From contig JAMNXR010000001.1 of NCBI GenBank assembly GCA_023653055.1, forward strand, positions 124,001-188,000: a stretch of DNA of 64,000 nucleotides, given 5' to 3'. Under the pieces are notes generated by a model. It was not told the origin of the DNA and searched no databases. It saw only the letters and a list, made by a program, of their open reading frames with translations. Made by a program: the position numbers and the translations under genes. This stretch comes from Burkholderiaceae bacterium (GTDB lineage Bacteria > Pseudomonadota > Gammaproteobacteria > Burkholderiales > Burkholderiaceae_B). Of this stretch, positions 1 to 64,000 are shown piece after piece (position 1 is the stretch's first letter; the number at the start of each line of letters is the position of its first letter).

Positions 1-753
1 AAGGCTGCCGTAGAGCATGGTGTATCTAATTTTGTTTTGATTAGTACCGATAAAGCTGTGCGTCCCACGAACATCATGGGAGCCAGTAAACGTCTTGCCG
101 AAATGATATTGCAAGCAATGGCCCAAACTTCTCACTGCAATAGCCCAGATACCTTGGCTCAACGCACCACTTTTTCTATGGTCCGTTTTGGTAATGTCCT
201 GGGATCCTCTGGTTCAGTTGTCCCAAAATTTCGTCAACAAATCCGTGACGGAGGGCCGATTACTCTTACCCATCCTGAAATCACTCGTTACTTCATGACG
301 ATTTCAGAGGCTGCACAGCTGGTGATTCAGGCTGGCGCTATGGCTCAGAGTGGTGATTTATTTGTTTTAGATATGGGTGAGCCCGTAAAGATTATCGATC
401 TTGCTAAGAGAATGATTGAGCTTTCCGGCCTAACGTTAAGAAGTGCTAACAACCCTGATGGGGATATTGATATACAAGTCACAGGATTACGCCCTGGAGA
501 AAAGCTATATGAAGAACTTCTGATTGGCGAGAATCCAATAATAACGACACATCCAAGGATTATGAAGGCTCATGAAGAGTACCTTCTATGGCAAGAGTTA
601 GAAACAAAACTCGAGTTATTGAAATCTGTCTTGGATAAAAACGATATCGTGGCGCTCAGAGCCATATTGGTTGAGCTGGTGTCAGGCTATGTTCCTGATG
701 GCAAGATCGTTGACTGGATCACACTTGAGCAAATTGACCCAAGGTGGCATTAA
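1..753 (+). CDS. FlaA1/CapD-type nucleotide-sugar 4,6-dehydratase/epimerase, 3' part
   Basis: The reading frame is open from base 1, so the gene starts left of the window; a TTG at 37 is internal. The first codons read [20 protein letters not shown], followed by [10 protein letters not shown]. This is the hallmark Ser-Thr-Asp-Lys segment and the catalytic-lysine region of the polysaccharide biosynthesis FlaA1/WbpM/CapD family. The C-terminal part carries [13 protein letters not shown], also typical of the family. Members are NAD(P)-dependent dehydratases/epimerases acting on UDP-HexNAc, and large membrane-anchored ones make UDP-2-acetamido-2,6-dideoxy sugars. The membrane part and the exact reaction cannot be judged from this fragment. 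It converges on the next gene, with 53 bp between them. Confidence 0.9.
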
Positions 754-806
754 GTGAAAGGTAATCCTCATGCAGGATAATTGGAGTGAGAATAAGAGTG
801 TTCTCG

Positions 807-1811
807 TTAAGAGAGGGTTTGAGTCGCAGCCCATTCTCGCGCAAATTTTGGTGCTACTCGCTCACCAAACAACTGAAAATCGACTAACCAAACAACAAAT
901 CCAGGCTTAGTTACAGATAGTTTCACAATCGACCAAAGAAGATCCCATTTTGTGCGTTTACTGCTGAAGCGCGACGTTAATCTGTCTCGTTCAAGGTAGC
1001 GTTGAAAATAGCTGGCATATTTCTTGGTTACAAATTCCCTAAATAATTGATACTGAGGATGATCAAACCGACTGGCATCAGAAACGCCATTTCGTCTTAA
1101 CCAATAGCCCACTACGGCTACCCGTGCATCAATGACCTGAGGAGTACCCCCCTCAAAGTTAGAGGTTTGGCTAGCGTGTTTGCGATAGCGTACTAAACAT
1201 TTGGGGATGGAGCCCAACTCGCCGAGCTCAGATAGGCGTAGCCAAAGGTCTAAGTCTTCAGCCCGTTTGATTTCTGTCCGATAGCCGCCTGCTTTTCTGA
1301 CAATACTTGTGCGGTAAAACGCGGATGAATGCGGCGGAAACCTTTTAAAACAAACAAGGTTGTTGAGTAACTTAGCACTTTGCACAGGGTAACAAAAGGA
1401 TTTTCCGATGGAGCCGTATTCGTCTATCTCTGTCAGACCAGTGCCTAAAAAAACCAGTTTGGGATTCTGAATAGAGGCTTCTAATTGCAACGCAAGCCTT
1501 TCGGGCTCAGACAAATCATCAGCATCTAGTCTTGCAATCCATTCCCCACGCGCCGCGTCTATGCCGAGGTTGAGCGAAGCTGACAATCCCAAGCCAGGCC
1601 TTTCGAGCAAAATGATCCGGGAGTCTTTTTCAATATATCCCTTGATAATATTAATTGAGTCATCAGAGCTACCCCCGTCGACAATAATTAACTCAAAGGC
1701 AGTAAGAGTCTGATTTAGAACACTTTCGATAGACTCACTCAGCCAGCGGGCGCCGTTAAAACATGGCATCAGGACTGAAATCACTGGGAAGGCGGCATTC
1801 TGGTTATTCAT
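807..1811 (-). CDS. Glycosyltransferase family 2
   Basis: This is a 334-residue GT-A glycosyltransferase. The N-terminus reads VISVLMPCFNGARWLSESI, the nucleotide-sugar fold start of GT2. The metal-binding DAD is at residues 96-98 (LDADDL) and a catalytic-type ED at 185-186 (KRAEDLDLWLRL). It most likely transfers a sugar from a nucleotide donor to the growing lipid-linked glycan at the cytoplasmic face; donor and acceptor cannot be predicted. The start ATG is directly abutted by GGAGG, which is unusually close for a ribosome-binding site, but the domain begins only ten residues in, so no later start is possible. Divergent from the epimerase at 1935. Confidence 0.9.
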   Translation of the reverse strand: MNNQNAAFPVISVLMPCFNGARWLSESIESVLNQTLTAFELIIVDGGSSDDSINIIKGYIEKDSRIILLERPGLGLSASLNLGIDAARGEWIARLDADDLSEPERLALQLEASIQNPKLVFLGTGLTEIDEYGSIGKSFCYPVQSAKLLNNLVCFKRFPPHSSAFYRTSIVRKAGGYRTEIKRAEDLDLWLRLSELGELGSIPKCLVRYRKHASQTSNFEGGTPQVIDARVAVVGYWLRRNGVSDASRFDHPQYQLFREFVTKKYASYFQRYLERDRLTSRFSSKRTKWDLLWSIVKLSVTKPGFVVWLVDFQLFGERVAPKFAREWAATQTLS

Positions 1812-1934
1812 CCTCCGATTATATTTCAGGATGAATGGTTTACTCAGAGTCTGTCATACACGCGAGACCCAATATAATGTTGGATGAAATGCTGCGTGCG
1901 TCTAATGTCGCAACAAAACCTTAGGATATTCTGG

Positions 1935-2903
1935 ATGTCGATTCTAATTACAGGCGTAGCAGGATTTATTGGTTGTAACCTGGCTAAAAGACTCACGAAC
2001 GAGGGCCATATTGTCGTGGGTGTGGACAACTTAAGCCGTGGTGCTCTGCAGAACCTGTCTGTGGTTGAAAATGAGGCAAATTTTCATTTTATAGAGACAG
2101 ATTGTGCCGACATGCCTAGCTTTCTCGCTGAGATGAGTACTTTCCATCAAAAATTTCCTTTTACAGAGGTCTGGCATCTAGCGGCAAATTCTGATATCCC
2201 GGCGGGGGTCAGCGATGCAACCGTTGATCTGAAAGATACATTTATGACTACCTTTAACGTGTTGGAGGTAATGAAAACCTTAGGGATCAAGGTGCTAGCC
2301 TTTGCGTCAAGCTCTGCTGTGTATGGTGATCATGGCGATCAAAGTATTTCAGAAGTCTCTGGTCCACTGTTGCCGCTATCAAATTATGGTGCCATGAAAC
2401 TGGCTTCAGAGGCTGCAATTAGCGCAGCTGCCGAAAGCTTTTTAACTAAGACATTTATTTACAGATTTCCAAACGTCATTGGTGTGCCGGCTACGCACGG
2501 GGTGTTACTTGATTTTGTGAACAAGCTCAAGGCTAACCCAAACCTATTAAACGTTCTGGGGAATGGTACACAGCAAAAAGCATATCTTCATGTAGATGAT
2601 TTGATTGAGGGGATGTTACAGATTCAACGTCACGCAACTGAAAAAGTAGCTGTATATAACTTAGGGGCTGAAGACGAGGGCATTTCGGTTCGTAGTATTG
2701 CCGAAGCAGTTGTTGCGCGTGTTTCCCCCCGCGCAAATATTGTGTACGGGGTTGAAAATCGTGGCTGGGTTGGCGATGTGCCTAAATTTCAATATTGCCT
2801 CGACAAGTTGAGGAAGTTGGGTTGGACGCCTGAGCTAGACTCAACGGCAGCTATTAAAAGAGCCATAGCCGACATTGTCGAACAAGAGATTACAAAGAAA
2901 TGA
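1935..2903 (+). CDS. NAD-dependent epimerase/dehydratase (extended SDR)
   Basis: A 322-residue sugar-nucleotide epimerase/dehydratase. The ATG at 1935 places the Rossmann glycine motif GVAGFIG at residues 7-13, as in the family; the frame is open upstream to 1884, but that would add 17 unrelated residues. The catalytic Tyr-x-x-x-Lys is Y151/K155 (NYGAMK), preceded by SSSAVYG. Its stop overlaps the next start as ATGA, so it is translationally coupled to the heptose fusion gene. This suggests it acts on the nucleotide-heptose or a related sugar (inference). The exact reaction (4-epimerase, 4,6-dehydratase or reductase) is not determined by sequence alone. Confidence 0.85.
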   Translation: MSILITGVAGFIGCNLAKRLTNEGHIVVGVDNLSRGALQNLSVVENEANFHFIETDCADMPSFLAEMSTFHQKFPFTEVWHLAANSDIPAGVSDATVDLKDTFMTTFNVLEVMKTLGIKVLAFASSSAVYGDHGDQSISEVSGPLLPLSNYGAMKLASEAAISAAAESFLTKTFIYRFPNVIGVPATHGVLLDFVNKLKANPNLLNVLGNGTQQKAYLHVDDLIEGMLQIQRHATEKVAVYNLGAEDEGISVRSIAEAVVARVSPRANIVYGVENRGWVGDVPKFQYCLDKLRKLGWTPELDSTAAIKRAIADIVEQEITKK

Positions 2904-4825
2904 GGCAAGTTGTTATCCTGGCTGGTGGCAAAGGGACGCGTTTAAAAGAGAGATTAGGTGACTTGCCTAAGCCGCTTATTGATGTCTGTGGCATCCCATT
3001 GTTGGAGCACCAGATCTTGTTGGCAAAGCGTTACGGTTTCGACCGAGTCTTGATTCTGGTCAATCATAAAGCCCAGCAAATTGTTGATTTTTGTGCTGTC
3101 AAAGGCAATTGGGGTATTGCGGTCGAGTGCATTGACGACCACGTGCCGCTTGGCACTGCAGGTGCAGTACTCAACATACTTGATCGACTCGACGAGCAGT
3201 TCCTTGTCATGTACGGCGACACTATGCTCGAAATAGATTTAAAGCGCTTTTGTCAGGCGCACGAGCGGTTGCCGGCCTCTGGCGCCACGCTATTTCTTCA
3301 CCCGAATGACCATCCTCACGACTCAGATTTGGTCGAAATGGCTGAATCCGGCGAGATAACCCAATTCCATCCTTACCCACACCAAGCCGATAGGTTTTAT
3401 CCAAATCTAGTCAATGCGGCACTTTATTGTTTAAGCAGGGCCGCACTGGTGGCCTACCGACGTGACAACCGGACTGAGCTAGACTTTGGCAAGCATCTGT
3501 TTCCGCAGATGATTCGTGATGGGGTCATGTTAAGGGGCTATAACAGCCCCGAATACATCAAAGATTGCGGCACTCCCGACCGTATCGACAAGGTTAGAGC
3601 CGATTTTAATAATGGAAAAATAGCTAAAGCATCACTCGCTCATAAACAAGCGGCTGTTTTTCTAGACCGGGATGGCACGCTGCTTGAAGAAGTTAATCAC
3701 CTTAACTCGGTTGACCAAGTGCGACTTCTCGATGGTGCCGCATCGGCGATACGTCGTTTTAACCGCGAAGGTTATAAGACCTGTCTCGTCACAAATCAGC
3801 CCGTAATCGCTCGGGGTGAATGTACTATTGATGATCTCACTCAAATTCACCACAAGTTAGAAACGCTGCTTGGCCGTGAGGCAGCTTATTTAGATCGAGT
3901 TTATTACTGTCCGCATCATCCTGATAAGGGTTTCGCAGGAGAAAGAGTCGATCTGAAGATTGCGTGTCAGTGTAGAAAACCGAATACTGGAATGATTGAT
4001 CAGGCTGTGATTGAGTTAAATATTGATTGCGCAGACTCCTGGTTGATTGGTGATACCTCGACTGACGTAGCGACCGCAAGACGCGCAGGCTTGAAATCAA
4101 TACTGGTTGAAACCGGCTATGCCGGCAAAGATAACAAGTATCCCGTCATCGCCGATTTTATCGCCCCCGATCTTGAAACTGCGGCCGCCTTGATACTTGA
4201 TATTTACCCTCTTGTCATAGAAAAATTCGCTGCTGTTCTAACCGGAGTCGAACCGGGCGGGTTGATTTTTATTGGTGGGCAGGCGCGTAGCGGGAAAAGT
4301 ACTTATGCCAGCATCTTAAAGTACGCATTGCTAGGAATGGGACGACAGTGTCATGTGCTGTCGACAGATCGCTGGATACTGTCTGAAGCCGATCGCTTTC
4401 CTGGCGTGCTTGGGCGGCACGACATGATGTCGCTCAATCTTTGTTTGGCAAAACTTCACTTAAGAGGAGAGCGACCGCTCACTCTGTCATTGCCCCTATA
4501 CTTGAAACAAGAGCGGCTGCACCAGAAAGACGCAGACAGTCTTGTGATTCAGCGCGATGACATTGTCATTATCGAGGGAGTGGCCGCTCTAGCAACTGAT
4601 GCGGCAAAGCATGCCGCTATGCGTTTTTATGTTGAAATCGAAGAGGCAGAGCGCCAAAATCGGTTACTTGCTGAATATAGCCGTCGCGGTTATACCTCTG
4701 AGGATGCAGCATTCATTTACCGAGAGCGCCTGCTTGATGAAGTCCCAACAATAGACGAGCTTAAGCAGGACGCCATCAAGGTTAAACTACCCTTGAAGAA
4801 TGAGAAGAATATTATTCAAACATGA
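2900..4825 (+). CDS. Triple fusion: HddC-like nucleotidyltransferase, GmhB-like phosphatase, P-loop kinase
   Basis: One 641-residue frame holds three enzymes. Residues 1-235 are a sugar-1-phosphate nucleotidyltransferase (LAGGKGTRLKERLGDLPKPL), most like D-glycero-D-manno-heptose-1-phosphate guanylyltransferase. Residues about 245-430 are a HAD phosphatase of GmhB type: nucleophile D256 in FLDRDGTL, a GmhB-style zinc motif (CPHH then CQCRKP), and GDTSTDVATARRAG. Residues about 445-641 are a P-loop kinase with Walker A GGQARSGKST at 459-468, resembling uridine-kinase-like phosphotransferases. The first two domains supply the GmhB and HddC steps of the GDP-heptose pathway, whose other enzymes follow directly. 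The kinase domain is extra: HddA downstream already provides the heptose-7-phosphate 1-kinase step. The gene overlaps both neighbours by 4 bp. Confidence 0.85.
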   Translation: MRQVVILAGGKGTRLKERLGDLPKPLIDVCGIPLLEHQILLAKRYGFDRVLILVNHKAQQIVDFCAVKGNWGIAVECIDDHVPLGTAGAVLNILDRLDEQFLVMYGDTMLEIDLKRFCQAHERLPASGATLFLHPNDHPHDSDLVEMAESGEITQFHPYPHQADRFYPNLVNAALYCLSRAALVAYRRDNRTELDFGKHLFPQMIRDGVMLRGYNSPEYIKDCGTPDRIDKVRADFNNGKIAKASLAHKQAAVFLDRDGTLLEEVNHLNSVDQVRLLDGAASAIRRFNREGYKTCLVTNQPVIARGECTIDDLTQIHHKLETLLGREAAYLDRVYYCPHHPDKGFAGERVDLKIACQCRKPNTGMIDQAVIELNIDCADSWLIGDTSTDVATARRAGLKSILVETGYAGKDNKYPVIADFIAPDLETAAALILDIYPLVIEKFAAVLTGVEPGGLIFIGGQARSGKSTYASILKYALLGMGRQCHVLSTDRWILSEADRFPGVLGRHDMMSLNLCLAKLHLRGERPLTLSLPLYLKQERLHQKDADSLVIQRDDIVIIEGVAALATDAAKHAAMRFYVEIEEAERQNRLLAEYSRRGYTSEDAAFIYRERLLDEVPTIDELKQDAIKVKLPLKNEKNIIQT

Positions 4826-5805
4826 TTATTAGTCGAACACCCTTAAGAATGAGTTTAGTGGGCGGCGGCAGCGATTTACCTGCGTTCTATCAGCGCGAAG
4901 AAATCGGTGCAGTCGTGAGCTCTGCCATTGATAAATATATTTATGTCACCGTCAATAAAAAATTCGATGATGGTATTCGAGTTGGCTATTCGATCAACGA
5001 AGAGGTCAGCAATGTTGCCGAGATTAAGCATCCCCTTGTTAAAGCGGGCATGCAATATTTGGGGTTGAAGGGTGGCGTTGAGATCACAACGATTGCAGAT
5101 ATTCCGTCCAAAGGCACGGGGCTTGGGTCATCAAGCTCTTTCACGGTTGGGTTGCTGCACGCCTTAAATGCCTATATGGGAAAGTACAGTTCTGCTGAGG
5201 TGCTGGGCAGAGACGCATGCCATATAGAAATTGATCTTTGTAAAGAGCCGATCGGTAAACAAGACCAGTATGCCGCTGCTTACGGTGGTTTTAACTTAAT
5301 AGAATTTAGGCCTGACGAATCAGTCGTTGTGTCTCCCCTGATCTGCAAGGCGTCTACGCTGCTGTCGTTGCAGTCAAGCTTATTGTTGTTTTACACTGGC
5401 TCAACCCGTAATGCGGCAAGTATTTTAAAAGAACAGTCCGAATCACTTTCTAATAATCAAGACAAGCTAGACTCACTCAGACAAATGGTACGGCTCGCCT
5501 ACAATTTAAAAGACGAACTGCAAGCGAATAATCTTGATGCATTCGGAGAGATTTTGCATGAAAACTGGGTGCTTAAAAAAAGTCTAGTGGCAAATATTAG
5601 TAGTCAAGCGATTGACCAGTGGTATGACACCGCCTTAAAGGCAGGAGCCAAAGGCGGCAAGATTCTTGGAGCAGGAGCTGGCGGGTTTTTGTTGTTAATT
5701 GCGCCACCCGAAAAACATGATGCGATCAAGAAGTCTTTATCAACGTTAAGAGCCATCCCGATAGGGCTAGATCCTCTTGGCAGCAGGATAATTTTCTATA
5801 CATAA
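4822..5805 (+). CDS. hddA: D-glycero-D-manno-heptose 7-phosphate kinase (GHMP family)
   Basis: A 327-residue GHMP kinase of HddA type. The N-terminus MIISRTPLRMSLVGGGSDLP is characteristic, the ATP loop GTGLGSSSSF sits at residues 98-107, and the C-terminal GHMP motif GAKGGKILGAGAGGFLL is near residue 275. HddA phosphorylates D-glycero-D-manno-heptose 7-phosphate at C1 to the 1,7-bisphosphate. The next steps, GmhB phosphatase and HddC guanylyltransferase, are encoded in the upstream fusion. The start overlaps that gene's stop as ATGA. Length is typical of the family. Confidence 0.88.
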   Translation: MIISRTPLRMSLVGGGSDLPAFYQREEIGAVVSSAIDKYIYVTVNKKFDDGIRVGYSINEEVSNVAEIKHPLVKAGMQYLGLKGGVEITTIADIPSKGTGLGSSSSFTVGLLHALNAYMGKYSSAEVLGRDACHIEIDLCKEPIGKQDQYAAAYGGFNLIEFRPDESVVVSPLICKASTLLSLQSSLLLFYTGSTRNAASILKEQSESLSNNQDKLDSLRQMVRLAYNLKDELQANNLDAFGEILHENWVLKKSLVANISSQAIDQWYDTALKAGAKGGKILGAGAGGFLLLIAPPEKHDAIKKSLSTLRAIPIGLDPLGSRIIFYT

Positions 5806-5832
5806 AGATCGAGTTCGATCAGGAATAATATT

Positions 5833-6399
5833 ATGGCGTTGGGCAAAGGCATTGCAAGCTTATATTTAGACAAGTTGATTCAGCTACTGACAGACGTTAA
5901 TCGTGAACAGATTGATCACGGCGTTCAAGTTGTCGCAGATGCGTGGCTTGCGGGAAAACAGATTATCACCTTAGGTAATGGTGGTAGTTCGATGACCGCC
6001 TTACATTTCATTAACGACTGGAACAAGACGATTCCGATGCATACACAACGCAGCTTTCGAGGGCGTTCGTTGGTGGATAACATTGGTCTGATGATGAGCT
6101 ATGCAAACGATATTTCTTTTGAGGATATTTTCGTCGGTCAGCTCAAAAACATATTGCAACCGGGTGATCTCGTTTTGGCAATATCTGGCAGTGGAAACTC
6201 AGAGAACGTTATCCGCGCGGTCGAATACGCAAATCAAAACGGTGCGGTCACCTTGGGTTTGTGTGGCTACAGCGGTGGAAAATTAAAGCAAATTTCGCAA
6301 CACGTCGTTTGGGCTGAAATAGATGATATGCAGCTCGCGGAGGATTTTCACTTTATGTTCGGACATATGGTGATGCAACGTTTGGCCGGGTATTGCTAG
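5833..6399 (+). CDS. gmhA: Sedoheptulose 7-phosphate isomerase (SIS domain)
   Basis: A 188-residue SIS-domain protein matching GmhA in length and layout. The phosphosugar-binding loop TLGNGGSSMTALHF is at about residues 46-59 and the second loop ISGSGNSENV at about 117-126. GmhA converts sedoheptulose 7-phosphate to D-glycero-D-manno-heptose 7-phosphate, the first step of the pathway. It follows hddA by 27 bp on the same strand and ends the heptose operon; its stop lies one base from that of the convergent gene at 6401. Whether this is the cell's only gmhA or a second copy dedicated to GDP-heptose cannot be told from the window. Confidence 0.88.
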   Translation: MALGKGIASLYLDKLIQLLTDVNREQIDHGVQVVADAWLAGKQIITLGNGGSSMTALHFINDWNKTIPMHTQRSFRGRSLVDNIGLMMSYANDISFEDIFVGQLKNILQPGDLVLAISGSGNSENVIRAVEYANQNGAVTLGLCGYSGGKLKQISQHVVWAEIDDMQLAEDFHFMFGHMVMQRLAGYC

Positions 6400-6400
6400 G

Positions 6401-7285
6401 CTAAATTTTTATCCATTGCTCAGGCAACAAGCCGTCAAAGCCCCATGCGGTTTTGCTACCTTGCACGACAAAACCCGGAGCAATCACGATTTTATCTTTG
6501 TGCGCCGAAAGCCAGGCACCCCACCAGCTGAAGGTGCTGTTGGCGATGATGAAGTGTTTGCACTGAGTCATTAGCCAAAGATCAGCATAGGCGGTTGCGT
6601 CACCCTGATTATGTGACACGACTGTGATTTGATGATCAGATAAGCGAATCAAAGACTTTGCGGCATCGACGTTATCTGAAAATAAGAAATAATGCGCGGT
6701 CGGTACCCGTTCTTGCATAGCAGATATGGCTCTTGAGTAGTACTCACCCGTGGCATTGTTATCACCGACTGCGTTGGGGCTGTCGAAAAACCGTACATGT
6801 AGAGCAACAGCATTGCAGCTGAGGATGTGTTCAGACAAGCGTAAGTTTTGGGTGTCTGTGGGTGACGTTATGTTGAGATCAGTTCGAATGATATCCTCAA
6901 TATCCTGAAAATATTTTTCGCTTTGCCAGTAGCCTTCGAGGTGTAAATCGCCTCGAGGTTTTATATCCAAGAGGCGCGGATCAAACGCATTGCCTCGTTG
7001 CTGAATGTAGCAACGCTGTTCGAACGGGATTCTTTGATTGATCCAGCGCTTTAAATAGCGCCGTAACCTTGAAAAGGGTTCGAAACGGTCCTGTGGAGAG
7101 GCTAGTGCCGCCTTGATATTGAAGTGATCGAGCTGGTATCTTTGCTGATAGGTCGTGTCAAATTGAAAACCACTGATATTATCGATGCGTAATTCAGCAT
7201 TATTTTTTAAGGCGATACGTCGCGCAGCGGCATAGGCAAAGAGTTGATTGCCTAGCCCGCCACGAATACGCGGTATGACTTTCAT
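6401..7285 (-). CDS. Glycosyltransferase family 11 (alpha-1,2-fucosyltransferase-like)
   Basis: A 294-residue GT11 protein. The chosen ATG at 7285 gives MKVIPRIRGGLGNQLFAYAA, the canonical N-terminus; the frame is open further upstream, but that stretch lies inside the preceding methyltransferase gene. The hallmark NSTFSWWGAW is at residues 249-258 and FLFSDN lies before it. The usual HxRRGD motif is changed to HVRFFD, so the Gly-Asp pair typical of alpha-1,2/1,6-fucosyltransferases is altered. GT11 enzymes normally use GDP-fucose, but no gmd/fcl pair is visible here; the only GDP-sugar route seen is GDP-heptose. Overlaps the upstream gene's stop by 4 bp. Confidence 0.88.
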   Translation of the reverse strand: MKVIPRIRGGLGNQLFAYAAARRIALKNNAELRIDNISGFQFDTTYQQRYQLDHFNIKAALASPQDRFEPFSRLRRYLKRWINQRIPFEQRCYIQQRGNAFDPRLLDIKPRGDLHLEGYWQSEKYFQDIEDIIRTDLNITSPTDTQNLRLSEHILSCNAVALHVRFFDSPNAVGDNNATGEYYSRAISAMQERVPTAHYFLFSDNVDAAKSLIRLSDHQITVVSHNQGDATAYADLWLMTQCKHFIIANSTFSWWGAWLSAHKDKIVIAPGFVVQGSKTAWGFDGLLPEQWIKI

Positions 7286-8109
7286 ATGCGTATGAGTAGC
7301 TGATACTCGTGCGCAAGGACTGTCCCGCGTCCTGTCGACTCTATCAGCTGTTTTATGAGTGCGCCTTTGCCCGGAGCAAAGCCGAAACGCTCGCAAAACT
7401 GTTCGTATGGCTTTGCTAACAGAGGTTGCACGGCTCGAATGTTCTCTACGGTTTTGGGGGTGTCATCAATAAGCACCAATGAACCAGGTTTCAAGTTTTT
7501 TATTGCTGCGAGGTATTCGTTAAGTCCATGAATCGCGCTGGGCATTGGGTCATCCCAGTTGACATCCCATGAGTCTAAATAAAGCAAGTCGATTTTATTA
7601 TTCTCGACAGATAGTTCGTTCAGAAATGAAACTGAGTCGTTGCAGTAAAGTTTGGTGTGCGAGGTGGCTAATGACTGAAGCGTGAGCAACGGTTCAAGCC
7701 TAATGTCGACGCTACGACACTGGCCGCCAAAGCTATTACAGTACGAGTCAAAAAGCATCGTACTGTTCGTTCCCCATGCGGATGAGCCTGTCTCGATAAT
7801 CACGGCGGGCCGTTCGCCCAAGAGGCTCAATGCCGTTGACAGCGTTTCGCGGCAAGGATGTTGAGGTTGAGAAATGGCCAAAAAATGACGATCAATCAAT
7901 GTTGGCAAGTTTGATACTTTCTCGCGGCTTTTCAAGCCTGATACGCTGAGCCTTCCCCTAGCAATCATTTTGCCGAGATCAAGAGCGCCTAGGCGACGAA
8001 GTACTTTGACAGCGGTGGAGTTCATCGGAGTGATCAATCCTAAAAGTCTATTTAGCGAAGCAACTGGACCGATTACTAGATCGCAACAATACGTAGTAGT
8101 TTGTGCCAT
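7282..8109 (-). CDS. Class I SAM-dependent methyltransferase-like protein
   Basis: A 275-residue protein with a Rossmann methyltransferase pattern: the SAM loop reads VIIETGSSAWGTNSTML, and the later strands include DLLYLDSWD and GSLVLIDDTP. The layout resembles Methyltransf_24/CmcI-like proteins found in glycan clusters. It probably methylates a sugar or a terminal residue of the glycan, but the substrate is not predictable. It overlaps the GT11 gene by 4 bp at its 3' end, and its 5' end overlaps the 3' end of the upstream gene by 34 bp, so it is part of one tightly packed minus-strand operon (6401-11044). Confidence 0.7.
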   Translation of the reverse strand: MAQTTTYCCDLVIGPVASLNRLLGLITPMNSTAVKVLRRLGALDLGKMIARGRLSVSGLKSREKVSNLPTLIDRHFLAISQPQHPCRETLSTALSLLGERPAVIIETGSSAWGTNSTMLFDSYCNSFGGQCRSVDIRLEPLLTLQSLATSHTKLYCNDSVSFLNELSVENNKIDLLYLDSWDVNWDDPMPSAIHGLNEYLAAIKNLKPGSLVLIDDTPKTVENIRAVQPLLAKPYEQFCERFGFAPGKGALIKQLIESTGRGTVLAHEYQLLIRI

Positions 8110-9098
8110 ACAGCCGCTATTTTCTTGAACAGAATATTGTTGTGTAGATTTAAAATCATTAAAGTTTTACGACCATTGTTTGTGCGATTTAAGATCTGGG
8201 CGAGTCGGTTTGGGTCGCTCAATTGCTTGAAAAGCTTACTATGAATATGCAAGTTATAAAGATTCACACGTAACCCGTCAGTTTTACGAATGACCGCAAA
8301 CGATTTTTTAGGTACATTGATTTCATAAGTTAACGCTTTTAAGTCGTAGCCGCAGTTCTCATTTTCAAATCGATTGAACAAGAGGGGGCCCGTATTTCGA
8401 GGGTCTATGCCAAATAAAAACTGTCCAATCGCGGCCGCGTCAAAAATACCGGCTAATAATGCTGAATCGACAGGTGTCCAGCTGGTGCACTCTCGTTCGG
8501 CAAATAGATTTTCGGTTGGTAATGAATAAAATGTTGCTGAGGTCTGCAACAAATGACCAAGCAAGTACATGTCATTGTCTAACGAGTGGCTTTTGTCGGC
8601 TGCCAATGACAGCAACGCATTGAGGGCCTCTTTTTCGTTCACATAGACGAGTGAGGCAATACCCCGATTGATCGCGTCTCTGGGACAAAAGAAACCCCTG
8701 CCTATCTTGTCAATGGACGTTGATAATTTCGATATGTCAAAAATAAGGTTATCTATCTCAGCATGAAAACACGCGGAAACGGAAAATTTGTCCATAAATT
8801 GTTTCAAGACAAAAAATCGCTCTGTCGTTTTCCCCCAAAATCCATTCCTAAAACGCGGATTTTGCTCAGCCAGACGAACGTTCAGCGCGGCAGGAGACAA
8901 ATAAAAGTCTTCGAGAAAAATTTGATGTTTGAAGCCCAAGACATGACCTGCCGCCGAGTTCGAAATCAGTATGGTATCGACAGCTGATAGATGCTGGTTC
9001 ATGAGCAAAGCCGATTTCATCCATTCGGGAAATCGATCTCCTAGCCACACGAAAACAAGCGGAGGGGTAGATAGTTTTGAAAATGTATCGAAAATCAT
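8076..9098 (-). CDS. Unassigned protein, probable GT-A-like glycosyltransferase
   Basis: I do not recognise the family with confidence. The 340-residue product has an N-terminal strand FVWLGDRFPEWMKSALLMNQ. It also has a region resembling a sugar-nucleotide site: FHAEIDNLIFD, then RGFFCPRDAINRGIASLVYV and LDNDMYLLGHLL. Both are reminiscent of GT-A transferases that place an acidic cluster in a HAEIDN-type motif. The ATG at 9098 is preferred over a TTG at 9119 because GGGG lies four bases upstream of it. Position inside an operon of methyl- and glycosyltransferases supports a glycan role (inference). Confidence 0.5.
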   Translation of the reverse strand: MIFDTFSKLSTPPLVFVWLGDRFPEWMKSALLMNQHLSAVDTILISNSAAGHVLGFKHQIFLEDFYLSPAALNVRLAEQNPRFRNGFWGKTTERFFVLKQFMDKFSVSACFHAEIDNLIFDISKLSTSIDKIGRGFFCPRDAINRGIASLVYVNEKEALNALLSLAADKSHSLDNDMYLLGHLLQTSATFYSLPTENLFAERECTSWTPVDSALLAGIFDAAAIGQFLFGIDPRNTGPLLFNRFENENCGYDLKALTYEINVPKKSFAVIRKTDGLRVNLYNLHIHSKLFKQLSDPNRLAQILNRTNNGRKTLMILNLHNNILFKKIAAVWHKLLRIVAI

Positions 9099-9119
9099 GA
9101 TGCCCCAAGTAATCGCCAA

Positions 9120-10103
9120 TCACGAAGACGTGATTAGCAAATCTGTAAAGCCTCCGTTTAAACCGATTTTCTTGTAAAGATCATCTAGGTTTTCTGAACT
9201 CAGCCGTTCAGGCAAACCCGTACCGCTAAGGTCGATGAACTGCGTGTATTGACCGCCCAGTACCGCCTCTTTAAACAATTGAAACGAGCCGAGGCGACTC
9301 ATCCCATAGGGCCAAAACTCAACAATTAGCGGTATACCGGCGGCCAAGGCGCTTTTTGCTCCCGACAGGATATAACCCTCGTAACCTTGGGTATCCATCC
9401 AAATCACCGCGTCATTCTTGTTTAATTCGCTGCATACTTTATCGAACGGCTCTGACTGCACTACGATGGTCGATCGGTTAATCTCGCCATGCAAACCTGG
9501 CTCGGTCGACAGGCGGACGCGGTGATCTCCGTAATTCGATTCTGATAATTCAAAGACCAGCTCTTCGCCGGCCTTTGCACCCAACGCGATATTAAAGGTT
9601 GAGATACGTTGATCCAGTCCGTTGAGGTGAATGTTGGCTTTCAAAATTGAGTAATTGAAAGGCTCAGGCTCAATGGCAATTGCCGACTTAAATATGCCGC
9701 GTTTGACCGCAGGTATGCAAACGGTGCCGATATTTGCACCAACATCTATCAATAAAGATTTTGTATGGTTCGGCCCAAGCAGTTTGATAACTTGCGCGAC
9801 ATTATCAGCGTCTTTTAAGCCTTGGGCATATACCATTCGACCAATAGTACTGTCGCAAGTAGAGACAATAAATGTCTCTTGACCTGTGTTAGCTGCTAGC
9901 ATGCCTCGCGTTGGTGTGGTGTCGAACACTAGTTTTTTGACCAACTGCGTTTTAAAGAGAGGTTCCCATAGAACAACTCTCAGAGATTTGAATACTAGTT
10001 TAAGCCCCACATAACTGAACTCAATTAATTTCCGTTTGAGTTGAACAATAAACGGTATTTTTTTTAGAAGTAACTTTACGGTTTTGACGGGTGAACTATG
10101 CAT
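9120..10103 (-). CDS. FkbM family methyltransferase
   Basis: The FkbM-type SAM methyltransferase core is clear: LLIDVGANIGTVCIPAVKRG, then AIAIEPEPFNYSILKANIHL and later VIWMDTQGYEGYILSGAKSAL. FkbM proteins O-methylate sugars or other small substrates and are common in surface-glycan loci. The ATG at 10103 begins two bases after the upstream stop (327 residues). An ATG at 10199 would extend it by 32 residues but overlap the upstream gene by 94 bp and has AAGG directly abutting it. The start is therefore uncertain. The N-terminal about 70 residues are basic and hydrophobic without a clear domain. Confidence 0.85.
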   Translation of the reverse strand: MHSSPVKTVKLLLKKIPFIVQLKRKLIEFSYVGLKLVFKSLRVVLWEPLFKTQLVKKLVFDTTPTRGMLAANTGQETFIVSTCDSTIGRMVYAQGLKDADNVAQVIKLLGPNHTKSLLIDVGANIGTVCIPAVKRGIFKSAIAIEPEPFNYSILKANIHLNGLDQRISTFNIALGAKAGEELVFELSESNYGDHRVRLSTEPGLHGEINRSTIVVQSEPFDKVCSELNKNDAVIWMDTQGYEGYILSGAKSALAAGIPLIVEFWPYGMSRLGSFQLFKEAVLGGQYTQFIDLSGTGLPERLSSENLDDLYKKIGLNGGFTDLLITSS

Positions 10104-10105
10104 AT

Positions 10106-11044
10106 TCAATATAAAGACTTGGTTAACGAGTGCGCAGTTCGAATTTTCAACTTTTGCCTGTAAAACTCTTTTAGCGTAAAGGCTAAAAGTTTCATCCATC
10201 CTTGTTTTTGATGGAGAATAGAATCAACATTCTCGTACGTAATGTGCTTAAAACCCAGAAGCGACACCCAAAAAATCTGTGTATTGCTGAGGATACCTTC
10301 AAATCCCCAGCGAAGGTAGGCTAGCGAGCTCTGCGACTGACCTGAACAAAGTATATTTGATAATCCGACCAGTTCTTGCTCGCTGAAAAGGGATACGTCA
10401 AAACCTTCATGGGTATCTACGACAGTTTTGATAATAATATCTGCGATCCACTGTGCATGAGAGGTGTACGGTGAGCGTGGAACGTATTGATTTAATTTGC
10501 CAATTAAGAACGAATGCTCAGCCTTTGTGCACGAAAAAAATTGAATAGTGAATGCGTTGAATCTTGCTGGCAACAATCCTAAAATAGGAGTCAATGACTG
10601 GAAGTAGGGTTGATGGAACTCTAACAGTGACCCATAAAGAACTGATCGATTTTTAGAAAAAAAATCGATTTTCGACAACATAATTGTATCGGCATCCCAC
10701 ATCACTATGGGAAGGCTGTGGGCATTTTGCTCAATAAGAAATGAAATTTTTAAAACTTGCTGGTAATACCAACCTAGGCGCGTACCGGTATACGTTTTAC
10801 CGGTTTTTGCACTGAAATACTCGTTCGCTCTAACCGAAAAGTTATCGAAACTGATCAGAGTGTTTTCTGGAATTATTTTTACATTTGAAAAAACCTGGAA
10901 TTCTTTAGAAAATAATTCAACGGCTGAGTTAGGGCATATTATTGAAAAATCAGGATTACCATAAAATCGGTTAACTTGAGGTATGGATCTCTTGAGAATG
11001 GGAATATTGTTTGGCAGGGAAACCGTAAAGAAATTGTGACGCAT
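10106..11044 (-). CDS. DUF6492-type protein, putative glycosyltransferase
   Basis: A 312-residue protein resembling the DUF6492 family of polysaccharide clusters. Characteristic pieces are GTRLGWYYQQVLKISF near residue 87 and an acidic VMWDADTIML, a DxD-like motif expected of a GT-A glycosyltransferase. Function in the family is not established by experiment as far as I know; a transferase role is inferred from the DxD motif and neighbours. It is the first gene of the minus-strand operon 6401-11044 and is divergent from the ABC transporter at 11203. Confidence 0.7.
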   Translation of the reverse strand: MRHNFFTVSLPNNIPILKRSIPQVNRFYGNPDFSIICPNSAVELFSKEFQVFSNVKIIPENTLISFDNFSVRANEYFSAKTGKTYTGTRLGWYYQQVLKISFLIEQNAHSLPIVMWDADTIMLSKIDFFSKNRSVLYGSLLEFHQPYFQSLTPILGLLPARFNAFTIQFFSCTKAEHSFLIGKLNQYVPRSPYTSHAQWIADIIIKTVVDTHEGFDVSLFSEQELVGLSNILCSGQSQSSLAYLRWGFEGILSNTQIFWVSLLGFKHITYENVDSILHQKQGWMKLLAFTLKEFYRQKLKIRTAHSLTKSLY

Positions 11045-11202
11045 AGTTATTTTTTATAATGACGCTAATTTGTAAGATCCTGAAATCAGTAATCAAAATA
11101 CCACATTAAGTCAATTGGTAGGACACGATGAACGTTACAATATGTGCCAGAGTCATTGGCTATCAAGGAAATTGTGAATACAGTTACTAAAGTGTGTTGG
11201 GG

Positions 11203-12999
11203 ATGAAAGAGCAACGAACCCAAGCGCTTTTGCCTTTACTGCGTCGCCTTTGGCAACACATCAGTTTACGCCGGCGTAGACAGTTTGCTTTGTTATTTTT
11301 ATTGATGGTTGCTTGCTCGATCGGTGAAATCGTAAGCATAGGAACGATCCTGCCATTTCTGGCCGTACTGATCTCACCCGAGAGATTATTCGATATACAG
11401 TTTGTAAAAATAGCAGCGACGTACTTTGGCGTGACAGAGCCCAGGGACCTATTGTTTCCCTTAACAGTTTTATTCTCTTCCGCGGCATTATTATCTGGCG
11501 CGTTACGGCTGTCTTTACTGTGGGCTCAAACTCGGCTGAGCCAAGCGCTAGGCGCGGATCTTAGTATTAGCATTTATCGAAGAAGCCTTTTTCAGCCTTA
11601 TGAGGTACAGATCTCGAGAAATAGCAGTGACTTGATTGCGGGTATTTCAGGCAAAGCCAGTAACGTCGTAAATTGCGCAATCGTTCCAATCCTAGTGATT
11701 GCTAGTTCATGTTTGATGTTATTTGCGATTATTTCGACATTGATCGCACTTGAGCCTAAAGTGGCGCTAATGGCTTTTGCAGGGTTTGGGCTGATCTACG
11801 GGGCGGTGAGCTTAGTTGTAAAAAAACAGCTTAAAGTGAACGGAGAAAGAGTCAACCGAGAGTCAACGCAAGTCATTAAAGCCTTACAAGAGGGATTAGG
11901 AGGAATACGAGACGTTCTTATTGATGGAACTCAAAATATTTATTGCGATGTGTATCGAAAGGCCGATGTTTCGCTCAGATCGGCTCATGCAAGCATTAGT
12001 ACGATTGGCAATAGCCCAAGGTTTGTAATTGAGGCGCTTGGTATAGTTTTAATTGCAGTGCTTGCTTATGGCTTGGCGAGCAGAGAAGAAGGTGTCGCTG
12101 GTGCCGTTCCTTTGCTAGGTGCCCTCGCACTAGGTGCGCAACGTTTATTACCAATCCTGCAGCAAGCTTATTCGAGTTGGGCAGGTATGGTCGGCGGCCA
12201 AGCCTTGTTGGCAGAGGCGCTGGACTTGCTTGAGCAACCCCTTCCGCCTTATGTAGACCAACCGATACCTAGCCCGATCCCGTTTCGAAGCACTATCAGC
12301 GCCGAGGCGCTATCGTTTCATTACGCTGCTAAAAATGTGAATGTAATTGAGAATATTAGTTTCACAATACCTAGAGGGGCCCGCGTTGGGATTATTGGCT
12401 CAACGGGTAGTGGTAAAAGTACGCTGCTCGACATCCTGATGGGGTTACTTACACCAACTTCAGGCTGCCTGAAGATAGATGGCAAGACTGTGACAGAAGA
12501 AAACTATCGATCATGGCAGGCGCACATTGCACATGTGCCCCAAGTGATTTTTCTTGCTGATACCTCGATCGCTGAAAACATTGCTCTTGGGTTACCTGCC
12601 ACCGAAATTGATCTGACTAGGGTGAAGCTTTGTGCACAACAAGCCCAAATCGCTGAGACGATTGATTCATGGGATCAAGGCTACGGCACAAGTGTGGGCG
12701 AGCGTGGAGTGAAGTTGTCAGGAGGCCAACGCCAAAGAATTGGGATCGCGCGCGCGCTTTATAAGCGGGCAGACGTCATTATTTTTGATGAAGCGACAAG
12801 CGCCCTAGACAATGAGACAGAAACGGCTGTAATGCATTCGATCAACAGCCTTTCAACTGAGCTAACGCTCATTATGGTTGCTCATCGGTTAAGTACACTG
12901 AAAAATTGTACGCATATCATTAAGATTAATAACGGGCGTATAGAGCGCGTTGGATCATACGCAGAAATTATCGGCGAACAGGCGCTGCATGGAAGTTAA
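11203..12999 (+). CDS. Fused ABC transporter, PglK/MsbA type glycan flippase candidate
   Basis: About 598 residues in the half-transporter layout. An N-terminal transmembrane domain (about residues 20-330, with helices such as FALLFLLMVACSIGEIVSI) is followed by an ATPase. Walker A GSTGSGKST is at residues 399-407, signature LSGGQRQRIGIARAL follows, and Walker B IIFDEATSALD has D529/E530. Homodimers of this type flip lipid-linked oligosaccharides (PglK) or lipid A (MsbA). It is the only export candidate I can identify in the window; no Wzx or Wzm/Wzt is seen. The ATG at 11203 is preferred to a GTG at 11194. Confidence 0.88.
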   Translation: MKEQRTQALLPLLRRLWQHISLRRRRQFALLFLLMVACSIGEIVSIGTILPFLAVLISPERLFDIQFVKIAATYFGVTEPRDLLFPLTVLFSSAALLSGALRLSLLWAQTRLSQALGADLSISIYRRSLFQPYEVQISRNSSDLIAGISGKASNVVNCAIVPILVIASSCLMLFAIISTLIALEPKVALMAFAGFGLIYGAVSLVVKKQLKVNGERVNRESTQVIKALQEGLGGIRDVLIDGTQNIYCDVYRKADVSLRSAHASISTIGNSPRFVIEALGIVLIAVLAYGLASREEGVAGAVPLLGALALGAQRLLPILQQAYSSWAGMVGGQALLAEALDLLEQPLPPYVDQPIPSPIPFRSTISAEALSFHYAAKNVNVIENISFTIPRGARVGIIGSTGSGKSTLLDILMGLLTPTSGCLKIDGKTVTEENYRSWQAHIAHVPQVIFLADTSIAENIALGLPATEIDLTRVKLCAQQAQIAETIDSWDQGYGTSVGERGVKLSGGQRQRIGIARALYKRADVIIFDEATSALDNETETAVMHSINSLSTELTLIMVAHRLSTLKNCTHIIKINNGRIERVGSYAEIIGEQALHGS

Positions 13000-13002
13000 G
13001 CC

Positions 13003-13737
13003 CTATCTTTTCGAAGCGATAACATGATATCCCATGCACAAAGTATCTATCGACAGTGCTGTTTTTTTTCTGGTTGAATAAAATAAGAAAGCTGGCAAAA
13101 GCAAGATTTTCGCAAATATGGAATGAGTCGAAAGCGTGCGAGCCAATTCAACTGCCAACCAACTATTGTAGTCACCCACTGGAGAGATACTTTCGATCTT
13201 CAGGCCGTGCTCTGTCAAAACCTTTTCATACCAGCGATCGCTAAAGCCTGAGTAGAAAAAATACGGATCAAAGTGTCTGAGGCAATTGCTTGGTGCCGTG
13301 AGGATCAGCTTGCCATTTTTTGAGAGTAACCGCGAGAACTCTTTTACTGTTTCATTGGGGTAGGGAATATGTTCAAAAACTTCCGTACATAAAATCACAT
13401 CAAAAGATTGATCCGCAGCTTCAATATTCCAAATATCGCCTACATAATCGATTTGACCATATTGGTAGTTTGCGAGACTATCTGGGCCTTGATTACTGAG
13501 TACTTGCTTTTCGTCAATTGTGTACTTGCCGAAATCCTGGCTCTTATAAATCAGATGGTCGCAATATTTTCTGTATCGCTGGCTACCACAGCCAGCATCG
13601 AGGATCTTACTATTTTTCTCCAACTGAGCTAACTGCGCGGTGATGAAGGTATCGCGTTCAAATTGGTTATTGAGTTGCTGCTGTATTTTTTTGTAAAAAG
13701 AGCGAGACTTCACAAATTTAGCTAACTGCTTCAACAT
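13003..13737 (-). CDS. Class I SAM-dependent methyltransferase
   Basis: A 244-residue protein with the SAM-binding motif KILDAGCGSQRYRKYC near residue 45, motif II-like SFDVILCTEVFEHIPYP and LLSKNGKLILTAPS. This is the standard Methyltransf_11/23 pattern. AAAGGA lies six bases before the ATG. The substrate is unknown, presumably a glycan component given the surroundings. It heads the end of a long minus-strand run, and its stop lies only three bases from that of the convergent ABC transporter. Confidence 0.8.
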   Translation of the reverse strand: MLKQLAKFVKSRSFYKKIQQQLNNQFERDTFITAQLAQLEKNSKILDAGCGSQRYRKYCDHLIYKSQDFGKYTIDEKQVLSNQGPDSLANYQYGQIDYVGDIWNIEAADQSFDVILCTEVFEHIPYPNETVKEFSRLLSKNGKLILTAPSNCLRHFDPYFFYSGFSDRWYEKVLTEHGLKIESISPVGDYNSWLAVELARTLSTHSIFAKILLLPAFLFYSTRKKTALSIDTLCMGYHVIASKR

Positions 13738-13773
13738 AGAATTCCTTTATTTTCGATCTAAAAGCCGAACGAT

Positions 13774-15357
13774 TTATTTGATTTGGCAGGCTTTAGGCAG
13801 CATCAGCATGAGTGTGTGATCAACCGGCACAAAGACCATGCTTGGTGTCGAATATTTCTTATAAATAAAGTAACCCGCCGGGGCAACAAATGATTCGACC
13901 TCTTCATTTGGGAACAAGCGCAAAATCATGACATCGAGGTCTTTTTGCTTTTCTTCAATGGGCAGAATATCGGGGCGAATCATTTCATACGCTGGGTGCA
14001 TGAGCGGATTGTCAAAAGGCAAAACTTGATACTTTTTAAATGGACTGATGACGTGAAGAAACACGTCGATCGAGTAATTGAAGTGATATTTCACACCACA
14101 ATTTAGATTTTTGATCGACGCCATGTCGTTTGATAACTGGGTGTAGTACTCGGTTACAGGCTCGGGCCAAAGTTGGTATTTAAAAATAGCAGGCTCACGC
14201 ACCATTTTTGCATTTGATATTGTTTCATTAGAGGGCACGAAGTAATTGCCAGACTCAACTGTTGTTGGAGGTAAGACAAATATAAAAACGATACTCGTTA
14301 AAATAAAAAAGATGTGATCCAATTTTATTTTTTTAAGTAAGACATAAACAATGATCAGGCCAATAATAGAGCCTGTTGCGACTCTGAATATTTCGGGTAA
14401 ATGCAATATCTGGCCCACACACAGCAGTGATAGGATCGAGGTCTTTGCTAAACCCGCTTGCTTGGACAGGCTAGATCGTCGAAAGAGGAGTACCAAGCAA
14501 AAGATGACGTTGACTAATATCATCAAATAAATAACGATTAGTCGTAAATTTAGTTGAGAAAATCCCCAGATAGCTATTCTAATGAAGCTATCAAATATAC
14601 TTACCCTATCCATATGTTGAAACATTTTCGGTGTTGCAACAAACGGTAGCGTCCAAGATAATCCGAACCAATATCCGGCTAAATCATTGGCGGTTAAATA
14701 AATGCCAAAGATACCCAAAGGAAGAAAAAAACCACCCATCGAAAAGAAGAATTGTGAAAGGCTGGTGCGCCAAGTGGCGTGGTTTGCATAGAGATTAATT
14801 CCAGGTGCGATAAGTAACATAAAAATTGCTACCGCGACATATTCTGATCGAGCCAACGCCGCCAACGAAAAAAGTAAACCGCTAGTGAAACTTTCGAGTT
14901 TTGTTGGACAATCTTTGGCTAGATAAAAAGTCCCGCCAATCAAAAATGGAAACGCAATGTAGTTTGGCCATGGATAAATAACAACGGGGTGTATCAACAC
15001 ACAGCTGCACAAAACATAAAAAGAAAGTCTTGGGTCTTGCGTTAAGCCGACCGCCAAACGAAATAAAATCCATAAACCTAACCCATAAAAAGCGATCGTA
15101 ACGACTTGAAGTGAAATCAGGCTTTGCGACGTTAATTCAAAAAATGCGCCCTGAATGAGTGGCGTGAGAATTCCGTAGCCAATTCCAATATCGCGGTAGG
15201 GGGCTAGGCCACCAAGCAGATCTTTGGTATAGCTCAGCATGAGCCCCCAGTGGTGAGGGTCTACAGAGTAAATCCCCTGCCAAAGTGAAAAAATGCCGGA
15301 GAAAAAAATAACTAAAATCGCCGCTAAGCTGTAACTCCGATAGGGTTTATGGTTCAA
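13774..15357 (-). CDS. Polytopic membrane protein, GT-C glycosyltransferase-like
   Basis: A 527-residue integral membrane protein with about ten to twelve hydrophobic helices and a soluble C-terminal tail of about 150 residues. The first periplasmic loop contains VDPHHWGLMLSYTKDLLGG and PYRDIGIGYG. An acidic loop after helix 1 is the usual layout of GT-C (GT39/83-like) enzymes that use polyprenyl-phosphate sugars. It may instead be a polymerase-like protein. The start is a TTG with GGAG five bases upstream; no ATG is suitably placed. Not homologous in any obvious way to the other large membrane proteins of the locus beyond topology. Confidence 0.6.
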   Translation of the reverse strand: MNHKPYRSYSLAAILVIFFSGIFSLWQGIYSVDPHHWGLMLSYTKDLLGGLAPYRDIGIGYGILTPLIQGAFFELTSQSLISLQVVTIAFYGLGLWILFRLAVGLTQDPRLSFYVLCSCVLIHPVVIYPWPNYIAFPFLIGGTFYLAKDCPTKLESFTSGLLFSLAALARSEYVAVAIFMLLIAPGINLYANHATWRTSLSQFFFSMGGFFLPLGIFGIYLTANDLAGYWFGLSWTLPFVATPKMFQHMDRVSIFDSFIRIAIWGFSQLNLRLIVIYLMILVNVIFCLVLLFRRSSLSKQAGLAKTSILSLLCVGQILHLPEIFRVATGSIIGLIIVYVLLKKIKLDHIFFILTSIVFIFVLPPTTVESGNYFVPSNETISNAKMVREPAIFKYQLWPEPVTEYYTQLSNDMASIKNLNCGVKYHFNYSIDVFLHVISPFKKYQVLPFDNPLMHPAYEMIRPDILPIEEKQKDLDVMILRLFPNEEVESFVAPAGYFIYKKYSTPSMVFVPVDHTLMLMLPKACQIK

Positions 15358-15418
15358 AGCTTTCTCCGCCTCGGGGCATAATTTATCTCAGATGCGCAAA
15401 GGTAGTTCGTGGGGTCAC

Positions 15419-16573
15419 CTAAGCCGTTTTAGCACTCATTGCTAAGCGGCTAACAACTTGGCATTGCTGATCTTCAGTTAGGCCGACAAAGAGAGGTAGC
15501 CTCACAAGTCGCTCGGACTGTAAGTCTGTTATGTCGAGACTTCCGTGCGTTCTTCCGTAGCGAACTCCAGCTGGGGACGAATGTAACGGGACGTAATGGA
15601 AAACAGCACTGATTGATTGCATTTTAAAGTCCTTTAGTAAGGCTTCTCTTTGGTGCGCAGAAGGCAAGAGCACATAGTAAAGGTGGCCGTTGTGTATGCA
15701 GTCACTAGGCACAATGGGTCGACGCAAAAGGCCCGCCGCTTCGAGGGGCTCGAGCAATTGATGATACCGCTGCCAGCTTGCTATCCTTTGGTCTGTGATT
15801 CGTTGGGCATCTTCGAGTTGTGCCCATAAAAAGGCCGCAATCAACTCACCCGGTAGAAACGAAGATCCTATGTCCTGCCAAGTGTACTTATCAACCTCAC
15901 CCCGGAAAAATCGGCCCCGGTCGGTACCTTTCTCTCGAATGATCTCAGCCCGCTGTGCTAAGTTTTTGTCGTTAACAATAAGTGCACCACCCTCACCAGA
16001 GATTACGTTTTTTGTTTCGTGAAAGCTTAGTGTGCCGAGGTCCCCAATGGAGCCAAGGGGTTTGCCTCGATAGCTCGCCATCATCCCCTGGGCTGCGTCC
16101 TCAACAACCTTAAGGCCGTGCTTACGGGCAATACTCATTAACCGATCCATATTGCAGGCAACACCCGCGTAATGAACGGCGACAATTGCCTTGGTTCTTG
16201 GTGTTATCGCATCTTCAATTTTTTCTTCATCAAGATTTAGCGTGTCTTCTCGTATGTCAACAAATACCGGTACTGCTCCACGCAGAACGAATGCGTTTGC
16301 TGTTGATACAAAAGTATAAGAGGGCATGATTACTTCATCACCCTGCTCGATGTCCAGAAGAAGGGCTGTCATCTCAAGAGCAGCAGTACACGAGTGTGTG
16401 AGAAGTGCTCTTGCGCACCCAGAGTGCGCTTCGAGCCATTCGTGACAGCGCTTGGTAAACGGACCGTCACCTGCCAATTTGCCATTGAAATGAGCTTCAG
16501 CGATGTAGAGGAGTTCTTTCCCCGTCATATGGGGAAAATTAAATGGGGTGCGATCAAATGGAAGATTGCTCAT
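15419..16573 (-). CDS. wecE: dTDP-4-amino-4,6-dideoxygalactose transaminase
   Basis: A 384-residue DegT/DnrJ/EryC1 aminotransferase that I recognise as WecE/RffA from extended matches such as GDEVIMPSYTFVSTANAFVL, HYAGVACNMD, REKGTDRGRFFRG and KYTWQDIGSS. The PLP-binding lysine is K188 (SFHETKN) and the cofactor aspartate is D159 (VVEDAAQG). WecE converts dTDP-4-keto-6-deoxy-D-glucose to dTDP-4-amino-4,6-dideoxy-D-galactose using glutamate. The substrate could come from the rfbB product encoded at 58932. A GGGAG site lies about nine bases before the ATG. An acetyltransferase encoded at 18834 could complete dTDP-Fuc4NAc. Confidence 0.93.
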   Translation of the reverse strand: MSNLPFDRTPFNFPHMTGKELLYIAEAHFNGKLAGDGPFTKRCHEWLEAHSGCARALLTHSCTAALEMTALLLDIEQGDEVIMPSYTFVSTANAFVLRGAVPVFVDIREDTLNLDEEKIEDAITPRTKAIVAVHYAGVACNMDRLMSIARKHGLKVVEDAAQGMMASYRGKPLGSIGDLGTLSFHETKNVISGEGGALIVNDKNLAQRAEIIREKGTDRGRFFRGEVDKYTWQDIGSSFLPGELIAAFLWAQLEDAQRITDQRIASWQRYHQLLEPLEAAGLLRRPIVPSDCIHNGHLYYVLLPSAHQREALLKDFKMQSISAVFHYVPLHSSPAGVRYGRTHGSLDITDLQSERLVRLPLFVGLTEDQQCQVVSRLAMSAKTA

Positions 16574-16887
16574 CGACTTATTCTCCCTCTTACAAATGGC
16601 TTTGAAGCATTAACGGGAAATGTCGGGACAAGCTTTATAGGGACATGTGCTAAGGACATGATTGATTCTATTAGGCGGTTTCAAGTGTGAGGAGAAGTCT
16701 TCGTCAGGACTGCTTACATATAAGTAAACTGGCAGCGCTTAAATGAAATTATTGACCGCGGCGAATTTTATTTTAACACCTCATGTTGGGAATACGGTCG
16801 CCACAGATCTAAGGCAAACAAGACTAAAAAGAGAAACCTTAATTAGGATGCAGGCTGCAGCTATTATTAATATATGGATTATTTCTA
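16574..16887. other. Intergenic region, 314 bp, no gene seen
   Basis: This stretch lies between wecE and the methyltransferase at 16888, both on the minus strand. It would therefore hold the wecE promoter and the end of the upstream transcript. Open frames here are short and unlike any family. I see no convincing hairpin-plus-T-tract terminator and no strong promoter match. The part near 16850-16880 is AT-rich. Confidence 0.5.
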
Positions 16888-17760
16888 TCAATTCCCTATG
16901 CGCTGAAGGACCACCAGCCGAGAGCCTCCGATGGGCAGTGGAACGCCAATCTTGATCAAAAGAAACTCTATTCGCATGATGGCGCTCAGAGTGCGGTCGA
17001 GCAAGGGGTTAAGCGCTAGCCCCTCGCTGCCGTCTGTGTGAGCCGAACTTCGCGCTGCTAGGCGAGAGGCTAACATCAAAGGCAGGAGCAGGGCGACGAA
17101 GGATGTGCTGCGCACAATCCGGAACCCAGCGGCCTCCACTTTAGTGTGTAGTTCGGTGGCACTATAGCGCCGTTGGTGACAGGCGACTTCGTCCACCGGA
17201 CTCCAGAGCCACATATGCTGTGGAACAGTGATCACACAGCCCCCCCCTGGTTTGATGGCGCGGTGGAAGTTTTGCAGCACTAACTCATCTTCAAATATGT
17301 GCTCGATTACATCGAATGCCGCTAGCACGTCGAATTCGGCTTCGTAGGGTAGCTTGCGCGCGTCCATCTGAACCAATTCAACGTTAGGCAGGCGTTGGCG
17401 AGCGAAGGCAAGCCCCGTAGTGTAAATCTCACTGCCAACTACTTTAGCATTGGGAAATGCTCGAGTGATATCTTGAAGCACAAATCCAGTGCCGCAGCCG
17501 ACTTCGAGCAGTGACTGGAATCGAGGAAAGTATTTGTGCAGTGCCCACAGTACTATCGTGTTACGGGCACGGAACCAGAAGCTTTTCGCCTCTAATCGCG
17601 CCAAGCCTTCGAAGCTGTTCTGCGGAAATCCATCGTTCTGTCTCGCCAGTTCAGGCGCCCAAGCGAGAAAGTCATCAACCTGCGCTGGCACAAAGCCACA
17701 TTTCGAGCAGCCGTTCTTCACATGTATATTCTTGGCACTGCAGGACGGACACAAAAGCAT
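16888..17760 (-). CDS. Class I SAM methyltransferase with N-terminal zinc-ribbon-like motif
   Basis: A 290-residue protein beginning MLLCPSCSAKNIHVKNGCSKCGF, i.e. a CxxC...CxxC pair that could bind zinc. It is followed by a methyltransferase domain: LLEVGCGTGFVLQDITRAFP near residue 85, DVLAAFDVIEHIFEDE, and KPGGGCVITVPQHMW. This two-part layout is common in methyltransferases of polysaccharide loci. Composition is more GC-rich than the AT-rich parts of the cluster. The substrate is unknown. It is separated from wecE by 314 bp, so it may be its own transcription unit. Confidence 0.82.
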   Translation of the reverse strand: MLLCPSCSAKNIHVKNGCSKCGFVPAQVDDFLAWAPELARQNDGFPQNSFEGLARLEAKSFWFRARNTIVLWALHKYFPRFQSLLEVGCGTGFVLQDITRAFPNAKVVGSEIYTTGLAFARQRLPNVELVQMDARKLPYEAEFDVLAAFDVIEHIFEDELVLQNFHRAIKPGGGCVITVPQHMWLWSPVDEVACHQRRYSATELHTKVEAAGFRIVRSTSFVALLLPLMLASRLAARSSAHTDGSEGLALNPLLDRTLSAIMRIEFLLIKIGVPLPIGGSRLVVLQRIGN

Positions 17761-17913
17761 GGAAGGCTCACAAGAATAGGAATAGTTCAGAAACCTAAGT
17801 TGCAGAGATAAGAGGTCGAGAACACCGCTTGCCGTAATTAAAATTTTTCCTCTTTACCGATTCATATGTAAATGAACAACTGTGACATTATGATGGAGGA
17901 GAATAGAATAGGT

Positions 17914-18837
17914 TCAGCTGCTCTCGAGTATGGCTAAACCGAACCCCGTTATTCCATATCCATTGCCGTTATAGAGCATATACCGAGCGCCCTTGTGATC
18001 GAAGACAAACGGATATTCGATCATTTCAGAATCCCACCCGGTTGGGGAAACATCAATGCCAACACTATTCAAGTCCAACGTCCAAGTTATTCCATCTTCT
18101 GACCTCGCGTAGCCGATACGGTATTTTTCGCCAGCCCCGCTACGAAGCGAAAACCACATCTCAAAATCGCCGCTATTATTTCGAACTGTGGTTGGTCTTG
18201 AGAATGCTTGTGCAAGCCCGAGCTGATAAGGTACGGCTAGACCCATCCGACGCCAATTATTACCGTCGCCTGACGTAGCATGTTGAATGACATGCAGCAT
18301 CTCACCATTGCCGGCATTCCATGTGAGTGTTGATCCGTACCACATATCGAACCCACCCGATGGCCTCGCCTGCACCCAAGGGTAAGACAAGCTGATAGGG
18401 TCGGTGGAGTCGCTGCCCATAAAAGGCTCCTCACTTTCAAGTTCAAGGGTGCACTCCGGGGTCACGATCAGCCGACCTATATCACCTCTCCAATGGCCAT
18501 TAGGTGGATTCTGCCATCCCATGAATACCATATATTGCTTACCGTTCGCGTGGTAAACGTTTCCAATGCTAACGCCGTCAGAGTAAAAGCTACCAACTGA
18601 TCCGTGCTCGAAAAATGGAGAGAAATGTTCATTGACAACTACGCGCTGAACAATGTCAATATCAACCGCACCCACAGAGGATCGATTCTGTTCGTCGCGG
18701 CCACTAAAAAAGATGCGGTAAACATCACCTGCAATGCATATAGGCAATGGGTTGGCAGCATGTGAGATTAGCTTTGGATGTCGACTAATTACGTTAGGGA
18801 CATAAATCCGACCTAGTTTTTTCCAAATCTTAGTCAT
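17914..18837 (-). CDS. Five-bladed beta-propeller, GH43/GH32-like protein
   Basis: A 307-residue protein with repeated blade signatures: YRIFFSGRDEQNRSSVGAVD, KQYMVFMGWQ, FDMWYGSTLTW, FEMWFSLRSG, and a C-terminal EYPFVFDHKGARYMLYNGNG. These resemble the GH43/62/32/68 beta-propeller superfamily. Such proteins recur inside O-antigen loci, where their activity is usually unproven; a role in sugar processing, or a non-catalytic one, is equally possible. There is no signal peptide, so it should act in the cytoplasm, which is odd for a glycosidase. Its start overlaps the stop of the acetyltransferase gene as ATGA, indicating coupled translation. Confidence 0.7.
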   Translation of the reverse strand: MTKIWKKLGRIYVPNVISRHPKLISHAANPLPICIAGDVYRIFFSGRDEQNRSSVGAVDIDIVQRVVVNEHFSPFFEHGSVGSFYSDGVSIGNVYHANGKQYMVFMGWQNPPNGHWRGDIGRLIVTPECTLELESEEPFMGSDSTDPISLSYPWVQARPSGGFDMWYGSTLTWNAGNGEMLHVIQHATSGDGNNWRRMGLAVPYQLGLAQAFSRPTTVRNNSGDFEMWFSLRSGAGEKYRIGYARSEDGITWTLDLNSVGIDVSPTGWDSEMIEYPFVFDHKGARYMLYNGNGYGITGFGLAILESS

Positions 18838-19499
18838 ATACCTCTCAACCTTGTACTGGGCACCTTTGATCGCTCAGTAACTGTCCCAATATAGACACCC
18901 TCGGGGGCCGCATCTGAGAGCAGTAGCGCTCCAGCCCCGACAACACACTTATCCCCGATTTTTATACGATCACGCAATGTCGCGTTTACTCCGACGAAAC
19001 ACTGCTCACCAATTTCCACCCCACCAGAGACGACAACATGCGATGCAATGAAGGTGTGATCATTAATCACTGAGTGATGACCAATGTGGTTACCGCTCCA
19101 CAAAGTTACATTATTGCCGATCGTTACAAACGGCTGAATAGTGTTGTCTTCAAAAATAAAACAGTTTTCGCCAATTTTTCTATCATTGAGCACAGTTGCG
19201 CGTGAGCTAATAAAGCTCGCTAGTTTGTAACCTTTCTCCTTTGCAGCTAGAAACTTTTCTTTCCGAATTGCATTCAGCTTCGAGTAGCCCAACGCTACGA
19301 AAAAATCGTTATTCTCCGGCGGATATGCGTTGATGACATCCTCAAATGCAACAATGGGTAAACCGCAGAAATCAGGCGCTTTGATGTAGCAGGCGTCGAC
19401 AGTGAAAGCAACAACCTCATAATTGGAGTCCACACTAAAGTAGTAATGTGCAAGCTGAGCAACATCACTAGAACCAAAGATTACAAGCCGCTTTTTCAT
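18834..19499 (-). CDS. PglD/NeuD-type sugar acetyltransferase
   Basis: A 221-residue protein in two parts. An N-terminal Rossmann-like segment (LVIFGSSDVAQLAHYYF, residues 5-21) is followed by left-handed beta-helix hexapeptide repeats over residues 100-215, with GNHIGHHSVIND including histidines 138, 141 and 142 in the catalytic region. Relatives either N-acetylate UDP-4-amino sugars (PglD) or O-acetylate sialic acid (NeuD). With wecE nearby on the same strand, N-acetylation of the dTDP-4-amino-4,6-dideoxygalactose product is a reasonable inference. It precedes the propeller gene with a 4-bp overlap. Confidence 0.85.
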   Translation of the reverse strand: MKKRLVIFGSSDVAQLAHYYFSVDSNYEVVAFTVDACYIKAPDFCGLPIVAFEDVINAYPPENNDFFVALGYSKLNAIRKEKFLAAKEKGYKLASFISSRATVLNDRKIGENCFIFEDNTIQPFVTIGNNVTLWSGNHIGHHSVINDHTFIASHVVVSGGVEIGEQCFVGVNATLRDRIKIGDKCVVGAGALLLSDAAPEGVYIGTVTERSKVPSTRLRGI

Positions 19500-19649
19500 G
19501 ACCTTATCCTCATCAGAATAGTGAACGCATAAAACCGAAAATCATGAAGCGATGCAACTCAGCGGGAGTAATAACGCATACGCAAATCAAACAATTAACA
19601 AAGATCCGCGTGCCTGGCATATCTGATAACAAAACAGCTACTGACACGC

Positions 19650-20444
19650 TCATTGACCTTTTGTCTTAAGCTGTTGTGGCACAGCCTCGAAATACAGCAC
19701 TAATGAATTGCTTGAAGAGGAAAACGCCTTCTGCAACCAATACAGCGGAAGTAAAAAAAATCTATTCAGCACCAAGGATAGAACGCTAGGGAATGTAGTT
19801 TTGAATCGAACATCACGAATTCCGGATGCTTTTGTTTTTTCAATTTCAGACATTAATAACTTAGATTTTTCAGCACGCCTGACAAGAAAGTTCGAAATAG
19901 GAAGAAGAATATTTGAGATAGGATAAGTCAGCCCAGCAAGATGTCGAACCTCATATCCATTGTTACCTGTTAAATCAAGCACACTGTCTCGAGTGTATCT
20001 TCTGTAATGACCGGCAATGTCGTCTTCTATTCCCCAGTGAGCGGGAGATGATGGTACGAAACCTATCATTAATCCGTCATCGCACAATAAATCAGAGGAG
20101 CGTTGCATGAATTTATCAGCCATATCGTCACTCAAATGCTCAATGACCATGCACGAGATAATTAGATTAACTTTTTTGAGCGAACCTTCGTCAATGGACA
20201 AAAAGTCTTCAGTTTCGGCATCATATCGGCCAGCTGAAATTTCTCGCGAGAAGCGGCGCCTGATCAGTTGTATAGTGCGTGGCTCAAGATCATACGATAT
20301 TCCCTCCCACCCGAGCTGTAAAAGCAAACGAGAGATCTCGCCGGCACCTGGTCCTACTTCTATAAAACGCCCTGGCGGAATATTGGTCAGGCGTTCTTTT
20401 AAATACATCAATTGCAAAATAGTTCCGGGCGGAAGTACGCTCAT
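19650..20444 (-). CDS. Class I SAM-dependent methyltransferase
   Basis: About 264 residues. The ATG at 20444 is chosen because AAGGAG lies five bases upstream; the frame is open to 20486, but that would overlap the preceding gene. Motifs are FIEVGPGAGEISRLLLQLGW, LIISCMVIEHLSDDMADKF and a late GLMIGFVPSSPAHW. The C-terminal about 80 residues are hydrophobic and basic (ISNILLPISNFLVRRAEKSK, LSLVLNRFFLLPLYWL), suggesting membrane association. Likely methylates a glycan intermediate; the substrate is unknown. Follows the PhyH-type oxygenase gene. Confidence 0.8.
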   Translation of the reverse strand: MSVLPPGTILQLMYLKERLTNIPPGRFIEVGPGAGEISRLLLQLGWEGISYDLEPRTIQLIRRRFSREISAGRYDAETEDFLSIDEGSLKKVNLIISCMVIEHLSDDMADKFMQRSSDLLCDDGLMIGFVPSSPAHWGIEDDIAGHYRRYTRDSVLDLTGNNGYEVRHLAGLTYPISNILLPISNFLVRRAEKSKLLMSEIEKTKASGIRDVRFKTTFPSVLSLVLNRFFLLPLYWLQKAFSSSSNSLVLYFEAVPQQLKTKGQ

Positions 20445-20469
20445 CTTAACTCCTTGAGCCGAGGTCTCA

Positions 20470-21291
20470 CTATCGGACCCTGTCATTCAAATAATGATCA
20501 ATTGAAGTAGGTTCTTGAAAGTTAAATCCAAAAAGTTCTTTTTGAGCTTGATCAAGGTCAACCTGAAGCAAGAGATCTGGTAGCTTTATCTGCTGTTTAA
20601 AGTATGGAATGGTATAGACATGATTAACCGCTCTTCTCTCGTTGTCTGTCCGGTTGAAGCCACCGCTATGGAAAAGCATGCAATCCAACAAAATATACTG
20701 GCCCGCCTTGGCCTCGATCTGTAACGCATTTCTCTGGATATAGGAGTCAGAGGGATAGTTAACTTCGCGATGTGTCGCAGGCAAGACAAAGGTAGAGCCA
20801 TTTTCTATTGTGAAGTCATCCACACAAAAAAGCGCGTTAACGGCAAGAGGCGTATTAGAAACATAGTGTTGATAGGGTAAATCACGATGCCACGCACCTT
20901 GATTATAGGTTTGATCAGGTGGGTTAATAACGCCGTTTTGTTGATTTAGGATGAACTTACCTTTAATCAGCTTACCCAACACGCTCAATAGGTTCTGATT
21001 GGTGGCTAAACGAACGAAGGCATTATCCCCTTGGACGAGAGGCGCTCTGATCGTATAAAGCTCATTCGCTTTCCGCAGGCGAGCTTCGCCATAATTTTGC
21101 ACATAAGCCATGCGTATACGGTTAAAAGCTTCGGACAATTGCGACAGATAGTCCGTAGAGTAGCCAGAGTCGAGAATGGCATAACCAATTCGCCGAACCT
21201 GCTCAGCAACTTCATCTAAATCCGATGCAGGGCTATCCTGAACAAGCACGCCGTAGCTTTCAGCTGGAACGGGGTTAGAAGCTGTTGTCAT
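20470..21291 (-). CDS. Phytanoyl-CoA dioxygenase (PhyH) family Fe(II)/2-oxoglutarate oxygenase
   Basis: About 273 residues from ATG 21291, which has GGAG seven bases upstream; the open frame extends to 21492 but those 67 residues fall inside the GT2 gene and look unrelated. The metal triad is visible as the HxD of AWHRDLPYQHY and a distal His in CMLFHSGGFNRTDNERR, whose arginine fits the 2-oxoglutarate contact. VDDFTIENGSTFVLPATHRE is typical of PhyH. Members hydroxylate diverse small molecules. In a glycan locus it might oxidise a nucleotide sugar or a modified side group; that is inference only. Confidence 0.85.
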   Translation of the reverse strand: MTTASNPVPAESYGVLVQDSPASDLDEVAEQVRRIGYAILDSGYSTDYLSQLSEAFNRIRMAYVQNYGEARLRKANELYTIRAPLVQGDNAFVRLATNQNLLSVLGKLIKGKFILNQQNGVINPPDQTYNQGAWHRDLPYQHYVSNTPLAVNALFCVDDFTIENGSTFVLPATHREVNYPSDSYIQRNALQIEAKAGQYILLDCMLFHSGGFNRTDNERRAVNHVYTIPYFKQQIKLPDLLLQVDLDQAQKELFGFNFQEPTSIDHYLNDRVR

Positions 21292-21295
21292 GAGA

Positions 21296-22231
21296 TCACT
21301 CCGATTTTGGCTCGTTTCGATAGATATGGCGAATGATGGTGTACGGGCGTTGCTTGACCTCGGAAAAAATCTTGGAGAGGTATACGCCTTGTACGCCAAG
21401 AAAGAAAATAATAAGCCCAGAAAAAAACCAGATGGATGCAATAAGGGATGTGTAGCCGCTTGGGGGCGAGGAAACCAAGAAGTAGAGTACAAAGAGGTAG
21501 GCTATGTACAACAACGCTGAGATTGATATAAACAATCCAGAATAGAATGTATAAACAAGCGGTAGGGCGGTAAACGATGTGATGGCATTGACTAAATGAC
21601 CGAATTTTCCAGATAAAGTGTAACTTGTAGGGCTAGTCGAATGCTTATTAACTAACTGAGTTGCTTGCTTGAAGCCAGTGACAATCCATAACCCTCCAAT
21701 ATTCATCTCCCGTTCTCGATGGAGCAACAGGGCTTGAACGTAGCGCCGTGTCATTAGCCGTGCAGTCACTATATTGTCGGGTTGATTAATTCCGCTTAAT
21801 GTGCGGAACAGTTTGTAGAAAATTGCGCCTGTGACCCTTTCGAAGGCAGCACCTTTGCGGTTCCTTTGTATGCCGTGGACAACATCACATCGTTCTTGCT
21901 CCATCTGTAAATCGAATTTCAAAAGCCATTCTGGCTCTTCTTCGAGGTCACTATCAACTAGAAAAATTCGCTCCCCTTTGGCGTGAGCAAGACCCGTCAT
22001 CATTGCCTTGTGATGCCCAAAATTGCGCGATAAATCAACAACGATAACTTGAGAATCCTGCTCCGTAAGTGTGATCGCTAGCTCTAGACTGTTGTCAGGC
22101 GATCCATCGTTTACAAGAACGATCTCATAATCGTCGCCAACAAGCTGCTTTGCAGTGGCAGTCGCACGCTCGTAAAATTCGTTGATATAAGGCGCTGACT
22201 TGTAGAGGGTCGCAACGATCGATAGCTTCAT
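21296..22231 (-). CDS. Polyprenyl-phosphate-type GT2 with C-terminal membrane helices
   Basis: A 311-residue GT2 of the GtrB/ArnC/DPM1 kind. From ATG 22231 the N-terminus is [20 protein letters not shown]; the acidic sites are [10 protein letters not shown] and [15 protein letters not shown], and the C-terminal third has two strong transmembrane stretches ([20 protein letters not shown] and [19 protein letters not shown]). Such enzymes load a sugar onto undecaprenyl phosphate at the cytoplasmic face for later transfer by a GT-C enzyme, and the locus encodes several GT-C-like proteins. It overlaps wbqC's stop as ATGA. Confidence 0.88.
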
Positions 22232-22920
22232 GCAACATGTCTCATATAGCGCGAGGAGTCCTTCCCGCAATTGAACAAAAGATCAAGAATCGTCACGCCA
22301 TGAGTAAACTCACCCCAAAGTTGCGGATACTCGGGGTAATCGGCATATTCGAACCACGTAAGCTTAATTCCAAGATCGGCAAACACCTTCTCATCGATAT
22401 AGTCTTTTGCCGTTGGGCCGGAAACGTACTCGGTCCCTCCTGCTTGAACACATATATCGGCAAGTCGTTCGGTCTTGCCATTAGTTAGCGTGTAGTCCCA
22501 TGAGTTTTTAATGACTGTTTTGATTGCTAAATAATTGCAGATGCTCTCGATAAAGCGACGGTTGAGTTGTGAAATATGGGTATACGAGTCTTGGACGTAA
22601 AGCGGTTCCAACCATGCTGCGATTTCAGAAAAGTGTGCAGCACGACGGTAGTTTTGCACTAAACCCTTCCAGTGCACAACGGCCCAATCAGTACCGTCAA
22701 TTTTTGTTTCGCGGATTTTTTGATGGTATTTGCCCTTCACCAACGCGGGCACTGCGAGCCACTGAACACCTTGAGGTGTTTTAATTTGGTTTCGGTTGCG
22801 CCAGTCTCGGCGTGTATATTGCATGTCGTCGTAAAGAATGAACTCATCCACGGACGCAATCATGTCGAAGTAACCTTTCCAAGGAATATAATTCGACTGT
22901 GAAACAGCAACTTTCTTCAT
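22228..22920 (-). CDS. WbqC family protein
   Basis: A 230-residue member of the WbqC-like family, recognised from [38 protein letters not shown] and the later [19 protein letters not shown]. The family occurs in O-antigen and other glycan loci; its biochemical role is not settled. It is the first gene of a packed minus-strand run (wbqC, GT2, PhyH, methyltransferase). The divergent intergenic region to the sulfotransferase (about 280 bp) should hold its promoter. Confidence 0.88.
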
Positions 22921-23125
22921 TTTATTCTTAGTAGTACGGGTTTTATGTCATCTTTCAGTCAAAAAAGTCGATGTTTCGAACTTTTAAAGTGCTGGCAAAA
23001 AGAAATTATTTGCGAAAGTTGCGGGCGCCTAAGCTCAAATTTCCCAAGAATTAAACGCTTGACTGATGAAAATCATATTTTGTTCGTCGCTGTTTGGGAG
23101 CGAAAGGGTTTTAAGGGATCACTCC

Positions 23126-23144
23126 AATCTATTTGAAATAGATT
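23126..23144. promoter_or_regulatory. Perfect 19-bp palindrome upstream of sulfotransferase gene
   Basis: AATCTATTT, one central G, then AAATAGATT: nine-base arms with no mismatch. It lies in the divergent region between wbqC and the sulfotransferase, 55 bp before that ATG. A TTGAAA sequence overlaps its centre and could serve as a -35 element. It could be an operator; no regulator is identified. The half-site ATCTATT recurs in the palindrome at 54818. Confidence 0.35.
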
Positions 23145-23199
23145 TAAGACAATACAATATACCTTAAACTGATACTAAATTGTCCCTCGGAATTTATAT

Positions 23200-24153
23200 A
23201 TGTCAAACTTTAACTTTGTGATGGTTTCTGCCGGCTTTGAACATGGTGGCAACGTGACGCACCGGCATCTTGATGGCCACCCACAATTGTTGGTATACCC
23301 GTTTGAATCACAGTTAGGAAATCGTAATTTCAACGATTTTCTGGCTTCTGTCGAGCGCGTTCAGTATCGCTACCCAGAGTTCCCCGAGGGATTGACTGCC
23401 GAAGAGCTGTACGAGCAAATGATCGATGAAGAGATGAAGACTTTTCTGAGAAAAAAAACGGGCTCGAAATTTAAGGATGCAGATCTGCAATTTGACGAAG
23501 CCGACAGGCTGAGCGAATTCAAGCGTTTGTTGGGCTCTGGGCCATATTCACGCAGAGCAGTGATCGAAGCGTTTTTTCGTGCAACCTTTGCTTCGTGGCG
23601 AAATTACTATATGACCCCTCAAGACGGGATGTCTTATGTGGGGTATTCGCCGGCTATTGGTATTGACGCAGATCGCATCATTCGTGATTTTCCGAATGCA
23701 AAAATCATGCATATTGTTCGTAACCCGTTCTCTGCGTATCGCGATACAAAGCGACGCCCGTTTCCCCAGCCTTTAAGCAAATATCTCATCACCTGGAATA
23801 TCTATCATTCAACAGTCGAGATGTATGCCAAGCAATTTCCGGATAACGTGCGTATTTTTAGATACGAGGATCTGGTAGAAGACAAAGAACAGTTCATGAA
23901 AAATGTGGCGAATTTTATCGGTGTGCAGTATGCGCCCACTATGCTGTACCCAAGTTGGAATGGCGTTGAAATAAAAGATAGCATTGCGCCCTGGGGTACC
24001 GTTCTTAAAAGCACTAAGGCCTACAACGAAAGCGTTATCAATGAACTGAGTGATAATGAAAAATCCCAAATCGTTGCGGGTACGACCGCTTTAGCAAGAC
24101 ACTTTAAATATGATCAAGTTGACTATTTAAAACAATACTATCGTGCTGAGTAA
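23200..24153 (+). CDS. Sulfotransferase family protein
   Basis: A 317-residue protein of the PAPS-dependent sulfotransferase fold. The 3'-phosphate-binding motif is clear: KIMHIVRNPFSAYRDTKRR near residue 168, followed by IFRYEDLVEDKEQFMKNVA. The N-terminal PAPS loop is divergent: where the family usually has a PRSGTT-like sequence, this one has VSAGFEHGGNVTHRHLDGHP. It might sulfate a sugar of the glycan from PAPS in the cytoplasm. Given the altered loop, activity should not be assumed. Its stop overlaps the next start by 11 bp, implying co-translation with the kinase-like gene. Confidence 0.78.
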   Translation: MSNFNFVMVSAGFEHGGNVTHRHLDGHPQLLVYPFESQLGNRNFNDFLASVERVQYRYPEFPEGLTAEELYEQMIDEEMKTFLRKKTGSKFKDADLQFDEADRLSEFKRLLGSGPYSRRAVIEAFFRATFASWRNYYMTPQDGMSYVGYSPAIGIDADRIIRDFPNAKIMHIVRNPFSAYRDTKRRPFPQPLSKYLITWNIYHSTVEMYAKQFPDNVRIFRYEDLVEDKEQFMKNVANFIGVQYAPTMLYPSWNGVEIKDSIAPWGTVLKSTKAYNESVINELSDNEKSQIVAGTTALARHFKYDQVDYLKQYYRAE

Positions 24154-25039
24154 GCTTAGACACTTTGCTTACGATCGGCGAGAGCAGCGGTTAGATAATC
24201 ATTTAGACGAGAGTCAACTTAGTTTGCTATTGCAAGAGCACAACATATTTTCTTCGAGCATTAGGCGAATAAACGGGGGCACGTTAGGGCTGAGCTATTC
24301 CCTACAAATAGACGGGCGACCCAAGGTATTAAAAACGCACTTTAGCGCAGTGGGCCGCCAAAATATTGAAAAAGAAATAGGGCTACTGCGCGTGCTGTAC
24401 GCAGGCGAAAGTGAAATGAGTAGGCTAGAGTTGACCAGCGATCAGCTGGTTAGGGTGGCGTTATTGATGGATGAATTTAAATATCCTCAACACGAGTTGG
24501 AGCCGAGTCAAATCATAAGCTTAACGGCACAATTTACGGCGCAATTCAAATGCAATGCCACGCCGGACGTTATTGCGCCTAAAGACACCATGTCAACGCT
24601 CTTTGCCGAAGGCGTGGCTTCACTCGCGCGACTCTACACGAATCAGGCAATCCGTCCGGCGATACACACAGCTGTTGAAAAAAATTTTTCGCTTCTTTCA
24701 GAGCATATTGATGGCTTGCCCGTTGCGCTTTGCCATGGTGACCTCGGCCCTGAAAATATTATGTGCCAAACTGATTCAACGCCCGTAGTGATCGACTGGG
24801 AAGATGCCTTTTGGGGTGTGGAAGGATATGACTATCTGTACTGGCTGACTTTTTTGCGTAACAGAAAATATTACGCACAAGATATTTTAGGTAAAACCTC
24901 TTTAGGCAAAGAAATCGAATTGGCTATTTTGGTGCTTATCGTGGTTTTAAAAAGCGAGCTGTCTCTCCGAATGGATCCGCAGATGAACAGACAATTAAGT
25001 TTTGATCAACGTATTACCGAAATACTTGAGCTGAAATGA
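24143..25039 (+). CDS. APH/choline-kinase-type phosphotransferase
   Basis: A 298-residue kinase-fold protein starting at GTG 24143 inside the sulfotransferase gene's end. The Brenner motif is ALCHGDLGPENIM, with the metal-binding aspartate in VIDWEDAFWG, both standard for aminoglycoside/choline/homoserine kinase relatives. In a glycan locus it might phosphorylate a sugar or a small substituent such as an amino alcohol; the substrate cannot be deduced. Coupled to the sulfotransferase and followed 43 bp later by an epimerase. Confidence 0.75.
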   Translation: MLSKLRHFAYDRREQRLDNHLDESQLSLLLQEHNIFSSSIRRINGGTLGLSYSLQIDGRPKVLKTHFSAVGRQNIEKEIGLLRVLYAGESEMSRLELTSDQLVRVALLMDEFKYPQHELEPSQIISLTAQFTAQFKCNATPDVIAPKDTMSTLFAEGVASLARLYTNQAIRPAIHTAVEKNFSLLSEHIDGLPVALCHGDLGPENIMCQTDSTPVVIDWEDAFWGVEGYDYLYWLTFLRNRKYYAQDILGKTSLGKEIELAILVLIVVLKSELSLRMDPQMNRQLSFDQRITEILELK

Positions 25040-25082
25040 TTCGCGTGCCGATATTCTTGCGTATACAAGGCTGCCCCAAGTG

Positions 25083-26117
25083 ATGCGTATTTTTGAATCC
25101 GATCTAAAGCAAATTACCGAGCAAGCCACGCCAGATTTACTTGCGCTCAGACGTTCGCATATATTTCTTACTGGGGGTACGGGGTATATCGGACGTTGGT
25201 TGCTTGAAGCGCTTTGCTACGCAAATACCGTTTTGAAATTAGAGTTGAAGTTGACTGTCTTGAGTCGAGCACCTGACCAGTTTCGAAGCAATTACCCTCA
25301 TCTCAGTGACAGGTTGGTCGTCAACTTTATCGAAGGTGACATCAGAACCTTTCAATTTCCGCAGGACGCCTTTACGCACGTTATACATGCGGCAACAGAT
25401 GTGATCGCGACCAATCCTGCGTTAGAGACTTTCGATGTGATTGTTTCGGGCACTAAGAGATTGCTTGATTTTTGTCTTGAAAAAAGGGTTGAGCATGTTT
25501 TGCTTTTAAGTTCTGGAGCGATTTATGGCCCAATCCCAGCAACGATTGATCTTGTTTTCGAGGACTATTCTGGTGCTCCCCGAGTAAGTGATCTTGGTGC
25601 GGCGTATGGCATGGGTAAACTGGCGGCTGAATGGTTGGGCACGGCCTATTCAGCTGACAGATCGATGGCCTGCAAAGCTGCGAGGGTGTTTGCTCAAATT
25701 GGGCCTCATCTTGCCCTCGACAAGCAGTTTGCTGCAGGAAATTTTCTACTTCATGCAATAAAAAAAGAGCCTTTTCTGATCAAAGGGGATGGAACAGCCC
25801 TAAGATCCTATATGTACGGTACCGATTTGGCGGTTTGGCTGTTGCGTATCCTCGTGCAAGGTGAGGCGGGCCGCGCATATAACGTCGGCTCAAGTGACGC
25901 GATTTCTATTTATGAACTTGCCAAGTTGACAGCAGAGGTTGCAGGTATAGTGACGCCAATCATCCAAATTAAGGGCAAGCCCTTGCTGGGTCAGCCACCT
26001 GAGCGCTACATACCTGACATTTCGAGAGCACGAGATGAGCTAGCGCTGGATGTTAGGGTCGACTTAAGAGACGCGCTGTCTCGGACGCTCGATTGGTTCC
26101 GTGATCATCACAGGTGA
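25083..26117 (+). CDS. NAD-dependent epimerase/dehydratase or reductase (SDR)
   Basis: A 344-residue extended SDR. The cofactor motif GGTGYIGRWLLEAL is near residue 32 and the active site comprises SSGAIYGP and Y-x-x-x-K in AAYGMGKLAAEW. The insertion VFEDYSGAPRVSDLG before the Tyr is reminiscent of CDP-sugar and nucleotide-sugar reductases (such as CDP-paratose or CDP-abequose type enzymes), but I cannot assign it. It lies immediately before the transketolase pair (the next gene starts within the gap after its TGA), which suggests reduction or epimerisation of the product of that pair. Confidence 0.8.
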   Translation: MRIFESDLKQITEQATPDLLALRRSHIFLTGGTGYIGRWLLEALCYANTVLKLELKLTVLSRAPDQFRSNYPHLSDRLVVNFIEGDIRTFQFPQDAFTHVIHAATDVIATNPALETFDVIVSGTKRLLDFCLEKRVEHVLLLSSGAIYGPIPATIDLVFEDYSGAPRVSDLGAAYGMGKLAAEWLGTAYSADRSMACKAARVFAQIGPHLALDKQFAAGNFLLHAIKKEPFLIKGDGTALRSYMYGTDLAVWLLRILVQGEAGRAYNVGSSDAISIYELAKLTAEVAGIVTPIIQIKGKPLLGQPPERYIPDISRARDELALDVRVDLRDALSRTLDWFRDHHR

Positions 26118-26122
26118 GAAAC

Positions 26123-26935
26123 ATGATTGATGTTGCAACACTTGCAAAGAAAATTCGTTTAAAAATTGTCACGTTGTGTTTTCAAAAAAAAACATCGCAC
26201 GTGGGGGGGGCGTTGTCCGTCGCCGATATCCTCGCAGTTTTATACGGTAAAGTTTTGGATATTTCGCCAGCCAGGATCAAGGACCCTTCACGAGATCGCT
26301 TGTTCTACAGCAAGGGTCATGCTTGCACCGCCTTATATGCAGCGTTAGATTTAAAGGGTTTTTTTGAGCCTAATGCGCTATCCGAGGGCTTTACTACGGA
26401 TGGAAGCTACTTTACCTCGCATATCAATCATCAATTGCCAGGAGTTGAACTGTCAACAGGAAGCCTTGGGCATGCTTTAGGCGTTGCATGCGGTGTGTCA
26501 CTTGCGGCAAAGCGAAGGCAGCAACCTCAAAGCATCTTTGCAGTTTTAAGCGATGGTGAATTAGACGAGGGTTCTAATTGGGAGGCGATCATGTTTGCAG
26601 CCCATCATCACTTAGATAATTTGATCGCTATCATCGATTACAACAAGATTCAAAGTTTTGGGTCTGTTCAAGAAGTGATAGGCCTCGAACCACTCGCCGA
26701 TAAATTTAAAGCGTTTAACTGGGATGTCACAGAAGTAGATGGCCATTGCCTTGAGCAGTTAGTGTCGACGTTGAGCCAGGCTAAAGCTAACCGGTCGGGT
26801 AAGCCTAAATGCGTAATCGCACATACGGTCAAGGGAAAAGGCGTAAGTTTTATGGAGAACAAACTGGCGTGGCACTACAAGTCGCCGAACGACATTGATT
26901 TTCAAGCCGCCTGCCTTGAAATAGAAGCCTCATAA
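26123..26935 (+). CDS. Transketolase, N-terminal (ThDP pyrophosphate-binding) subunit
   Basis: A 270-residue protein corresponding to the first domain of transketolase. KTSHVGGALSVADILAVLY and FYSKGHACTALYAAL are typical, and the thiamine diphosphate motif reads SDGELDEGSNWEA, ending in DYNKIQSFG; the usual Gly at the start of GDG is Ser here. The ATG at 26123, with GGTGAG upstream, is preferred to a GTG at 26114. The partner subunit follows two bases after its stop. Split transketolases of this size occur in glycan and specialised sugar pathways and transfer a two-carbon ketol unit. Confidence 0.9.
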   Translation: MIDVATLAKKIRLKIVTLCFQKKTSHVGGALSVADILAVLYGKVLDISPARIKDPSRDRLFYSKGHACTALYAALDLKGFFEPNALSEGFTTDGSYFTSHINHQLPGVELSTGSLGHALGVACGVSLAAKRRQQPQSIFAVLSDGELDEGSNWEAIMFAAHHHLDNLIAIIDYNKIQSFGSVQEVIGLEPLADKFKAFNWDVTEVDGHCLEQLVSTLSQAKANRSGKPKCVIAHTVKGKGVSFMENKLAWHYKSPNDIDFQAACLEIEAS

Positions 26936-26936
26936 C

Positions 26937-27857
26937 ATGCGAAACACATTTATCAATACCTTGACTGCACTTGCAGAAAATAACAAGGACATATTTTTGC
27001 TCTGTGGCGATCTTGGCTACTCAGTTCTGGAGCCTTTTGCCGCTAAATTTCCAGAGCGATTTTTAAACGTAGGCATCGCCGAACAGAATATGACCCAGGT
27101 GGCAGTCGGGCTTGCGAGGGAAGGCTACAATGTTTTTACCTATTCGATCGGTAACTTTCCCACCCTGCGCTGTATGGAGCAAATACGTTACGACGTTTGT
27201 TACCATCAAGCGAACGTCAAAATTGTTGCTGTAGGTGCGGGTTATGCCTACGGACCGCAAGGCGTGTCTCACCATACAACAGAAGACATCGCAATGCTGC
27301 GCGCTATTCCTAATATGCTTGTTTGTGCGCCTGCGGATCCGGTAGAGGCCGCGGCTGCAGCCAGGTTCATGGCAGGGTGTGCTGGACCAGGTTATGTGCG
27401 TATTAACAAGTCAGGTGAGTCATGTATTCACGATCCTTCAGCTCAGCTAACAATAGCGCCTGGAAATTTTTTACCAATTCGCACGGGATCGTCGACGGCA
27501 GTACTCTCAACCGGAGCGATGTTGAGTGTGGTGATGAAAGATATAGAGCGGCACGCCCTAAATTATGCGGTGTTTAGTGTCCCTTTCATCGGTCACTATG
27601 ATCGTCAGACTTTAATTAATCTGACGGAACAATTTGAAGAGATTGTTACGGTAGAAGAACACCAGTTGAACGGCGGCTTTGGCAGTTCGATTATGGAAGC
27701 GTTAGGTGATCTTTATAGTGAACGCGGTATCGAACGAATGCCGCGAGTACGGCGCATCGGTATCCCGAATAAATTTTTTGGTATGTCCGGCAGTCAAGAT
27801 TATTTGCGAACGGTGGCGAAGCTACACCTCACTGACGACCGTAGCGACGAGAAGTAA
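26937..27857 (+). CDS. Transketolase, C-terminal (pyrimidine-binding) subunit
   Basis: A 306-residue partner of the preceding protein. The pyrimidine-domain glutamate motif is FLNVGIAEQNMTQVAVGLA, followed by a C-terminal domain with VTVEEHQLNGGFGSSIMEAL. Together the two subunits equal a full transketolase of about 580 residues. They are encoded between an epimerase and a FkbM methyltransferase, not near central-carbon genes. A dedicated role is therefore likely, such as adding a two-carbon branch to a keto sugar (inference). Confidence 0.9.
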   Translation: MRNTFINTLTALAENNKDIFLLCGDLGYSVLEPFAAKFPERFLNVGIAEQNMTQVAVGLAREGYNVFTYSIGNFPTLRCMEQIRYDVCYHQANVKIVAVGAGYAYGPQGVSHHTTEDIAMLRAIPNMLVCAPADPVEAAAAARFMAGCAGPGYVRINKSGESCIHDPSAQLTIAPGNFLPIRTGSSTAVLSTGAMLSVVMKDIERHALNYAVFSVPFIGHYDRQTLINLTEQFEEIVTVEEHQLNGGFGSSIMEALGDLYSERGIERMPRVRRIGIPNKFFGMSGSQDYLRTVAKLHLTDDRSDEK

Positions 27858-27926
27858 GTACAGAATCATATTTAATCAATATATGAATCAAGTGATGAGA
27901 GCGATCAAGTTGATAGGGGTATGGCG

Positions 27927-28655
27927 ATGTCTGATAAGTACACAATGAGATCCATCATCAAGGGGCTCACCCCACCGATGCTTTGGAAGTTACTCAGAGA
28001 TACAAAACTGCGAGTAAAAAAATATCACGGCGCAGAACAAATAGATGCAATCATCGAAAAATATCTTAATTACCGCAACGGCTATTATGTTGAGCTTGGC
28101 GCTGCCGATGGGATCGGATTTTCTAATACCTTGTTTTTTGAGTTGCATAAAAACTGGTCAGGAATACTGATCGAACCTTCACCGAATAACTTTCTGCAGT
28201 GCCTTGCAAATCGATCGGACCGAAACTCATTTTTTTGCAATGCGTGTACGTCCTTTGATTACCCTGAAAAATTCGTAGAAATGATTTACGCGCACTATAT
28301 GACTGCCGCAGTTGGGCTGGAGTCGGACGTTATTGATCCCGTTAAGCACGCTTTAAGTGGTTCACGTTATCTAGCAGCAGATACTGAGAGGGTATTCAGA
28401 TACGGGGCTATCGCCAGGCCTTTAAACGCATTGTTGATCGAAGCGGGCGCGCCAAAATTAATTGATTTTCTCTCATTGGATGTTGAGGGCGTAGAAATCG
28501 AAGTTCTAAAAGGCGTTGATCACGATACATACAAGTTTAAACTCATGTGCATTGAGACTAGAAGTCCAGAGGTATTGACCGCATACCTAAGTCAATACGG
28601 ATATATTCACAAAGAAAAAATCAGCCACCACGACCATATCTTTCTGTTGAAATAA
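27927..28655 (+). CDS. FkbM family methyltransferase
   Basis: About 242 residues. The SAM site reads YYVELGAADGIGFSNTLFFE, then GILIEPSPNNFLQCLANR and DFLSLDVEGVEIEVLKGVD, all hallmarks of FkbM. ATG 27927 has GGGG seven bases upstream; an ATG at 27921 is too close to it. Probably O-methylates a sugar. It follows the transketolase genes by about 70 bp on the same strand. Confidence 0.87.
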   Translation: MSDKYTMRSIIKGLTPPMLWKLLRDTKLRVKKYHGAEQIDAIIEKYLNYRNGYYVELGAADGIGFSNTLFFELHKNWSGILIEPSPNNFLQCLANRSDRNSFFCNACTSFDYPEKFVEMIYAHYMTAAVGLESDVIDPVKHALSGSRYLAADTERVFRYGAIARPLNALLIEAGAPKLIDFLSLDVEGVEIEVLKGVDHDTYKFKLMCIETRSPEVLTAYLSQYGYIHKEKISHHDHIFLLK

Positions 28656-28689
28656 CTTCTGTAATCCCTTTCCTTACGCGCTGGGTTAA

Positions 28690-30650
28690 ATGAAATACAA
28701 GAGCCAAATTGATGGTCTAAGAGCGTTAGCTGTTATTGCAGTCATTTTTTTTCATGCTGAAGTCGTTGGCTTTTCCGGTGGTTATGTAGGCGTCGACATT
28801 TTTTTTGTGATTAGCGGTTATCTGATAACCACTTTGATCTTGCAGCAAATAAGAGATCAGACGTTTTCTTTAGTTGAATTTTGGGAACGTAGAGCGCGAC
28901 GAATTTTACCCGCGTTATTTGTTGTTATTTTCTTCTGCTTGCCTGTCGCTTGGGTAGTTTTACTGCCCTATGACATGAAACAATTTTCTGGTAGTTTAAT
29001 CAGCATCCCATTTTTCTACAGAATTTTTATTTTTGGCGCAACAACACCTATTTCGATCCTTCAACTGACTTCTCTCCGCTAGTACACACTTGGAGCCTTG
29101 CAGTCGAAGAGCAATATTATTTACTGTTCCCATTCTTCCTGTTGCTCACGCGGCGCTTTAAGAAGACATCATTACTTGGGCTCATAGTATTCATCATACT
29201 GATTGAACTCTTAATGCTGCAGACAGTATTTGTCGACAAACTTTCGTTTAAATTCTTTATGCTGCCCACCAGAGGATGGGAAATTTTAATAGGTGCCGCA
29301 GTTGCATGCTACATGATAGATGCTAATAACCGAGATCAATTACCTCAATGGGTCGCTGAGTTATTGAGCGCGGGCGGTTTGCTATTCATACTGTACTCAA
29401 TCTGTTTTTTTGATAAGAACACAGTGTTCCCCGGCTGGGCGACGCTTGTGCCGACGTTCGGAGCCGCACTGATATTGCTCTGCGTCGAGCAGCGAACTTT
29501 TGTAGCGAGACTGTTCGAAATTAAACCCTTGATGGCAATTGGCTTAGTGAGTTACGGTGCATACTTATGGCATCAGCCTCTCTTGGCATTTGCCAGGCAT
29601 ATTTCGATTGATTCGCCCAGCTTACTCGTAAAGCATTTGCTTGCGTTGGGAAGCCTGGTTTGTGGTTGGCTTAGCTACAAGTTTATCGAGCAGCCCTTCA
29701 GAAAGATAGGGCTGATCAGCACCAAAAATTTAGTCATATTTGTGTTGAGTTCAAGCATCGGCTTAGTAGTCTTCGGCGTCTCAGGTCTTTTAACAAAAGG
29801 TTTTGAAAATAGATTCTCTGCGCAACAAAAGGAGTTGTTGGCATACACGCATTACGATGTTGGAACTCTTTGGCGCGTGGGTCAGTGTTTTCTTCAGCCT
29901 GAGCAGTCTTATCACTCATTTGGCAAAAATTGTGTCGGGGACGGCAAGTCTTCACGTGTCATGGTCTGGGGGGACTCCAACGCTGCGGCCCTCTACCCTG
30001 GTTTAAAGCATCAGTTTGAGCATGTCGCGCAGTATTCTGCGAGCGGCTGTCCGCCTGTTCTTTCAATCAATCAGCCCTGGAGACCATTTTGCAAAGAGAT
30101 CAATCAACATGTATTCGAGCAGGTAAAAACACTCAGACCTGAACGATTGATTTTATTTGCGAATTGGATTCTCTATCAGGACATTGATGTGGCTAGTGAA
30201 TTGGCCTCTACGCTAGATGCCATAAAAAAAGAATCTCCAAACACGATTGTCGATGTGATCGGTGGCGTGCCTCAGTGGTACCCATCTTTGCCTGTGTATC
30301 TGTTGAAGAGGAACCTCTATATTGATCAAATCAGTACAGTCATTAATAACGGTTTACCAGCAATTATCGCGCTAGACCAATCGCTTTCTACGATAAGTGC
30401 GCTACATAAAGTACGATTTCATTCCGCACTCGATATACTTTGCGATGGACAGGCATGCCAAGTCACCACCCAGTTTCAAGATAAGCAGGTGCTGACCACG
30501 TGGGATTATGAGCATTTAACCGAAGGCGGCTCAGTTAACTTAGTCCAAAAATATTCGGCAAAAGTCGTTAGGTTTGTCTGTCAAGAGCTGAAAAAAAACG
30601 ACTATGTCAGTGTGTGTGAGATTGGTGTTGAGCAATTTGAGCGAGACTAA
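28690..30650 (+). pseudogene. OafA/YrhL-type acyltransferase with SGNH domain, frameshifted
   Basis: The first frame (28690-29082) starts like a normal acyltransferase-3 protein (SQIDGLRALAVIAVIFFHAE, GVDIFFVISGYLI, RRARRILPALF) but runs off at about 29021, ending in unrelated residues. From there the downstream frame continues NFYFWRNNTYFDPSTD and PLVHTWSLAVEEQYYLLFP, the expected continuation. Its first in-frame ATG is only at 29142. One missing base between 29021 and 29022 restores a single product of about 650 residues: ten-helix acyltransferase plus C-terminal SGNH domain (VMVWGDSNAAAL; late EHLTEGG). Either a true inactivating mutation or a sequence error. Its last 44 bp overlap the convergent rfbG. 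Confidence 0.85.
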
Positions 30651-31695
30651 GCGCAAGCATATCTCCGTGCTCGTGATGTGATCGGTGCCACGTGGATATA
30701 TTTTCGATTGCTACTTCAAGCGACCAGCGTGGGTACCAATTTAATTTGTCATGGGCTCGACCACAGTCTAGGCGCAAAAGTTGTGCCTCGTGCGGTTGAT
30801 CTGCATCGATTAACGTCCACGACGCAGGTCTATGCCAACGCATTGCCATCAATTCAATGACCGAGCTTACGCTGCGCGTATCAGAATCCTGGGGGCCAAA
30901 ATTCCAAGCGCTTGCAAATTGATCTCCATGGTGAAAGAGATTTTCTAAGAGCAGTAGATAACCAGAGAGAGGCTCGATCACGTGTTGCCATGGTCGGATT
31001 GCCAGTGGGTTACGAATGACGACAGGCTCGCCGCTATTAAAAGCGCGTATGGCGTCGGGTATTAAACGATCTAAAGACCAGTCACCCCCACCGATAACAT
31101 TTCCAGCTCTTGCCGTTGCAATTGCCGTACGACCGCCGCCTTGATTTGTCGTGAAATAGGATTTCCGATAGGCTGTGGTTACTATCTCGGCGCAAGCTTT
31201 ACTGCTGCTGTAAGGATCATCCCCGCCCATGGGGTCTGACTCTTGAAATGGGTTGCCATGCTCTTTATTTTCATAACACTTGTCCGTCGTCACTACTAAA
31301 ACGGCCCGGACATAAGGCATCTGACGGATAGCTTCAAGCACGTGCGCTGTCCCTAGGACATTCGTTGTGTATGTTTCAAGTGGATTTGCATACCCGTAAC
31401 GCACCAGAGGCTGAGCTGCCATATGAATGACGATCTCGGCTTGCGAGGCATGCATCGCCTTGACGAGCGCATCAAGATCATTGATGTTGCCAAATATGGA
31501 GGTATCAATTTGGTGCTCGACACCCAAAACCTCGAACAGAGATGGGTCAGTATTAGGCGCTAAAGAAAATCCTGTAACGTGGGCACCCATTGAAACCAGC
31601 CAGACTGAAAGCCAACTACCTTTGAAACCGGTGTGACCCGTTAGGAAAACACGCTTACCTCTCCAAAAGGCTTTGTCAACATTTGCACCAGTCAT
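30607..31695 (-). CDS. rfbG: CDP-glucose 4,6-dehydratase
   Basis: A 362-residue SDR that I recognise as RfbG/DdhB: GHTGFKGSWLSVWLVSMGAH for the cofactor site, then VVTTDKCYENKEH, DPYSSSKACAE with the catalytic Tyr and Lys, and ARAGNVIGGGDWS. It converts CDP-glucose to CDP-4-keto-6-deoxyglucose, the branch point of CDP-dideoxysugars and of branched sugars such as yersiniose. The ATG at 31695 overlaps the rfbF stop as TAATG, with GGAAG upstream; a further ATG at 31710 lies inside rfbF. Its 3' end overlaps the convergent broken acyltransferase gene. Confidence 0.93.
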   Translation of the reverse strand: MTGANVDKAFWRGKRVFLTGHTGFKGSWLSVWLVSMGAHVTGFSLAPNTDPSLFEVLGVEHQIDTSIFGNINDLDALVKAMHASQAEIVIHMAAQPLVRYGYANPLETYTTNVLGTAHVLEAIRQMPYVRAVLVVTTDKCYENKEHGNPFQESDPMGGDDPYSSSKACAEIVTTAYRKSYFTTNQGGGRTAIATARAGNVIGGGDWSLDRLIPDAIRAFNSGEPVVIRNPLAIRPWQHVIEPLSGYLLLLENLFHHGDQFASAWNFGPQDSDTRSVSSVIELMAMRWHRPASWTLIDADQPHEAQLLRLDCGRAHDKLNWYPRWSLEVAIENISTWHRSHHEHGDMLALSLAQIAQHQSHTH

Positions 31696-32459
31696 TACCA
31701 AATCTTCCATGGCGCATCACCCTTCGACCAAAGCTCTTCAAGGTAATTCTTATCGCGTAACGTGTCCATTGGCTGCCAAAAGCCACGATGAAAAAAAGCC
31801 TGCATTTCACCGCCTTTTGCCATTGCCTCGAGAGGTTCGCGCTCCCAGATGGTACTGTCATTTTCAATTAGAGAAAGGCATTCAGGTTTCAACACAAAGA
31901 AGCCGCCATTGATCCAATTACCATCGCCAGAGGGTTTTTCTTGAAAACTGGCGACGGAGGTACCTTGTATTTTGAGTGCGCCAAACCTGCCTGGGGGCTG
32001 AACCGCAGTCATTGACGCAACCTTGCCATGTGCCTTGTGAAAAGCGATGAGTTCGGTGATATTGACTGATGCAACGCCATCGCCATAAGTCAGACAAAAA
32101 TCTCCGTCTAGATGTTCCTCGATACGCTTAATGCGCCCTCCGGTTTGGGTGAGGTCGCCGGTATCCACGAGTGTTATCTTCCAGGGCTCCGCTTTTTGAT
32201 GATGTACCGACACCGAGTTATTTGCTAAATCGATCGTAACATCCGACATGTGCAGGAAATAGTTGGCGAAGTACTCTTTGATCAGATAACCCTTGTAGCC
32301 ACAGCAAACAATGAAGTCATTCACGCCATGGGCGGAATAGATTTTCATAATGTGCCATAAAATAGGCTTGCCACCAATTTCAATCATGGGTTTAGGTCTA
32401 ATGATAGACTCTTCTGAAATTCGTGTACCGAGACCACCCGCAAGCAAAACAGCTTTCAT
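31695..32459 (-). CDS. rfbF: Glucose-1-phosphate cytidylyltransferase
   Basis: A 254-residue nucleotidyltransferase with the standard RfbF features: [20 protein letters not shown] at the N-terminus, [30 protein letters not shown] and the C-terminal [18 protein letters not shown]. It makes CDP-glucose from CTP and glucose 1-phosphate for RfbG. Translationally coupled to rfbG. No rfbH, abe/prt or yerE-like gene follows, so the later steps of the CDP-sugar pathway must be done by other enzymes, for example the epimerase and transketolase upstream at 25083-27857 (inference). Confidence 0.95.
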
Positions 32460-32690
32460 GTTATCCTCAAACTACTTGCTATAAACGGCTTAAGAGTCTG
32501 GAATTAACTCTAAAGTCATTGAACCACGATCAACAGATGCGTGTATATGCGTTAGATTTTAAAACAGCTTTGAGATTGCTAAAAGTCGTCGTCACCAATC
32601 AAGCGCCCTAAAAATAGTTGTATCGGATAATAAACGCGCACGTGATTGATAAAGTCATAAATAGATAGGTTTTTATCGCCTCAACATTCA

Positions 32691-33890
32691 ATGTCAATTC
32701 AAATCACACGCTCTAATAAACTGATTCACCGCATACAAGCTAAACTCAGATTAGACAAAGCCTACGATTTTCTGTCGCAAAAATATCAAAAATATCAAAG
32801 ACAGCGAAGTCATCGGACGCTCAGTAGTCAACGTGCGTTAACGGTTTATTATCATCTTCAGTCTTTGAATACGCACCCATACATTGCTGAGCGCATGTAT
32901 GGAGAATGTGCGCCGTTGGCCTGGTCCAACTACCCAGAAGCGGACGTCGCACATTTTTTGCAGAAACCTGAGGGTGTCGCCAAGCCCTATTTTATTGAGC
33001 CCAATGATCAAATATTGACACCTGGTGTTTATTTTGGCGCCAGTAAACCCTTTGAGATTATAAAGCGGCTGGATGATATTAAGAGTTTAATCGCTTCCAA
33101 TAACTTCAAAGGATTGTTAATTGGCGAAGACGGTTTAGAGGACCAGTTTGTTCATTATTTTGGAACGGAACTCATTCATAAGTTATACAAGTACCCGCAA
33201 ATGCGTTGTATACCAAGAATAAAAATTAACGAAATTAAATGTCACGCTGATCAGAACGGGCGCAATTTTTTATTTTTGGCGTCTGACTATAAATTAAAAG
33301 CAATCGATTTACTAATCGAATCTTGGTTAACAATTAGGCGGCTAAATGGTGCGATCTTAACGATCGCTTGTTCGAATATTCCAGCAAAAGAATTAGATAA
33401 GTTAAGGTCTGTAAAATCAATCAAGATCATTAAAGAAGCTCCACTCTCAGCAAAAACGAAAAAAGCATTATTATCAAATGCAGATATTAGTATCTGTTTG
33501 ACGCACGTCGATGGTGGCGCCAATGCGTGGGAAGGTATCGAATACGGACACCCGATTATTACCAATACCTACCATCGGAGTGATTATCTGACTAAAAATC
33601 AGAATGGGATAGTGATCGACTTCCCCAATCAATTTTATCGTTTAGGCGAATACGGCTTTCGCTTTAATAGTATTGAAGAATATATGGCTAATGTTGAATC
33701 GGAAATGGTTCAAGGCAGATATGATCATGCAAAAGTAAGCTTGGCTGAGAAAATACAAGCGTATATTGATAGTCCTGAGCTAGTCTACGAACATTCGGTC
33801 AAATCATTGCAGCTGGCCTACGAGCAGTCAGTTGCAAAATCAAACGAAAGACTGCTTGAAATATACCGTGAAGGTATTGTTAAGCCATGA
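32691..33890 (+). CDS. GT-B glycosyltransferase (GT4-like)
   Basis: A 399-residue protein. The C-terminal half has a GT-B nucleotide-binding pattern: FLFLASDYKLKAIDLLIESW, ALLSNADISICLTHVDGGAN, then WEGIEYGHPIITNTYHRSDY, where the E of WEGIEYG matches the GT4 donor-phosphate glutamate region. The N-terminal half is less recognisable. It probably transfers a sugar in the cytoplasm. The ATG at 32691 begins about 230 bp after the divergent rfbF start; its stop overlaps the next start as ATGA. Confidence 0.72.
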   Translation: MSIQITRSNKLIHRIQAKLRLDKAYDFLSQKYQKYQRQRSHRTLSSQRALTVYYHLQSLNTHPYIAERMYGECAPLAWSNYPEADVAHFLQKPEGVAKPYFIEPNDQILTPGVYFGASKPFEIIKRLDDIKSLIASNNFKGLLIGEDGLEDQFVHYFGTELIHKLYKYPQMRCIPRIKINEIKCHADQNGRNFLFLASDYKLKAIDLLIESWLTIRRLNGAILTIACSNIPAKELDKLRSVKSIKIIKEAPLSAKTKKALLSNADISICLTHVDGGANAWEGIEYGHPIITNTYHRSDYLTKNQNGIVIDFPNQFYRLGEYGFRFNSIEEYMANVESEMVQGRYDHAKVSLAEKIQAYIDSPELVYEHSVKSLQLAYEQSVAKSNERLLEIYREGIVKP

Positions 33891-34987
33891 TCACTATAAA
33901 ACTGTCACTGCCTGGTTTTGAGACTGCAGATATCAGTCAATTTATTGGCCGTACTGATAATACAGTCAGAGATTGTGTTTTTTTTATTAATCGCGATGAT
34001 GTAAAAACTGCAGATTATTGGTTTTGTTTAGAGGCACCTTATAAACCTATCGAAACCTGTCATATTCAAAAGAAAAATGTATTCTTTCTCACTGCAGAAG
34101 TCGCATGGCCCCGATTTTTTTATGATGGGGAGTTAAAGAAAAATTTTTTAGCACAATTTGCCAAAATTTATACCTGTCATGATATTTATGCGGAAAATGT
34201 TTTTTTTGGATTGCCGTACTTGCCATGGATGATTAATGCCAATCATGGCCAATCTATTTTTTCAGCACATGATAGAGACCGTAATTTTTTTGAAGCGCTC
34301 ACTTTCATTCCTAAAACAAAGACCTTATCTGTGTTTTGTTCGAATCAGATTTGGACAGAGGAGCATCAGCTAAGGCTTAAATTCGTTAAAGCCCTGAAAG
34401 CACACTTTGGTGATCAAATTGACTGGTTTGGCAATGGCGTCCAAACCTTAGAGCAAAAATGGGAGGGCATTGCGCCTTATAAATACCATATTGCGATAGA
34501 AAACCAGTCTCGTAATAACGTCATTACCGAAAAATTATATGACGCATTCTTAGGGTTGGCGTATCCCATCTATTATGGGGCACCCAATGCCAGTGAGTAC
34601 TTTGACTCAAAATCATTTTCCACAATTGATATAGTCGACTTTAAAGGCTCAATTAAAAAAATTGAGAAAATAATTGAAAGCGATTTATATGAACAACGTT
34701 TAAACGCAGTGATTGCCTCGAAGAATCTCGTATTGAGCAAATATAATTTATTCGAGCGAATTGCGGATATTTGTCTGGTCGCTCAATCGACTACGCTGCA
34801 TGCAGATCAGGGGGTTAAGGAAGAGGTGACCTTAATGGCGATGAATCAATTCAATGTAAAGCAAGATTTAAGTGGACTATTGAAAAAAAATAAATTTCGT
34901 CTGATTTTAAAGCGATTGTTATATTACTACCCTGGCCACTTACTGAAGAAAATCAGTACACGTTTATTTCAGCAATACAATAAGTGA
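33887..34987 (+). CDS. Glycosyltransferase family 10 (alpha-1,3/4-fucosyltransferase-like)
   Basis: A 366-residue protein with the diagnostic GT10 core KYHIAIENQSRNNVITEKLY followed by GLAYPIYYGAP, which matches the GDP-binding alpha-1,3-fucosyltransferase motif. N-terminal parts such as VFFLTAEVAWPRFF are less conserved, as usual. The C-terminal tail is basic (LLKKNKFRLILKRLLYYYP), as in bacterial GT10 proteins that bind membranes. It normally needs GDP-fucose, but none of the GDP-fucose genes is in the window. A GDP-heptose-type donor is an alternative. Coupled to the preceding gene by a 4-bp overlap. Confidence 0.85.
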   Translation: MITIKLSLPGFETADISQFIGRTDNTVRDCVFFINRDDVKTADYWFCLEAPYKPIETCHIQKKNVFFLTAEVAWPRFFYDGELKKNFLAQFAKIYTCHDIYAENVFFGLPYLPWMINANHGQSIFSAHDRDRNFFEALTFIPKTKTLSVFCSNQIWTEEHQLRLKFVKALKAHFGDQIDWFGNGVQTLEQKWEGIAPYKYHIAIENQSRNNVITEKLYDAFLGLAYPIYYGAPNASEYFDSKSFSTIDIVDFKGSIKKIEKIIESDLYEQRLNAVIASKNLVLSKYNLFERIADICLVAQSTTLHADQGVKEEVTLMAMNQFNVKQDLSGLLKKNKFRLILKRLLYYYPGHLLKKISTRLFQQYNK

Positions 34988-34988
34988 T

Positions 34989-35024
34989 GCCAAGCCAAGC
35001 CAAGCCAAGCCAAGCCAAGCCAAG
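34989..35024 (+). repeat. Pentanucleotide repeat, seven copies of GCCAA
   Basis: Directly after the GT10 stop lies an uninterrupted run of seven GCCAA units plus one G. It sits in the 99-bp gap before the glycosyltransferase at 35087, and a stop codon at 35060-35062 in that gene's frame keeps the repeat out of its coding sequence. Such runs can change length by slipped-strand pairing. Confidence 0.9.
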
Positions 35025-35086
35025 ACATTGATGATTCAATTTCGCCAGCCTACATTTTCTGATATCAATTAAATTGGGTGATTGAA

Positions 35087-35944
35087 ATGTCAGTATACAA
35101 AAAATCAGTTGTCTTCATTGTTTTCAATCGACCTGATAAAACAAAAGAAACACTGAATGCACTCAGACAAGTATATTTGATTGAACAATTTAATCTAATT
35201 GTTATTCGGCAGGAAGGATCTGAAGAGGTCAAACAAATCATTGACGCAATATCGTGGATTGATACAACGCACCATGTTATTACCTATCACTCACAGAGTA
35301 GCGTGAAGTACCGTATCAATAACAATGTCCGAACGGGCCTCGAAATAGCATTTGCTAACGTTGACTGCGGATATTCGGTTGTTGTTGAGGATGACATCTT
35401 ACTTGGCTATGATTTCTTTCATTTTTGCGATGTCATGCACGCACGTTATGCCAGCGACAAAAAATTCAGGGCAATCAATGCCTTTTCAAAAGAGCCGAAG
35501 CGACGCGATATGCTTTGGTCTTATGGAAAGTTCCGGTATGGTATCGGCAAAGGCTGGTCAGTCAGTCGTTCCGCGTGGCATACCTTATCAAAATATTGGA
35601 AGCCTGGCGTTGACCAACATTTTGATTATTTGATAGAAGAGTGGACACTTCAAGGTTTTGTTCTGATGCCGTATTGCAGTCGTTCGCTCGATATTGGTTG
35701 GGGTGCGGGAGCCTCTCACGGGCCAAAGGATGAGTTTGATGAGCATTGGGTCGCGATGAGAAAGAGCTGGGTTGGTAGTAATCCGTTTCCGATTGAGGAT
35801 TATCAGTGTGTTGAACACTTGCCTTTTACATGGCGAAGTGACTGCGTGCCATATGAAAATAATTTTAGTCAGCTTTTAAAGCTGTATCGTTTAAAAGTAA
35901 AAATTCTATTAAAGAAGATACTACGCCGGAAGACGAGTAACTAA
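35087..35944 (+). CDS. GT-A fold glycosyltransferase
   Basis: A 285-residue protein with a GT2/GT13-like start (VVFIVFNRPDKTKETLNALR) and the metal motif SVVVEDDILLGYDFFHF, then GIGKGWSVSRSAWHTLSKYW. The combination resembles N-acetylglucosaminyltransferase-I-like bacterial proteins. The ATG at 35087 has GGGTGA five bases upstream; an in-frame GTG lies at 35078. The basic C-terminus (LKVKILLKKILRRKTSN) suggests membrane binding. It follows the GCCAA repeat. Confidence 0.75.
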   Translation: MSVYKKSVVFIVFNRPDKTKETLNALRQVYLIEQFNLIVIRQEGSEEVKQIIDAISWIDTTHHVITYHSQSSVKYRINNNVRTGLEIAFANVDCGYSVVVEDDILLGYDFFHFCDVMHARYASDKKFRAINAFSKEPKRRDMLWSYGKFRYGIGKGWSVSRSAWHTLSKYWKPGVDQHFDYLIEEWTLQGFVLMPYCSRSLDIGWGAGASHGPKDEFDEHWVAMRKSWVGSNPFPIEDYQCVEHLPFTWRSDCVPYENNFSQLLKLYRLKVKILLKKILRRKTSN

Positions 35945-35959
35945 AATTAACTTTTTATT

Positions 35960-38047
35960 ATGATAATGCCAACTTTTGTAAGTAATAATAATGCGATCAG
36001 CCTCAATAATAATGCCTATAGACCAGATATTGATGGGCTGAGAGCCATTGCAGTGTTGCTTGTTATAGGATTTCACGCATCACCTAATTGGATAAAAAGC
36101 GGTTTTATTGGCGTAGATATATTTTTTGTTATTTCAGGCTATTTAATAACAAAAAATATCTTAGGAGATTTGAGTAAAGATAAATTTGAATTTATCGATT
36201 TTTATTCAAGACGAGCGAGAAGAATATTTCCAGCACTCATTTTGGTTTTGTTATTTAGTGGCTTAATAGGTTGGTTTTATTTATTAGGCCCTGAGTTTAA
36301 GCAACTAGGAAAACATATCGCAGGCGGCGCAATCTTTATTGAAAATATTTTATATTTTAATGAGGTTGGGTATTTTGATGCGGATGCTTACACAAAGCCT
36401 TTGTTAAATTTATGGTCTTTAGGAATAGAGGAGCAGTTTTATATTTTTTGGCCATTGTTTTTGTGGATATGTTGGAAAAAAAATATAAACATATACGTTA
36501 GCATTTTAATGCTAACAATCATTTCGTTTGGTCTTAATATTTACGAAACAACAAATCAGCACGAGGGTTCATACTATTTACCACAGACAAGATTTTGGGA
36601 GCTCGGTGCAGGAGCATTGTTAGCATGTTTCCAAAATAAAGAGTGGTTTAAAAACAAAAATTATACAAAAATCAAAAGTGATAATTGTTATACATTTGAT
36701 AATTTTAAGCTGCAAAACAAAACTAATATTAATAATATTATCTCATTGACCGGTGTTGCTCTAATAGCATTTGGTCTATTAATGATAAATACTAAAGTGA
36801 TTTTTCCAGGGTGGTGGGCGTTAGCGCCCGTTATAGGTACCGTATTGATAATACAGTCTGGAAAAGACGCATTGCTAAATGAGTATGTACTGTCAAATAA
36901 AATACTAGTTTATATAGGTTTAATAAGTTTCCCCTTGTATCTGTGGCATTGGGTACTTTTGAGTTTTGGAAAAATTATATATACAGAGGGTTATACATTT
37001 GGGGCTAGATTGCTACTCGTCGGAATTTCATTTTTATTTGCGTGGCTGACATATCAATTTATAGAAAAACCCATCAGATACGCACATAAAACAAAAATAA
37101 ATATAGAAATAGTTTATACACTGCTAGGTTTAGCATTAATGATGGGAATGGCAATTTATTTAAATAATGGATTTCCTGATCGTAATTTTGCCAAAAATTA
37201 TAGTGTTTTAGTATCAGCGTTTAATGACTGGAATTGGCAAGAGGGAATGTCTGAGAAAACGCTCAGTAATGGGAATAGTTACAACGTCACCGCAAATGAC
37301 GAAGTTGAAATTGCGTTTATAGGAGATTCTCATGTCCAACAGTTTGGTCCAAGAGTCGTTAAATTATTTAACGAAGGAAAGATAAAAAACTCTGCCTTTT
37401 ATACAATACCTGGATGTCCACCAATTCCCAATGTGTATGATGATAAACATCCACGGTGCAGAAGTTTTATTTCTGAAATTGAAATGTTGTTAAGTGAAAA
37501 TACCAACATAAAAACAATAATCATTGGAGCATGTTGGAATTGTTACTTTGAAACAGAAGCAAGTGAAATAGTTAATTATAATAATTTTAATTACTATTAT
37601 GAAGAAAATAATAGAAAATACTATTTTAGAGATAGTCCAAAAGAGGGCGTTATACAATCTAAAATTGCTTTAGAAAAATATATTTCAGAGTTATCAAAAA
37701 AATATAAGGTATATTTATTATTAGATAACCCGATGAATGATTTATTTGATCCAAGAACAATCATAGGTAATAGATTGCAATTAATTGACATTAGTGCGAT
37801 TAAGTCACATATTCCTTTATCTGCTATTCAGGACAATTTAAATAAGGAAATGAAATTGATCGCTAAAAGATCTGGGGCCTATTACTTGGATCAGTTAAAG
37901 TTTCTATGTCCTGACAATTTATGTATAAGGTTATATAACGGCGGTGTGCCCGTATACAATGATGATTCTCATTTGAGACCTGATTATGTCAGGAATGAAG
38001 TTAAAATATTTGACGAAATTGATATGAAACACTGGCATTTGAAATAA
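35960..38047 (+). CDS. OafA/YrhL-type acyltransferase with SGNH domain
   Basis: A 695-residue acyltransferase-3 protein: YRPDIDGLRAIAVLLVIGFH, GVDIFFVISGYLI, SRRARRIFPALILVLLF and LWSLGIEEQFYIFWPLF over the ten-helix region, then a periplasmic SGNH part with IAFIGDSHVQQF and a distal DDSHLRPDY. It is intact, unlike the paralogue at 28690. Such enzymes add acetyl or other acyl groups to sugars in the periplasm. It is markedly AT-rich, as are its right-hand neighbours, with AAT/AAA codon bias, a sign of different origin. ATG 35960 or 35966 may be used. Confidence 0.92.
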   Translation: MIMPTFVSNNNAISLNNNAYRPDIDGLRAIAVLLVIGFHASPNWIKSGFIGVDIFFVISGYLITKNILGDLSKDKFEFIDFYSRRARRIFPALILVLLFSGLIGWFYLLGPEFKQLGKHIAGGAIFIENILYFNEVGYFDADAYTKPLLNLWSLGIEEQFYIFWPLFLWICWKKNINIYVSILMLTIISFGLNIYETTNQHEGSYYLPQTRFWELGAGALLACFQNKEWFKNKNYTKIKSDNCYTFDNFKLQNKTNINNIISLTGVALIAFGLLMINTKVIFPGWWALAPVIGTVLIIQSGKDALLNEYVLSNKILVYIGLISFPLYLWHWVLLSFGKIIYTEGYTFGARLLLVGISFLFAWLTYQFIEKPIRYAHKTKINIEIVYTLLGLALMMGMAIYLNNGFPDRNFAKNYSVLVSAFNDWNWQEGMSEKTLSNGNSYNVTANDEVEIAFIGDSHVQQFGPRVVKLFNEGKIKNSAFYTIPGCPPIPNVYDDKHPRCRSFISEIEMLLSENTNIKTIIIGACWNCYFETEASEIVNYNNFNYYYEENNRKYYFRDSPKEGVIQSKIALEKYISELSKKYKVYLLLDNPMNDLFDPRTIIGNRLQLIDISAIKSHIPLSAIQDNLNKEMKLIAKRSGAYYLDQLKFLCPDNLCIRLYNGGVPVYNDDSHLRPDYVRNEVKIFDEIDMKHWHLK

Positions 38048-38394
38048 AAATTATTTTCATAAAATATTAATATCAAAATAAAAATTATTACTATTGGTCG
38101 AATAATTCAATAATGCCAAGGTTCTCATTAATGAGTTGTTGAGATTAATCTTATTCTGTGTAAGAAAAAATGTTAAGAACTTAAATGAAATAATAAAATT
38201 AAAAAACTTTTAACAAATGATTGTTAAAATAGTAGCGAATTTCAGGGTAGCATTTCGAAAGTTTACTGAAATAAATGAATACTTCTTTATCGAATTAAAA
38301 TTTAAGAAGAAGAATTAATCTAGCACGAGTGACTTAATTTAATTGAATTATCAATTCTAATATAAAAAATAAAAATCTAAATACAAATTTAAAA
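38048..38394. other. AT-rich intergenic region, 347 bp, no gene seen
   Basis: No plausible frame. It contains an inverted repeat TTTTAACA-6 bases-TGTTAAAA at 38208-38229 and the 12-base palindrome CTCATTAATGAG. Neither is a typical terminator, and in so AT-rich a stretch both could be chance. It may hold a promoter for the gene at 38395. Confidence 0.5.
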
Positions 38395-40344
38395 ATGAAT
38401 AACTTACGTGAAAGATTTATTTTAAGTATTTGTATTTTAGCCTTGATTATATTGGTGATAACAGAACTATTGAGTTTTTATAATTTAATCGATAGTAAAA
38501 TTATAAAGATAACTTGGATAACTATAACAATTCTTTTGATTATAAAAGTAGGATATTACGTAAAAGAAAACAAAAAAAATATAAAAGAAAAAATAAAATT
38601 AAATTTTAATAAGTTAAATAGTCAAGGATATTTATATTTTTATTTGAGCTATATACTTATTGTCATCCTCATAACTGCCATTCTTGCATGGTATTCACCA
38701 CCAAACACCTTTGATTCAATGACGTATCACATGAGCCGTGTGATGCACTGGATACAAAACAGAAACGTAGACTTCTACCCAACATCAATACTTAGACAAT
38801 TATTTTCAAGTCCATGGTCAGAGTACGCCATTCTTCATCTGCAATTACTAAGCAATTCAGACAGGTATGCAAATTATGTTCAATGGTTGAGTATGGTAAG
38901 TTCACTGATAGGAGTCTCACTAATAGCAAAACAACTAGGAGCTTCTATAAAAGGGCAGATATACGCAGCCGTTATGTGTACCGCAATACCGATGGGCATA
39001 TTGCAAAGTACATCAACTCAAACAGATTATGTAGTAGCACTTTGGATAATATGTTTCGTACACTTTTGTTTACGAATAAATATAAAAATTGATTTGATAA
39101 GTACATTGGGAGCAGGAGTATCACTTGGCCTCGCTCTTTTAACAAAACCAACTGCTTATATATTTACCTTACCATTTTTGATATGGCTTTTAGCATCACA
39201 AATAAGAAATCTAAGTATTAATAAAGTAATTTTGCTTGGCCTAATCCCAATTTTAGTAATGATAATAAATGGTAGCCATTATTATAGAAGCTATAAATTA
39301 GTAGGTTCACCATTAGGTCAAACAACGGAGGTAGGTAATTATTCGTATGCAAATGAAATAATAAAACCAAATTTAGTGATTTCAAATTTAGTTCGAAACG
39401 TGGGATTACACCTCGAAACAGGGACTAAACTAGACAATAAATTCGAAAAAATAATTTCAAAAATTCATGAGTATATTATTACAAATATCAATGATCCTAA
39501 AATATCATGGCCAGAATACGGTTTTAAAATACAAGGGTTAATGCATCATGAGGATTATGCGGGTAATTTCTTACACGTTCTTTTAATAATATTAGGATTA
39601 GGTCTTTATTTAATATTTTTAAACAAGAATAAAACAATTAGTTTATATATATTATGTACACTAGGCGCTTACTTAATATTTTGTAGTTATTTAAGGTGGC
39701 AGCCTTGGCATAGTCGTTTACATTTACCCCTATTTATTTTATCTACTCCGTTTTTAGGCGTAGTGATTGAGAAGTTTCAATATTATAAAATAAAAGATGT
39801 AATTGTCATTAAATTTCCTTACGTGGTAAAGACTTTTCCATTATTAACTAATTTATTTGCTAAATTGGAGTTAATACGAATTGGAAATATTATGCTTTGT
39901 GCCTCAATATTATGGTCAATCTCATTTTTAATTACATCATTAAATAAACCATTATATGGTCCAAAAAGTGTGATTATCACTCAAAGAGAAGATCAGTATT
40001 TTACTGGTAATAATATAATAAAAAAATCATATCAAGAAGTGGCGAATTATTTAAAAAATTCAAAGTGTAATTCAGTCGGATTATTAGGTTTTGGAAATGA
40101 TTGGGAATATGCTTTATGGGTTTTAATTAATGGTAATACAAGTGAGAAAAAACGTATAGAACATATTGAAGTAACTAACGCATCATTAAATTCTTATAAT
40201 GATGAGAAAATCAATTCAACATATTCGAATTTATGCGCATTTATTGTGCCAGCTTGGGCAACAACGAATCCCGTGATTCTTAGAGGTAAAAGTTTTTATA
40301 TTGTATTAAAAAATGAGGCATTGAAAATCTACATGCCCAAGTAA
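38395..40344 (+). CDS. Polytopic membrane protein, GT-C glycosyltransferase-like
   Basis: A 649-residue protein with about a dozen hydrophobic segments. The first large loop holds PPNTFDSMTYHMSRVMHWIQ, an acidic residue after helix 3, and PWSEYAILHLQLLS; both recall GT39/GT83-type membrane transferases. A late helix is followed by a soluble tail of about 120 residues (VGLLGFGNDWEYALWVLING). It could transfer a sugar from a polyprenyl carrier or act in polymerisation. Roughly a quarter to a third G+C by eye, among the lowest in the window. Confidence 0.62.
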   Translation: MNNLRERFILSICILALIILVITELLSFYNLIDSKIIKITWITITILLIIKVGYYVKENKKNIKEKIKLNFNKLNSQGYLYFYLSYILIVILITAILAWYSPPNTFDSMTYHMSRVMHWIQNRNVDFYPTSILRQLFSSPWSEYAILHLQLLSNSDRYANYVQWLSMVSSLIGVSLIAKQLGASIKGQIYAAVMCTAIPMGILQSTSTQTDYVVALWIICFVHFCLRINIKIDLISTLGAGVSLGLALLTKPTAYIFTLPFLIWLLASQIRNLSINKVILLGLIPILVMIINGSHYYRSYKLVGSPLGQTTEVGNYSYANEIIKPNLVISNLVRNVGLHLETGTKLDNKFEKIISKIHEYIITNINDPKISWPEYGFKIQGLMHHEDYAGNFLHVLLIILGLGLYLIFLNKNKTISLYILCTLGAYLIFCSYLRWQPWHSRLHLPLFILSTPFLGVVIEKFQYYKIKDVIVIKFPYVVKTFPLLTNLFAKLELIRIGNIMLCASILWSISFLITSLNKPLYGPKSVIITQREDQYFTGNNIIKKSYQEVANYLKNSKCNSVGLLGFGNDWEYALWVLINGNTSEKKRIEHIEVTNASLNSYNDEKINSTYSNLCAFIVPAWATTNPVILRGKSFYIVLKNEALKIYMPK

Positions 40345-40348
40345 ACAG

Positions 40349-41917
40349 TCAGTTGCAAGTATTATCATTTATCTCTATTAATGTAAATTTATTATTATTG
40401 AAAATTAATTGACCGCCCCCAATAGGACCGAATTGATTATAAAGATTTTCAAAACCAGGCGCTGGTGGATTTATTAAAAATAAAAACTTTGGTTTATATA
40501 ATTTAATAATTTTACAGCGCATCTCATCAGAAGCGTTTAAATCAAAAAAACTAACCATATCATTTGTTCTGGATACGACATCTTTGACCAAGGGAGCAGG
40601 AAGCATTGTTGCAATAACTTTTCCACTAAAGGCAGGAATGATCCACGAGGAATTTAAATCGGCAATGATGAGATCGTCATGACCGGTATACCTTTTCAAA
40701 AAAGTATATTCAGAGAACGTTATTTCATTAAAAATTGGACGACCAATTCGAATACTGTTTGCGATGGTTAAGGCGCGCTGAGTTGATTCCTTTAGCCAGG
40801 AAGCGTTGAATATAACCAAAAGAATTATAAAAATTAGTTGCGTCAATAAATAAATATTGCGATTGAAGTTTTTGAGCTTCAGCTCTTGCTTGAAAATGAG
40901 AATTGCAATAAAAATATTAACGATTATCAATATAAAAGATATAGATCTCCCGTATGCATATCTTTGAAAAAAGTAACCGTATAAGTAAATGCCAATTAAG
41001 ATAATTAATGAAAATAATAAAACACGGTTTTGTTTTTCGAAAATAATATTTAATATAATTGGAATAAAAATCAGTGATGGCCAAATATTATTTACAATAT
41101 TAGAATACAAATTAATATTTAAAGCATGATAGGTATTGCCACCTGAGAACATTAGATTGACAATTGAGAAAAAGGGCCAAAAACTTGCAAATATAAAAGT
41201 AAGGAAGAAAAGAAAAGTAAAACTAATAAGTGAAGAAATTCTTTTATCTGCAAGTGCTTGAGCTAACAAACCCGTGAATAAAAATATTGTGGTGAGAGGG
41301 TGAGATAAAATCGAAAAAGTGGTGATTGATAGCAATGGCAATAGTAGAATATTTCTAGACTGTTTCAATCTTAAAAAGTTAAGATAAAAACCAATAAAAG
41401 AAAGTCCCATTACGAAGGTAGATGGCAGTGGCAATACACTTAAGAAAATGTCGCTATTGAAAAAACCACTAAATTGCCAGGGGTTATCGCCATGCAAAAA
41501 TAATATCAATAAGACAGTATAAAAACAGATGTCTTTCTTATTTTTATTATCAATGGTTGAAATAAATAAATACAATCCCCCAAAAAAAAGACAGTAATTA
41601 ATAATGCTAAACAGCGCTAGACTGGTTATTTGGTCTAAACTGACCGCTAAGCCAGACAGTGCAACTATAAAGGTGTATGGATTTAAGAAAACATGGGGGT
41701 CTGTCGTTAAAAACTGTGGATGCCCAGGACTAAAGGGGTTGTTCATGAAGGCGCGTATATCTGAGGCGTGCTCCCAGAAATCATCAACCCAAATCCCATT
41801 TGTGGAATTAACTGAAATTTTGAATAGTAGAATGATGAAAAGTAAAAGCAGTCTATTCTTGATCAAATAATCAATAAATGATCGAGTCAAGATTTTAAAA
41901 CTAGGTAAAATATTCAT
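40349..41917 (-). CDS. Polytopic membrane protein, possible GT-C or polymerase
   Basis: From ATG 41917 the product has 522 residues (a TTG at 41962 would add 15). At least ten transmembrane helices are followed by a soluble C-terminal part (about 390-522). The first loop contains NGIWVDDFWEHASDIRAFMN, an acidic DD/E pattern typical of GT-C enzymes, and LTTDPHVFLNPYTFIVALSG. Very AT-rich like its neighbour; the two genes converge with 4 bp between stops. I cannot assign a family. Confidence 0.6.
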   Translation of the reverse strand: MNILPSFKILTRSFIDYLIKNRLLLLFIILLFKISVNSTNGIWVDDFWEHASDIRAFMNNPFSPGHPQFLTTDPHVFLNPYTFIVALSGLAVSLDQITSLALFSIINYCLFFGGLYLFISTIDNKNKKDICFYTVLLILFLHGDNPWQFSGFFNSDIFLSVLPLPSTFVMGLSFIGFYLNFLRLKQSRNILLLPLLSITTFSILSHPLTTIFLFTGLLAQALADKRISSLISFTFLFFLTFIFASFWPFFSIVNLMFSGGNTYHALNINLYSNIVNNIWPSLIFIPIILNIIFEKQNRVLLFSLIILIGIYLYGYFFQRYAYGRSISFILIIVNIFIAILIFKQELKLKNFNRNIYLLTQLIFIILLVIFNASWLKESTQRALTIANSIRIGRPIFNEITFSEYTFLKRYTGHDDLIIADLNSSWIIPAFSGKVIATMLPAPLVKDVVSRTNDMVSFFDLNASDEMRCKIIKLYKPKFLFLINPPAPGFENLYNQFGPIGGGQLIFNNNKFTLIEINDNTCN

Positions 41918-41967
41918 TTCATTTAAAAGCTTTAAATTAAACAGTTGTAATGCTTTTATCAAAAAAC

Positions 41968-41988
41968 AGAATGTAAAATTTACATTCT
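41968..41988. promoter_or_regulatory. Perfect 21-bp palindrome in a divergent promoter region
   Basis: AGAATGTAAA, one central A, then TTTACATTCT: ten-base arms without mismatch. It lies between the minus gene ending its frame at 41917 and the plus gene at 42071, so it could be an operator serving either. It is unlikely to be a terminator because both transcripts lead away from it. Confidence 0.35.
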
Positions 41989-42070
41989 AGTCACCAGTTA
42001 TACAGTCTACTGTTATGATTAATCAAACAACACTTTCTGAGGGTGCAGCGCACTCAAGTGCAAAATTAAT

Positions 42071-43501
42071 ATGAGTACATTTGAATCCGAAGCAATTGAA
42101 TATCGCTCAGAGCGACTTGAGTATTGGAACGATATTAATGCATGTGCTCCCCGAGCACTGTCAGATTATTATCGAAAAAAATTAGCATCAACCTATCGCC
42201 AATTAGTACCAGAAAATTTAAACGTTCTAGAGTTAGGCTGCGGTCAAGGGGATCTGCTTTTCGCCTTAAACCCAAGTCATGGAGTAGGTGTTGATTTTTC
42301 AAAGTCAGCTATTGATAAAGCGATTTCGCTTCACCCACAGATTGAATTTATTCTTGCAGATGCACAGAATGTAGACCTGGGTGAAAGAAGCTTTGATTAT
42401 ATTATCGTTTCAGAATTAGTGAACGATGTTTGGGATGTACAAACGCTGCTTGAATCGTTAAAAAAATACTGTACCCCAAGTACGCGCATAATCTTTAATT
42501 TTTACAGCCATCTCTGGAATATTCCTCTCGCGATTGCCAGCAAGATAGGAGTAGCTTCTCCAAAATTACCCCAAAATTGGCTAGCCCCTCAAGACATGAA
42601 AAATCTGCTTGAGATCTCTGGCTTTCAGCCGCTCAGACATTGGGCTGAAGTATTGATACCCATACGGATACCTTTCATTTCAGATTTTTCAAACCGTTAT
42701 TTAGCCAAAGTATTTCCCTTCCGTTTTTTATCTATGGCTAACTTCATGGTTGCTCGACCGCTTTTAGAGCCCAAAGTAACCACGCCCAGTGTCTCGGTCA
42801 TCGTTGCTGCACGAAATGAGTCCGGTCATATCAAAGAGCTCATCTCACGCATTCCAGAAATGGGACCAGGAACTGAAATCATTTTTGTCGAAGGACATTC
42901 TTCTGACAACACGTACGAAGTGATTGAAAAAGAAATTGCTGCCCACCCAAACAAACAATGCAAGCTGATCAGGCAACAAGGTAAAGGGAAGGGTGATGCG
43001 GTCAGAGCAGGTTTTGATCTTGCGAAAGGTGATGTGCTAATGATTTTGGACGCTGACATCACGGTACCACCTGAAGATTTACCACGATTTTATGCGCTAA
43101 TCGCTAATGGAGATGCAGAATTTGTCAATGGCGTTCGCTTAGTCTACCCAATGGAAGGTGACGCAATGCGTTTTGCCAATCTTATTGGAAATAAGTTTTT
43201 TTCCTGGGCGTTTAGCTGGCTACTTGGGCAATCCATTAGAGACACTCTGTGCGGAACAAAAGTGCTTTGGCGAGAAGACTATAAGCGGATTGCTGAAAAT
43301 AGATCTTATTTTGGTGACTTTGATCCATTTGGAGATTTCGATTTACTTTTTGGTGCGGCTCGGCTGAACCTTAAAATCCTTGAAGTGCCGATCCGCTATC
43401 GAGCGAGACGCTACGGAGAAACAAATATTTCGCGCTGGAAACACGGTTGGTTACTGCTAAGAATGGTAGCTTTCGCGGCACGACGGATCAAATTTATTTA
43501 A
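42071..43501 (+). CDS. Methyltransferase–GT2 glycosyltransferase fusion
   Basis: A 476-residue protein in two domains. Residues about 1-230 are a SAM methyltransferase (LNVLELGCGQGDLLFALNPS; SFDYIIVSELVNDVWDVQTL). Residues 241-476 are a GT2 (VSVIVAARNESGHIKELI, metal motif LDADI with D327/D329, then RDTLCGTKVLWREDY and YRARRYGETNISRW), resembling polyprenyl-phosphate glycosyltransferases without the membrane helices. It could couple methylation with transfer on the same glycan. GC content returns to intermediate here. The last bases overlap the convergent acyltransferase gene. Confidence 0.87.
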   Translation: MSTFESEAIEYRSERLEYWNDINACAPRALSDYYRKKLASTYRQLVPENLNVLELGCGQGDLLFALNPSHGVGVDFSKSAIDKAISLHPQIEFILADAQNVDLGERSFDYIIVSELVNDVWDVQTLLESLKKYCTPSTRIIFNFYSHLWNIPLAIASKIGVASPKLPQNWLAPQDMKNLLEISGFQPLRHWAEVLIPIRIPFISDFSNRYLAKVFPFRFLSMANFMVARPLLEPKVTTPSVSVIVAARNESGHIKELISRIPEMGPGTEIIFVEGHSSDNTYEVIEKEIAAHPNKQCKLIRQQGKGKGDAVRAGFDLAKGDVLMILDADITVPPEDLPRFYALIANGDAEFVNGVRLVYPMEGDAMRFANLIGNKFFSWAFSWLLGQSIRDTLCGTKVLWREDYKRIAENRSYFGDFDPFGDFDLLFGAARLNLKILEVPIRYRARRYGETNISRWKHGWLLLRMVAFAARRIKFI

Positions 43502-45522
43502 CGAAGGCTATGATCAATCATACTTTCTAGATCTTTTTTGAAATGCATGACGCCTTGAGAAGTTAAGTGATAGGTGTCCTCATAGAACATCACTCCGTCA
43601 ACGATGCTGTGACACAACGTTCCGTCGCATAACTTATGAGTTGGCGTGTAAAGACTGATACGTTGATTTGCTAGGTTATCGAATACTTGATTGATATGTT
43701 GAGTTTTTTGTTCAAACTCTTTTTGTGGCACTGTGACTTCCCCTTTAGATAAGCCAATCCACTCAACAACTCTTGTGTGTGGATTTCTAGGAAGGACAGG
43801 CCAGCCCTTGATAACCATCACGTTGGAGATCGAGGACAACACATCGAACGTATTAGGTAAATCTTCCGTTAGTACCTTTCTTGTTGATGCACGGGTGGCA
43901 ATTTCATCAGTCATATTTGTGAGAAATTCTTTATTGCCATAACCGGACCAAGCTGCAGCGATGACAATTAAGTCAGGTTTGAGTTGTCTGATGAGATCAA
44001 CAACTTCACCTTGAATGACACCGTCAGCACAGTATTTTTTACTATCTTCAAAAGTAAAAGAGCTTTTGCGAGCCTGAAGAATTGGTGGACAAGAGAGATG
44101 AGAAATATTAACAATCGCATAATTCTTTTCTTTTGCAATTGTTGCAAAAACAGGCAGTAAGGACACAACTGATGAATCACCCCACAGCACAATCGTCTTT
44201 TGTGGCTCATTTGCTGCGTAACGTTTACAAAACTGAAGGGCTGGAGAGTTGAATGCAAAACTATTCAAGCCCTCCGTACATAAAGTCTCGGGCGGAAAAT
44301 CAATTTTTACAAATGGTGCTGTTTGTGAGCTAGCTTTGACCACTAAACGGTTTTCTATCCCTTGCTTCAAGAACACCCAATACCCAACACCACCAAAAAT
44401 AAACATTGTTATTACTAGTGTGTTCAAAGCAAAGGATCTATTTTTATTATGATGCCGTATTGGTTTTTCAATAAAAACATAAGTCGCCCACGCTAAAAAA
44501 AATGATAGGGCAACAATAAATAAGCGAACAAAACCTGTTGGGGTTTGATTTTCTAAAATTCGCGCAAATGAAAGTAGTAGCCAGTGCCATAAGTAAAGTG
44601 GGTAGCTGATGAGGCCGATTCCAACCATGACTCTATTGGATAGAAATGTACGATTGAGCCATCCTGATGGGCCAGCAAGAACAATAAGTGCAGCACCTAA
44701 AACGGGAAAAAGAGCCCAAGCGCCAGGGAAAGCACGTTGTTTATTAATGAAAAACAGAGCACATAAAATTAAAAGAAATCCAATGATTGATAAACCATTG
44801 TTTGTGGTCTGTGAAAAAATTCTATTGTTTGTGACTGAATAACTTTGGCACCAATATGCAATCAAAGCGCCAATCAATAGCTCCCAAAATCTTGTGAGCG
44901 GTGAGTAAAACGCAGCAGTGAGGTCAACCGAAGTTTGATGTAAATTAAATGCAAATGAAAGACAACAAATAACAATAATTAGCCATTTGATATTTACGCC
45001 CTGTTTCCACGCAAATCCTAAAATCAAAGGCCAAAAAATATAAAACTGCTCTTCTACGCCTAAAGACCATAAATGAAGCAAAGGTTTTGTATCGACAGCA
45101 TTATCAAAATACCCACTCTCACCCCATAAGACAAGGTTTAACAAAAACCCTGCACTCGCTAACATATGCTTACCTAACTGCGCGTATTCATCTGCGAGCA
45201 GGACTAACCATCCTGCAATAAAACAAGATGCTAAAACAATCAAAAGAGCCGGGAATATGCGCAGAATTCGACGTTCATAAAAGCGACGAATGCTAAAGGT
45301 ATTTGTTGAAAGTTCTGAAAAAATAATCCCAGAAATTAAGTACCCTGAGATAACAAAAAAAATATCTACGCCGATAAAGCCACCAGGCAATCGTCCGGGG
45401 AATGCATGAAAAATCACCACAATTAATACAGCCAAGGCACGCAAACCATCAATGTCTGGGCGATACGTTTTGAAATCAGATTTGGCTGAAAATGGAGATA
45501 ATTCTTTGACTGTCATTCCCAC
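43498..45522 (-). CDS. OafA/YrhL-type acyltransferase with SGNH domain
   Basis: A 674-residue acyltransferase-3 protein: YRPDIDGLRALAVLIVVIFH, GVDIFFVISGYLISG, RRILRIFPALLIVLA and HLWSLGVEEQFYIFWPLILG, followed by an SGNH domain with IVLWGDSSVVSLL and late YEDTYHLTSQGV. It is a third member of the family, with intermediate GC unlike the AT-rich one at 35960. GTG 45522, with AGGA seven bases upstream, looks like the start; ATG 45516 is the alternative. Likely adds acyl groups to the glycan in the periplasm. Confidence 0.92.
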   Translation of the reverse strand: MGMTVKELSPFSAKSDFKTYRPDIDGLRALAVLIVVIFHAFPGRLPGGFIGVDIFFVISGYLISGIIFSELSTNTFSIRRFYERRILRIFPALLIVLASCFIAGWLVLLADEYAQLGKHMLASAGFLLNLVLWGESGYFDNAVDTKPLLHLWSLGVEEQFYIFWPLILGFAWKQGVNIKWLIIVICCLSFAFNLHQTSVDLTAAFYSPLTRFWELLIGALIAYWCQSYSVTNNRIFSQTTNNGLSIIGFLLILCALFFINKQRAFPGAWALFPVLGAALIVLAGPSGWLNRTFLSNRVMVGIGLISYPLYLWHWLLLSFARILENQTPTGFVRLFIVALSFFLAWATYVFIEKPIRHHNKNRSFALNTLVITMFIFGGVGYWVFLKQGIENRLVVKASSQTAPFVKIDFPPETLCTEGLNSFAFNSPALQFCKRYAANEPQKTIVLWGDSSVVSLLPVFATIAKEKNYAIVNISHLSCPPILQARKSSFTFEDSKKYCADGVIQGEVVDLIRQLKPDLIVIAAAWSGYGNKEFLTNMTDEIATRASTRKVLTEDLPNTFDVLSSISNVMVIKGWPVLPRNPHTRVVEWIGLSKGEVTVPQKEFEQKTQHINQVFDNLANQRISLYTPTHKLCDGTLCHSIVDGVMFYEDTYHLTSQGVMHFKKDLESMIDHSLR

Positions 45523-45568
45523 GATACATTCCTGTTAATACAGCCATAATTTCAGGTTATGTTCGCGC

Positions 45569-46963
45569 TTATTTATTCTTTTCATAGTATCTGTGATCAA
45601 GGAGCTTAGTAGTATTCACAACACTAAACACACCTAAACAAATTAGAAAAAATAGTGCGCATAGCTGTTTTTTAAAACTTGTTGTAACCGTCTGGTCGGA
45701 AAACGCATAAGCCAGCATAATCGCTGGAATTAAAAAATATCTTCCAACAACGCCGTGTACGACAACAGCAGGATGCGGCGTCCATGTGACAAGCAAGGCA
45801 AAATAAATCAATAAAATCGACCCTAATGAACAAATCACAAGTAATAACTTGGCCTTATTATGAGTGAGTAAATCGCGGAACGTCACCGAACATAATGCAA
45901 TCAGTGAGGTCAATCCTAACAAGTAGAGATACTCTTTACCTACAAAAGGGCTATCAAGCCAACCCAACATACCAAAGAAACTACTTAAATATGAGCGCCA
46001 AGTTTCTGAGCTACTCAATGTTGTTTGCATGACAACAACAAAATCCCATGGGTTATTTAAATACCAACTAACAATAGTAGATGTAGGCGCCCCAAGCTTG
46101 ACGCGACCATCCACACTCGTTGTGACTGCAATAATCTGCCAAACAATGACGAGGAGTGCGGCAAGAATAGTCAGAAAAAAGTAGCGTGGCTTGCGCATAA
46201 AGTAAGCGCAGCTTGCCACCAAAAGAATCAAAGAAAACTGCTGAACACGACTAGAAGCCAATAGCAGCCATGCAATCATTAAAGTATAAAAAAGCCACTT
46301 TGCTGATTGCTCTTTGTTTTCAGTAATTTTTAAAAATGTAGAAATAAGAAAAATTGAAATTGCCGTTGCGATCCCATCTAAGCTTGCTGAAGCAAGCTGA
46401 AATAAACTCATTGGGATAACAAGCAATGCCATGACCAGATAAGGGGGGGAATAAAGCTGAAATGAAAAGTAAAGAATCCCGCAAATCACAATTAATAACA
46501 ATGCCCTGGTGAGGTTGTAGGTCGCATCAACTGACATTTTCAGATGCTCACCCATCAAGAGCCCTAGTGCATGTATGCTGTAAATGGCTGGGAAATAAAA
46601 AGCCATCCCTGGCGCGCGATTAAATTCTGTTGTCCCAGTCCATTCTATTTTCTTGGCAGCAGCAAGTTCAGCGTCTGAAATCTTGCGATCAGGATTAAAA
46701 GGCAACGGTCTAAAGGCATCCATATAGCGAGCGAGCCCAGAGTCAATGAAGCCACCTGATACTTCATCTTTAGGCACCTCAAGAACAATCACGCCTTTGC
46801 CAAATAAATAGGCTCTGGTGACATGCTCAAATTCATCTGGTGATTGGAATGGAGGAATGAATGTAGATAAAAAATTGCACATTACAAATAACAAAGCTAC
46901 AAATATTATATTTTTACGGCTATTCGTTTTTGTTGTAATGATCGCTGCATGTTTTTCAGTCAT
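45569..46963 (-). CDS. DUF2142-like polytopic membrane protein, GT-C candidate
   Basis: A 464-residue membrane protein, start ATG 46963. PPFQSPDEFEHVTRAYLFG after the first helix is the acidic DEF-type motif of DUF2142 proteins, which are thought to be membrane glycosyltransferases. About ten helices follow, with LLASSRVQQFSLILLVASCA and HGVVGRYFLIPAIMLAYAF. It may transfer a sugar from a polyprenyl carrier. It is the last gene of a minus-strand run that includes a GT4 and an oxidoreductase. Confidence 0.75.
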   Translation of the reverse strand: MTEKHAAIITTKTNSRKNIIFVALLFVMCNFLSTFIPPFQSPDEFEHVTRAYLFGKGVIVLEVPKDEVSGGFIDSGLARYMDAFRPLPFNPDRKISDAELAAAKKIEWTGTTEFNRAPGMAFYFPAIYSIHALGLLMGEHLKMSVDATYNLTRALLLIVICGILYFSFQLYSPPYLVMALLVIPMSLFQLASASLDGIATAISIFLISTFLKITENKEQSAKWLFYTLMIAWLLLASSRVQQFSLILLVASCAYFMRKPRYFFLTILAALLVIVWQIIAVTTSVDGRVKLGAPTSTIVSWYLNNPWDFVVVMQTTLSSSETWRSYLSSFFGMLGWLDSPFVGKEYLYLLGLTSLIALCSVTFRDLLTHNKAKLLLVICSLGSILLIYFALLVTWTPHPAVVVHGVVGRYFLIPAIMLAYAFSDQTVTTSFKKQLCALFFLICLGVFSVVNTTKLLDHRYYEKNK

Positions 46964-47009
46964 GAACTGCACTCATTCATTTCAAAAGCATATCTAAAAA
47001 AATAGGCAC

Positions 47010-48218
47010 TTAGTTGAGCATTGCTTCAAGCTGGGATACGCAGACTTCTTTTGAAAAATGCTGTTTCGCGTATTGTTTTCCCGCTAACCCAATGCGGTCA
47101 AACTCCGATTCTCGTGAAAGCAAATCTTTCATCACTCTCACACACTCTTGCACATCAGCAGAGTTTGCCGAAACCCCACAATTTGCATTCGATATCATCT
47201 GATGCGCGTCACTTGTTGTATGCAGAAAAGCAGCAACGGGCAATCCAGCAGCCATATGTCCTAAAATTTTTCCTGGTACGACTGGGGTTTTATTTTGTGG
47301 ACTTAAACATACGAGTCCGATACTGCAGGCATTGAGTAAATCCGGATAAATATCACGTGAGATAAATCCCTCAAAACGCACGTTTGATAGCCCTTTTGTC
47401 TTTGCAAGCGCTTGAAGTCTTTCCTTTTCTTTACCATCACCGACCAATAAAAATAAAAGATCAGTCTGGTCTTGCATTTGCTCGGCAATCATTAAAATCA
47501 GATCGAGATACTGTGAGGGGCCCATCACACCAGCAAATACAGCAACATGCTTTTGGTGAATCGTCCACTTTTGTTTAAAGTTTACTGTCGAATGCTCAGA
47601 ACTATGGTGTTCAACATCCACCCAATTATGTAAAAGCTTGAGTTTTGATTCGATATTGTCTTGCTGCTCCAAAAGCATCTTTCGATTGCCTTCGGAGTGG
47701 ACTGTGACGATGTCAGCAGTTTTATAGGCATACTTCTCTAATGCTTTAAAAAACTTAATTTGAGCATTGCTGCGTAAAATACCGAGATCAATTGCGTTCT
47801 GTGGAAAGAGGTCTTGGATATTCAAGATGTTTCTCACCCCATTTTTTCTAAGCCAGCTTCCGACGAGTGCTAAAGGCAAAGGAGGGCTGTAAACAACAAC
47901 TGCGTCAGTTTTAATCTTATAGCGTTTAAGTTTGAGTAAAAACTGCAGTGGCATTAGTAGTTGAGATAATCCACGCACAATGTAATTGACATTATGATGA
48001 GGCAAGGTTTTGACACGAATAACGTTGATGCCGTCTTCAATTTCAAACTCGCTAAATTTTTTGTGTTCGATTGCCTGATCTAAATTGTATTCAGGCCACG
48101 TAGTAATCACGGTAACGTCATGGCCGCGATGTTTAAGCTCTTGTGCGAGCTCAAGCATCAAATGAGAGGCTGAGCGAATCTCCGGTGGATACGAGTCGGT
48201 AACAAGTAGGACTTTCAC
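47010..48218 (-). CDS. GT4 glycosyltransferase (WbuB/WcaI-like)
   Basis: A 402-residue GT-B protein: MKVLLVTDSYPPEIRSASHL, TVHSEGNRKMLLEQQDNIES, VFAGVMGPSQYLDLILMIAE, and the C-terminal FVPGKILGHMAAGLPV-type region (here VVPGKILGHMAAGLPVAAFL), a familiar WbuB-like signature. The likely start is GTG 48218, whose bases overlap the upstream stop (GTGA). Transfers an amino- or deoxy-sugar in several known O-antigen loci; here the donor is unknown. Confidence 0.9.
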   Translation of the reverse strand: MKVLLVTDSYPPEIRSASHLMLELAQELKHRGHDVTVITTWPEYNLDQAIEHKKFSEFEIEDGINVIRVKTLPHHNVNYIVRGLSQLLMPLQFLLKLKRYKIKTDAVVVYSPPLPLALVGSWLRKNGVRNILNIQDLFPQNAIDLGILRSNAQIKFFKALEKYAYKTADIVTVHSEGNRKMLLEQQDNIESKLKLLHNWVDVEHHSSEHSTVNFKQKWTIHQKHVAVFAGVMGPSQYLDLILMIAEQMQDQTDLLFLLVGDGKEKERLQALAKTKGLSNVRFEGFISRDIYPDLLNACSIGLVCLSPQNKTPVVPGKILGHMAAGLPVAAFLHTTSDAHQMISNANCGVSANSADVQECVRVMKDLLSRESEFDRIGLAGKQYAKQHFSKEVCVSQLEAMLN

Positions 48219-50386
48219 TTAGACCCAATGGTAATGACAGTTGCGGTTGCTAAAGCGCGTTCAATGGCAAAAATGACGTCCATCGTTTCAAAAGATTCAT
48301 TTAATGAAACAGTGGGTGATTCATTGCCTCTCACACAGTTCAAAAAATGCTTGAGCTCCTGTGCATATCCCATTTCTTGTCCACTTGTTTTAAAGCTTTC
48401 TGACCTGCCGCCTTTATGAAACTCACTTATCCGAAAATCTTTCGAAACAATCGTTTTTTCATCGAAAAATATTTCAGTCATTTCTCGAGAGTAGGCTTTA
48501 TCGCCGGATGCCGAGTAAATCATTGAACCGACAGAACCATCGCTCAGTTTGAAACTAATTGCGATATTGTCATTATTGACCACACTTCGGTTATCACCAG
48601 ATATCCTTTCTGCCGATAATCGCACAATAGATGCTTTAGCGAGGCATTGAATAAAATCAATAAAGTGAGACATTTCACCTACGACGCGGCTTCGACCTTC
48701 GTCTTCTGAGTGAACCCAATGCGAGACAGGAACAAATCCTGTGTTAATGCGCATTTGTAAAACTAATGGTCCATGACGATCAGCCAACCACTTTTTCATT
48801 TGTACGGCATGTGGTGAAAATCTTCTGTTGTGCCCAACAAATACTAAAGGCAGTGCGCTAGACTCGGTAGCGAATTCGCGCAAATTTGCGAGCTCTTCAA
48901 CGCTCACGCACATTGGTTTTTCTAGAAAAAGCGCTTTACCCATTTTTATTGCAGAAGAAACAAGTTGCGCATGTTGGCTGTGAGGGGTTAGCCCGACAAC
49001 TGCATCTAACTCTGGATTTTTCCAAATACTATCTGTATCGGTGGATTGATTGGTAAATCCGAATTTACGTGCAGTGTGCTCAACACTCGCTCCAGAACCT
49101 GTCACCAGCGTATGGAGGACAACGCCTGACTGCGACTTTAGGGCAGGTAGAAGTAAAGCTTTTCCAAACAACCCAGCGCCGATCACACCAATTTGCAACG
49201 TGTCTACTTTGCGAGGTGTGACGCGTACTGAAGGTAATTGAATGGTTCGTACAATTTGCACCGTATTGGGATAATTCAGCAATACGCCGATTGGCTGAAT
49301 AAGGTTTCCAGCAACAAATTGTCCATATACACCTTCCGCATCTTTGATTGAGAAGCGATGTGTAATCAAGGACAACACATTGACTTTTTTCTCTGCAATT
49401 AAACGTAAAAATTCTTGTAAATTACGTTTTTGTGTCCAACGAACATCGCCAATCGGAAGATCAACACCCTCTATTTCATAGATTGGGTCTAAGGAGCCAG
49501 GGCCCGCGGCTCGCGAAACAACGAGTTCGATCTCTTTTAGCCAAAGCTCATTTCGATCTGGATGGATATCTGCAGTACCAACGATGACGATCCGCCCCTT
49601 TGGACGACATAACTTGATCGACTGATCCACTAAACTCCGATCTTTACTCGTTGCAGTGATGATGACCGCATCAGCCCCATATCCTGATGTTTTGCTATTA
49701 GAGAGTTGCAACAAATCTTCTGCGTTCGTCGTAACATTTGCAAATCCTAATCGTTTGGCAAGTTCTACCTTGTCCAGCGCCGGATCTATAGCAATCACTT
49801 CACAGCCGTAAGCACGAAGAATTTGGATCGTTAATAAACCCAATAATCCGAGACCCATCACAACGACATGCGAACCAAATGTCAGGTTGGCACTCCTTAC
49901 GCCATGCAATGCGATGATGCCCAACATTCCAAATGCAGCCTCATCATCCGTCACGCCCTTAGGAATCTGAGCTGCCAAATTGACAGGGATTGAGACAAAC
50001 TCTGCATGTGAAGCAAACCCTTGTCCGACACATGCCACTCTGTCGCCAGGAGAAAACTCGGTTGCAGCGGTTCCGCATTGCTCAACGACACCAGCACTGC
50101 TGTACCCAAGGGGAGTAGGCGTATCTAGGCGTCCCATGGCCTCTTGCCATGTTTTAAGTAAGCCTTCTTTTTTGGCTTTATCCCAGGCACGACGAACGAG
50201 GTCGGGCCGTGAGGCGGCCTTACCTAGCAAGGATTTCCGACCTAGTTCAATTGTTGAGCGTTCAGTGCCTAGACTGATAAGCGAGTGACTGTTACGGACT
50301 AGGATACGTTTGCTGCCACACTGTGGCACTGGGACTTCACGTAGTGTGACCTCTCCAGTCTTGTAACTTTGGACAACCTGTTTCAT
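48215..50386 (-). CDS. Bi-domain oxidoreductase: zinc-type alcohol dehydrogenase fused to Gfo/Idh/MocA dehydrogenase
   Basis: A 723-residue fusion. Residues about 1-360 are a medium-chain dehydrogenase (VTLREVPVPQCGSKRILVRN, GDRVACVGQGFASHAEFVSI, VVVMGLGLLGLLTIQILRAY). Residues about 390-723 are a Gfo/Idh/MocA domain (IGVIGAGLFGKALLLPALK and FLEKPMCVSVEELANLREFA). The dehydrogenase half lacks some catalytic cysteines of zinc enzymes as far as I can see. This fused family recurs in polysaccharide loci and may oxidise or reduce a nucleotide sugar; the reaction is unknown. Its start and stop both overlap neighbours by 4 bp. Confidence 0.85.
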   Translation of the reverse strand: MKQVVQSYKTGEVTLREVPVPQCGSKRILVRNSHSLISLGTERSTIELGRKSLLGKAASRPDLVRRAWDKAKKEGLLKTWQEAMGRLDTPTPLGYSSAGVVEQCGTAATEFSPGDRVACVGQGFASHAEFVSIPVNLAAQIPKGVTDDEAAFGMLGIIALHGVRSANLTFGSHVVVMGLGLLGLLTIQILRAYGCEVIAIDPALDKVELAKRLGFANVTTNAEDLLQLSNSKTSGYGADAVIITATSKDRSLVDQSIKLCRPKGRIVIVGTADIHPDRNELWLKEIELVVSRAAGPGSLDPIYEIEGVDLPIGDVRWTQKRNLQEFLRLIAEKKVNVLSLITHRFSIKDAEGVYGQFVAGNLIQPIGVLLNYPNTVQIVRTIQLPSVRVTPRKVDTLQIGVIGAGLFGKALLLPALKSQSGVVLHTLVTGSGASVEHTARKFGFTNQSTDTDSIWKNPELDAVVGLTPHSQHAQLVSSAIKMGKALFLEKPMCVSVEELANLREFATESSALPLVFVGHNRRFSPHAVQMKKWLADRHGPLVLQMRINTGFVPVSHWVHSEDEGRSRVVGEMSHFIDFIQCLAKASIVRLSAERISGDNRSVVNNDNIAISFKLSDGSVGSMIYSASGDKAYSREMTEIFFDEKTIVSKDFRISEFHKGGRSESFKTSGQEMGYAQELKHFLNCVRGNESPTVSLNESFETMDVIFAIERALATATVITIGSK

Positions 50387-51462
50387 TCGCGCTCAGCGTC
50401 TTGGCGTAAAACATAATTTTTAACAGCAGAGGACATCCCTGGAGGAAACTCTGCATCACGAGAAATATCTTCCCAATTATCCTTAAACCACTGAATGGTT
50501 GTTTTTAGCCCATCTTCAAAAGTTGTCTTAGGATCGTATCCAAGTAACTCTCGTGCGCGGTCAACACTTGCAAGCAGTCTGGACTTTGTATCCCATTTGC
50601 GTCGATCGGTATAAAGCAGCCCTGCCTTATTGCCGGTCAACTCATTAATCATCTCTGCCATTTGCACGATTTCCGTCTCTTTGGCAGAGGCGATATTCAT
50701 CTCGGCACCGATTGCCTCTTCAACAATACCTGCACGCAAAAGTGCATCTACGATATCCATGACATAGGTAAAGTCGCGCGTCATTTTTCCATCACCAGTA
50801 ATGGGTAACGGCTGACCTTTCATGGCCCAATAAATAAAGTTGGGAATGACGTTGCGATACTGTCCAGGAACTTCACCTGGTCCATATGAATTAAAAAATC
50901 GGGTTTTTACAACGGGTAAGCCATAATGATGCCAATAAAAATTACAGTACAACTCTCCCGCCATCTTAGAAATTTGGTAGGGTGTCGTGAGGTGCATGGA
51001 AACAAAGTCTTCTTTGAGTGGCAGTGGCGCCTGTGCACCGTAAATTGCACAGCCAGAGCCTGCGTACACAAACCTCTTGAGACCGCCTTGGAGTACTGCG
51101 TATTCCAGCATCTTGACCGTACCAAGCTGGCTCACCAATAAATCTTTTTCTGGGAAATCTACAGAATTTTGATTGGCAAAGAAAGCAGCTAAATGAAAGA
51201 TGTAATCCGGCTTTTCATGGAAAACCCTTTTTAAATCAATGTCATTTGTAATGCTGCCTTTTACAAACAAGACATTGGGCAGATTGGGAATGCTCCACGC
51301 ATATGATGCGGACAAATCATCCAGAATGATTACCTTTGCGGCACCCGCTTGGGCAAGTGCTCGGGTCAAATTGCTACCGATTGCGCCGGCACCACCCGTG
51401 ATTAGGATGGTCTTATCTTTATAAGCTTGGTTCACGATCACTCTAAGCACCCTAAATGACAT
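50383..51462 (-). CDS. NAD-dependent epimerase/dehydratase (UDP-glucose 4-epimerase/decarboxylase-like)
   Basis: A 359-residue SDR with ILITGGAGAIGSNLTRALA, AGSGCAIYGAQAP, YQISKMAGELYCNFYWHHYG and TRFFNSYGPGEVPGQYRNV. The motifs fit the extended SDRs acting on UDP- or other nucleotide sugars. ATG 51462 is taken as start, but GTG codons at 51441 or 51435 would give a more usual N-terminus and have purine-rich upstream bases. It is the first gene of a run with the oxidoreductase, GT4 and DUF2142-like gene, all with 4-bp overlaps or short gaps. Confidence 0.85.
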   Translation of the reverse strand: MSFRVLRVIVNQAYKDKTILITGGAGAIGSNLTRALAQAGAAKVIILDDLSASYAWSIPNLPNVLFVKGSITNDIDLKRVFHEKPDYIFHLAAFFANQNSVDFPEKDLLVSQLGTVKMLEYAVLQGGLKRFVYAGSGCAIYGAQAPLPLKEDFVSMHLTTPYQISKMAGELYCNFYWHHYGLPVVKTRFFNSYGPGEVPGQYRNVIPNFIYWAMKGQPLPITGDGKMTRDFTYVMDIVDALLRAGIVEEAIGAEMNIASAKETEIVQMAEMINELTGNKAGLLYTDRRKWDTKSRLLASVDRARELLGYDPKTTFEDGLKTTIQWFKDNWEDISRDAEFPPGMSSAVKNYVLRQDAERE

Positions 51463-51648
51463 TCACATGGCTAGATTGTAGCGATGTTTGTATCGGAAAT
51501 TACTAATCTTAATCGTGATGCTGTGGGGGGTGAGGTGACTACTTAACGTTACAATTTACCTACGACTAGTTCAGTTCTTGTTGACATACTTAGCATCTAT
51601 TGCAAAAACGGAACGCTGCGACCCTAACCATCTGTTTAGACTACATAA

Positions 51649-52515
51649 ATGTCACTTGCATACTTAAAAAAGCTTAGTCAGCCCTACATTTGGAAGCGTA
51701 TCTTCTATGAGCGCCTCTCAGAGCCTATTCATCTGAATATCATCGCGTTATTTGTGAGCCTTTTTGGCTCATACCGGACAAAAATTGACTTCGATCTTGT
51801 AATCAGGCCGCAGCATGCATACTCGCTACTAAGTGTCGCGGATCAAGCCAAAGCGCTTGGGTACGATCGAGTATCAATTTTCGAATTTGGTGTTGCCGCA
51901 GGTTCAGGATTGATTAACTTGCAAGAAATCGCAAAAAAAATCACCAAATCCACAGGCATTCATTTTGATATTTACGGTTTTGACACGGGGGCCGGCATGC
52001 CGCCGCCACAATCCTACAAAGATCATCCGGAGATATATCAAGCTGGAGACTTTCCAATGGATTTTGAAAAGCTCTCACCGCTGTTGGACAGCAACACAAA
52101 ATTAGTGCTCGGACCTCTCGAAGACTCAATGAAAGCATTTCTTGAAATTGATTTTTCAAAAGCACCCATAGCATTTGTTTCAATTGATGTGGACTACTAC
52201 AGCTCTACCGTCGATGCTCTAAAATTATTGATGCATTCAGCAAACAATATGCTCCCTCAGGTCATGATTTATTTGGATGATCTGGAATATCCCAGCCATA
52301 ACTCTTGGTGTGGAGAGCAGGCGGCCATTCATGAGTTCACCATGGAGCATCCAATGCGGCCAATAGAAAAGCATCCTTTTCTAAGAAGCTACAGAATTTT
52401 TAAAAATGCGCGCTGGATTGACCACATGTATCAATGTCACGTTTTAGATCATGCAGTTCGCAATCAGCTTACGCCAAGTAGATCCAATATCGTGTTGTCT
52501 AATCCATATTTGTAA
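51649..52515 (+). CDS. SAM methyltransferase-like protein
   Basis: A 288-residue protein with a SAM-binding-like segment SIFEFGVAAGSGLINLQEIA near residue 82 and later FVSIDVDYYSSTVDALKLLM and MIYLDDLEYPSHNSWCGEQA, which resemble TylF-type macrocin O-methyltransferases and related bacterial proteins. The metal/SAM residues cannot be fully mapped by eye. Possibly methylates a glycan sugar. Divergent from the epimerase gene; about 190 bp lies between them. Confidence 0.65.
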   Translation: MSLAYLKKLSQPYIWKRIFYERLSEPIHLNIIALFVSLFGSYRTKIDFDLVIRPQHAYSLLSVADQAKALGYDRVSIFEFGVAAGSGLINLQEIAKKITKSTGIHFDIYGFDTGAGMPPPQSYKDHPEIYQAGDFPMDFEKLSPLLDSNTKLVLGPLEDSMKAFLEIDFSKAPIAFVSIDVDYYSSTVDALKLLMHSANNMLPQVMIYLDDLEYPSHNSWCGEQAAIHEFTMEHPMRPIEKHPFLRSYRIFKNARWIDHMYQCHVLDHAVRNQLTPSRSNIVLSNPYL

Positions 52516-52520
52516 ATGGC

Positions 52521-53711
52521 TTAGCGTCTCAAAAAATAATGACCTAACCGAGTGCTAGGGATCTCGATAGTTCGGAATAATACATATCCGATTAGAATGA
52601 CTAACGGTGCTGTTAATCCCACTGCCACGATAAATCGGATTGTATGGCCTAAAGCCAGAAAGGCTTGCTGATTTACCAGCCAATACACGACTGGTATAAC
52701 GATCAATATATGGGATAAATAAACTGAATATGAAATATCGCCTAAAAACCTAAGTGGTTTAAGACTAAACAATTGGTTTAGTATAAATGTCCGATTTAAG
52801 ACCAGAATGATAAAAAGTACATAACCCAAAATGACAGGTTTACTTAATGGAAGAATACAAATCACACTCGCTAAAACCGTATAAATATTAAACATTAAGC
52901 TAGGTTTTTCAAGCTGTCTATTGCGCAGCCAGACTGCGATCACCAAGCCCGCCATAAAAGCATTCAGTCGATAAACAATAAAACTAGGCTGGCCAAAATG
53001 CGTGACCGAACCTGGCGTTAAGTAATTGCCGAAAAGTGATGGCGTATAAAAAGCAAGAACCGCCGTCAGAGTCGCGAGTAAAACAACATTAACCCGACCA
53101 AACATCAACAGTAGCGCTGGCATGATTAAATAAAATTGCATCTCCAGAGATAGACTCCAGTCGGGGAGTGGCGTTGTTGACTCCATCCCAGGAACCGCCC
53201 CAAATGCAAAAGTGGTGTGCAAGAACAGCCATTTGAACGTAGAAAAATTCCAAACGGTATGCGGATTGAAGTTATCCAAACTCTCCGCCCAGGGCGGCGG
53301 AATCAACTTTAGACTTGCATCATGCATTTCTGCCAATACGGGCAAGAAACAATAGCAAATAATGAGTAAGAAATAGTAGAGAGGAGCGATGCGAAAAAAA
53401 CGATTCGCATAAAAGGGAATCGCAGTTTTGGTAAAACTAAAACTAAAAGTGTGTGTAAAACTAATCGCTGTTTTCCATGTATAAGCCATTAGAAAGCCAG
53501 ACAAAATCATAAATAAGTCGACTGCCAGGGCATGCATGCTGAGTACATAATTTTTAAAACCTACCGCATTCGCTAAATGCCCCAGATATACCCACATTGC
53601 AAGCAGGCCACGAAATCCATCAAGCGCCGTTAAATGTGATGACGTCTCAAATTTATTATTTTTATAAAGACAAGCTTCTGATGTTTGAGTCATTGATGAT
53701 GGAGTGTTCAT
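52521..53711 (-). CDS. Acyltransferase 3 family membrane protein (OafA-like, no SGNH)
   Basis: A 396-residue ten-helix acyltransferase: LTALDGFRGLLAMWVYLGHL, LSMHALAVDLFMILSGFLMA, FYANRFFRIAPLYYFLLIIC and PDWSLSLEMQFYLIMPALLL. It lacks a C-terminal SGNH domain, unlike the other family members in the window. Probably an O-acetyltransferase for a sugar residue. It lies directly upstream (minus strand) of nothing but is downstream of the GT2 at 53746, separated by 34 bp. Confidence 0.88.
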   Translation of the reverse strand: MNTPSSMTQTSEACLYKNNKFETSSHLTALDGFRGLLAMWVYLGHLANAVGFKNYVLSMHALAVDLFMILSGFLMAYTWKTAISFTHTFSFSFTKTAIPFYANRFFRIAPLYYFLLIICYCFLPVLAEMHDASLKLIPPPWAESLDNFNPHTVWNFSTFKWLFLHTTFAFGAVPGMESTTPLPDWSLSLEMQFYLIMPALLLMFGRVNVVLLATLTAVLAFYTPSLFGNYLTPGSVTHFGQPSFIVYRLNAFMAGLVIAVWLRNRQLEKPSLMFNIYTVLASVICILPLSKPVILGYVLFIILVLNRTFILNQLFSLKPLRFLGDISYSVYLSHILIVIPVVYWLVNQQAFLALGHTIRFIVAVGLTAPLVILIGYVLFRTIEIPSTRLGHYFLRR

Positions 53712-53745
53712 GAAAAAAGGGCATGTACGCAGTTCAAGTGCATGA

Positions 53746-54726
53746 CTACGTTCTTCGTCGCTTTAATCGATGAATGGGTCGGCGCGGGACAGAGGCAATA
53801 TCGTAGCCAATAAAAGACAAAATAAGTTGCAAACCAATTAAGAGTGGCATCGCTGCCACCATGACCGTACCCGCAGATGCTGGTATGCCAACATCGGCTG
53901 AAATTAACCACTGATAGCCACCGAATACAACACCAAAAAAGGTCAACAAAAGCCCTAAAACAAGCTGAATAGAGGCGAGTGACAGGTCTCTAAGAAAATA
54001 GTTATAAAAAATTCTTTTTCCGAAGTTTCTTGTATGTTTATAAAGAAATTCGCCCATTATTTTGGATATTTTAAGATGGCTCGTTTCCTCTCCGTATTTT
54101 GCATCCATCGGAACGTCAACGACCATAGCCCGCAGCGTATTCAACCGAAATAACATATCTGTTTCAAAGAAATAGCGTTTGCTAATTTTATGAAAGGGAA
54201 GATGCTTACATGCGTCTGCATGTATCGCTGTGTATCCATTGGTGGGGTCGAATAAATTCCAGTAGCCAGAAGATAATTTTGTGAGTAAGGACAATACGGC
54301 ATTGCCGAAAATTCGTACCCCAGGCATTGATCGGATCTTCTCCAAATCGTAAAAGCGATTGCCCTTGGTGTAATCGGCTTCACCAGAGATAATTGGCGCG
54401 ATAAAATCCGCAATGAGTGCAGGATCCATCTGTCCGTCACCATCAACCTTAACAATGATGTCTGCATTGTCTGCAAGCGCGGCCTGGTAACCGGCCATCA
54501 CTGCACCACCCACACCTTGGTTGATTGGCTGATATAAAACGCGAACTCTAGGGTCGGTAATGACCGACTCAACATACTTACCCGTTTTATCCGGGCAGGC
54601 ATCGTCTACGACGTAAATACCCCATACTGATTCTGGTATGCCGTGAATGACTTCGCTGATATGCTGAGTAACCCGATAGGCAGGGATCACGACAGCGACT
54701 CGCCATTCGTCTTTATTCTCGAACAC
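53746..54726 (-). CDS. GT2 polyprenyl-phosphate-type glycosyltransferase with C-terminal membrane helices
   Basis: A 326-residue GT2 of the DPM1/GtrB type: VAVVIPAYRVTQHISEVIHG, VDDACPDKTGKYVESVI, DIIVKVDGDGQMDPALIADF, LFDPTNGYTAI. The C-terminus has two membrane segments (LALASIQLVLGLLLTFFGVV-like and GTVMVAAMPLLIGLQLILSF). GTG 54726 with GGAG nine bases upstream is the likely start; a TTG at 54741 would add five residues. It probably loads a sugar onto a polyprenyl carrier for the GT-C proteins. Confidence 0.88.
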   Translation of the reverse strand: MFENKDEWRVAVVIPAYRVTQHISEVIHGIPESVWGIYVVDDACPDKTGKYVESVITDPRVRVLYQPINQGVGGAVMAGYQAALADNADIIVKVDGDGQMDPALIADFIAPIISGEADYTKGNRFYDLEKIRSMPGVRIFGNAVLSLLTKLSSGYWNLFDPTNGYTAIHADACKHLPFHKISKRYFFETDMLFRLNTLRAMVVDVPMDAKYGEETSHLKISKIMGEFLYKHTRNFGKRIFYNYFLRDLSLASIQLVLGLLLTFFGVVFGGYQWLISADVGIPASAGTVMVAAMPLLIGLQLILSFIGYDIASVPRRPIHRLKRRRT

Positions 54727-54817
54727 TAAACCTGACTCCAAGTCGTGGCGCTAATACATATAAACGCCAGTTCAATTTAAGAAACATAATAAATCAGTCA
54801 AAACCTAAAGGCTCATT

Positions 54818-54836
54818 ATCTATTACATTAATAGAT
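54818..54836. promoter_or_regulatory. 19-bp palindrome in a divergent promoter region
   Basis: ATCTATTA, three bases CAT, then TAATAGAT: eight-base arms with no mismatch, 31 bp before the ATG at 54868. It lies between divergent genes. The half-site ATCTATT/AATAGAT is shared with the palindrome at 23126-23144. It may be an operator for either gene; no regulator is identified. Confidence 0.35.
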
Positions 54837-54867
54837 CTGTACATTTGAGACAATTGAGAGCTTATTG

Positions 54868-55731
54868 ATGTTAGACAAAGCATGCCCGGTTTGCAAATCA
54901 ATCATGACGGGGGGTAATGAGCCCTGGCATTTTGTATGCAAGCATTGTCACTATGAAATGGCAACACTCTTGCCGACCATCAATAACACAGACCTGCACC
55001 GTCCGCTAGATGAGCTCTCAAGGGAGTCTGGTTTGCGTACAGTTAGAAATATCAATTTCAAGACGCTGTTGAATAGAATCTGCACTTTTACTTCAAACCA
55101 TCACAAATTACTTGATGTGGGCTGCGCGCACGGCTGGTTTCTTGAGTTGGCCAAGGATCATTTTGATGTGCTTGGCATTGAGCCTGACCAAACAATATTT
55201 AAACAGAGTTTAAAGCTTGGCGTACCTATCAGATTGGGATATTTTCCAGAGATCTTGAGTGCAGACGAAAAATTTGACGTCATTATCTTTAATGATGTGA
55301 TTGAACATATCCCAGATATTGAGTCAGTATTGTCTGCTTGTAATGACCATCTAAAGGATGATGGGCTTCTTGTATTAAATCTGCCTGATAGCAATGGCGT
55401 TTTCTATCGACTTTCAAAAATATTCGGTTACATCGGTGTTAAAGGATTATTCGAAAGAATGTGGCAGGTGGGGATGCCCTCACCACATATCCATTACTTC
55501 AATCAAAAAAATCTAGCCATTCTTCTGGAGAGCCAAGGTTTTCAAGTCAAAGACAAAGGTCGCCTTGAAACACTTAGTATCGATGGGTTATATACAAGAC
55601 TGACCTATGCGAATAAAAAAACGAGACCAATAGCGACAGGGTTAATGTACTGCTTAATCTGCATGTCCATCCCATTGCTGAAGATTCTGCCAAGTGACAT
55701 CGCGTATATTATTGTACAAAAAACAAAATAA
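54868..55731 (+). CDS. Class I SAM methyltransferase with N-terminal zinc-ribbon-like motif
   Basis: A 287-residue protein. The N-terminus contains KACPVCKS and HFVCKHCHYEM, two CxxC pairs like the methyltransferase at 16888. The methyltransferase core reads KLLDVGCAHGWFLELAKDHF, VLGIEPDQTIFKQSLK and FDVIIFNDVIEHIPDIE. ATG 54868 has GAGAG seven bases upstream; a TTG at 54865 is in frame. The C-terminus is hydrophobic (LMYCLICMSIPLLKILPS), suggesting membrane attachment. Substrate unknown. Confidence 0.83.
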   Translation: MLDKACPVCKSIMTGGNEPWHFVCKHCHYEMATLLPTINNTDLHRPLDELSRESGLRTVRNINFKTLLNRICTFTSNHHKLLDVGCAHGWFLELAKDHFDVLGIEPDQTIFKQSLKLGVPIRLGYFPEILSADEKFDVIIFNDVIEHIPDIESVLSACNDHLKDDGLLVLNLPDSNGVFYRLSKIFGYIGVKGLFERMWQVGMPSPHIHYFNQKNLAILLESQGFQVKDKGRLETLSIDGLYTRLTYANKKTRPIATGLMYCLICMSIPLLKILPSDIAYIIVQKTK

Positions 55732-55738
55732 ATTATAT

Positions 55739-57589
55739 TTACTCTAGGCGGCTGAATGATTCAATTTTGCCATCCTTTCGGTTAATCCTAAAAAGACTGG
55801 GTGATCCATTTTTAATGCTACCTGTATCAAATAAAGTGCCACCAGATTGCCAAAGTTTTTCATCACTACGGTAAACCGCTAGGTACTCATATCCATCTAA
55901 AAGGCTTGGTAGATTAACCTCACAAGACCAAACATCACCTTCAAAATATTTCTTTCCTATACTCCAACACCAAGACATCGAACTTGTGTAGGGAAGCATG
56001 GCGTAATAAAACATGATTCTTTCTAAGCCGTTAGAGTTCTGCGCAATGAAATATACTTTTTCATTTGGTTGAATATATTTTTTGACTTTGTCAGCGAAAG
56101 ACTCCGTCCTTTGACGAAGCTGATAAGCTTCGCCGCCTGCTTCAATCACTCTAACTTCTTTAAAAAATACGCTTGGAATAAGTAAACATATAAACAATCC
56201 AATTACGACGTGTGCAGTCACTAAGGACTTTGTTTTCAGTTCATCAATAGCGCTGCACAGAAAAGCAAAGAGCAATAGCATCCAAGCAAGGATATAACTA
56301 GAAAAATACCTTTCAAAGGATGCAAGTCTAATGCCTTCGTATTCTGTAAAAAAAACCAGATAACTCACAAAAAGTGCAGCGAGATAACCTAAGGCGCCAA
56401 CAAAAATTATCGACAGTGTCAAAACAAGTTTTGTGTGTAATATCCTGGGTTTAATTAAAACGACCGATACACTTAAAAGAATAAAAATAATGAATATAAA
56501 TAATAAGGAAGGGCTAGGAATCGACCAACGATCAGAGATGCTCAAAAAGCCAGGCTTTAAAACCCTAGTGAAAAATTCACTCGTTGTGAGTGATAAGCGC
56601 TTACTTAAAGCGGGGTCAGTAAAAATACTGAAATTTGGAATCACCACATCTCGTGTTGCTTGGATTGTTGCGACATACCAAGACCACGACTTTAAAACAC
56701 CTATGGTTGCTGAAAGCCCGAGTAACGAGACGAGCGTAGGGTAAAGCAATCTAGCTTTTAATGACTTATTTGAGGATTGGTTTTCAATAAAATAAGAAAC
56801 ATAGAAAACACCAAATGCAACAAGGGCTAACAAAATCGCTATTTCTTTGATTAACGCTAAGGCAGCAATAGATATAAAAAATACCACTGCCGTAGTTGTT
56901 TTTTTATGCTGATCATAGGCTAAAGCTAAACAGGCAGCAAAACATACGCCCAACAATTGATCAGAATAAATGGTTGAATAACTATAATTAAAAAAATACA
57001 AAAATGATGTGGCGATAATGAAAGTGAGAGAGATATTTAATTGTCCTCTTACGATTGAGCCGACAACACAAAGAATCGAAGACAAGACCCAAAACGTTTG
57101 TGCATATAACACATTTTTTTCAGACCAGAATGTTTGCTTGACAAAGAAGTACTGGAATAACTGTTGAATGGGAGGATAGGACTTCAAAAAAATTGGGGAA
57201 TCATTTTTGAATAAGGCATTTGTTTCATATATTATTTTTGTACTGCTTGCCCAAAAAGAAAACTCATCCCATATCAAAAATTTAAAATCCGTAGCAACAG
57301 CAAGATAAAAAATAAGAAATGGAACAAGAATCAACACATCAGAATAGTGAGCGTTTATATATTTAGGATTTCTTGCAATTCTAATAATTTGTAAAATTGC
57401 TAAAAAGCATCCCAATGCGGTCGCTAATATTAAGCCAAGCGAAAGCAAATCAAAGAGTGCAAAAAAGAAGAGCACCAAGCTTACGGAACAGCAAAAGATA
57501 AAAGGTGCTTTATAGCGACCAATTTCTGCTTGTTGGCTAATAAAGCTTATCAGTCCAAAAGTAGATAAAAAGAGAATAAATGTTGACAT
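55739..57589 (-). CDS. Large polytopic membrane protein, GT-C-like
   Basis: A 616-residue membrane protein from ATG 57589 (a TTG at 57622 would add 11). About a dozen helices. The first large loop contains IWDEFSFWASSTKIIYETNA, an acidic D-E motif as in GT-C enzymes, and YPPIQQLFQYFFVKQTFW. A soluble C-terminal tail of about 120 residues follows the last helix, similar in layout to the proteins at 38395 and 13774. It may be a polyprenyl-linked glycosyltransferase or polymerase. Converges on the gene at 54868. Confidence 0.6.
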   Translation of the reverse strand: MSTFILFLSTFGLISFISQQAEIGRYKAPFIFCCSVSLVLFFFALFDLLSLGLILATALGCFLAILQIIRIARNPKYINAHYSDVLILVPFLIFYLAVATDFKFLIWDEFSFWASSTKIIYETNALFKNDSPIFLKSYPPIQQLFQYFFVKQTFWSEKNVLYAQTFWVLSSILCVVGSIVRGQLNISLTFIIATSFLYFFNYSYSTIYSDQLLGVCFAACLALAYDQHKKTTTAVVFFISIAALALIKEIAILLALVAFGVFYVSYFIENQSSNKSLKARLLYPTLVSLLGLSATIGVLKSWSWYVATIQATRDVVIPNFSIFTDPALSKRLSLTTSEFFTRVLKPGFLSISDRWSIPSPSLLFIFIIFILLSVSVVLIKPRILHTKLVLTLSIIFVGALGYLAALFVSYLVFFTEYEGIRLASFERYFSSYILAWMLLLFAFLCSAIDELKTKSLVTAHVVIGLFICLLIPSVFFKEVRVIEAGGEAYQLRQRTESFADKVKKYIQPNEKVYFIAQNSNGLERIMFYYAMLPYTSSMSWCWSIGKKYFEGDVWSCEVNLPSLLDGYEYLAVYRSDEKLWQSGGTLFDTGSIKNGSPSLFRINRKDGKIESFSRLE

Positions 57590-57714
57590 AATTAATTCGT
57601 TGGTTTCAAGTCCGAAGTGCAACTTTGATTAAGCAGTCTGGTTGGCTGAAAGTGTTTAATGCGGCACCAGATGTCGAAAACACACTAAGGTTTTATTGAT
57701 CTGTGACGGGAGCA

Positions 57715-58956
57715 TCAGAATTCAGTCAGACCGTTAAAGTTTAGGGAATCCTCCGCCGTGGAACAAAGATACTGGGCAAGCAAAGTAGCACCTTGTATGT
57801 TACCCGTTGCACCGACACAGTCATACCGTCCTAGTTCAAGCAGCGATCGCATCTCATCCGCAAAAGCACCACGATGCAAAACTTCGGTTGATATCTCTGT
57901 GCAATGGGCAACGGTCTGAAGCCAATTTGTCAGCGCTTGTGCTTCAGGCCAATCGCGACGCTCAACATACAAAACTGGGACACCAGCGGCAGCGGCCTCG
58001 ACAAACATGCCATAACCTGGCTTGGTCAGGATTAAGTCTACTGAGGCAACCAAATCTGAGTAGCGTAGACCGGTCTGAGTTTCTGCAATGACCTGTCGAT
58101 GTGAAGAATCCTGTGCAATTTTGTCGGCAACGATATAGTGAAGCGGTTTCCCAAGCATATGCGTTGGCCACGCATCGAGCTTGATATCCAGAGGCATACC
58201 GCCCATGCCGACCAAAATAAACCATGCATTCTCGGCCACCTGTGTGTTTAAGGTAAGTGAGTCTCTGTGCTTGACGCCAGGGTTGCAGACGGGACCGATT
58301 GCAAGGGTATTGGTGAGCGTCGGCATTGGCATGCTGGGTGTGGGCAACAAGAAATAGTCAGCCCTCTGATAAATATCGCGGATCTCACGCACAATCTCGG
58401 CTCCCACCCGCGCAAGCTCAGGTGAAAGAGGCTGTAGTGCAGCAGTATTTTCAGGCTGATTAGCAGTCGCAAGCAAAAGCGCATGCTCAAGAATATCGGC
58501 CCAGTTCAACGAGCACAGCGCAACAGAGGGAATGCCTGCTTTTTGGGCAGCTGCGAGCGTCAAATAAGGGATGTCTGCCAAGACAAGATCGACCTTTTTT
58601 TCAAGCAACTCCTTAGATAGCAATTCAATCTTCTCGGATAAGGATGCATGAAGCGTTTGATAGGCATGCAAGCTCGCGCCAAGATCGACTGTCAGTGCAT
58701 CTCGCATCACCATGCCAAAGTCATCGGCGACGGGTTGTAAAGCGTCGGGGTTAAAGATCCGTCTTTGAATTTGTTCGGCTGGAAAGGCCGCGCGGATGGT
58801 GAGACGTAAACCTGGGATCAACTCGCGCAATTGATTGATGACAGGTGCTGCTTGCGATAGATGACCAAAGCCATGAGATGACAGGGCAACTAAAAGATGG
58901 GGAGGACGAGGTGATGGCAAGGTGATGACGCCTAACTGTATTGCTTGCCCAGCCAT
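57715..58956 (-). CDS. GT1/GT28-like glycosyltransferase
   Basis: A 413-residue GT-B protein. The N-terminus is [20 protein letters not shown], the GxGHxxq motif of GT1/MurG-type enzymes; the C-terminal half has [17 protein letters not shown] and [20 protein letters not shown], a typical donor-binding region. It also resembles the N-terminal part of L-arabinokinase-like proteins, so an alternative donor is possible. Its ATG lies 25 bp inside the 3' end of rfbB, so the two are coupled. Confidence 0.8.
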
Positions 58957-60005
58957 TGGCGATATTCCCCACTAGTGACACCGTGCACCCATTCGGGGTT
59001 GTCCAGATACCACTGCACCGTTTTTTGAATACCGGTTGTAAACGTCTCTTGCGGTTTCCAGCCTAGTTCACGTTCGATTTTGCGCGCATCGATGGCGTAG
59101 CGGCGATCATGACCGGGGCGATCTTTGATATAGGTGATTTGCTCGGCGTATTTTTTACCATCCGCGCGAGGGCGCAACGCATCTAGCCGGCCACAGATTG
59201 TTTGGACGACATCGATGTTGGCCATCTCGTTCCAGCCGCCAATGTTGTAGGTCTCACCAATGCGACCTGCCTCAAGGACCCGTATGATCGCGCGACAATG
59301 ATCTTGTACATATAACCAGTCGCGAATTTGTTGGCCATCGCCATAAATCGGCAGTGGTTTGTTGTTCAGCGCATTCAAAATGACTAGTGGAATTAGTTTT
59401 TCGGGAAAGTGATAAGGCCCATAGTTGTTGCTGCAGTTTGTCGTGAGAACGGGTAACCCATATGTGTGATGCCAGGCGCGAACCAGATGATCGGACGAAG
59501 CCTTGCTGGCAGCATAGGGGCTGTTGGGCTCGAAAGGGTTGGTCTCGGCAAAGGGAGGATCTTGAGGTCCTAACGTGCCATAGACTTCATCGGTCGAAAC
59601 ATGCAGAAAGCGAAAGCTCGTTTGGTTCAGGCCCTCGTTACTGCTTGCAGCGGGTAGGGTAGACCAATAGGCGCGCACGCATTCAAGTAAGTTGAACGTG
59701 CCAAGCACATTGGTCTGGATAAATTCACCAGGCCCCAAAATGGAACGGTCAACATGGGATTCCGCAGCAAAATTGAGCACGGCGCGTGGTTGGTATGCTG
59801 AGAGCAAGTCAGAGACGAGTGTTTGATCGCCGATATCGCCTTGGACAAAGATATGACGATTGTCGTGTGCCAGAGAGGACAGATTTTCGGGATTGCCGGC
59901 ATAGGTCAGCTTGTCCAGGTTGACGATGGGCTCGTCATGGCTTGAAAGCCAGGTGTGGACAAAATTACTGCCAATAAAGCCTGCGCAGCCGGTGACAAGA
60001 ATCAT
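58932..60005 (-). CDS. rfbB: dTDP-glucose 4,6-dehydratase
   Basis: A 357-residue protein with every RfbB landmark: [71 protein letters not shown] and [16 protein letters not shown]. It makes dTDP-4-keto-6-deoxyglucose, the substrate of WecE (encoded at 15419) and of the rhamnose branch. No rfbA, rfbC or rfbD is in the window, so the dTDP-glucose supply must come from elsewhere. The end of the gene overlaps the GT1 start. Divergent from the LRR kinase at 60092. Confidence 0.96.
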
Positions 60006-60091
60006 CTCGTGTACTCAAAAGATCAATGGATGGCCAAATTGTAGGGCATCAAGAAGGGACTGGGGTCGGGGATTTGTTACTCTTTAAAACT

Positions 60092-61432
60092 ATGCATGCA
60101 TCGATCCAGACACTTGAGCAGTTCAGAGACGAATCCCGAGCGGGTCGCTTGGCGGGTAGGACGCAATTGAAACTGTCCTGCAACCTAAAAGAATTCCCCT
60201 CTGAAATTTTTGATCTAGCGGACTCGCTTGAGATCTTGGATCTGTCTGGCAACGCCTTATCCTCCCTGCCAGATCGCTTGCCAGAGCTGTACAAATTAAA
60301 AATCCTGTTCTGCTCTGACAACCACTTTACCGAGCTGCCTCGCGTGCTCGGTCAATGCAAAGCCTTGAGCATGATCGGGTTCAGAAACAACAACATCCGC
60401 CATGTTGCGCCCGAGGCTTTACCCCCCTTTCTCCGTTGGCTGATCCTGACCGGCAACCAGCTGACTGAATTGCCGTCAGCGCTTTGTGATCGCCCGCATC
60501 TTCAAAAACTGATGGTGGCGGGCAATTGTCTACAGTCGCTGCCTGAAGAATTGAGCAACTGTAAAAATCTGGAACTCATTCGCATTGCGGCCAATAGGTT
60601 TGAAGCCCTGCCCGAGGTCTTGCTAAAACTACCGCGCTTGTCTTGGTTGAGTTATTCCGGCAATCCCTTTTGCTCAAGCGACGAGCAATCTGCCTTGCAA
60701 GATACGCCGGTCAAACGCCTCCCCTGGTCCTCTCTAGCGTTGCAACAAAAGCTTGGCGAAGGCGCCTCAGGTCTCATTTACCAAGCATCCTGGCAAGCGG
60801 ACAATCCGATCCCGGTCGCAGTTAAAGTATTTAAAGGTGCGCTCACGAGCGATGGTCTGCCGATGAGCGAAATGGCTGCATGCATGCGGGCCGGCAGCCA
60901 TCCAAACTTGATCCCTGTGCTGGGCAAGATAGAAGGACATCCCGACAACGCAAATGGTTTGGTGATGTCCTTGGTCGAGGCAAGCTATCGCAATCTGGCT
61001 AGCCCACCAAGCTTTGCAACTTGCACGCGTGATGTCTACGCGGATGACGTGCGCTTGAGTCTTTCTGAGGTCCTGAGTATCGCCTCCGATATCGCCAGCG
61101 TTGCTCAGCAAGTGCATGCAAAGGGAATCATGCACGGCGATTTGTACGCGCACAACATCTTGTTGGGTCAGGATGGACATGCCCTGCTAGGTGATTTTGG
61201 TGCGGCGTGTTTTAAGCCTGCGGATGCTGCGCAAAGCCTCGCACTCGAAAAGATCGAAGTGCGTGCCTTTGGCTGTTTGCTTGAAGAGTTGCTTGAGCGC
61301 TGCGAGCGCGAGGCCACAACGTCGGCGACTCTGAGCCACTTAAGCGCTTTGCGCGATGCGTGTCTGCACACAGATGCTTCGCGGCGACCAGTTTTTACAG
61401 AGATTGTGGCAAGCATCCCCGCCAAGTCCTAA
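60092..61432 (+). CDS. Leucine-rich repeat Ser/Thr protein kinase
   Basis: A 446-residue protein from ATG 60092 (an ATG at 60026 would add 22 residues, in the shared promoter region). Residues about 10-200 contain leucine-rich repeats (LEILDLSGNALSSLPDRLPE, LRWLILTGNQLTELPSALCD, LQKLMVAGNCLQSLPEELSN). A kinase domain follows: glycine loop LGEGASGLIYQA, VAVK lysine K245, HGDLYAHNILL with catalytic D350 (HGD in place of HRD), and GDFGAA D368. The activation segment is short, with no APE, and the lysine two residues after D350 is replaced by Tyr. Signalling partners are unknown. Confidence 0.9.
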   Translation: MHASIQTLEQFRDESRAGRLAGRTQLKLSCNLKEFPSEIFDLADSLEILDLSGNALSSLPDRLPELYKLKILFCSDNHFTELPRVLGQCKALSMIGFRNNNIRHVAPEALPPFLRWLILTGNQLTELPSALCDRPHLQKLMVAGNCLQSLPEELSNCKNLELIRIAANRFEALPEVLLKLPRLSWLSYSGNPFCSSDEQSALQDTPVKRLPWSSLALQQKLGEGASGLIYQASWQADNPIPVAVKVFKGALTSDGLPMSEMAACMRAGSHPNLIPVLGKIEGHPDNANGLVMSLVEASYRNLASPPSFATCTRDVYADDVRLSLSEVLSIASDIASVAQQVHAKGIMHGDLYAHNILLGQDGHALLGDFGAACFKPADAAQSLALEKIEVRAFGCLLEELLERCEREATTSATLSHLSALRDACLHTDASRRPVFTEIVASIPAKS

Positions 61433-61442
61433 AAGATATTGT

Positions 61443-61459
61443 AAGATGTCCAACATCTT
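61443..61459. promoter_or_regulatory. Perfect 17-bp palindrome, candidate GntR (FadR-type) operator
   Basis: AAGATGT, three bases CCA, then ACATCTT: seven-base perfect arms, 45 bp before the CaiB ATG. The centre GTCCAAC fits the FadR-subfamily GTNNNAC core. It overlaps a TTGTAA/TAAAAT-like promoter. A FadR-type regulator is encoded two genes downstream, so autoregulation is likely (inference). Confidence 0.6.
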
Positions 61460-61504
61460 TAAAATATATCGAAAATCGCAACAAAGATTGCACCGGAGAC
61501 TTGC

Positions 61505-62698
61505 ATGACCACTTTAACCCCAGGCCGTTTGCCGCTCAGCCGTTTCACCGTCCTGGATCTCACGCGCGTGCGCTCAGGCCCCGCGGCGGTCCGCCAGCTA
61601 GGAGACTGGGGTGCCAATGTCATCAAAATCGAAGAGCCGGGCGATATGCCGGACGACAAGCCGGGCGGTTCGGCGCAGTTTGCGGACTATCAAAATACTC
61701 ACCGTAACAAGCGCAGCATCACCATCAACTTAAAGCACCCCAAGGGCAAGGCTTTGTTCATGGAGATGGTCAAGCAGGCCGACGTGGTGATTGAAAACTA
61801 TCGCCCCAATGTGAAATTCAAGCTTGGGATCGACTACGAGTCACTGCGCAAGGTCAATCCACGCATCATTCTCGCCAGCGTCTCTGGCTTTGGCCAAGAT
61901 GGTCCGTACAAGGATCGTCCCGGTCTGGATCAGATCGCACAGGGCATTGGCGGCATTATGTCGGTCACGGGTGAGCCTGGTCGCGGTCCGATGCGAGCCG
62001 GTATCCCGGTGGCGGATCTGACCTCGGGTTTGTTTTGCGCAATCGGCACCTTGGTTGCTCTGCTCGAGCGTGAGGAATCCGGCGAGGGCCAGTGGGTACA
62101 GTCCTCGCTCTTGCAGGCGCAGGTCTGGATGATGGATTTCCAGATCATGCGTTGGTTGATGAATAAAGAAATCCCCGGTCAAAGCGGCAACGACCATCCC
62201 ACCAGCTCGCCGACAGGTGTGTATACGACTTCGGATGGCTATATCAACATCGCCGCCATGGGTACAGAAATGTACGTGCGTCTGGCCAATGTACTGGGCT
62301 TGCCAGAACTGATCGACGATGAACGGTTTAAAACCTTGCAACTACGGGCTAAAAATCGTCCTGCGCTCAATGCTGCCATCAATGCCCGCACCCAGCAGGA
62401 AAACACTGAGTTTTGGATCGACTTGTTGAACAAGGAAGGCGTGCCCTGTGGTCCGATCAAAAACGTGCAGCAAACCATGGAAGATCCTCAGGTCATGCAC
62501 CTGGGCATGGCTAAAAAGCTCCAGCATCCCAAGCTTGGCGAAATCAGTGTGGTGGGACAGCCCGTCATCATGAGCCGCTCCAAGCGCGAGGTGTTTGTGG
62601 CAGCCCCAGATCGTGGCGAGCACAACAAAGAAGTATTCGCCGAGTTTGGCATCAGCGCGGCTCACATCGAAGAGCTCGCTCGTGAAGGTGCGATTTAA
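61505..62698 (+). CDS. CaiB/BaiF family CoA transferase
   Basis: A 397-residue type III CoA transferase: FTVLDLTRVRSGPAAVRQLG, DVVIENYRPNVKFKLGIDY, VSGFGQDGPYKDRPGLDQIA with the candidate nucleophile D142, and GEGQWVQSSLLQAQVWMMDF. GGAG lies seven to eight bases before the ATG. It moves CoA between acyl acids. The GC-rich composition matches a chromosomal backbone rather than the transferred cluster. It heads an operon with a GntR regulator and an enoyl-CoA hydratase, pointing to catabolism of an organic or fatty acid. Confidence 0.93.
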   Translation: MTTLTPGRLPLSRFTVLDLTRVRSGPAAVRQLGDWGANVIKIEEPGDMPDDKPGGSAQFADYQNTHRNKRSITINLKHPKGKALFMEMVKQADVVIENYRPNVKFKLGIDYESLRKVNPRIILASVSGFGQDGPYKDRPGLDQIAQGIGGIMSVTGEPGRGPMRAGIPVADLTSGLFCAIGTLVALLEREESGEGQWVQSSLLQAQVWMMDFQIMRWLMNKEIPGQSGNDHPTSSPTGVYTTSDGYINIAAMGTEMYVRLANVLGLPELIDDERFKTLQLRAKNRPALNAAINARTQQENTEFWIDLLNKEGVPCGPIKNVQQTMEDPQVMHLGMAKKLQHPKLGEISVVGQPVIMSRSKREVFVAAPDRGEHNKEVFAEFGISAAHIEELAREGAI

Positions 62699-62699
62699 G

Positions 62700-63569
62700 T
62701 TGGATAAGCCAGGTATCACCACAACGGTATATACGTCCAGACGGGAAGCCACGTCGGGGCGGCGCGGCGCGGCGGGTAAAACTGCAGCGACAGGCTTAGC
62801 GGGTAGCGCCTTTGGTTCGCTCAGCGCGTTTGGCCAGGCCAAGCCTGCCTCCACGGTTTCAGCGTTTGATAGTCTCGGTCGCCCGGAAAATCTCCCGGAC
62901 GAGATTGCCCAGCAATTACGCGCACGTATCCTAAATGAAAGCCTCGCGCCAGGTCAGCGTCTGCCGACCGAGCAAGAACTCGGCGCGCAGTTTGGCGTTA
63001 GCCGAAATGTCGTGCGCGAAGCCATTGCGCGGCTCAAGCTCACGGGTTTGGTTGAGACGCGTCATGGAGTGGGTACATTTGTCTGTGCGGACATTGCCTT
63101 ACGTCCGTTTGAGGTGTCCCACGATGATTTGCTGGACTTGTCACAGCTGATCCATGTGCATCAGCTGCGCATTGAGATCGAATCGGGGGCGGCGGCCTTG
63201 GCGGCGACGCATCGCACTGCGGGACAACTCGAAACACTTCGCCAGTCGCTCAAGCGTCTGGAGCAACATGCTGATGATTGGGAAGCGGCAGCGCACACGT
63301 CGGTGGATTTTCATCTGGCGGTTGCGCATTGCGCCAACAACCCGTACTTTGTGCGCATCATGGGTCACTTGAGTCATGTGATCCATCATGCTGTGCGCAC
63401 GTTTAGATTTAGAACGATTGGCACGACCCGCGTGGAAGAAATTGAGAACGAGCATGAGAACATTGTCGATGCGATCGCACGACGGGACTCGGCAGGCGCT
63501 CGCCTCGCAATGCGCACCCATTTAGAAACCGCTATGGCACGTTATCGAACATTACTAGGAGACCTTTGA
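62700..63569 (+). CDS. GntR family (FadR subfamily) transcriptional regulator
   Basis: About 289 residues. After a Gly/Ala-rich N-terminal tail of about 60 residues with a short GC-rich repeat in the DNA, a winged-helix domain reads LAPGQRLPTEQELGAQFGVS, RNVVREAIARLKLTGLVETR and GVGTFV. The FCD ligand-binding domain has HQLRIEIESGAAALAA, DFHLAVAHCANNPYFV and EHENIVDAIARRD, which carry the usual metal-binding Asp and His positions. The start is unclear: TTG 62700 with GAAGG ten bases upstream, or GTG 62688 overlapping CaiB. The long tail is unusual for the subfamily. It probably regulates its own operon through the palindrome at 61443. Confidence 0.9.
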   Translation: MDKPGITTTVYTSRREATSGRRGAAGKTAATGLAGSAFGSLSAFGQAKPASTVSAFDSLGRPENLPDEIAQQLRARILNESLAPGQRLPTEQELGAQFGVSRNVVREAIARLKLTGLVETRHGVGTFVCADIALRPFEVSHDDLLDLSQLIHVHQLRIEIESGAAALAATHRTAGQLETLRQSLKRLEQHADDWEAAAHTSVDFHLAVAHCANNPYFVRIMGHLSHVIHHAVRTFRFRTIGTTRVEEIENEHENIVDAIARRDSAGARLAMRTHLETAMARYRTLLGDL

Positions 63570-63571
63570 AA

Positions 63572-64000
63572 ATGACGACTACCAGATTGTTGCAGGGCGA
63601 AATCACAGACAGCTTGATCATCGAGAAAAGAGGGGCTGTGGGTTGGATCACGTTTAATGATCCCGCAAAACACAATGCCATGTCTTACGACATGTGGGCG
63701 GCCTTGCCCGGCATCATCAAGATGTTTGAAAACGATGAAGAAATCCGCGCAGTCGTCTTGACGGGCGCAGGTGGCAAGTCCTTTGTCAGCGGTGCCAATA
63801 TTTCCCAGTTTGAAAAACTGCGCACCGCAGCAGATGCGGTTGCTGAGTACGAGCGCGTCGGTGAAGAAGCCCAAGGCTCGATCTACAACTGCACCAAGCC
63901 TGTGATTGGTCGTATCGACGGCTACTGCATCGGTGGCGGCTTGAATCTGTCCTTGTGCTGCGATATCCGTATTGCTTCGGATGCCAGCTCGTTTGCGATC
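63572..64000 (+). CDS. Enoyl-CoA hydratase/isomerase (crotonase) family, 5' part
   Basis: The frame runs off the window end, so only about 143 residues are visible. VGWITFNDPAKHNAMSYDMW, VLTGAGGKSFVSGANISQFE, and KPVIGRIDGYCIGGGLNLSL are the crotonase substrate-binding and oxyanion-hole segments. AGGAG lies ten bases before the ATG at 63572. It probably hydrates or isomerises an acyl-CoA in the same catabolic pathway as the CaiB transferase. Confidence 0.92.
   Translation, partial: MTTTRLLQGEITDSLIIEKRGAVGWITFNDPAKHNAMSYDMWAALPGIIKMFENDEEIRAVVLTGAGGKSFVSGANISQFEKLRTAADAVAEYERVGEEAQGSIYNCTKPVIGRIDGYCIGGGLNLSLCCDIRIASDASSFAI

Follow-up and report, generated by a model that had tools for sequence, protein, structure and literature searches.

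Gene organization of the locus

Within the 64,000-nucleotide stretch of DNA analysed here (the window), an SDR and the two chains of a split transketolase, TkN and TkC, are encoded by an intact run of genes (25080-27857) situated between polysaccharide genes (Table 1). The SDR and TkN genes overlap by 4 bases, and a single base separates TkN from TkC. The rfbG and rfbF genes (30607-32459) lie 2.7 kb away in convergent orientation, with genes for an FkbM-type methyltransferase and an acyltransferase in between, and thus do not form one operon with the SDR-transketolase run. Every named profile match of these five proteins passes its curated cut-off, and the Pfam and TIGR matches confirm the first-pass annotation in placing a two-subunit transketolase, an SDR, and rfbF/rfbG within a few kilobases.

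Table 1. Features of the window discussed in the text
Feature	Coordinates	Strand	Profile match
Heptose-type set: GmhA-like isomerase, HddA-like kinase, nucleotidyltransferase-GmhB-like fusion, SDR	1884-6399		None at equivalog cut-off
Sulfotransferase-like protein, possible accessory	23200-24153	+	Pfam Sulfotransfer_3, 49 bits
APH-like phosphotransferase, possible accessory	24143-25039	+	Pfam APH, 55 bits
SDR, extended epimerase/dehydratase family (type 1)	25080-26117	+	Pfam Epimerase, 105 bits
TkN, N-terminal ThDP-binding subunit of split transketolase	26114-26935	+	Pfam Transketolase_N, 127 bits
TkC, pyrimidine-binding and C-terminal subunit of split transketolase	26937-27857	+	Pfam Transket_pyr, 107 bits; Transketolase_C, 46 bits
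FkbM-type methyltransferase, between TkC and rfbG	27921-28655	+	Pfam Methyltransf_21, 53 bits
RfbG, CDP-glucose 4,6-dehydratase	30607-31710	-	TIGR02622, 482 bits (cut-off 278)
RfbF, glucose-1-phosphate cytidylyltransferase	31695-32459	-	TIGR02623, 470 bits (cut-off 300)

Homologues of the sulfotransferase-like protein stand by the same module at loci L057 and L168-L170 (76-79% identical) and L034 (42%). The APH-like phosphotransferase has homologues of 34-37% identity at L057 and L168-L170, and an APH-family protein is present at L034.

The absence of rfbH, also claimed in the first-pass annotation, extends across the assembly (95% complete), where the sole match to the RfbH model, at the gene 15419-16573, reaches 141 bits against a cut-off of 423. 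This gene encodes a WecE-type transaminase instead (630 bits, cut-off 435). As a mark of a special pathway this absence is weak and not telling in itself, because 28 of 40 sampled RfbG loci (our own pick from 97 places, none from a genome with a transketolase of the clade described below) likewise show no RfbH, and relatives of the transketolase are of both sorts. RfbH is above the cut-off at L053, L054, and L068, annotated at L135, and detected by blastp at L052, L171, and L174; among the close relatives it is present at L052 and L174 and missing at L177. A weak C-methyltransferase match was seen at 22 of the 40 RfbG loci.

Architecture and residues of the split transketolase

The two chains show the split architecture, with the PP domain on one and the Pyr and C-terminal domains on the other, as judged from Pfam and solved relatives. 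The nearest solved relatives are 6yak for TkN (E 9e-65) and 6yaj for TkC (E 1e-42), and the AlphaFold2 model of TkC has a mean pLDDT of 86.3. TkN matches also occur in 14 phage records, every one below 60% identity. Residues H26, H66, H100, G114, D155, N185, H261, E411, and H473 (E. coli numbering), which have ThDP-binding or catalytic roles, are retained in the window and in all 25 clade rows.

In transketolase, H461 normally binds phosphate. TkC of the window, in which E411 is retained, carries G in place of H461 and Q in place of D469. Neither of these pentose-phosphate-type residues is kept in the clade, position 461 being G in 25 of 25 rows and D469 occurring in 0 of 25, whereas the non-clade rows retain H461 in 45 of 71 cases and D469 in 48 of 71. 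Heptose-linked split transketolases show the same changes (H461G in 11 of 11, loss of D469 in 10 of 11), so that a CDP-ketosugar acceptor cannot be read from these residues, which are weakened as stand-alone proof. The clade retains R358 and mostly has K or R at position 520, which is compatible with a phosphorylated donor or acceptor. The H461S and R520V changes raise the performance of E. coli transketolase with two non-phosphorylated aldehydes, as does D469T with one (PMC3657141), and an S385Y/D469T/R520Q variant takes aromatic aldehydes (PMC5073344).

Linkage to RfbF and RfbG in the transketolase tree

A phylogeny of the transketolase pair, a check suggested by the first-pass annotation, concentrates the RfbF/RfbG linkage in the clade of the window. 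The tree holds 137 split transketolase rows, 38 in this clade and 99 outside it; 5 of 141 loci (L036, L065, L088, L096, and L124) were left out because the search found a gene for just one of the two chains. RfbF/RfbG are no more than about 10 kb away in 17 of the 38 clade rows versus 2 of the 99 others (Fisher 1.6e-9). Mapped on the tree, this label changes 8 times, and shuffling the labels gives a mean of 18.1 changes and never fewer than 14. A sample by phylum (40 places examined of 59 listed) places RfbF/RfbG by 6 of 12 clade loci and 0 of 28 non-clade loci. In the 11-row subclade of the window they are nearby in 9 rows; in the other two, contig ends cut the upstream sequence to 91 bases (L060) and 478 bases (L175). 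There is no general tie between the clade and CDP-sugars, since RfbF/RfbG were not within reach in 21 of its 38 rows (15 of 30 among those with at least 5 kb upstream). Several of the rows without them have DegT aminotransferases or an aldo/keto reductase in their place.

Relatives in three phyla have modules of the form rfbF-rfbG-(rfbH or C-methyltransferase)-SDR-TkN-TkC. The simplest order, rfbF-rfbG-TkN-TkC, is found at L177, and L174 adds rfbH after rfbG. The order is rfbF-rfbG-TkN-TkC-SDR-GT2 at L035, rfbF-rfbG-CMT-SDR-TkN-TkC (CMT, C-methyltransferase) at L059 and L062, and rfbF-rfbG-SDR-rfbH-TkN-TkC on a plasmid of Methylovirgula sp. HY1.

The split transketolase could instead merely feed sedoheptulose 7-phosphate to the heptose-type genes, the nearness of rfbF/rfbG being incidental. 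Such a gene set is indeed present about 20 kb from the transketolase, GmhA or HddA adjoin split transketolases at other loci, a nucleotidyltransferase-GmhB-like gene occurs at two clade loci (L135 and L055), and the retention of R358 and, mostly, of a basic residue at 520 is in keeping with this role. We nevertheless regard it as unlikely. GmhA or HddA is nearby in 11 of the 99 rows outside the clade and in 0 of the 38 inside, a modest contrast (Fisher 0.034), and heptose supply was set aside as the function with this linkage seen only outside the clade. The nearest relatives of the window's transketolase occur in rfbFG(H) modules, and a full-length transketolase is already encoded elsewhere in the same genome. 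The loss of H461 and D469 also argues against heptose supply, yet the heptose-linked enzymes lose both too.

The SDR and its association with ThDP enzymes

The SDR retains the Gly-rich motif, the Ser, and YxxxK, and its strand beta-2 ends in an Arg, which we read as NADPH-type. It has no match at 1e-30 in plasmid records, and its structure model was set aside (mean pLDDT, 57.8). SDRs 36 to 41% identical to it adjoin TkN-TkC at L035, L052, and L054, and at L216 a 41% identical SDR adjoins a YerE-like ThDP enzyme, where "YerE-like" is assigned by superfamily and gene position. The type-1 SDR occurs in 15 of 398 genomes, in 2 of them beside the transketolase pair, in 11 in the same stretch as a ThDP gene of the decarboxylase type, and in 2 (L249 and L252) with neither. 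RfbF, RfbG, and RfbH are absent from the stretch at 4 of the 11 YerE-linked loci (L248, L251, L256, and L257). A type-2 SDR lies near a YerE-like ThDP gene at L237, as do type-3 SDRs at L226 and L258.

Decarboxylase-type ThDP genes were found at 8 of the 40 RfbG loci versus 0 of the 38 clade rows, L216 being counted both here and among the 11 of 15 above, and L245 and L250 being one place. No such (YerE-type) gene was found in the window, the genome's TPP_enzyme_N matches all lying outside it. Genome G536 carries both a clade transketolase (L173) and an SDR beside a YerE-like gene (L248), on separate contigs, and hence the two kinds of enzyme exclude each other by locus and not by genome. The enzyme known to branch CDP-4-ketosugars is YerE. 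The sharing of the type-1 SDR between transketolase and YerE-like loci is the strongest of the comparative evidence, and by it the split transketolase looks like a functional replacement for YerE, and the SDR is a predicted ketoreductase acting on a branched CDP-sugar.

It is also conceivable, if improbable, that the SDR alone uses CDP-4-keto-6-deoxyglucose, converting it by 4-ketoreduction or epimerisation to a CDP-6-deoxyhexose, while the transketolase acts on a different nucleotide sugar. A ThDP carboligase gene, superfluous for a plain ketoreductase, is found in the stretch at 13 of the 15 type-1 SDR places, TkN directly adjoins RfbG at L177 and L035, and no further nucleotide-sugar enzyme was found among the scanned genes of the window (22231-34984). 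In its favor are the type-1 SDRs without a ThDP enzyme at L249 and L252, the direct adjacency of the transketolase pair to rfbF-rfbG at L177 with no SDR between, and, among clade rows with 5 kb upstream, the lack of RfbF/RfbG nearby in every second one. That the pair is a second pentose-phosphate transketolase of ordinary central metabolism is very improbable: all tested ThDP and catalytic residues are retained, and split transketolases among catabolic genes do exist (e.g., on a Croceibacterium plasmid), but this pair stands among polysaccharide genes, has lost the H461 and D469 kept by 45 and 48 of the 71 non-clade rows, and accompanies the full-length enzyme.

A proposed route to a branched octose

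The evidence points to a pathway in which TkN/TkC probably adds a two-carbon branch to CDP-4-keto-6-deoxyglucose and the SDR then reduces the product to a branched octose. By family assignment, RfbF would form CDP-glucose and RfbG would convert it to CDP-4-keto-6-deoxyglucose. TkN/TkC may draw on a ketose phosphate or hydroxypyruvate as the donor of a two-carbon hydroxyacetyl (ketol) unit. ThDP-mediated transfer of this unit to the C-4 ketone of the CDP-sugar would create a tertiary alcohol that carries a hydroxyacetyl branch. The SDR would reduce the side-chain ketone to yield CDP-6-deoxy-4-C-(1,2-dihydroxyethyl)hexose, a putative branched octose for surface polysaccharide. The split transketolase would take the part that YerE has in yersiniose synthesis. 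Where relatives also encode RfbH, the 3,6-dideoxy form would serve as acceptor, and in some relatives the sugar is probably C-methylated too.

The transketolase branching and SDR reduction put forward in the first-pass annotation thus gain good support, as a hypothesis, from gene neighborhoods across several phyla and from the occurrence of YerE-like enzymes next to this SDR type in other genomes. Its description as a new route fared less well: split transketolases had already been proposed for miharamycin and amipurimycin, and the idea is therefore not wholly new. On balance we favor a wider reading, in which a multi-phylum split transketolase family makes C-4 (1,2-dihydroxyethyl)-branched octoses, both 6-deoxy and 3,6-dideoxy, that are built on CDP and destined for surface polysaccharides. 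On this reading the family would have taken the place of YerE-type enzymes on more than one occasion, and RfbH, C-methyltransferase, sulfotransferase, and kinase modules could be coupled to it.

If true, these would be natural transketolases with ketones as acceptors, and two-carbon branching of a cell-surface sugar would be a new job for the transketolase family. Bacterial surface glycans would then contain unseen branched octoses, and the enzymes could serve as biocatalysts for tertiary alcohols bearing hydroxyacetyl. For the clade beside CDP-sugar genes the substrate, CDP-4-keto-6-deoxyglucose, can be made with RfbF and RfbG of the same cluster, and the ketone-acceptor question therefore reduces to a one-pot assay.

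Comparison with known systems

The yersiniose pathway comprises RfbF, RfbG, RfbH, YerE, and a reductase, where YerE is a decarboxylase-type ThDP enzyme. The window resembles it in that CDP-4-keto(di)deoxyglucose genes are clustered with those for a ThDP carboligase and an SDR, and in having an SDR type also found near YerE-like enzymes. It differs in having a two-chain carboligase of the transketolase superfamily, in an expected hydroxyacetyl instead of acetyl branch, and in the absence of RfbH. Among the literature matches listed, no prior report tying a transketolase to CDP-glucose, branched-sugar, or O-antigen genes was found; the single paper that came up for most of this combination does not mention transketolase. 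As to known sugars with a dihydroxyethyl branch, the word "dihydroxyethyl" appears in none of the matches listed from the main search. Separately, "bradyrhizose" appears in none of those listed from a very broad one.

AviB1/AviB2 and Pau11/Pau12 presumably belong to the alpha-keto acid dehydrogenase-type superfamily. Each is a two-protein enzyme proposed to put a two-carbon branch on C-4 of a sugar (PMC4753412), as in our proposal, but with an acetyl branch derived from pyruvate. In the Streptomyces miharamycin and amipurimycin pathways, a split-gene transketolase is proposed to equip a keto sugar with a hydroxyacetyl unit (PMC12247030, section 9); those are nucleoside antibiotic pathways, whereas the window has a surface glycan setting with CDP-sugar genes. 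The same 2025 review describes ketone-acceptor transketolases building tertiary alcohols as proposed but not characterised in vitro (section 9), and assigns YerE-like enzymes to the making of LPS and transketolases chiefly to specialised natural products. Among the literature matches listed, only this review and the paulomycin/everninomicin work were judged relevant, from the listings.

The closest solved relative of both chains (6yaj/6yak) is the split-gene transketolase of Carboxydothermus hydrogenoformans, a heterotetramer that was tested on aldehydes (PMC7661550). In the alignment this enzyme keeps H461 and D469, both of which are lost in the window.

Gene content of the polysaccharide region

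The two-subunit transketolase, short-chain dehydrogenase (SDR) and rfbF/rfbG genes that the first-pass annotation had placed within a few kilobases are present in the middle of the window, which holds a polysaccharide region of a 2.84-Mb assembly. The SDR and the N-terminal (TkN) and C-terminal (TkC) transketolase subunits together occupy 25080-27857. RfbF and RfbG exceed their equivalog cut-offs by wide margins. The reported absence of rfbH was borne out across the assembly, where the only match to the RfbH model, a WecE-type transaminase, falls below the cut-off. No decarboxylase-type ThDP gene was found within the window. The acyltransferase-SGNH gene is broken into two open frames, each with one part of the Acyl_transf_3 domain; the cause is a frameshift or an assembly error.

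Features of the window discussed in the text
Feature	Position	Orientation
Heptose-type set: SDR, nucleotidyltransferase-GmhB-like fusion, HddA-like kinase, GmhA-like isomerase	1884-6399	
WecE-type transaminase	15419-16573	
Sulfotransferase-like gene	23200-24153	rightward
APH-like kinase gene	24143-25039	rightward
SDR	25080-26117	rightward
TkN	26114-26935	rightward
TkC	26937-27857	rightward
FkbM methyltransferase	27921-28655	rightward
Acyltransferase, two reading frames (28690-29082 and 29142-30650)	28690-30650	(+)
rfbG + rfbF	30607-32459	opposite strand to SDR-TkN-TkC

Phylogeny and genomic linkage of split transketolases

Split transketolases were sampled in three ways. A profile from five TkN sequences matched 594 places in the genome collection, of which the 80 best were used. 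At class level, TkC at 1e-30 had relatives in 22 of 369 genomes (surroundings taken for 20 of 25 places); at phylum level, TkN at 1e-60 had relatives in 49 of 398 genomes (40 of 59 places). One plasmid locus was added. Both halves were present in 136 of the 141 loci, which with the window gave a quick tree of 137 rows, without bootstrap, where the clade of the window comprises 38 rows (SH-aLRT 94).

Of the 137 rows, 19 have RfbF or RfbG no more than about 10 kb away: 17 of 38 in the clade versus 2 of 99 elsewhere (Fisher 1.6e-9). Mapped on the tree, this label changes 8 times, whereas shuffled labels gave a mean of 18.1 changes and never fewer than 14. The two outside rows are L043 (L-numbers denote fetched loci, G-numbers genomes), which also has GmhA, and L063, close to the clade base. 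Among the 40 phylum places only, the counts are 6/12 clade loci and 0/28 others, and cross-reading two lists of the phylum sample placed RfbG in 12 of 14 genomes with a clade transketolase (exceptions G491 and G438) versus 95 of 398 overall. The 11-row subclade around the window has RfbF/RfbG in nine rows, and in the other two the contig ends 91 and 478 bases upstream.

The phylogeny of the pair, which the first-pass annotation had called for, concentrates CDP-sugar linkage in the window's clade, but RfbF/RfbG are missing from the fetched stretch in 21 of its 38 rows. Upstream DNA is shorter than 5 kb in eight clade rows, two with RfbF/G, and longer in 30, of which 15 have them. In several clade rows without RfbF/RfbG the pair adjoins DegT aminotransferases or an aldo/keto reductase, and in L033 RfbH stands where the contig ends. 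L058, L073, L119 and L172, in a sister subclade that mostly lacks CDP-sugar genes, have an aldo/keto reductase near the split transketolase; the aldo-keto reductase Pau7 is described as reducing the sugar branch ketone in paulomycin synthesis (PMC4753412).

Module layouts vary among relatives: rfbF-rfbG-TkN-TkC in L177 and rfbF-rfbG-rfbH-TkN-TkC in its close kin L174; rfbF-rfbG-TkN-TkC-SDR-GT2 in L035; rfbF-rfbG-C-methyltransferase-SDR-TkN-TkC in L059 and L062; rfbF-rfbG-rfbH-SDR-TkN-TkC-GT2 in L068 (titled Actinobacteria), rfbF-rfbG-rfbH-SDR-TkN-TkC in L052 (Janthinobacterium sp. CG3) and rfbF-rfbG-SDR-rfbH-TkN-TkC in the annotated record of L135 (Methylovirgula sp. HY1). The RfbH cut-off is passed in L068 and in L053 and L054, both Bacteroidota by record title. 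Since modules occur with and without rfbH, a 6-deoxy or a 3,6-dideoxy CDP-sugar probably serves as acceptor through its 4-ketone.

A sulfotransferase 76-79% identical to that of the window, together with the kinase, recurs in L057 and L168-L170; sulfation or phosphorylation of the branched sugar is possible. That identity, beside the module in four loci (one titled uncultured Bradyrhizobium), is clearly above the 52-54% of TkN. The APH-like kinase accompanies the sulfotransferase-like gene in the window (23200-25039), these four loci and L034.

YerE-like enzymes and shared SDR partners

In yersiniose synthesis, the branch is attached to CDP-3,6-dideoxy-4-keto-glucose by YerE, as described in a 2025 review (PMC12247030). 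Decarboxylase-type ThDP enzymes of the YerE superfamily occur at 8 of 40 RfbG loci (five by Pfam, all eight by blastp), drawn from 97 RfbG places in 398 genomes, and in 0 of 38 rows of the transketolase clade. A C-methyltransferase-like match (22-29% identity) occurs at 22 of these 40 loci; RfbF-RfbG with an RmlC-like epimerase and such a gene forms a common CDP-sugar locus type (L213, L217, L220, L221 and others in L208-L247).

The window's SDR has relatives at 1e-45 in 15 of 398 genomes. A transketolase lies beside it in two (the window and L035), a decarboxylase-type enzyme in the same stretch in 11 (L216 and, by blastp, 10 of 12 newly fetched loci), and neither ThDP enzyme in the stretch in two (L249, L252). 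The decarboxylase-type enzyme of L216 follows rfbF-rfbG and adjoins an SDR that shares 41% identity with that of the window; in L257 it is several genes away. RfbF, RfbG or RfbH is also in the stretch at 7 of the 11. Genome G536 has both kinds on separate contigs (transketolase, L173; SDR and YerE-like enzyme, L248). A second SDR type accompanies the transketolase in L034, L057, L059, L062, L068 and L135 and a decarboxylase-type enzyme in L237 (rfbF-rfbG-rfbH-ThDP-SDR-GT2), and a third accompanies them in L053 and in L226 and L258, respectively. The SDR tree does not separate transketolase partners as a group, and places L053 between the YerE-linked L226 and L258. Read most simply, these data put the split transketolase in the place of YerE in the pathway.

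The proposed transketolase branching and SDR reduction rest on computed results, namely the genes, clade, linkage, shared SDR partners and residue changes (next section); from these we infer the reaction of TkN/TkC, its donor, the product sugar and the place of the product in a surface glycan. The SDR would use NADPH, judging from an Arg at the end of beta-2.

The first-pass annotation called this route new. The papers searched gave no account of transketolases forming branches in CDP-sugar or LPS pathways, which is weak proof of absence because subscription papers were mostly outside the search, but a sugar-branching split transketolase is an already proposed, still unproven kind. According to the same review (PMC12247030), split-gene transketolases have been put forward for miharamycin and amipurimycin, with 13 putative Streptomycetes sequences chosen by gene context and none characterised in vitro; YerE-like enzymes are described there as mainly in LPS and transketolases as mainly in natural products. 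Whereas the miharamycin and amipurimycin enzymes belong to natural-product pathways, the pair in the window lies amid CDP-sugar and polysaccharide genes.

Active-site residues and the heptose alternative

In an alignment of 25 clade rows with Escherichia coli TktA, whose numbering is used here, every ThDP and catalytic residue tested is conserved in all 25. The same 25 rows have G in place of H461 and I in place of F434; D469 is replaced by L, Q, M or A, and R358 is retained in 23 (K in two). The larger set, with the misaligned H261 column left out, gave H461 = G and F434 = I in 38/38, with D469 never D. The usual role of H461 is to bind the phosphate of the substrate. The changes H461S and R520V are reported to make the enzyme more active on glycolaldehyde and propionaldehyde, and D469T on propionaldehyde (PMC3657141); S385Y/D469T/R520Q is reported to accept aromatic aldehydes (PMC5073344). 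The losses in the clade fit a large acceptor lacking a terminal phosphate. These losses are not specific, because heptose-linked split transketolases share them (H461 in 11/11, D469 in 10/11).

The GmhA-, HddA- and GmhB-like genes of the window raise the alternative that the pair only makes sedoheptulose 7-phosphate, and a nucleotidyltransferase-GmhB-like gene is likewise present in L135 and L055. This is unlikely: 11 of 99 split transketolases outside the clade have GmhA or HddA nearby but 0 of 38 inside it do (Fisher 0.034), and the genome has a separate full-length transketolase elsewhere. None of the heptose-type genes of the window reaches an equivalog cut-off. L135 has a homologous SDR and nucleotidyltransferase-GmhB-like fusion upstream of its module. 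In other lineages, which may act in heptose-type sugars, the split transketolase has GmhA or HddA genes nearby: L037, L038, L039, L041, L043, L044, L045, L047, L050, L184 and L189.
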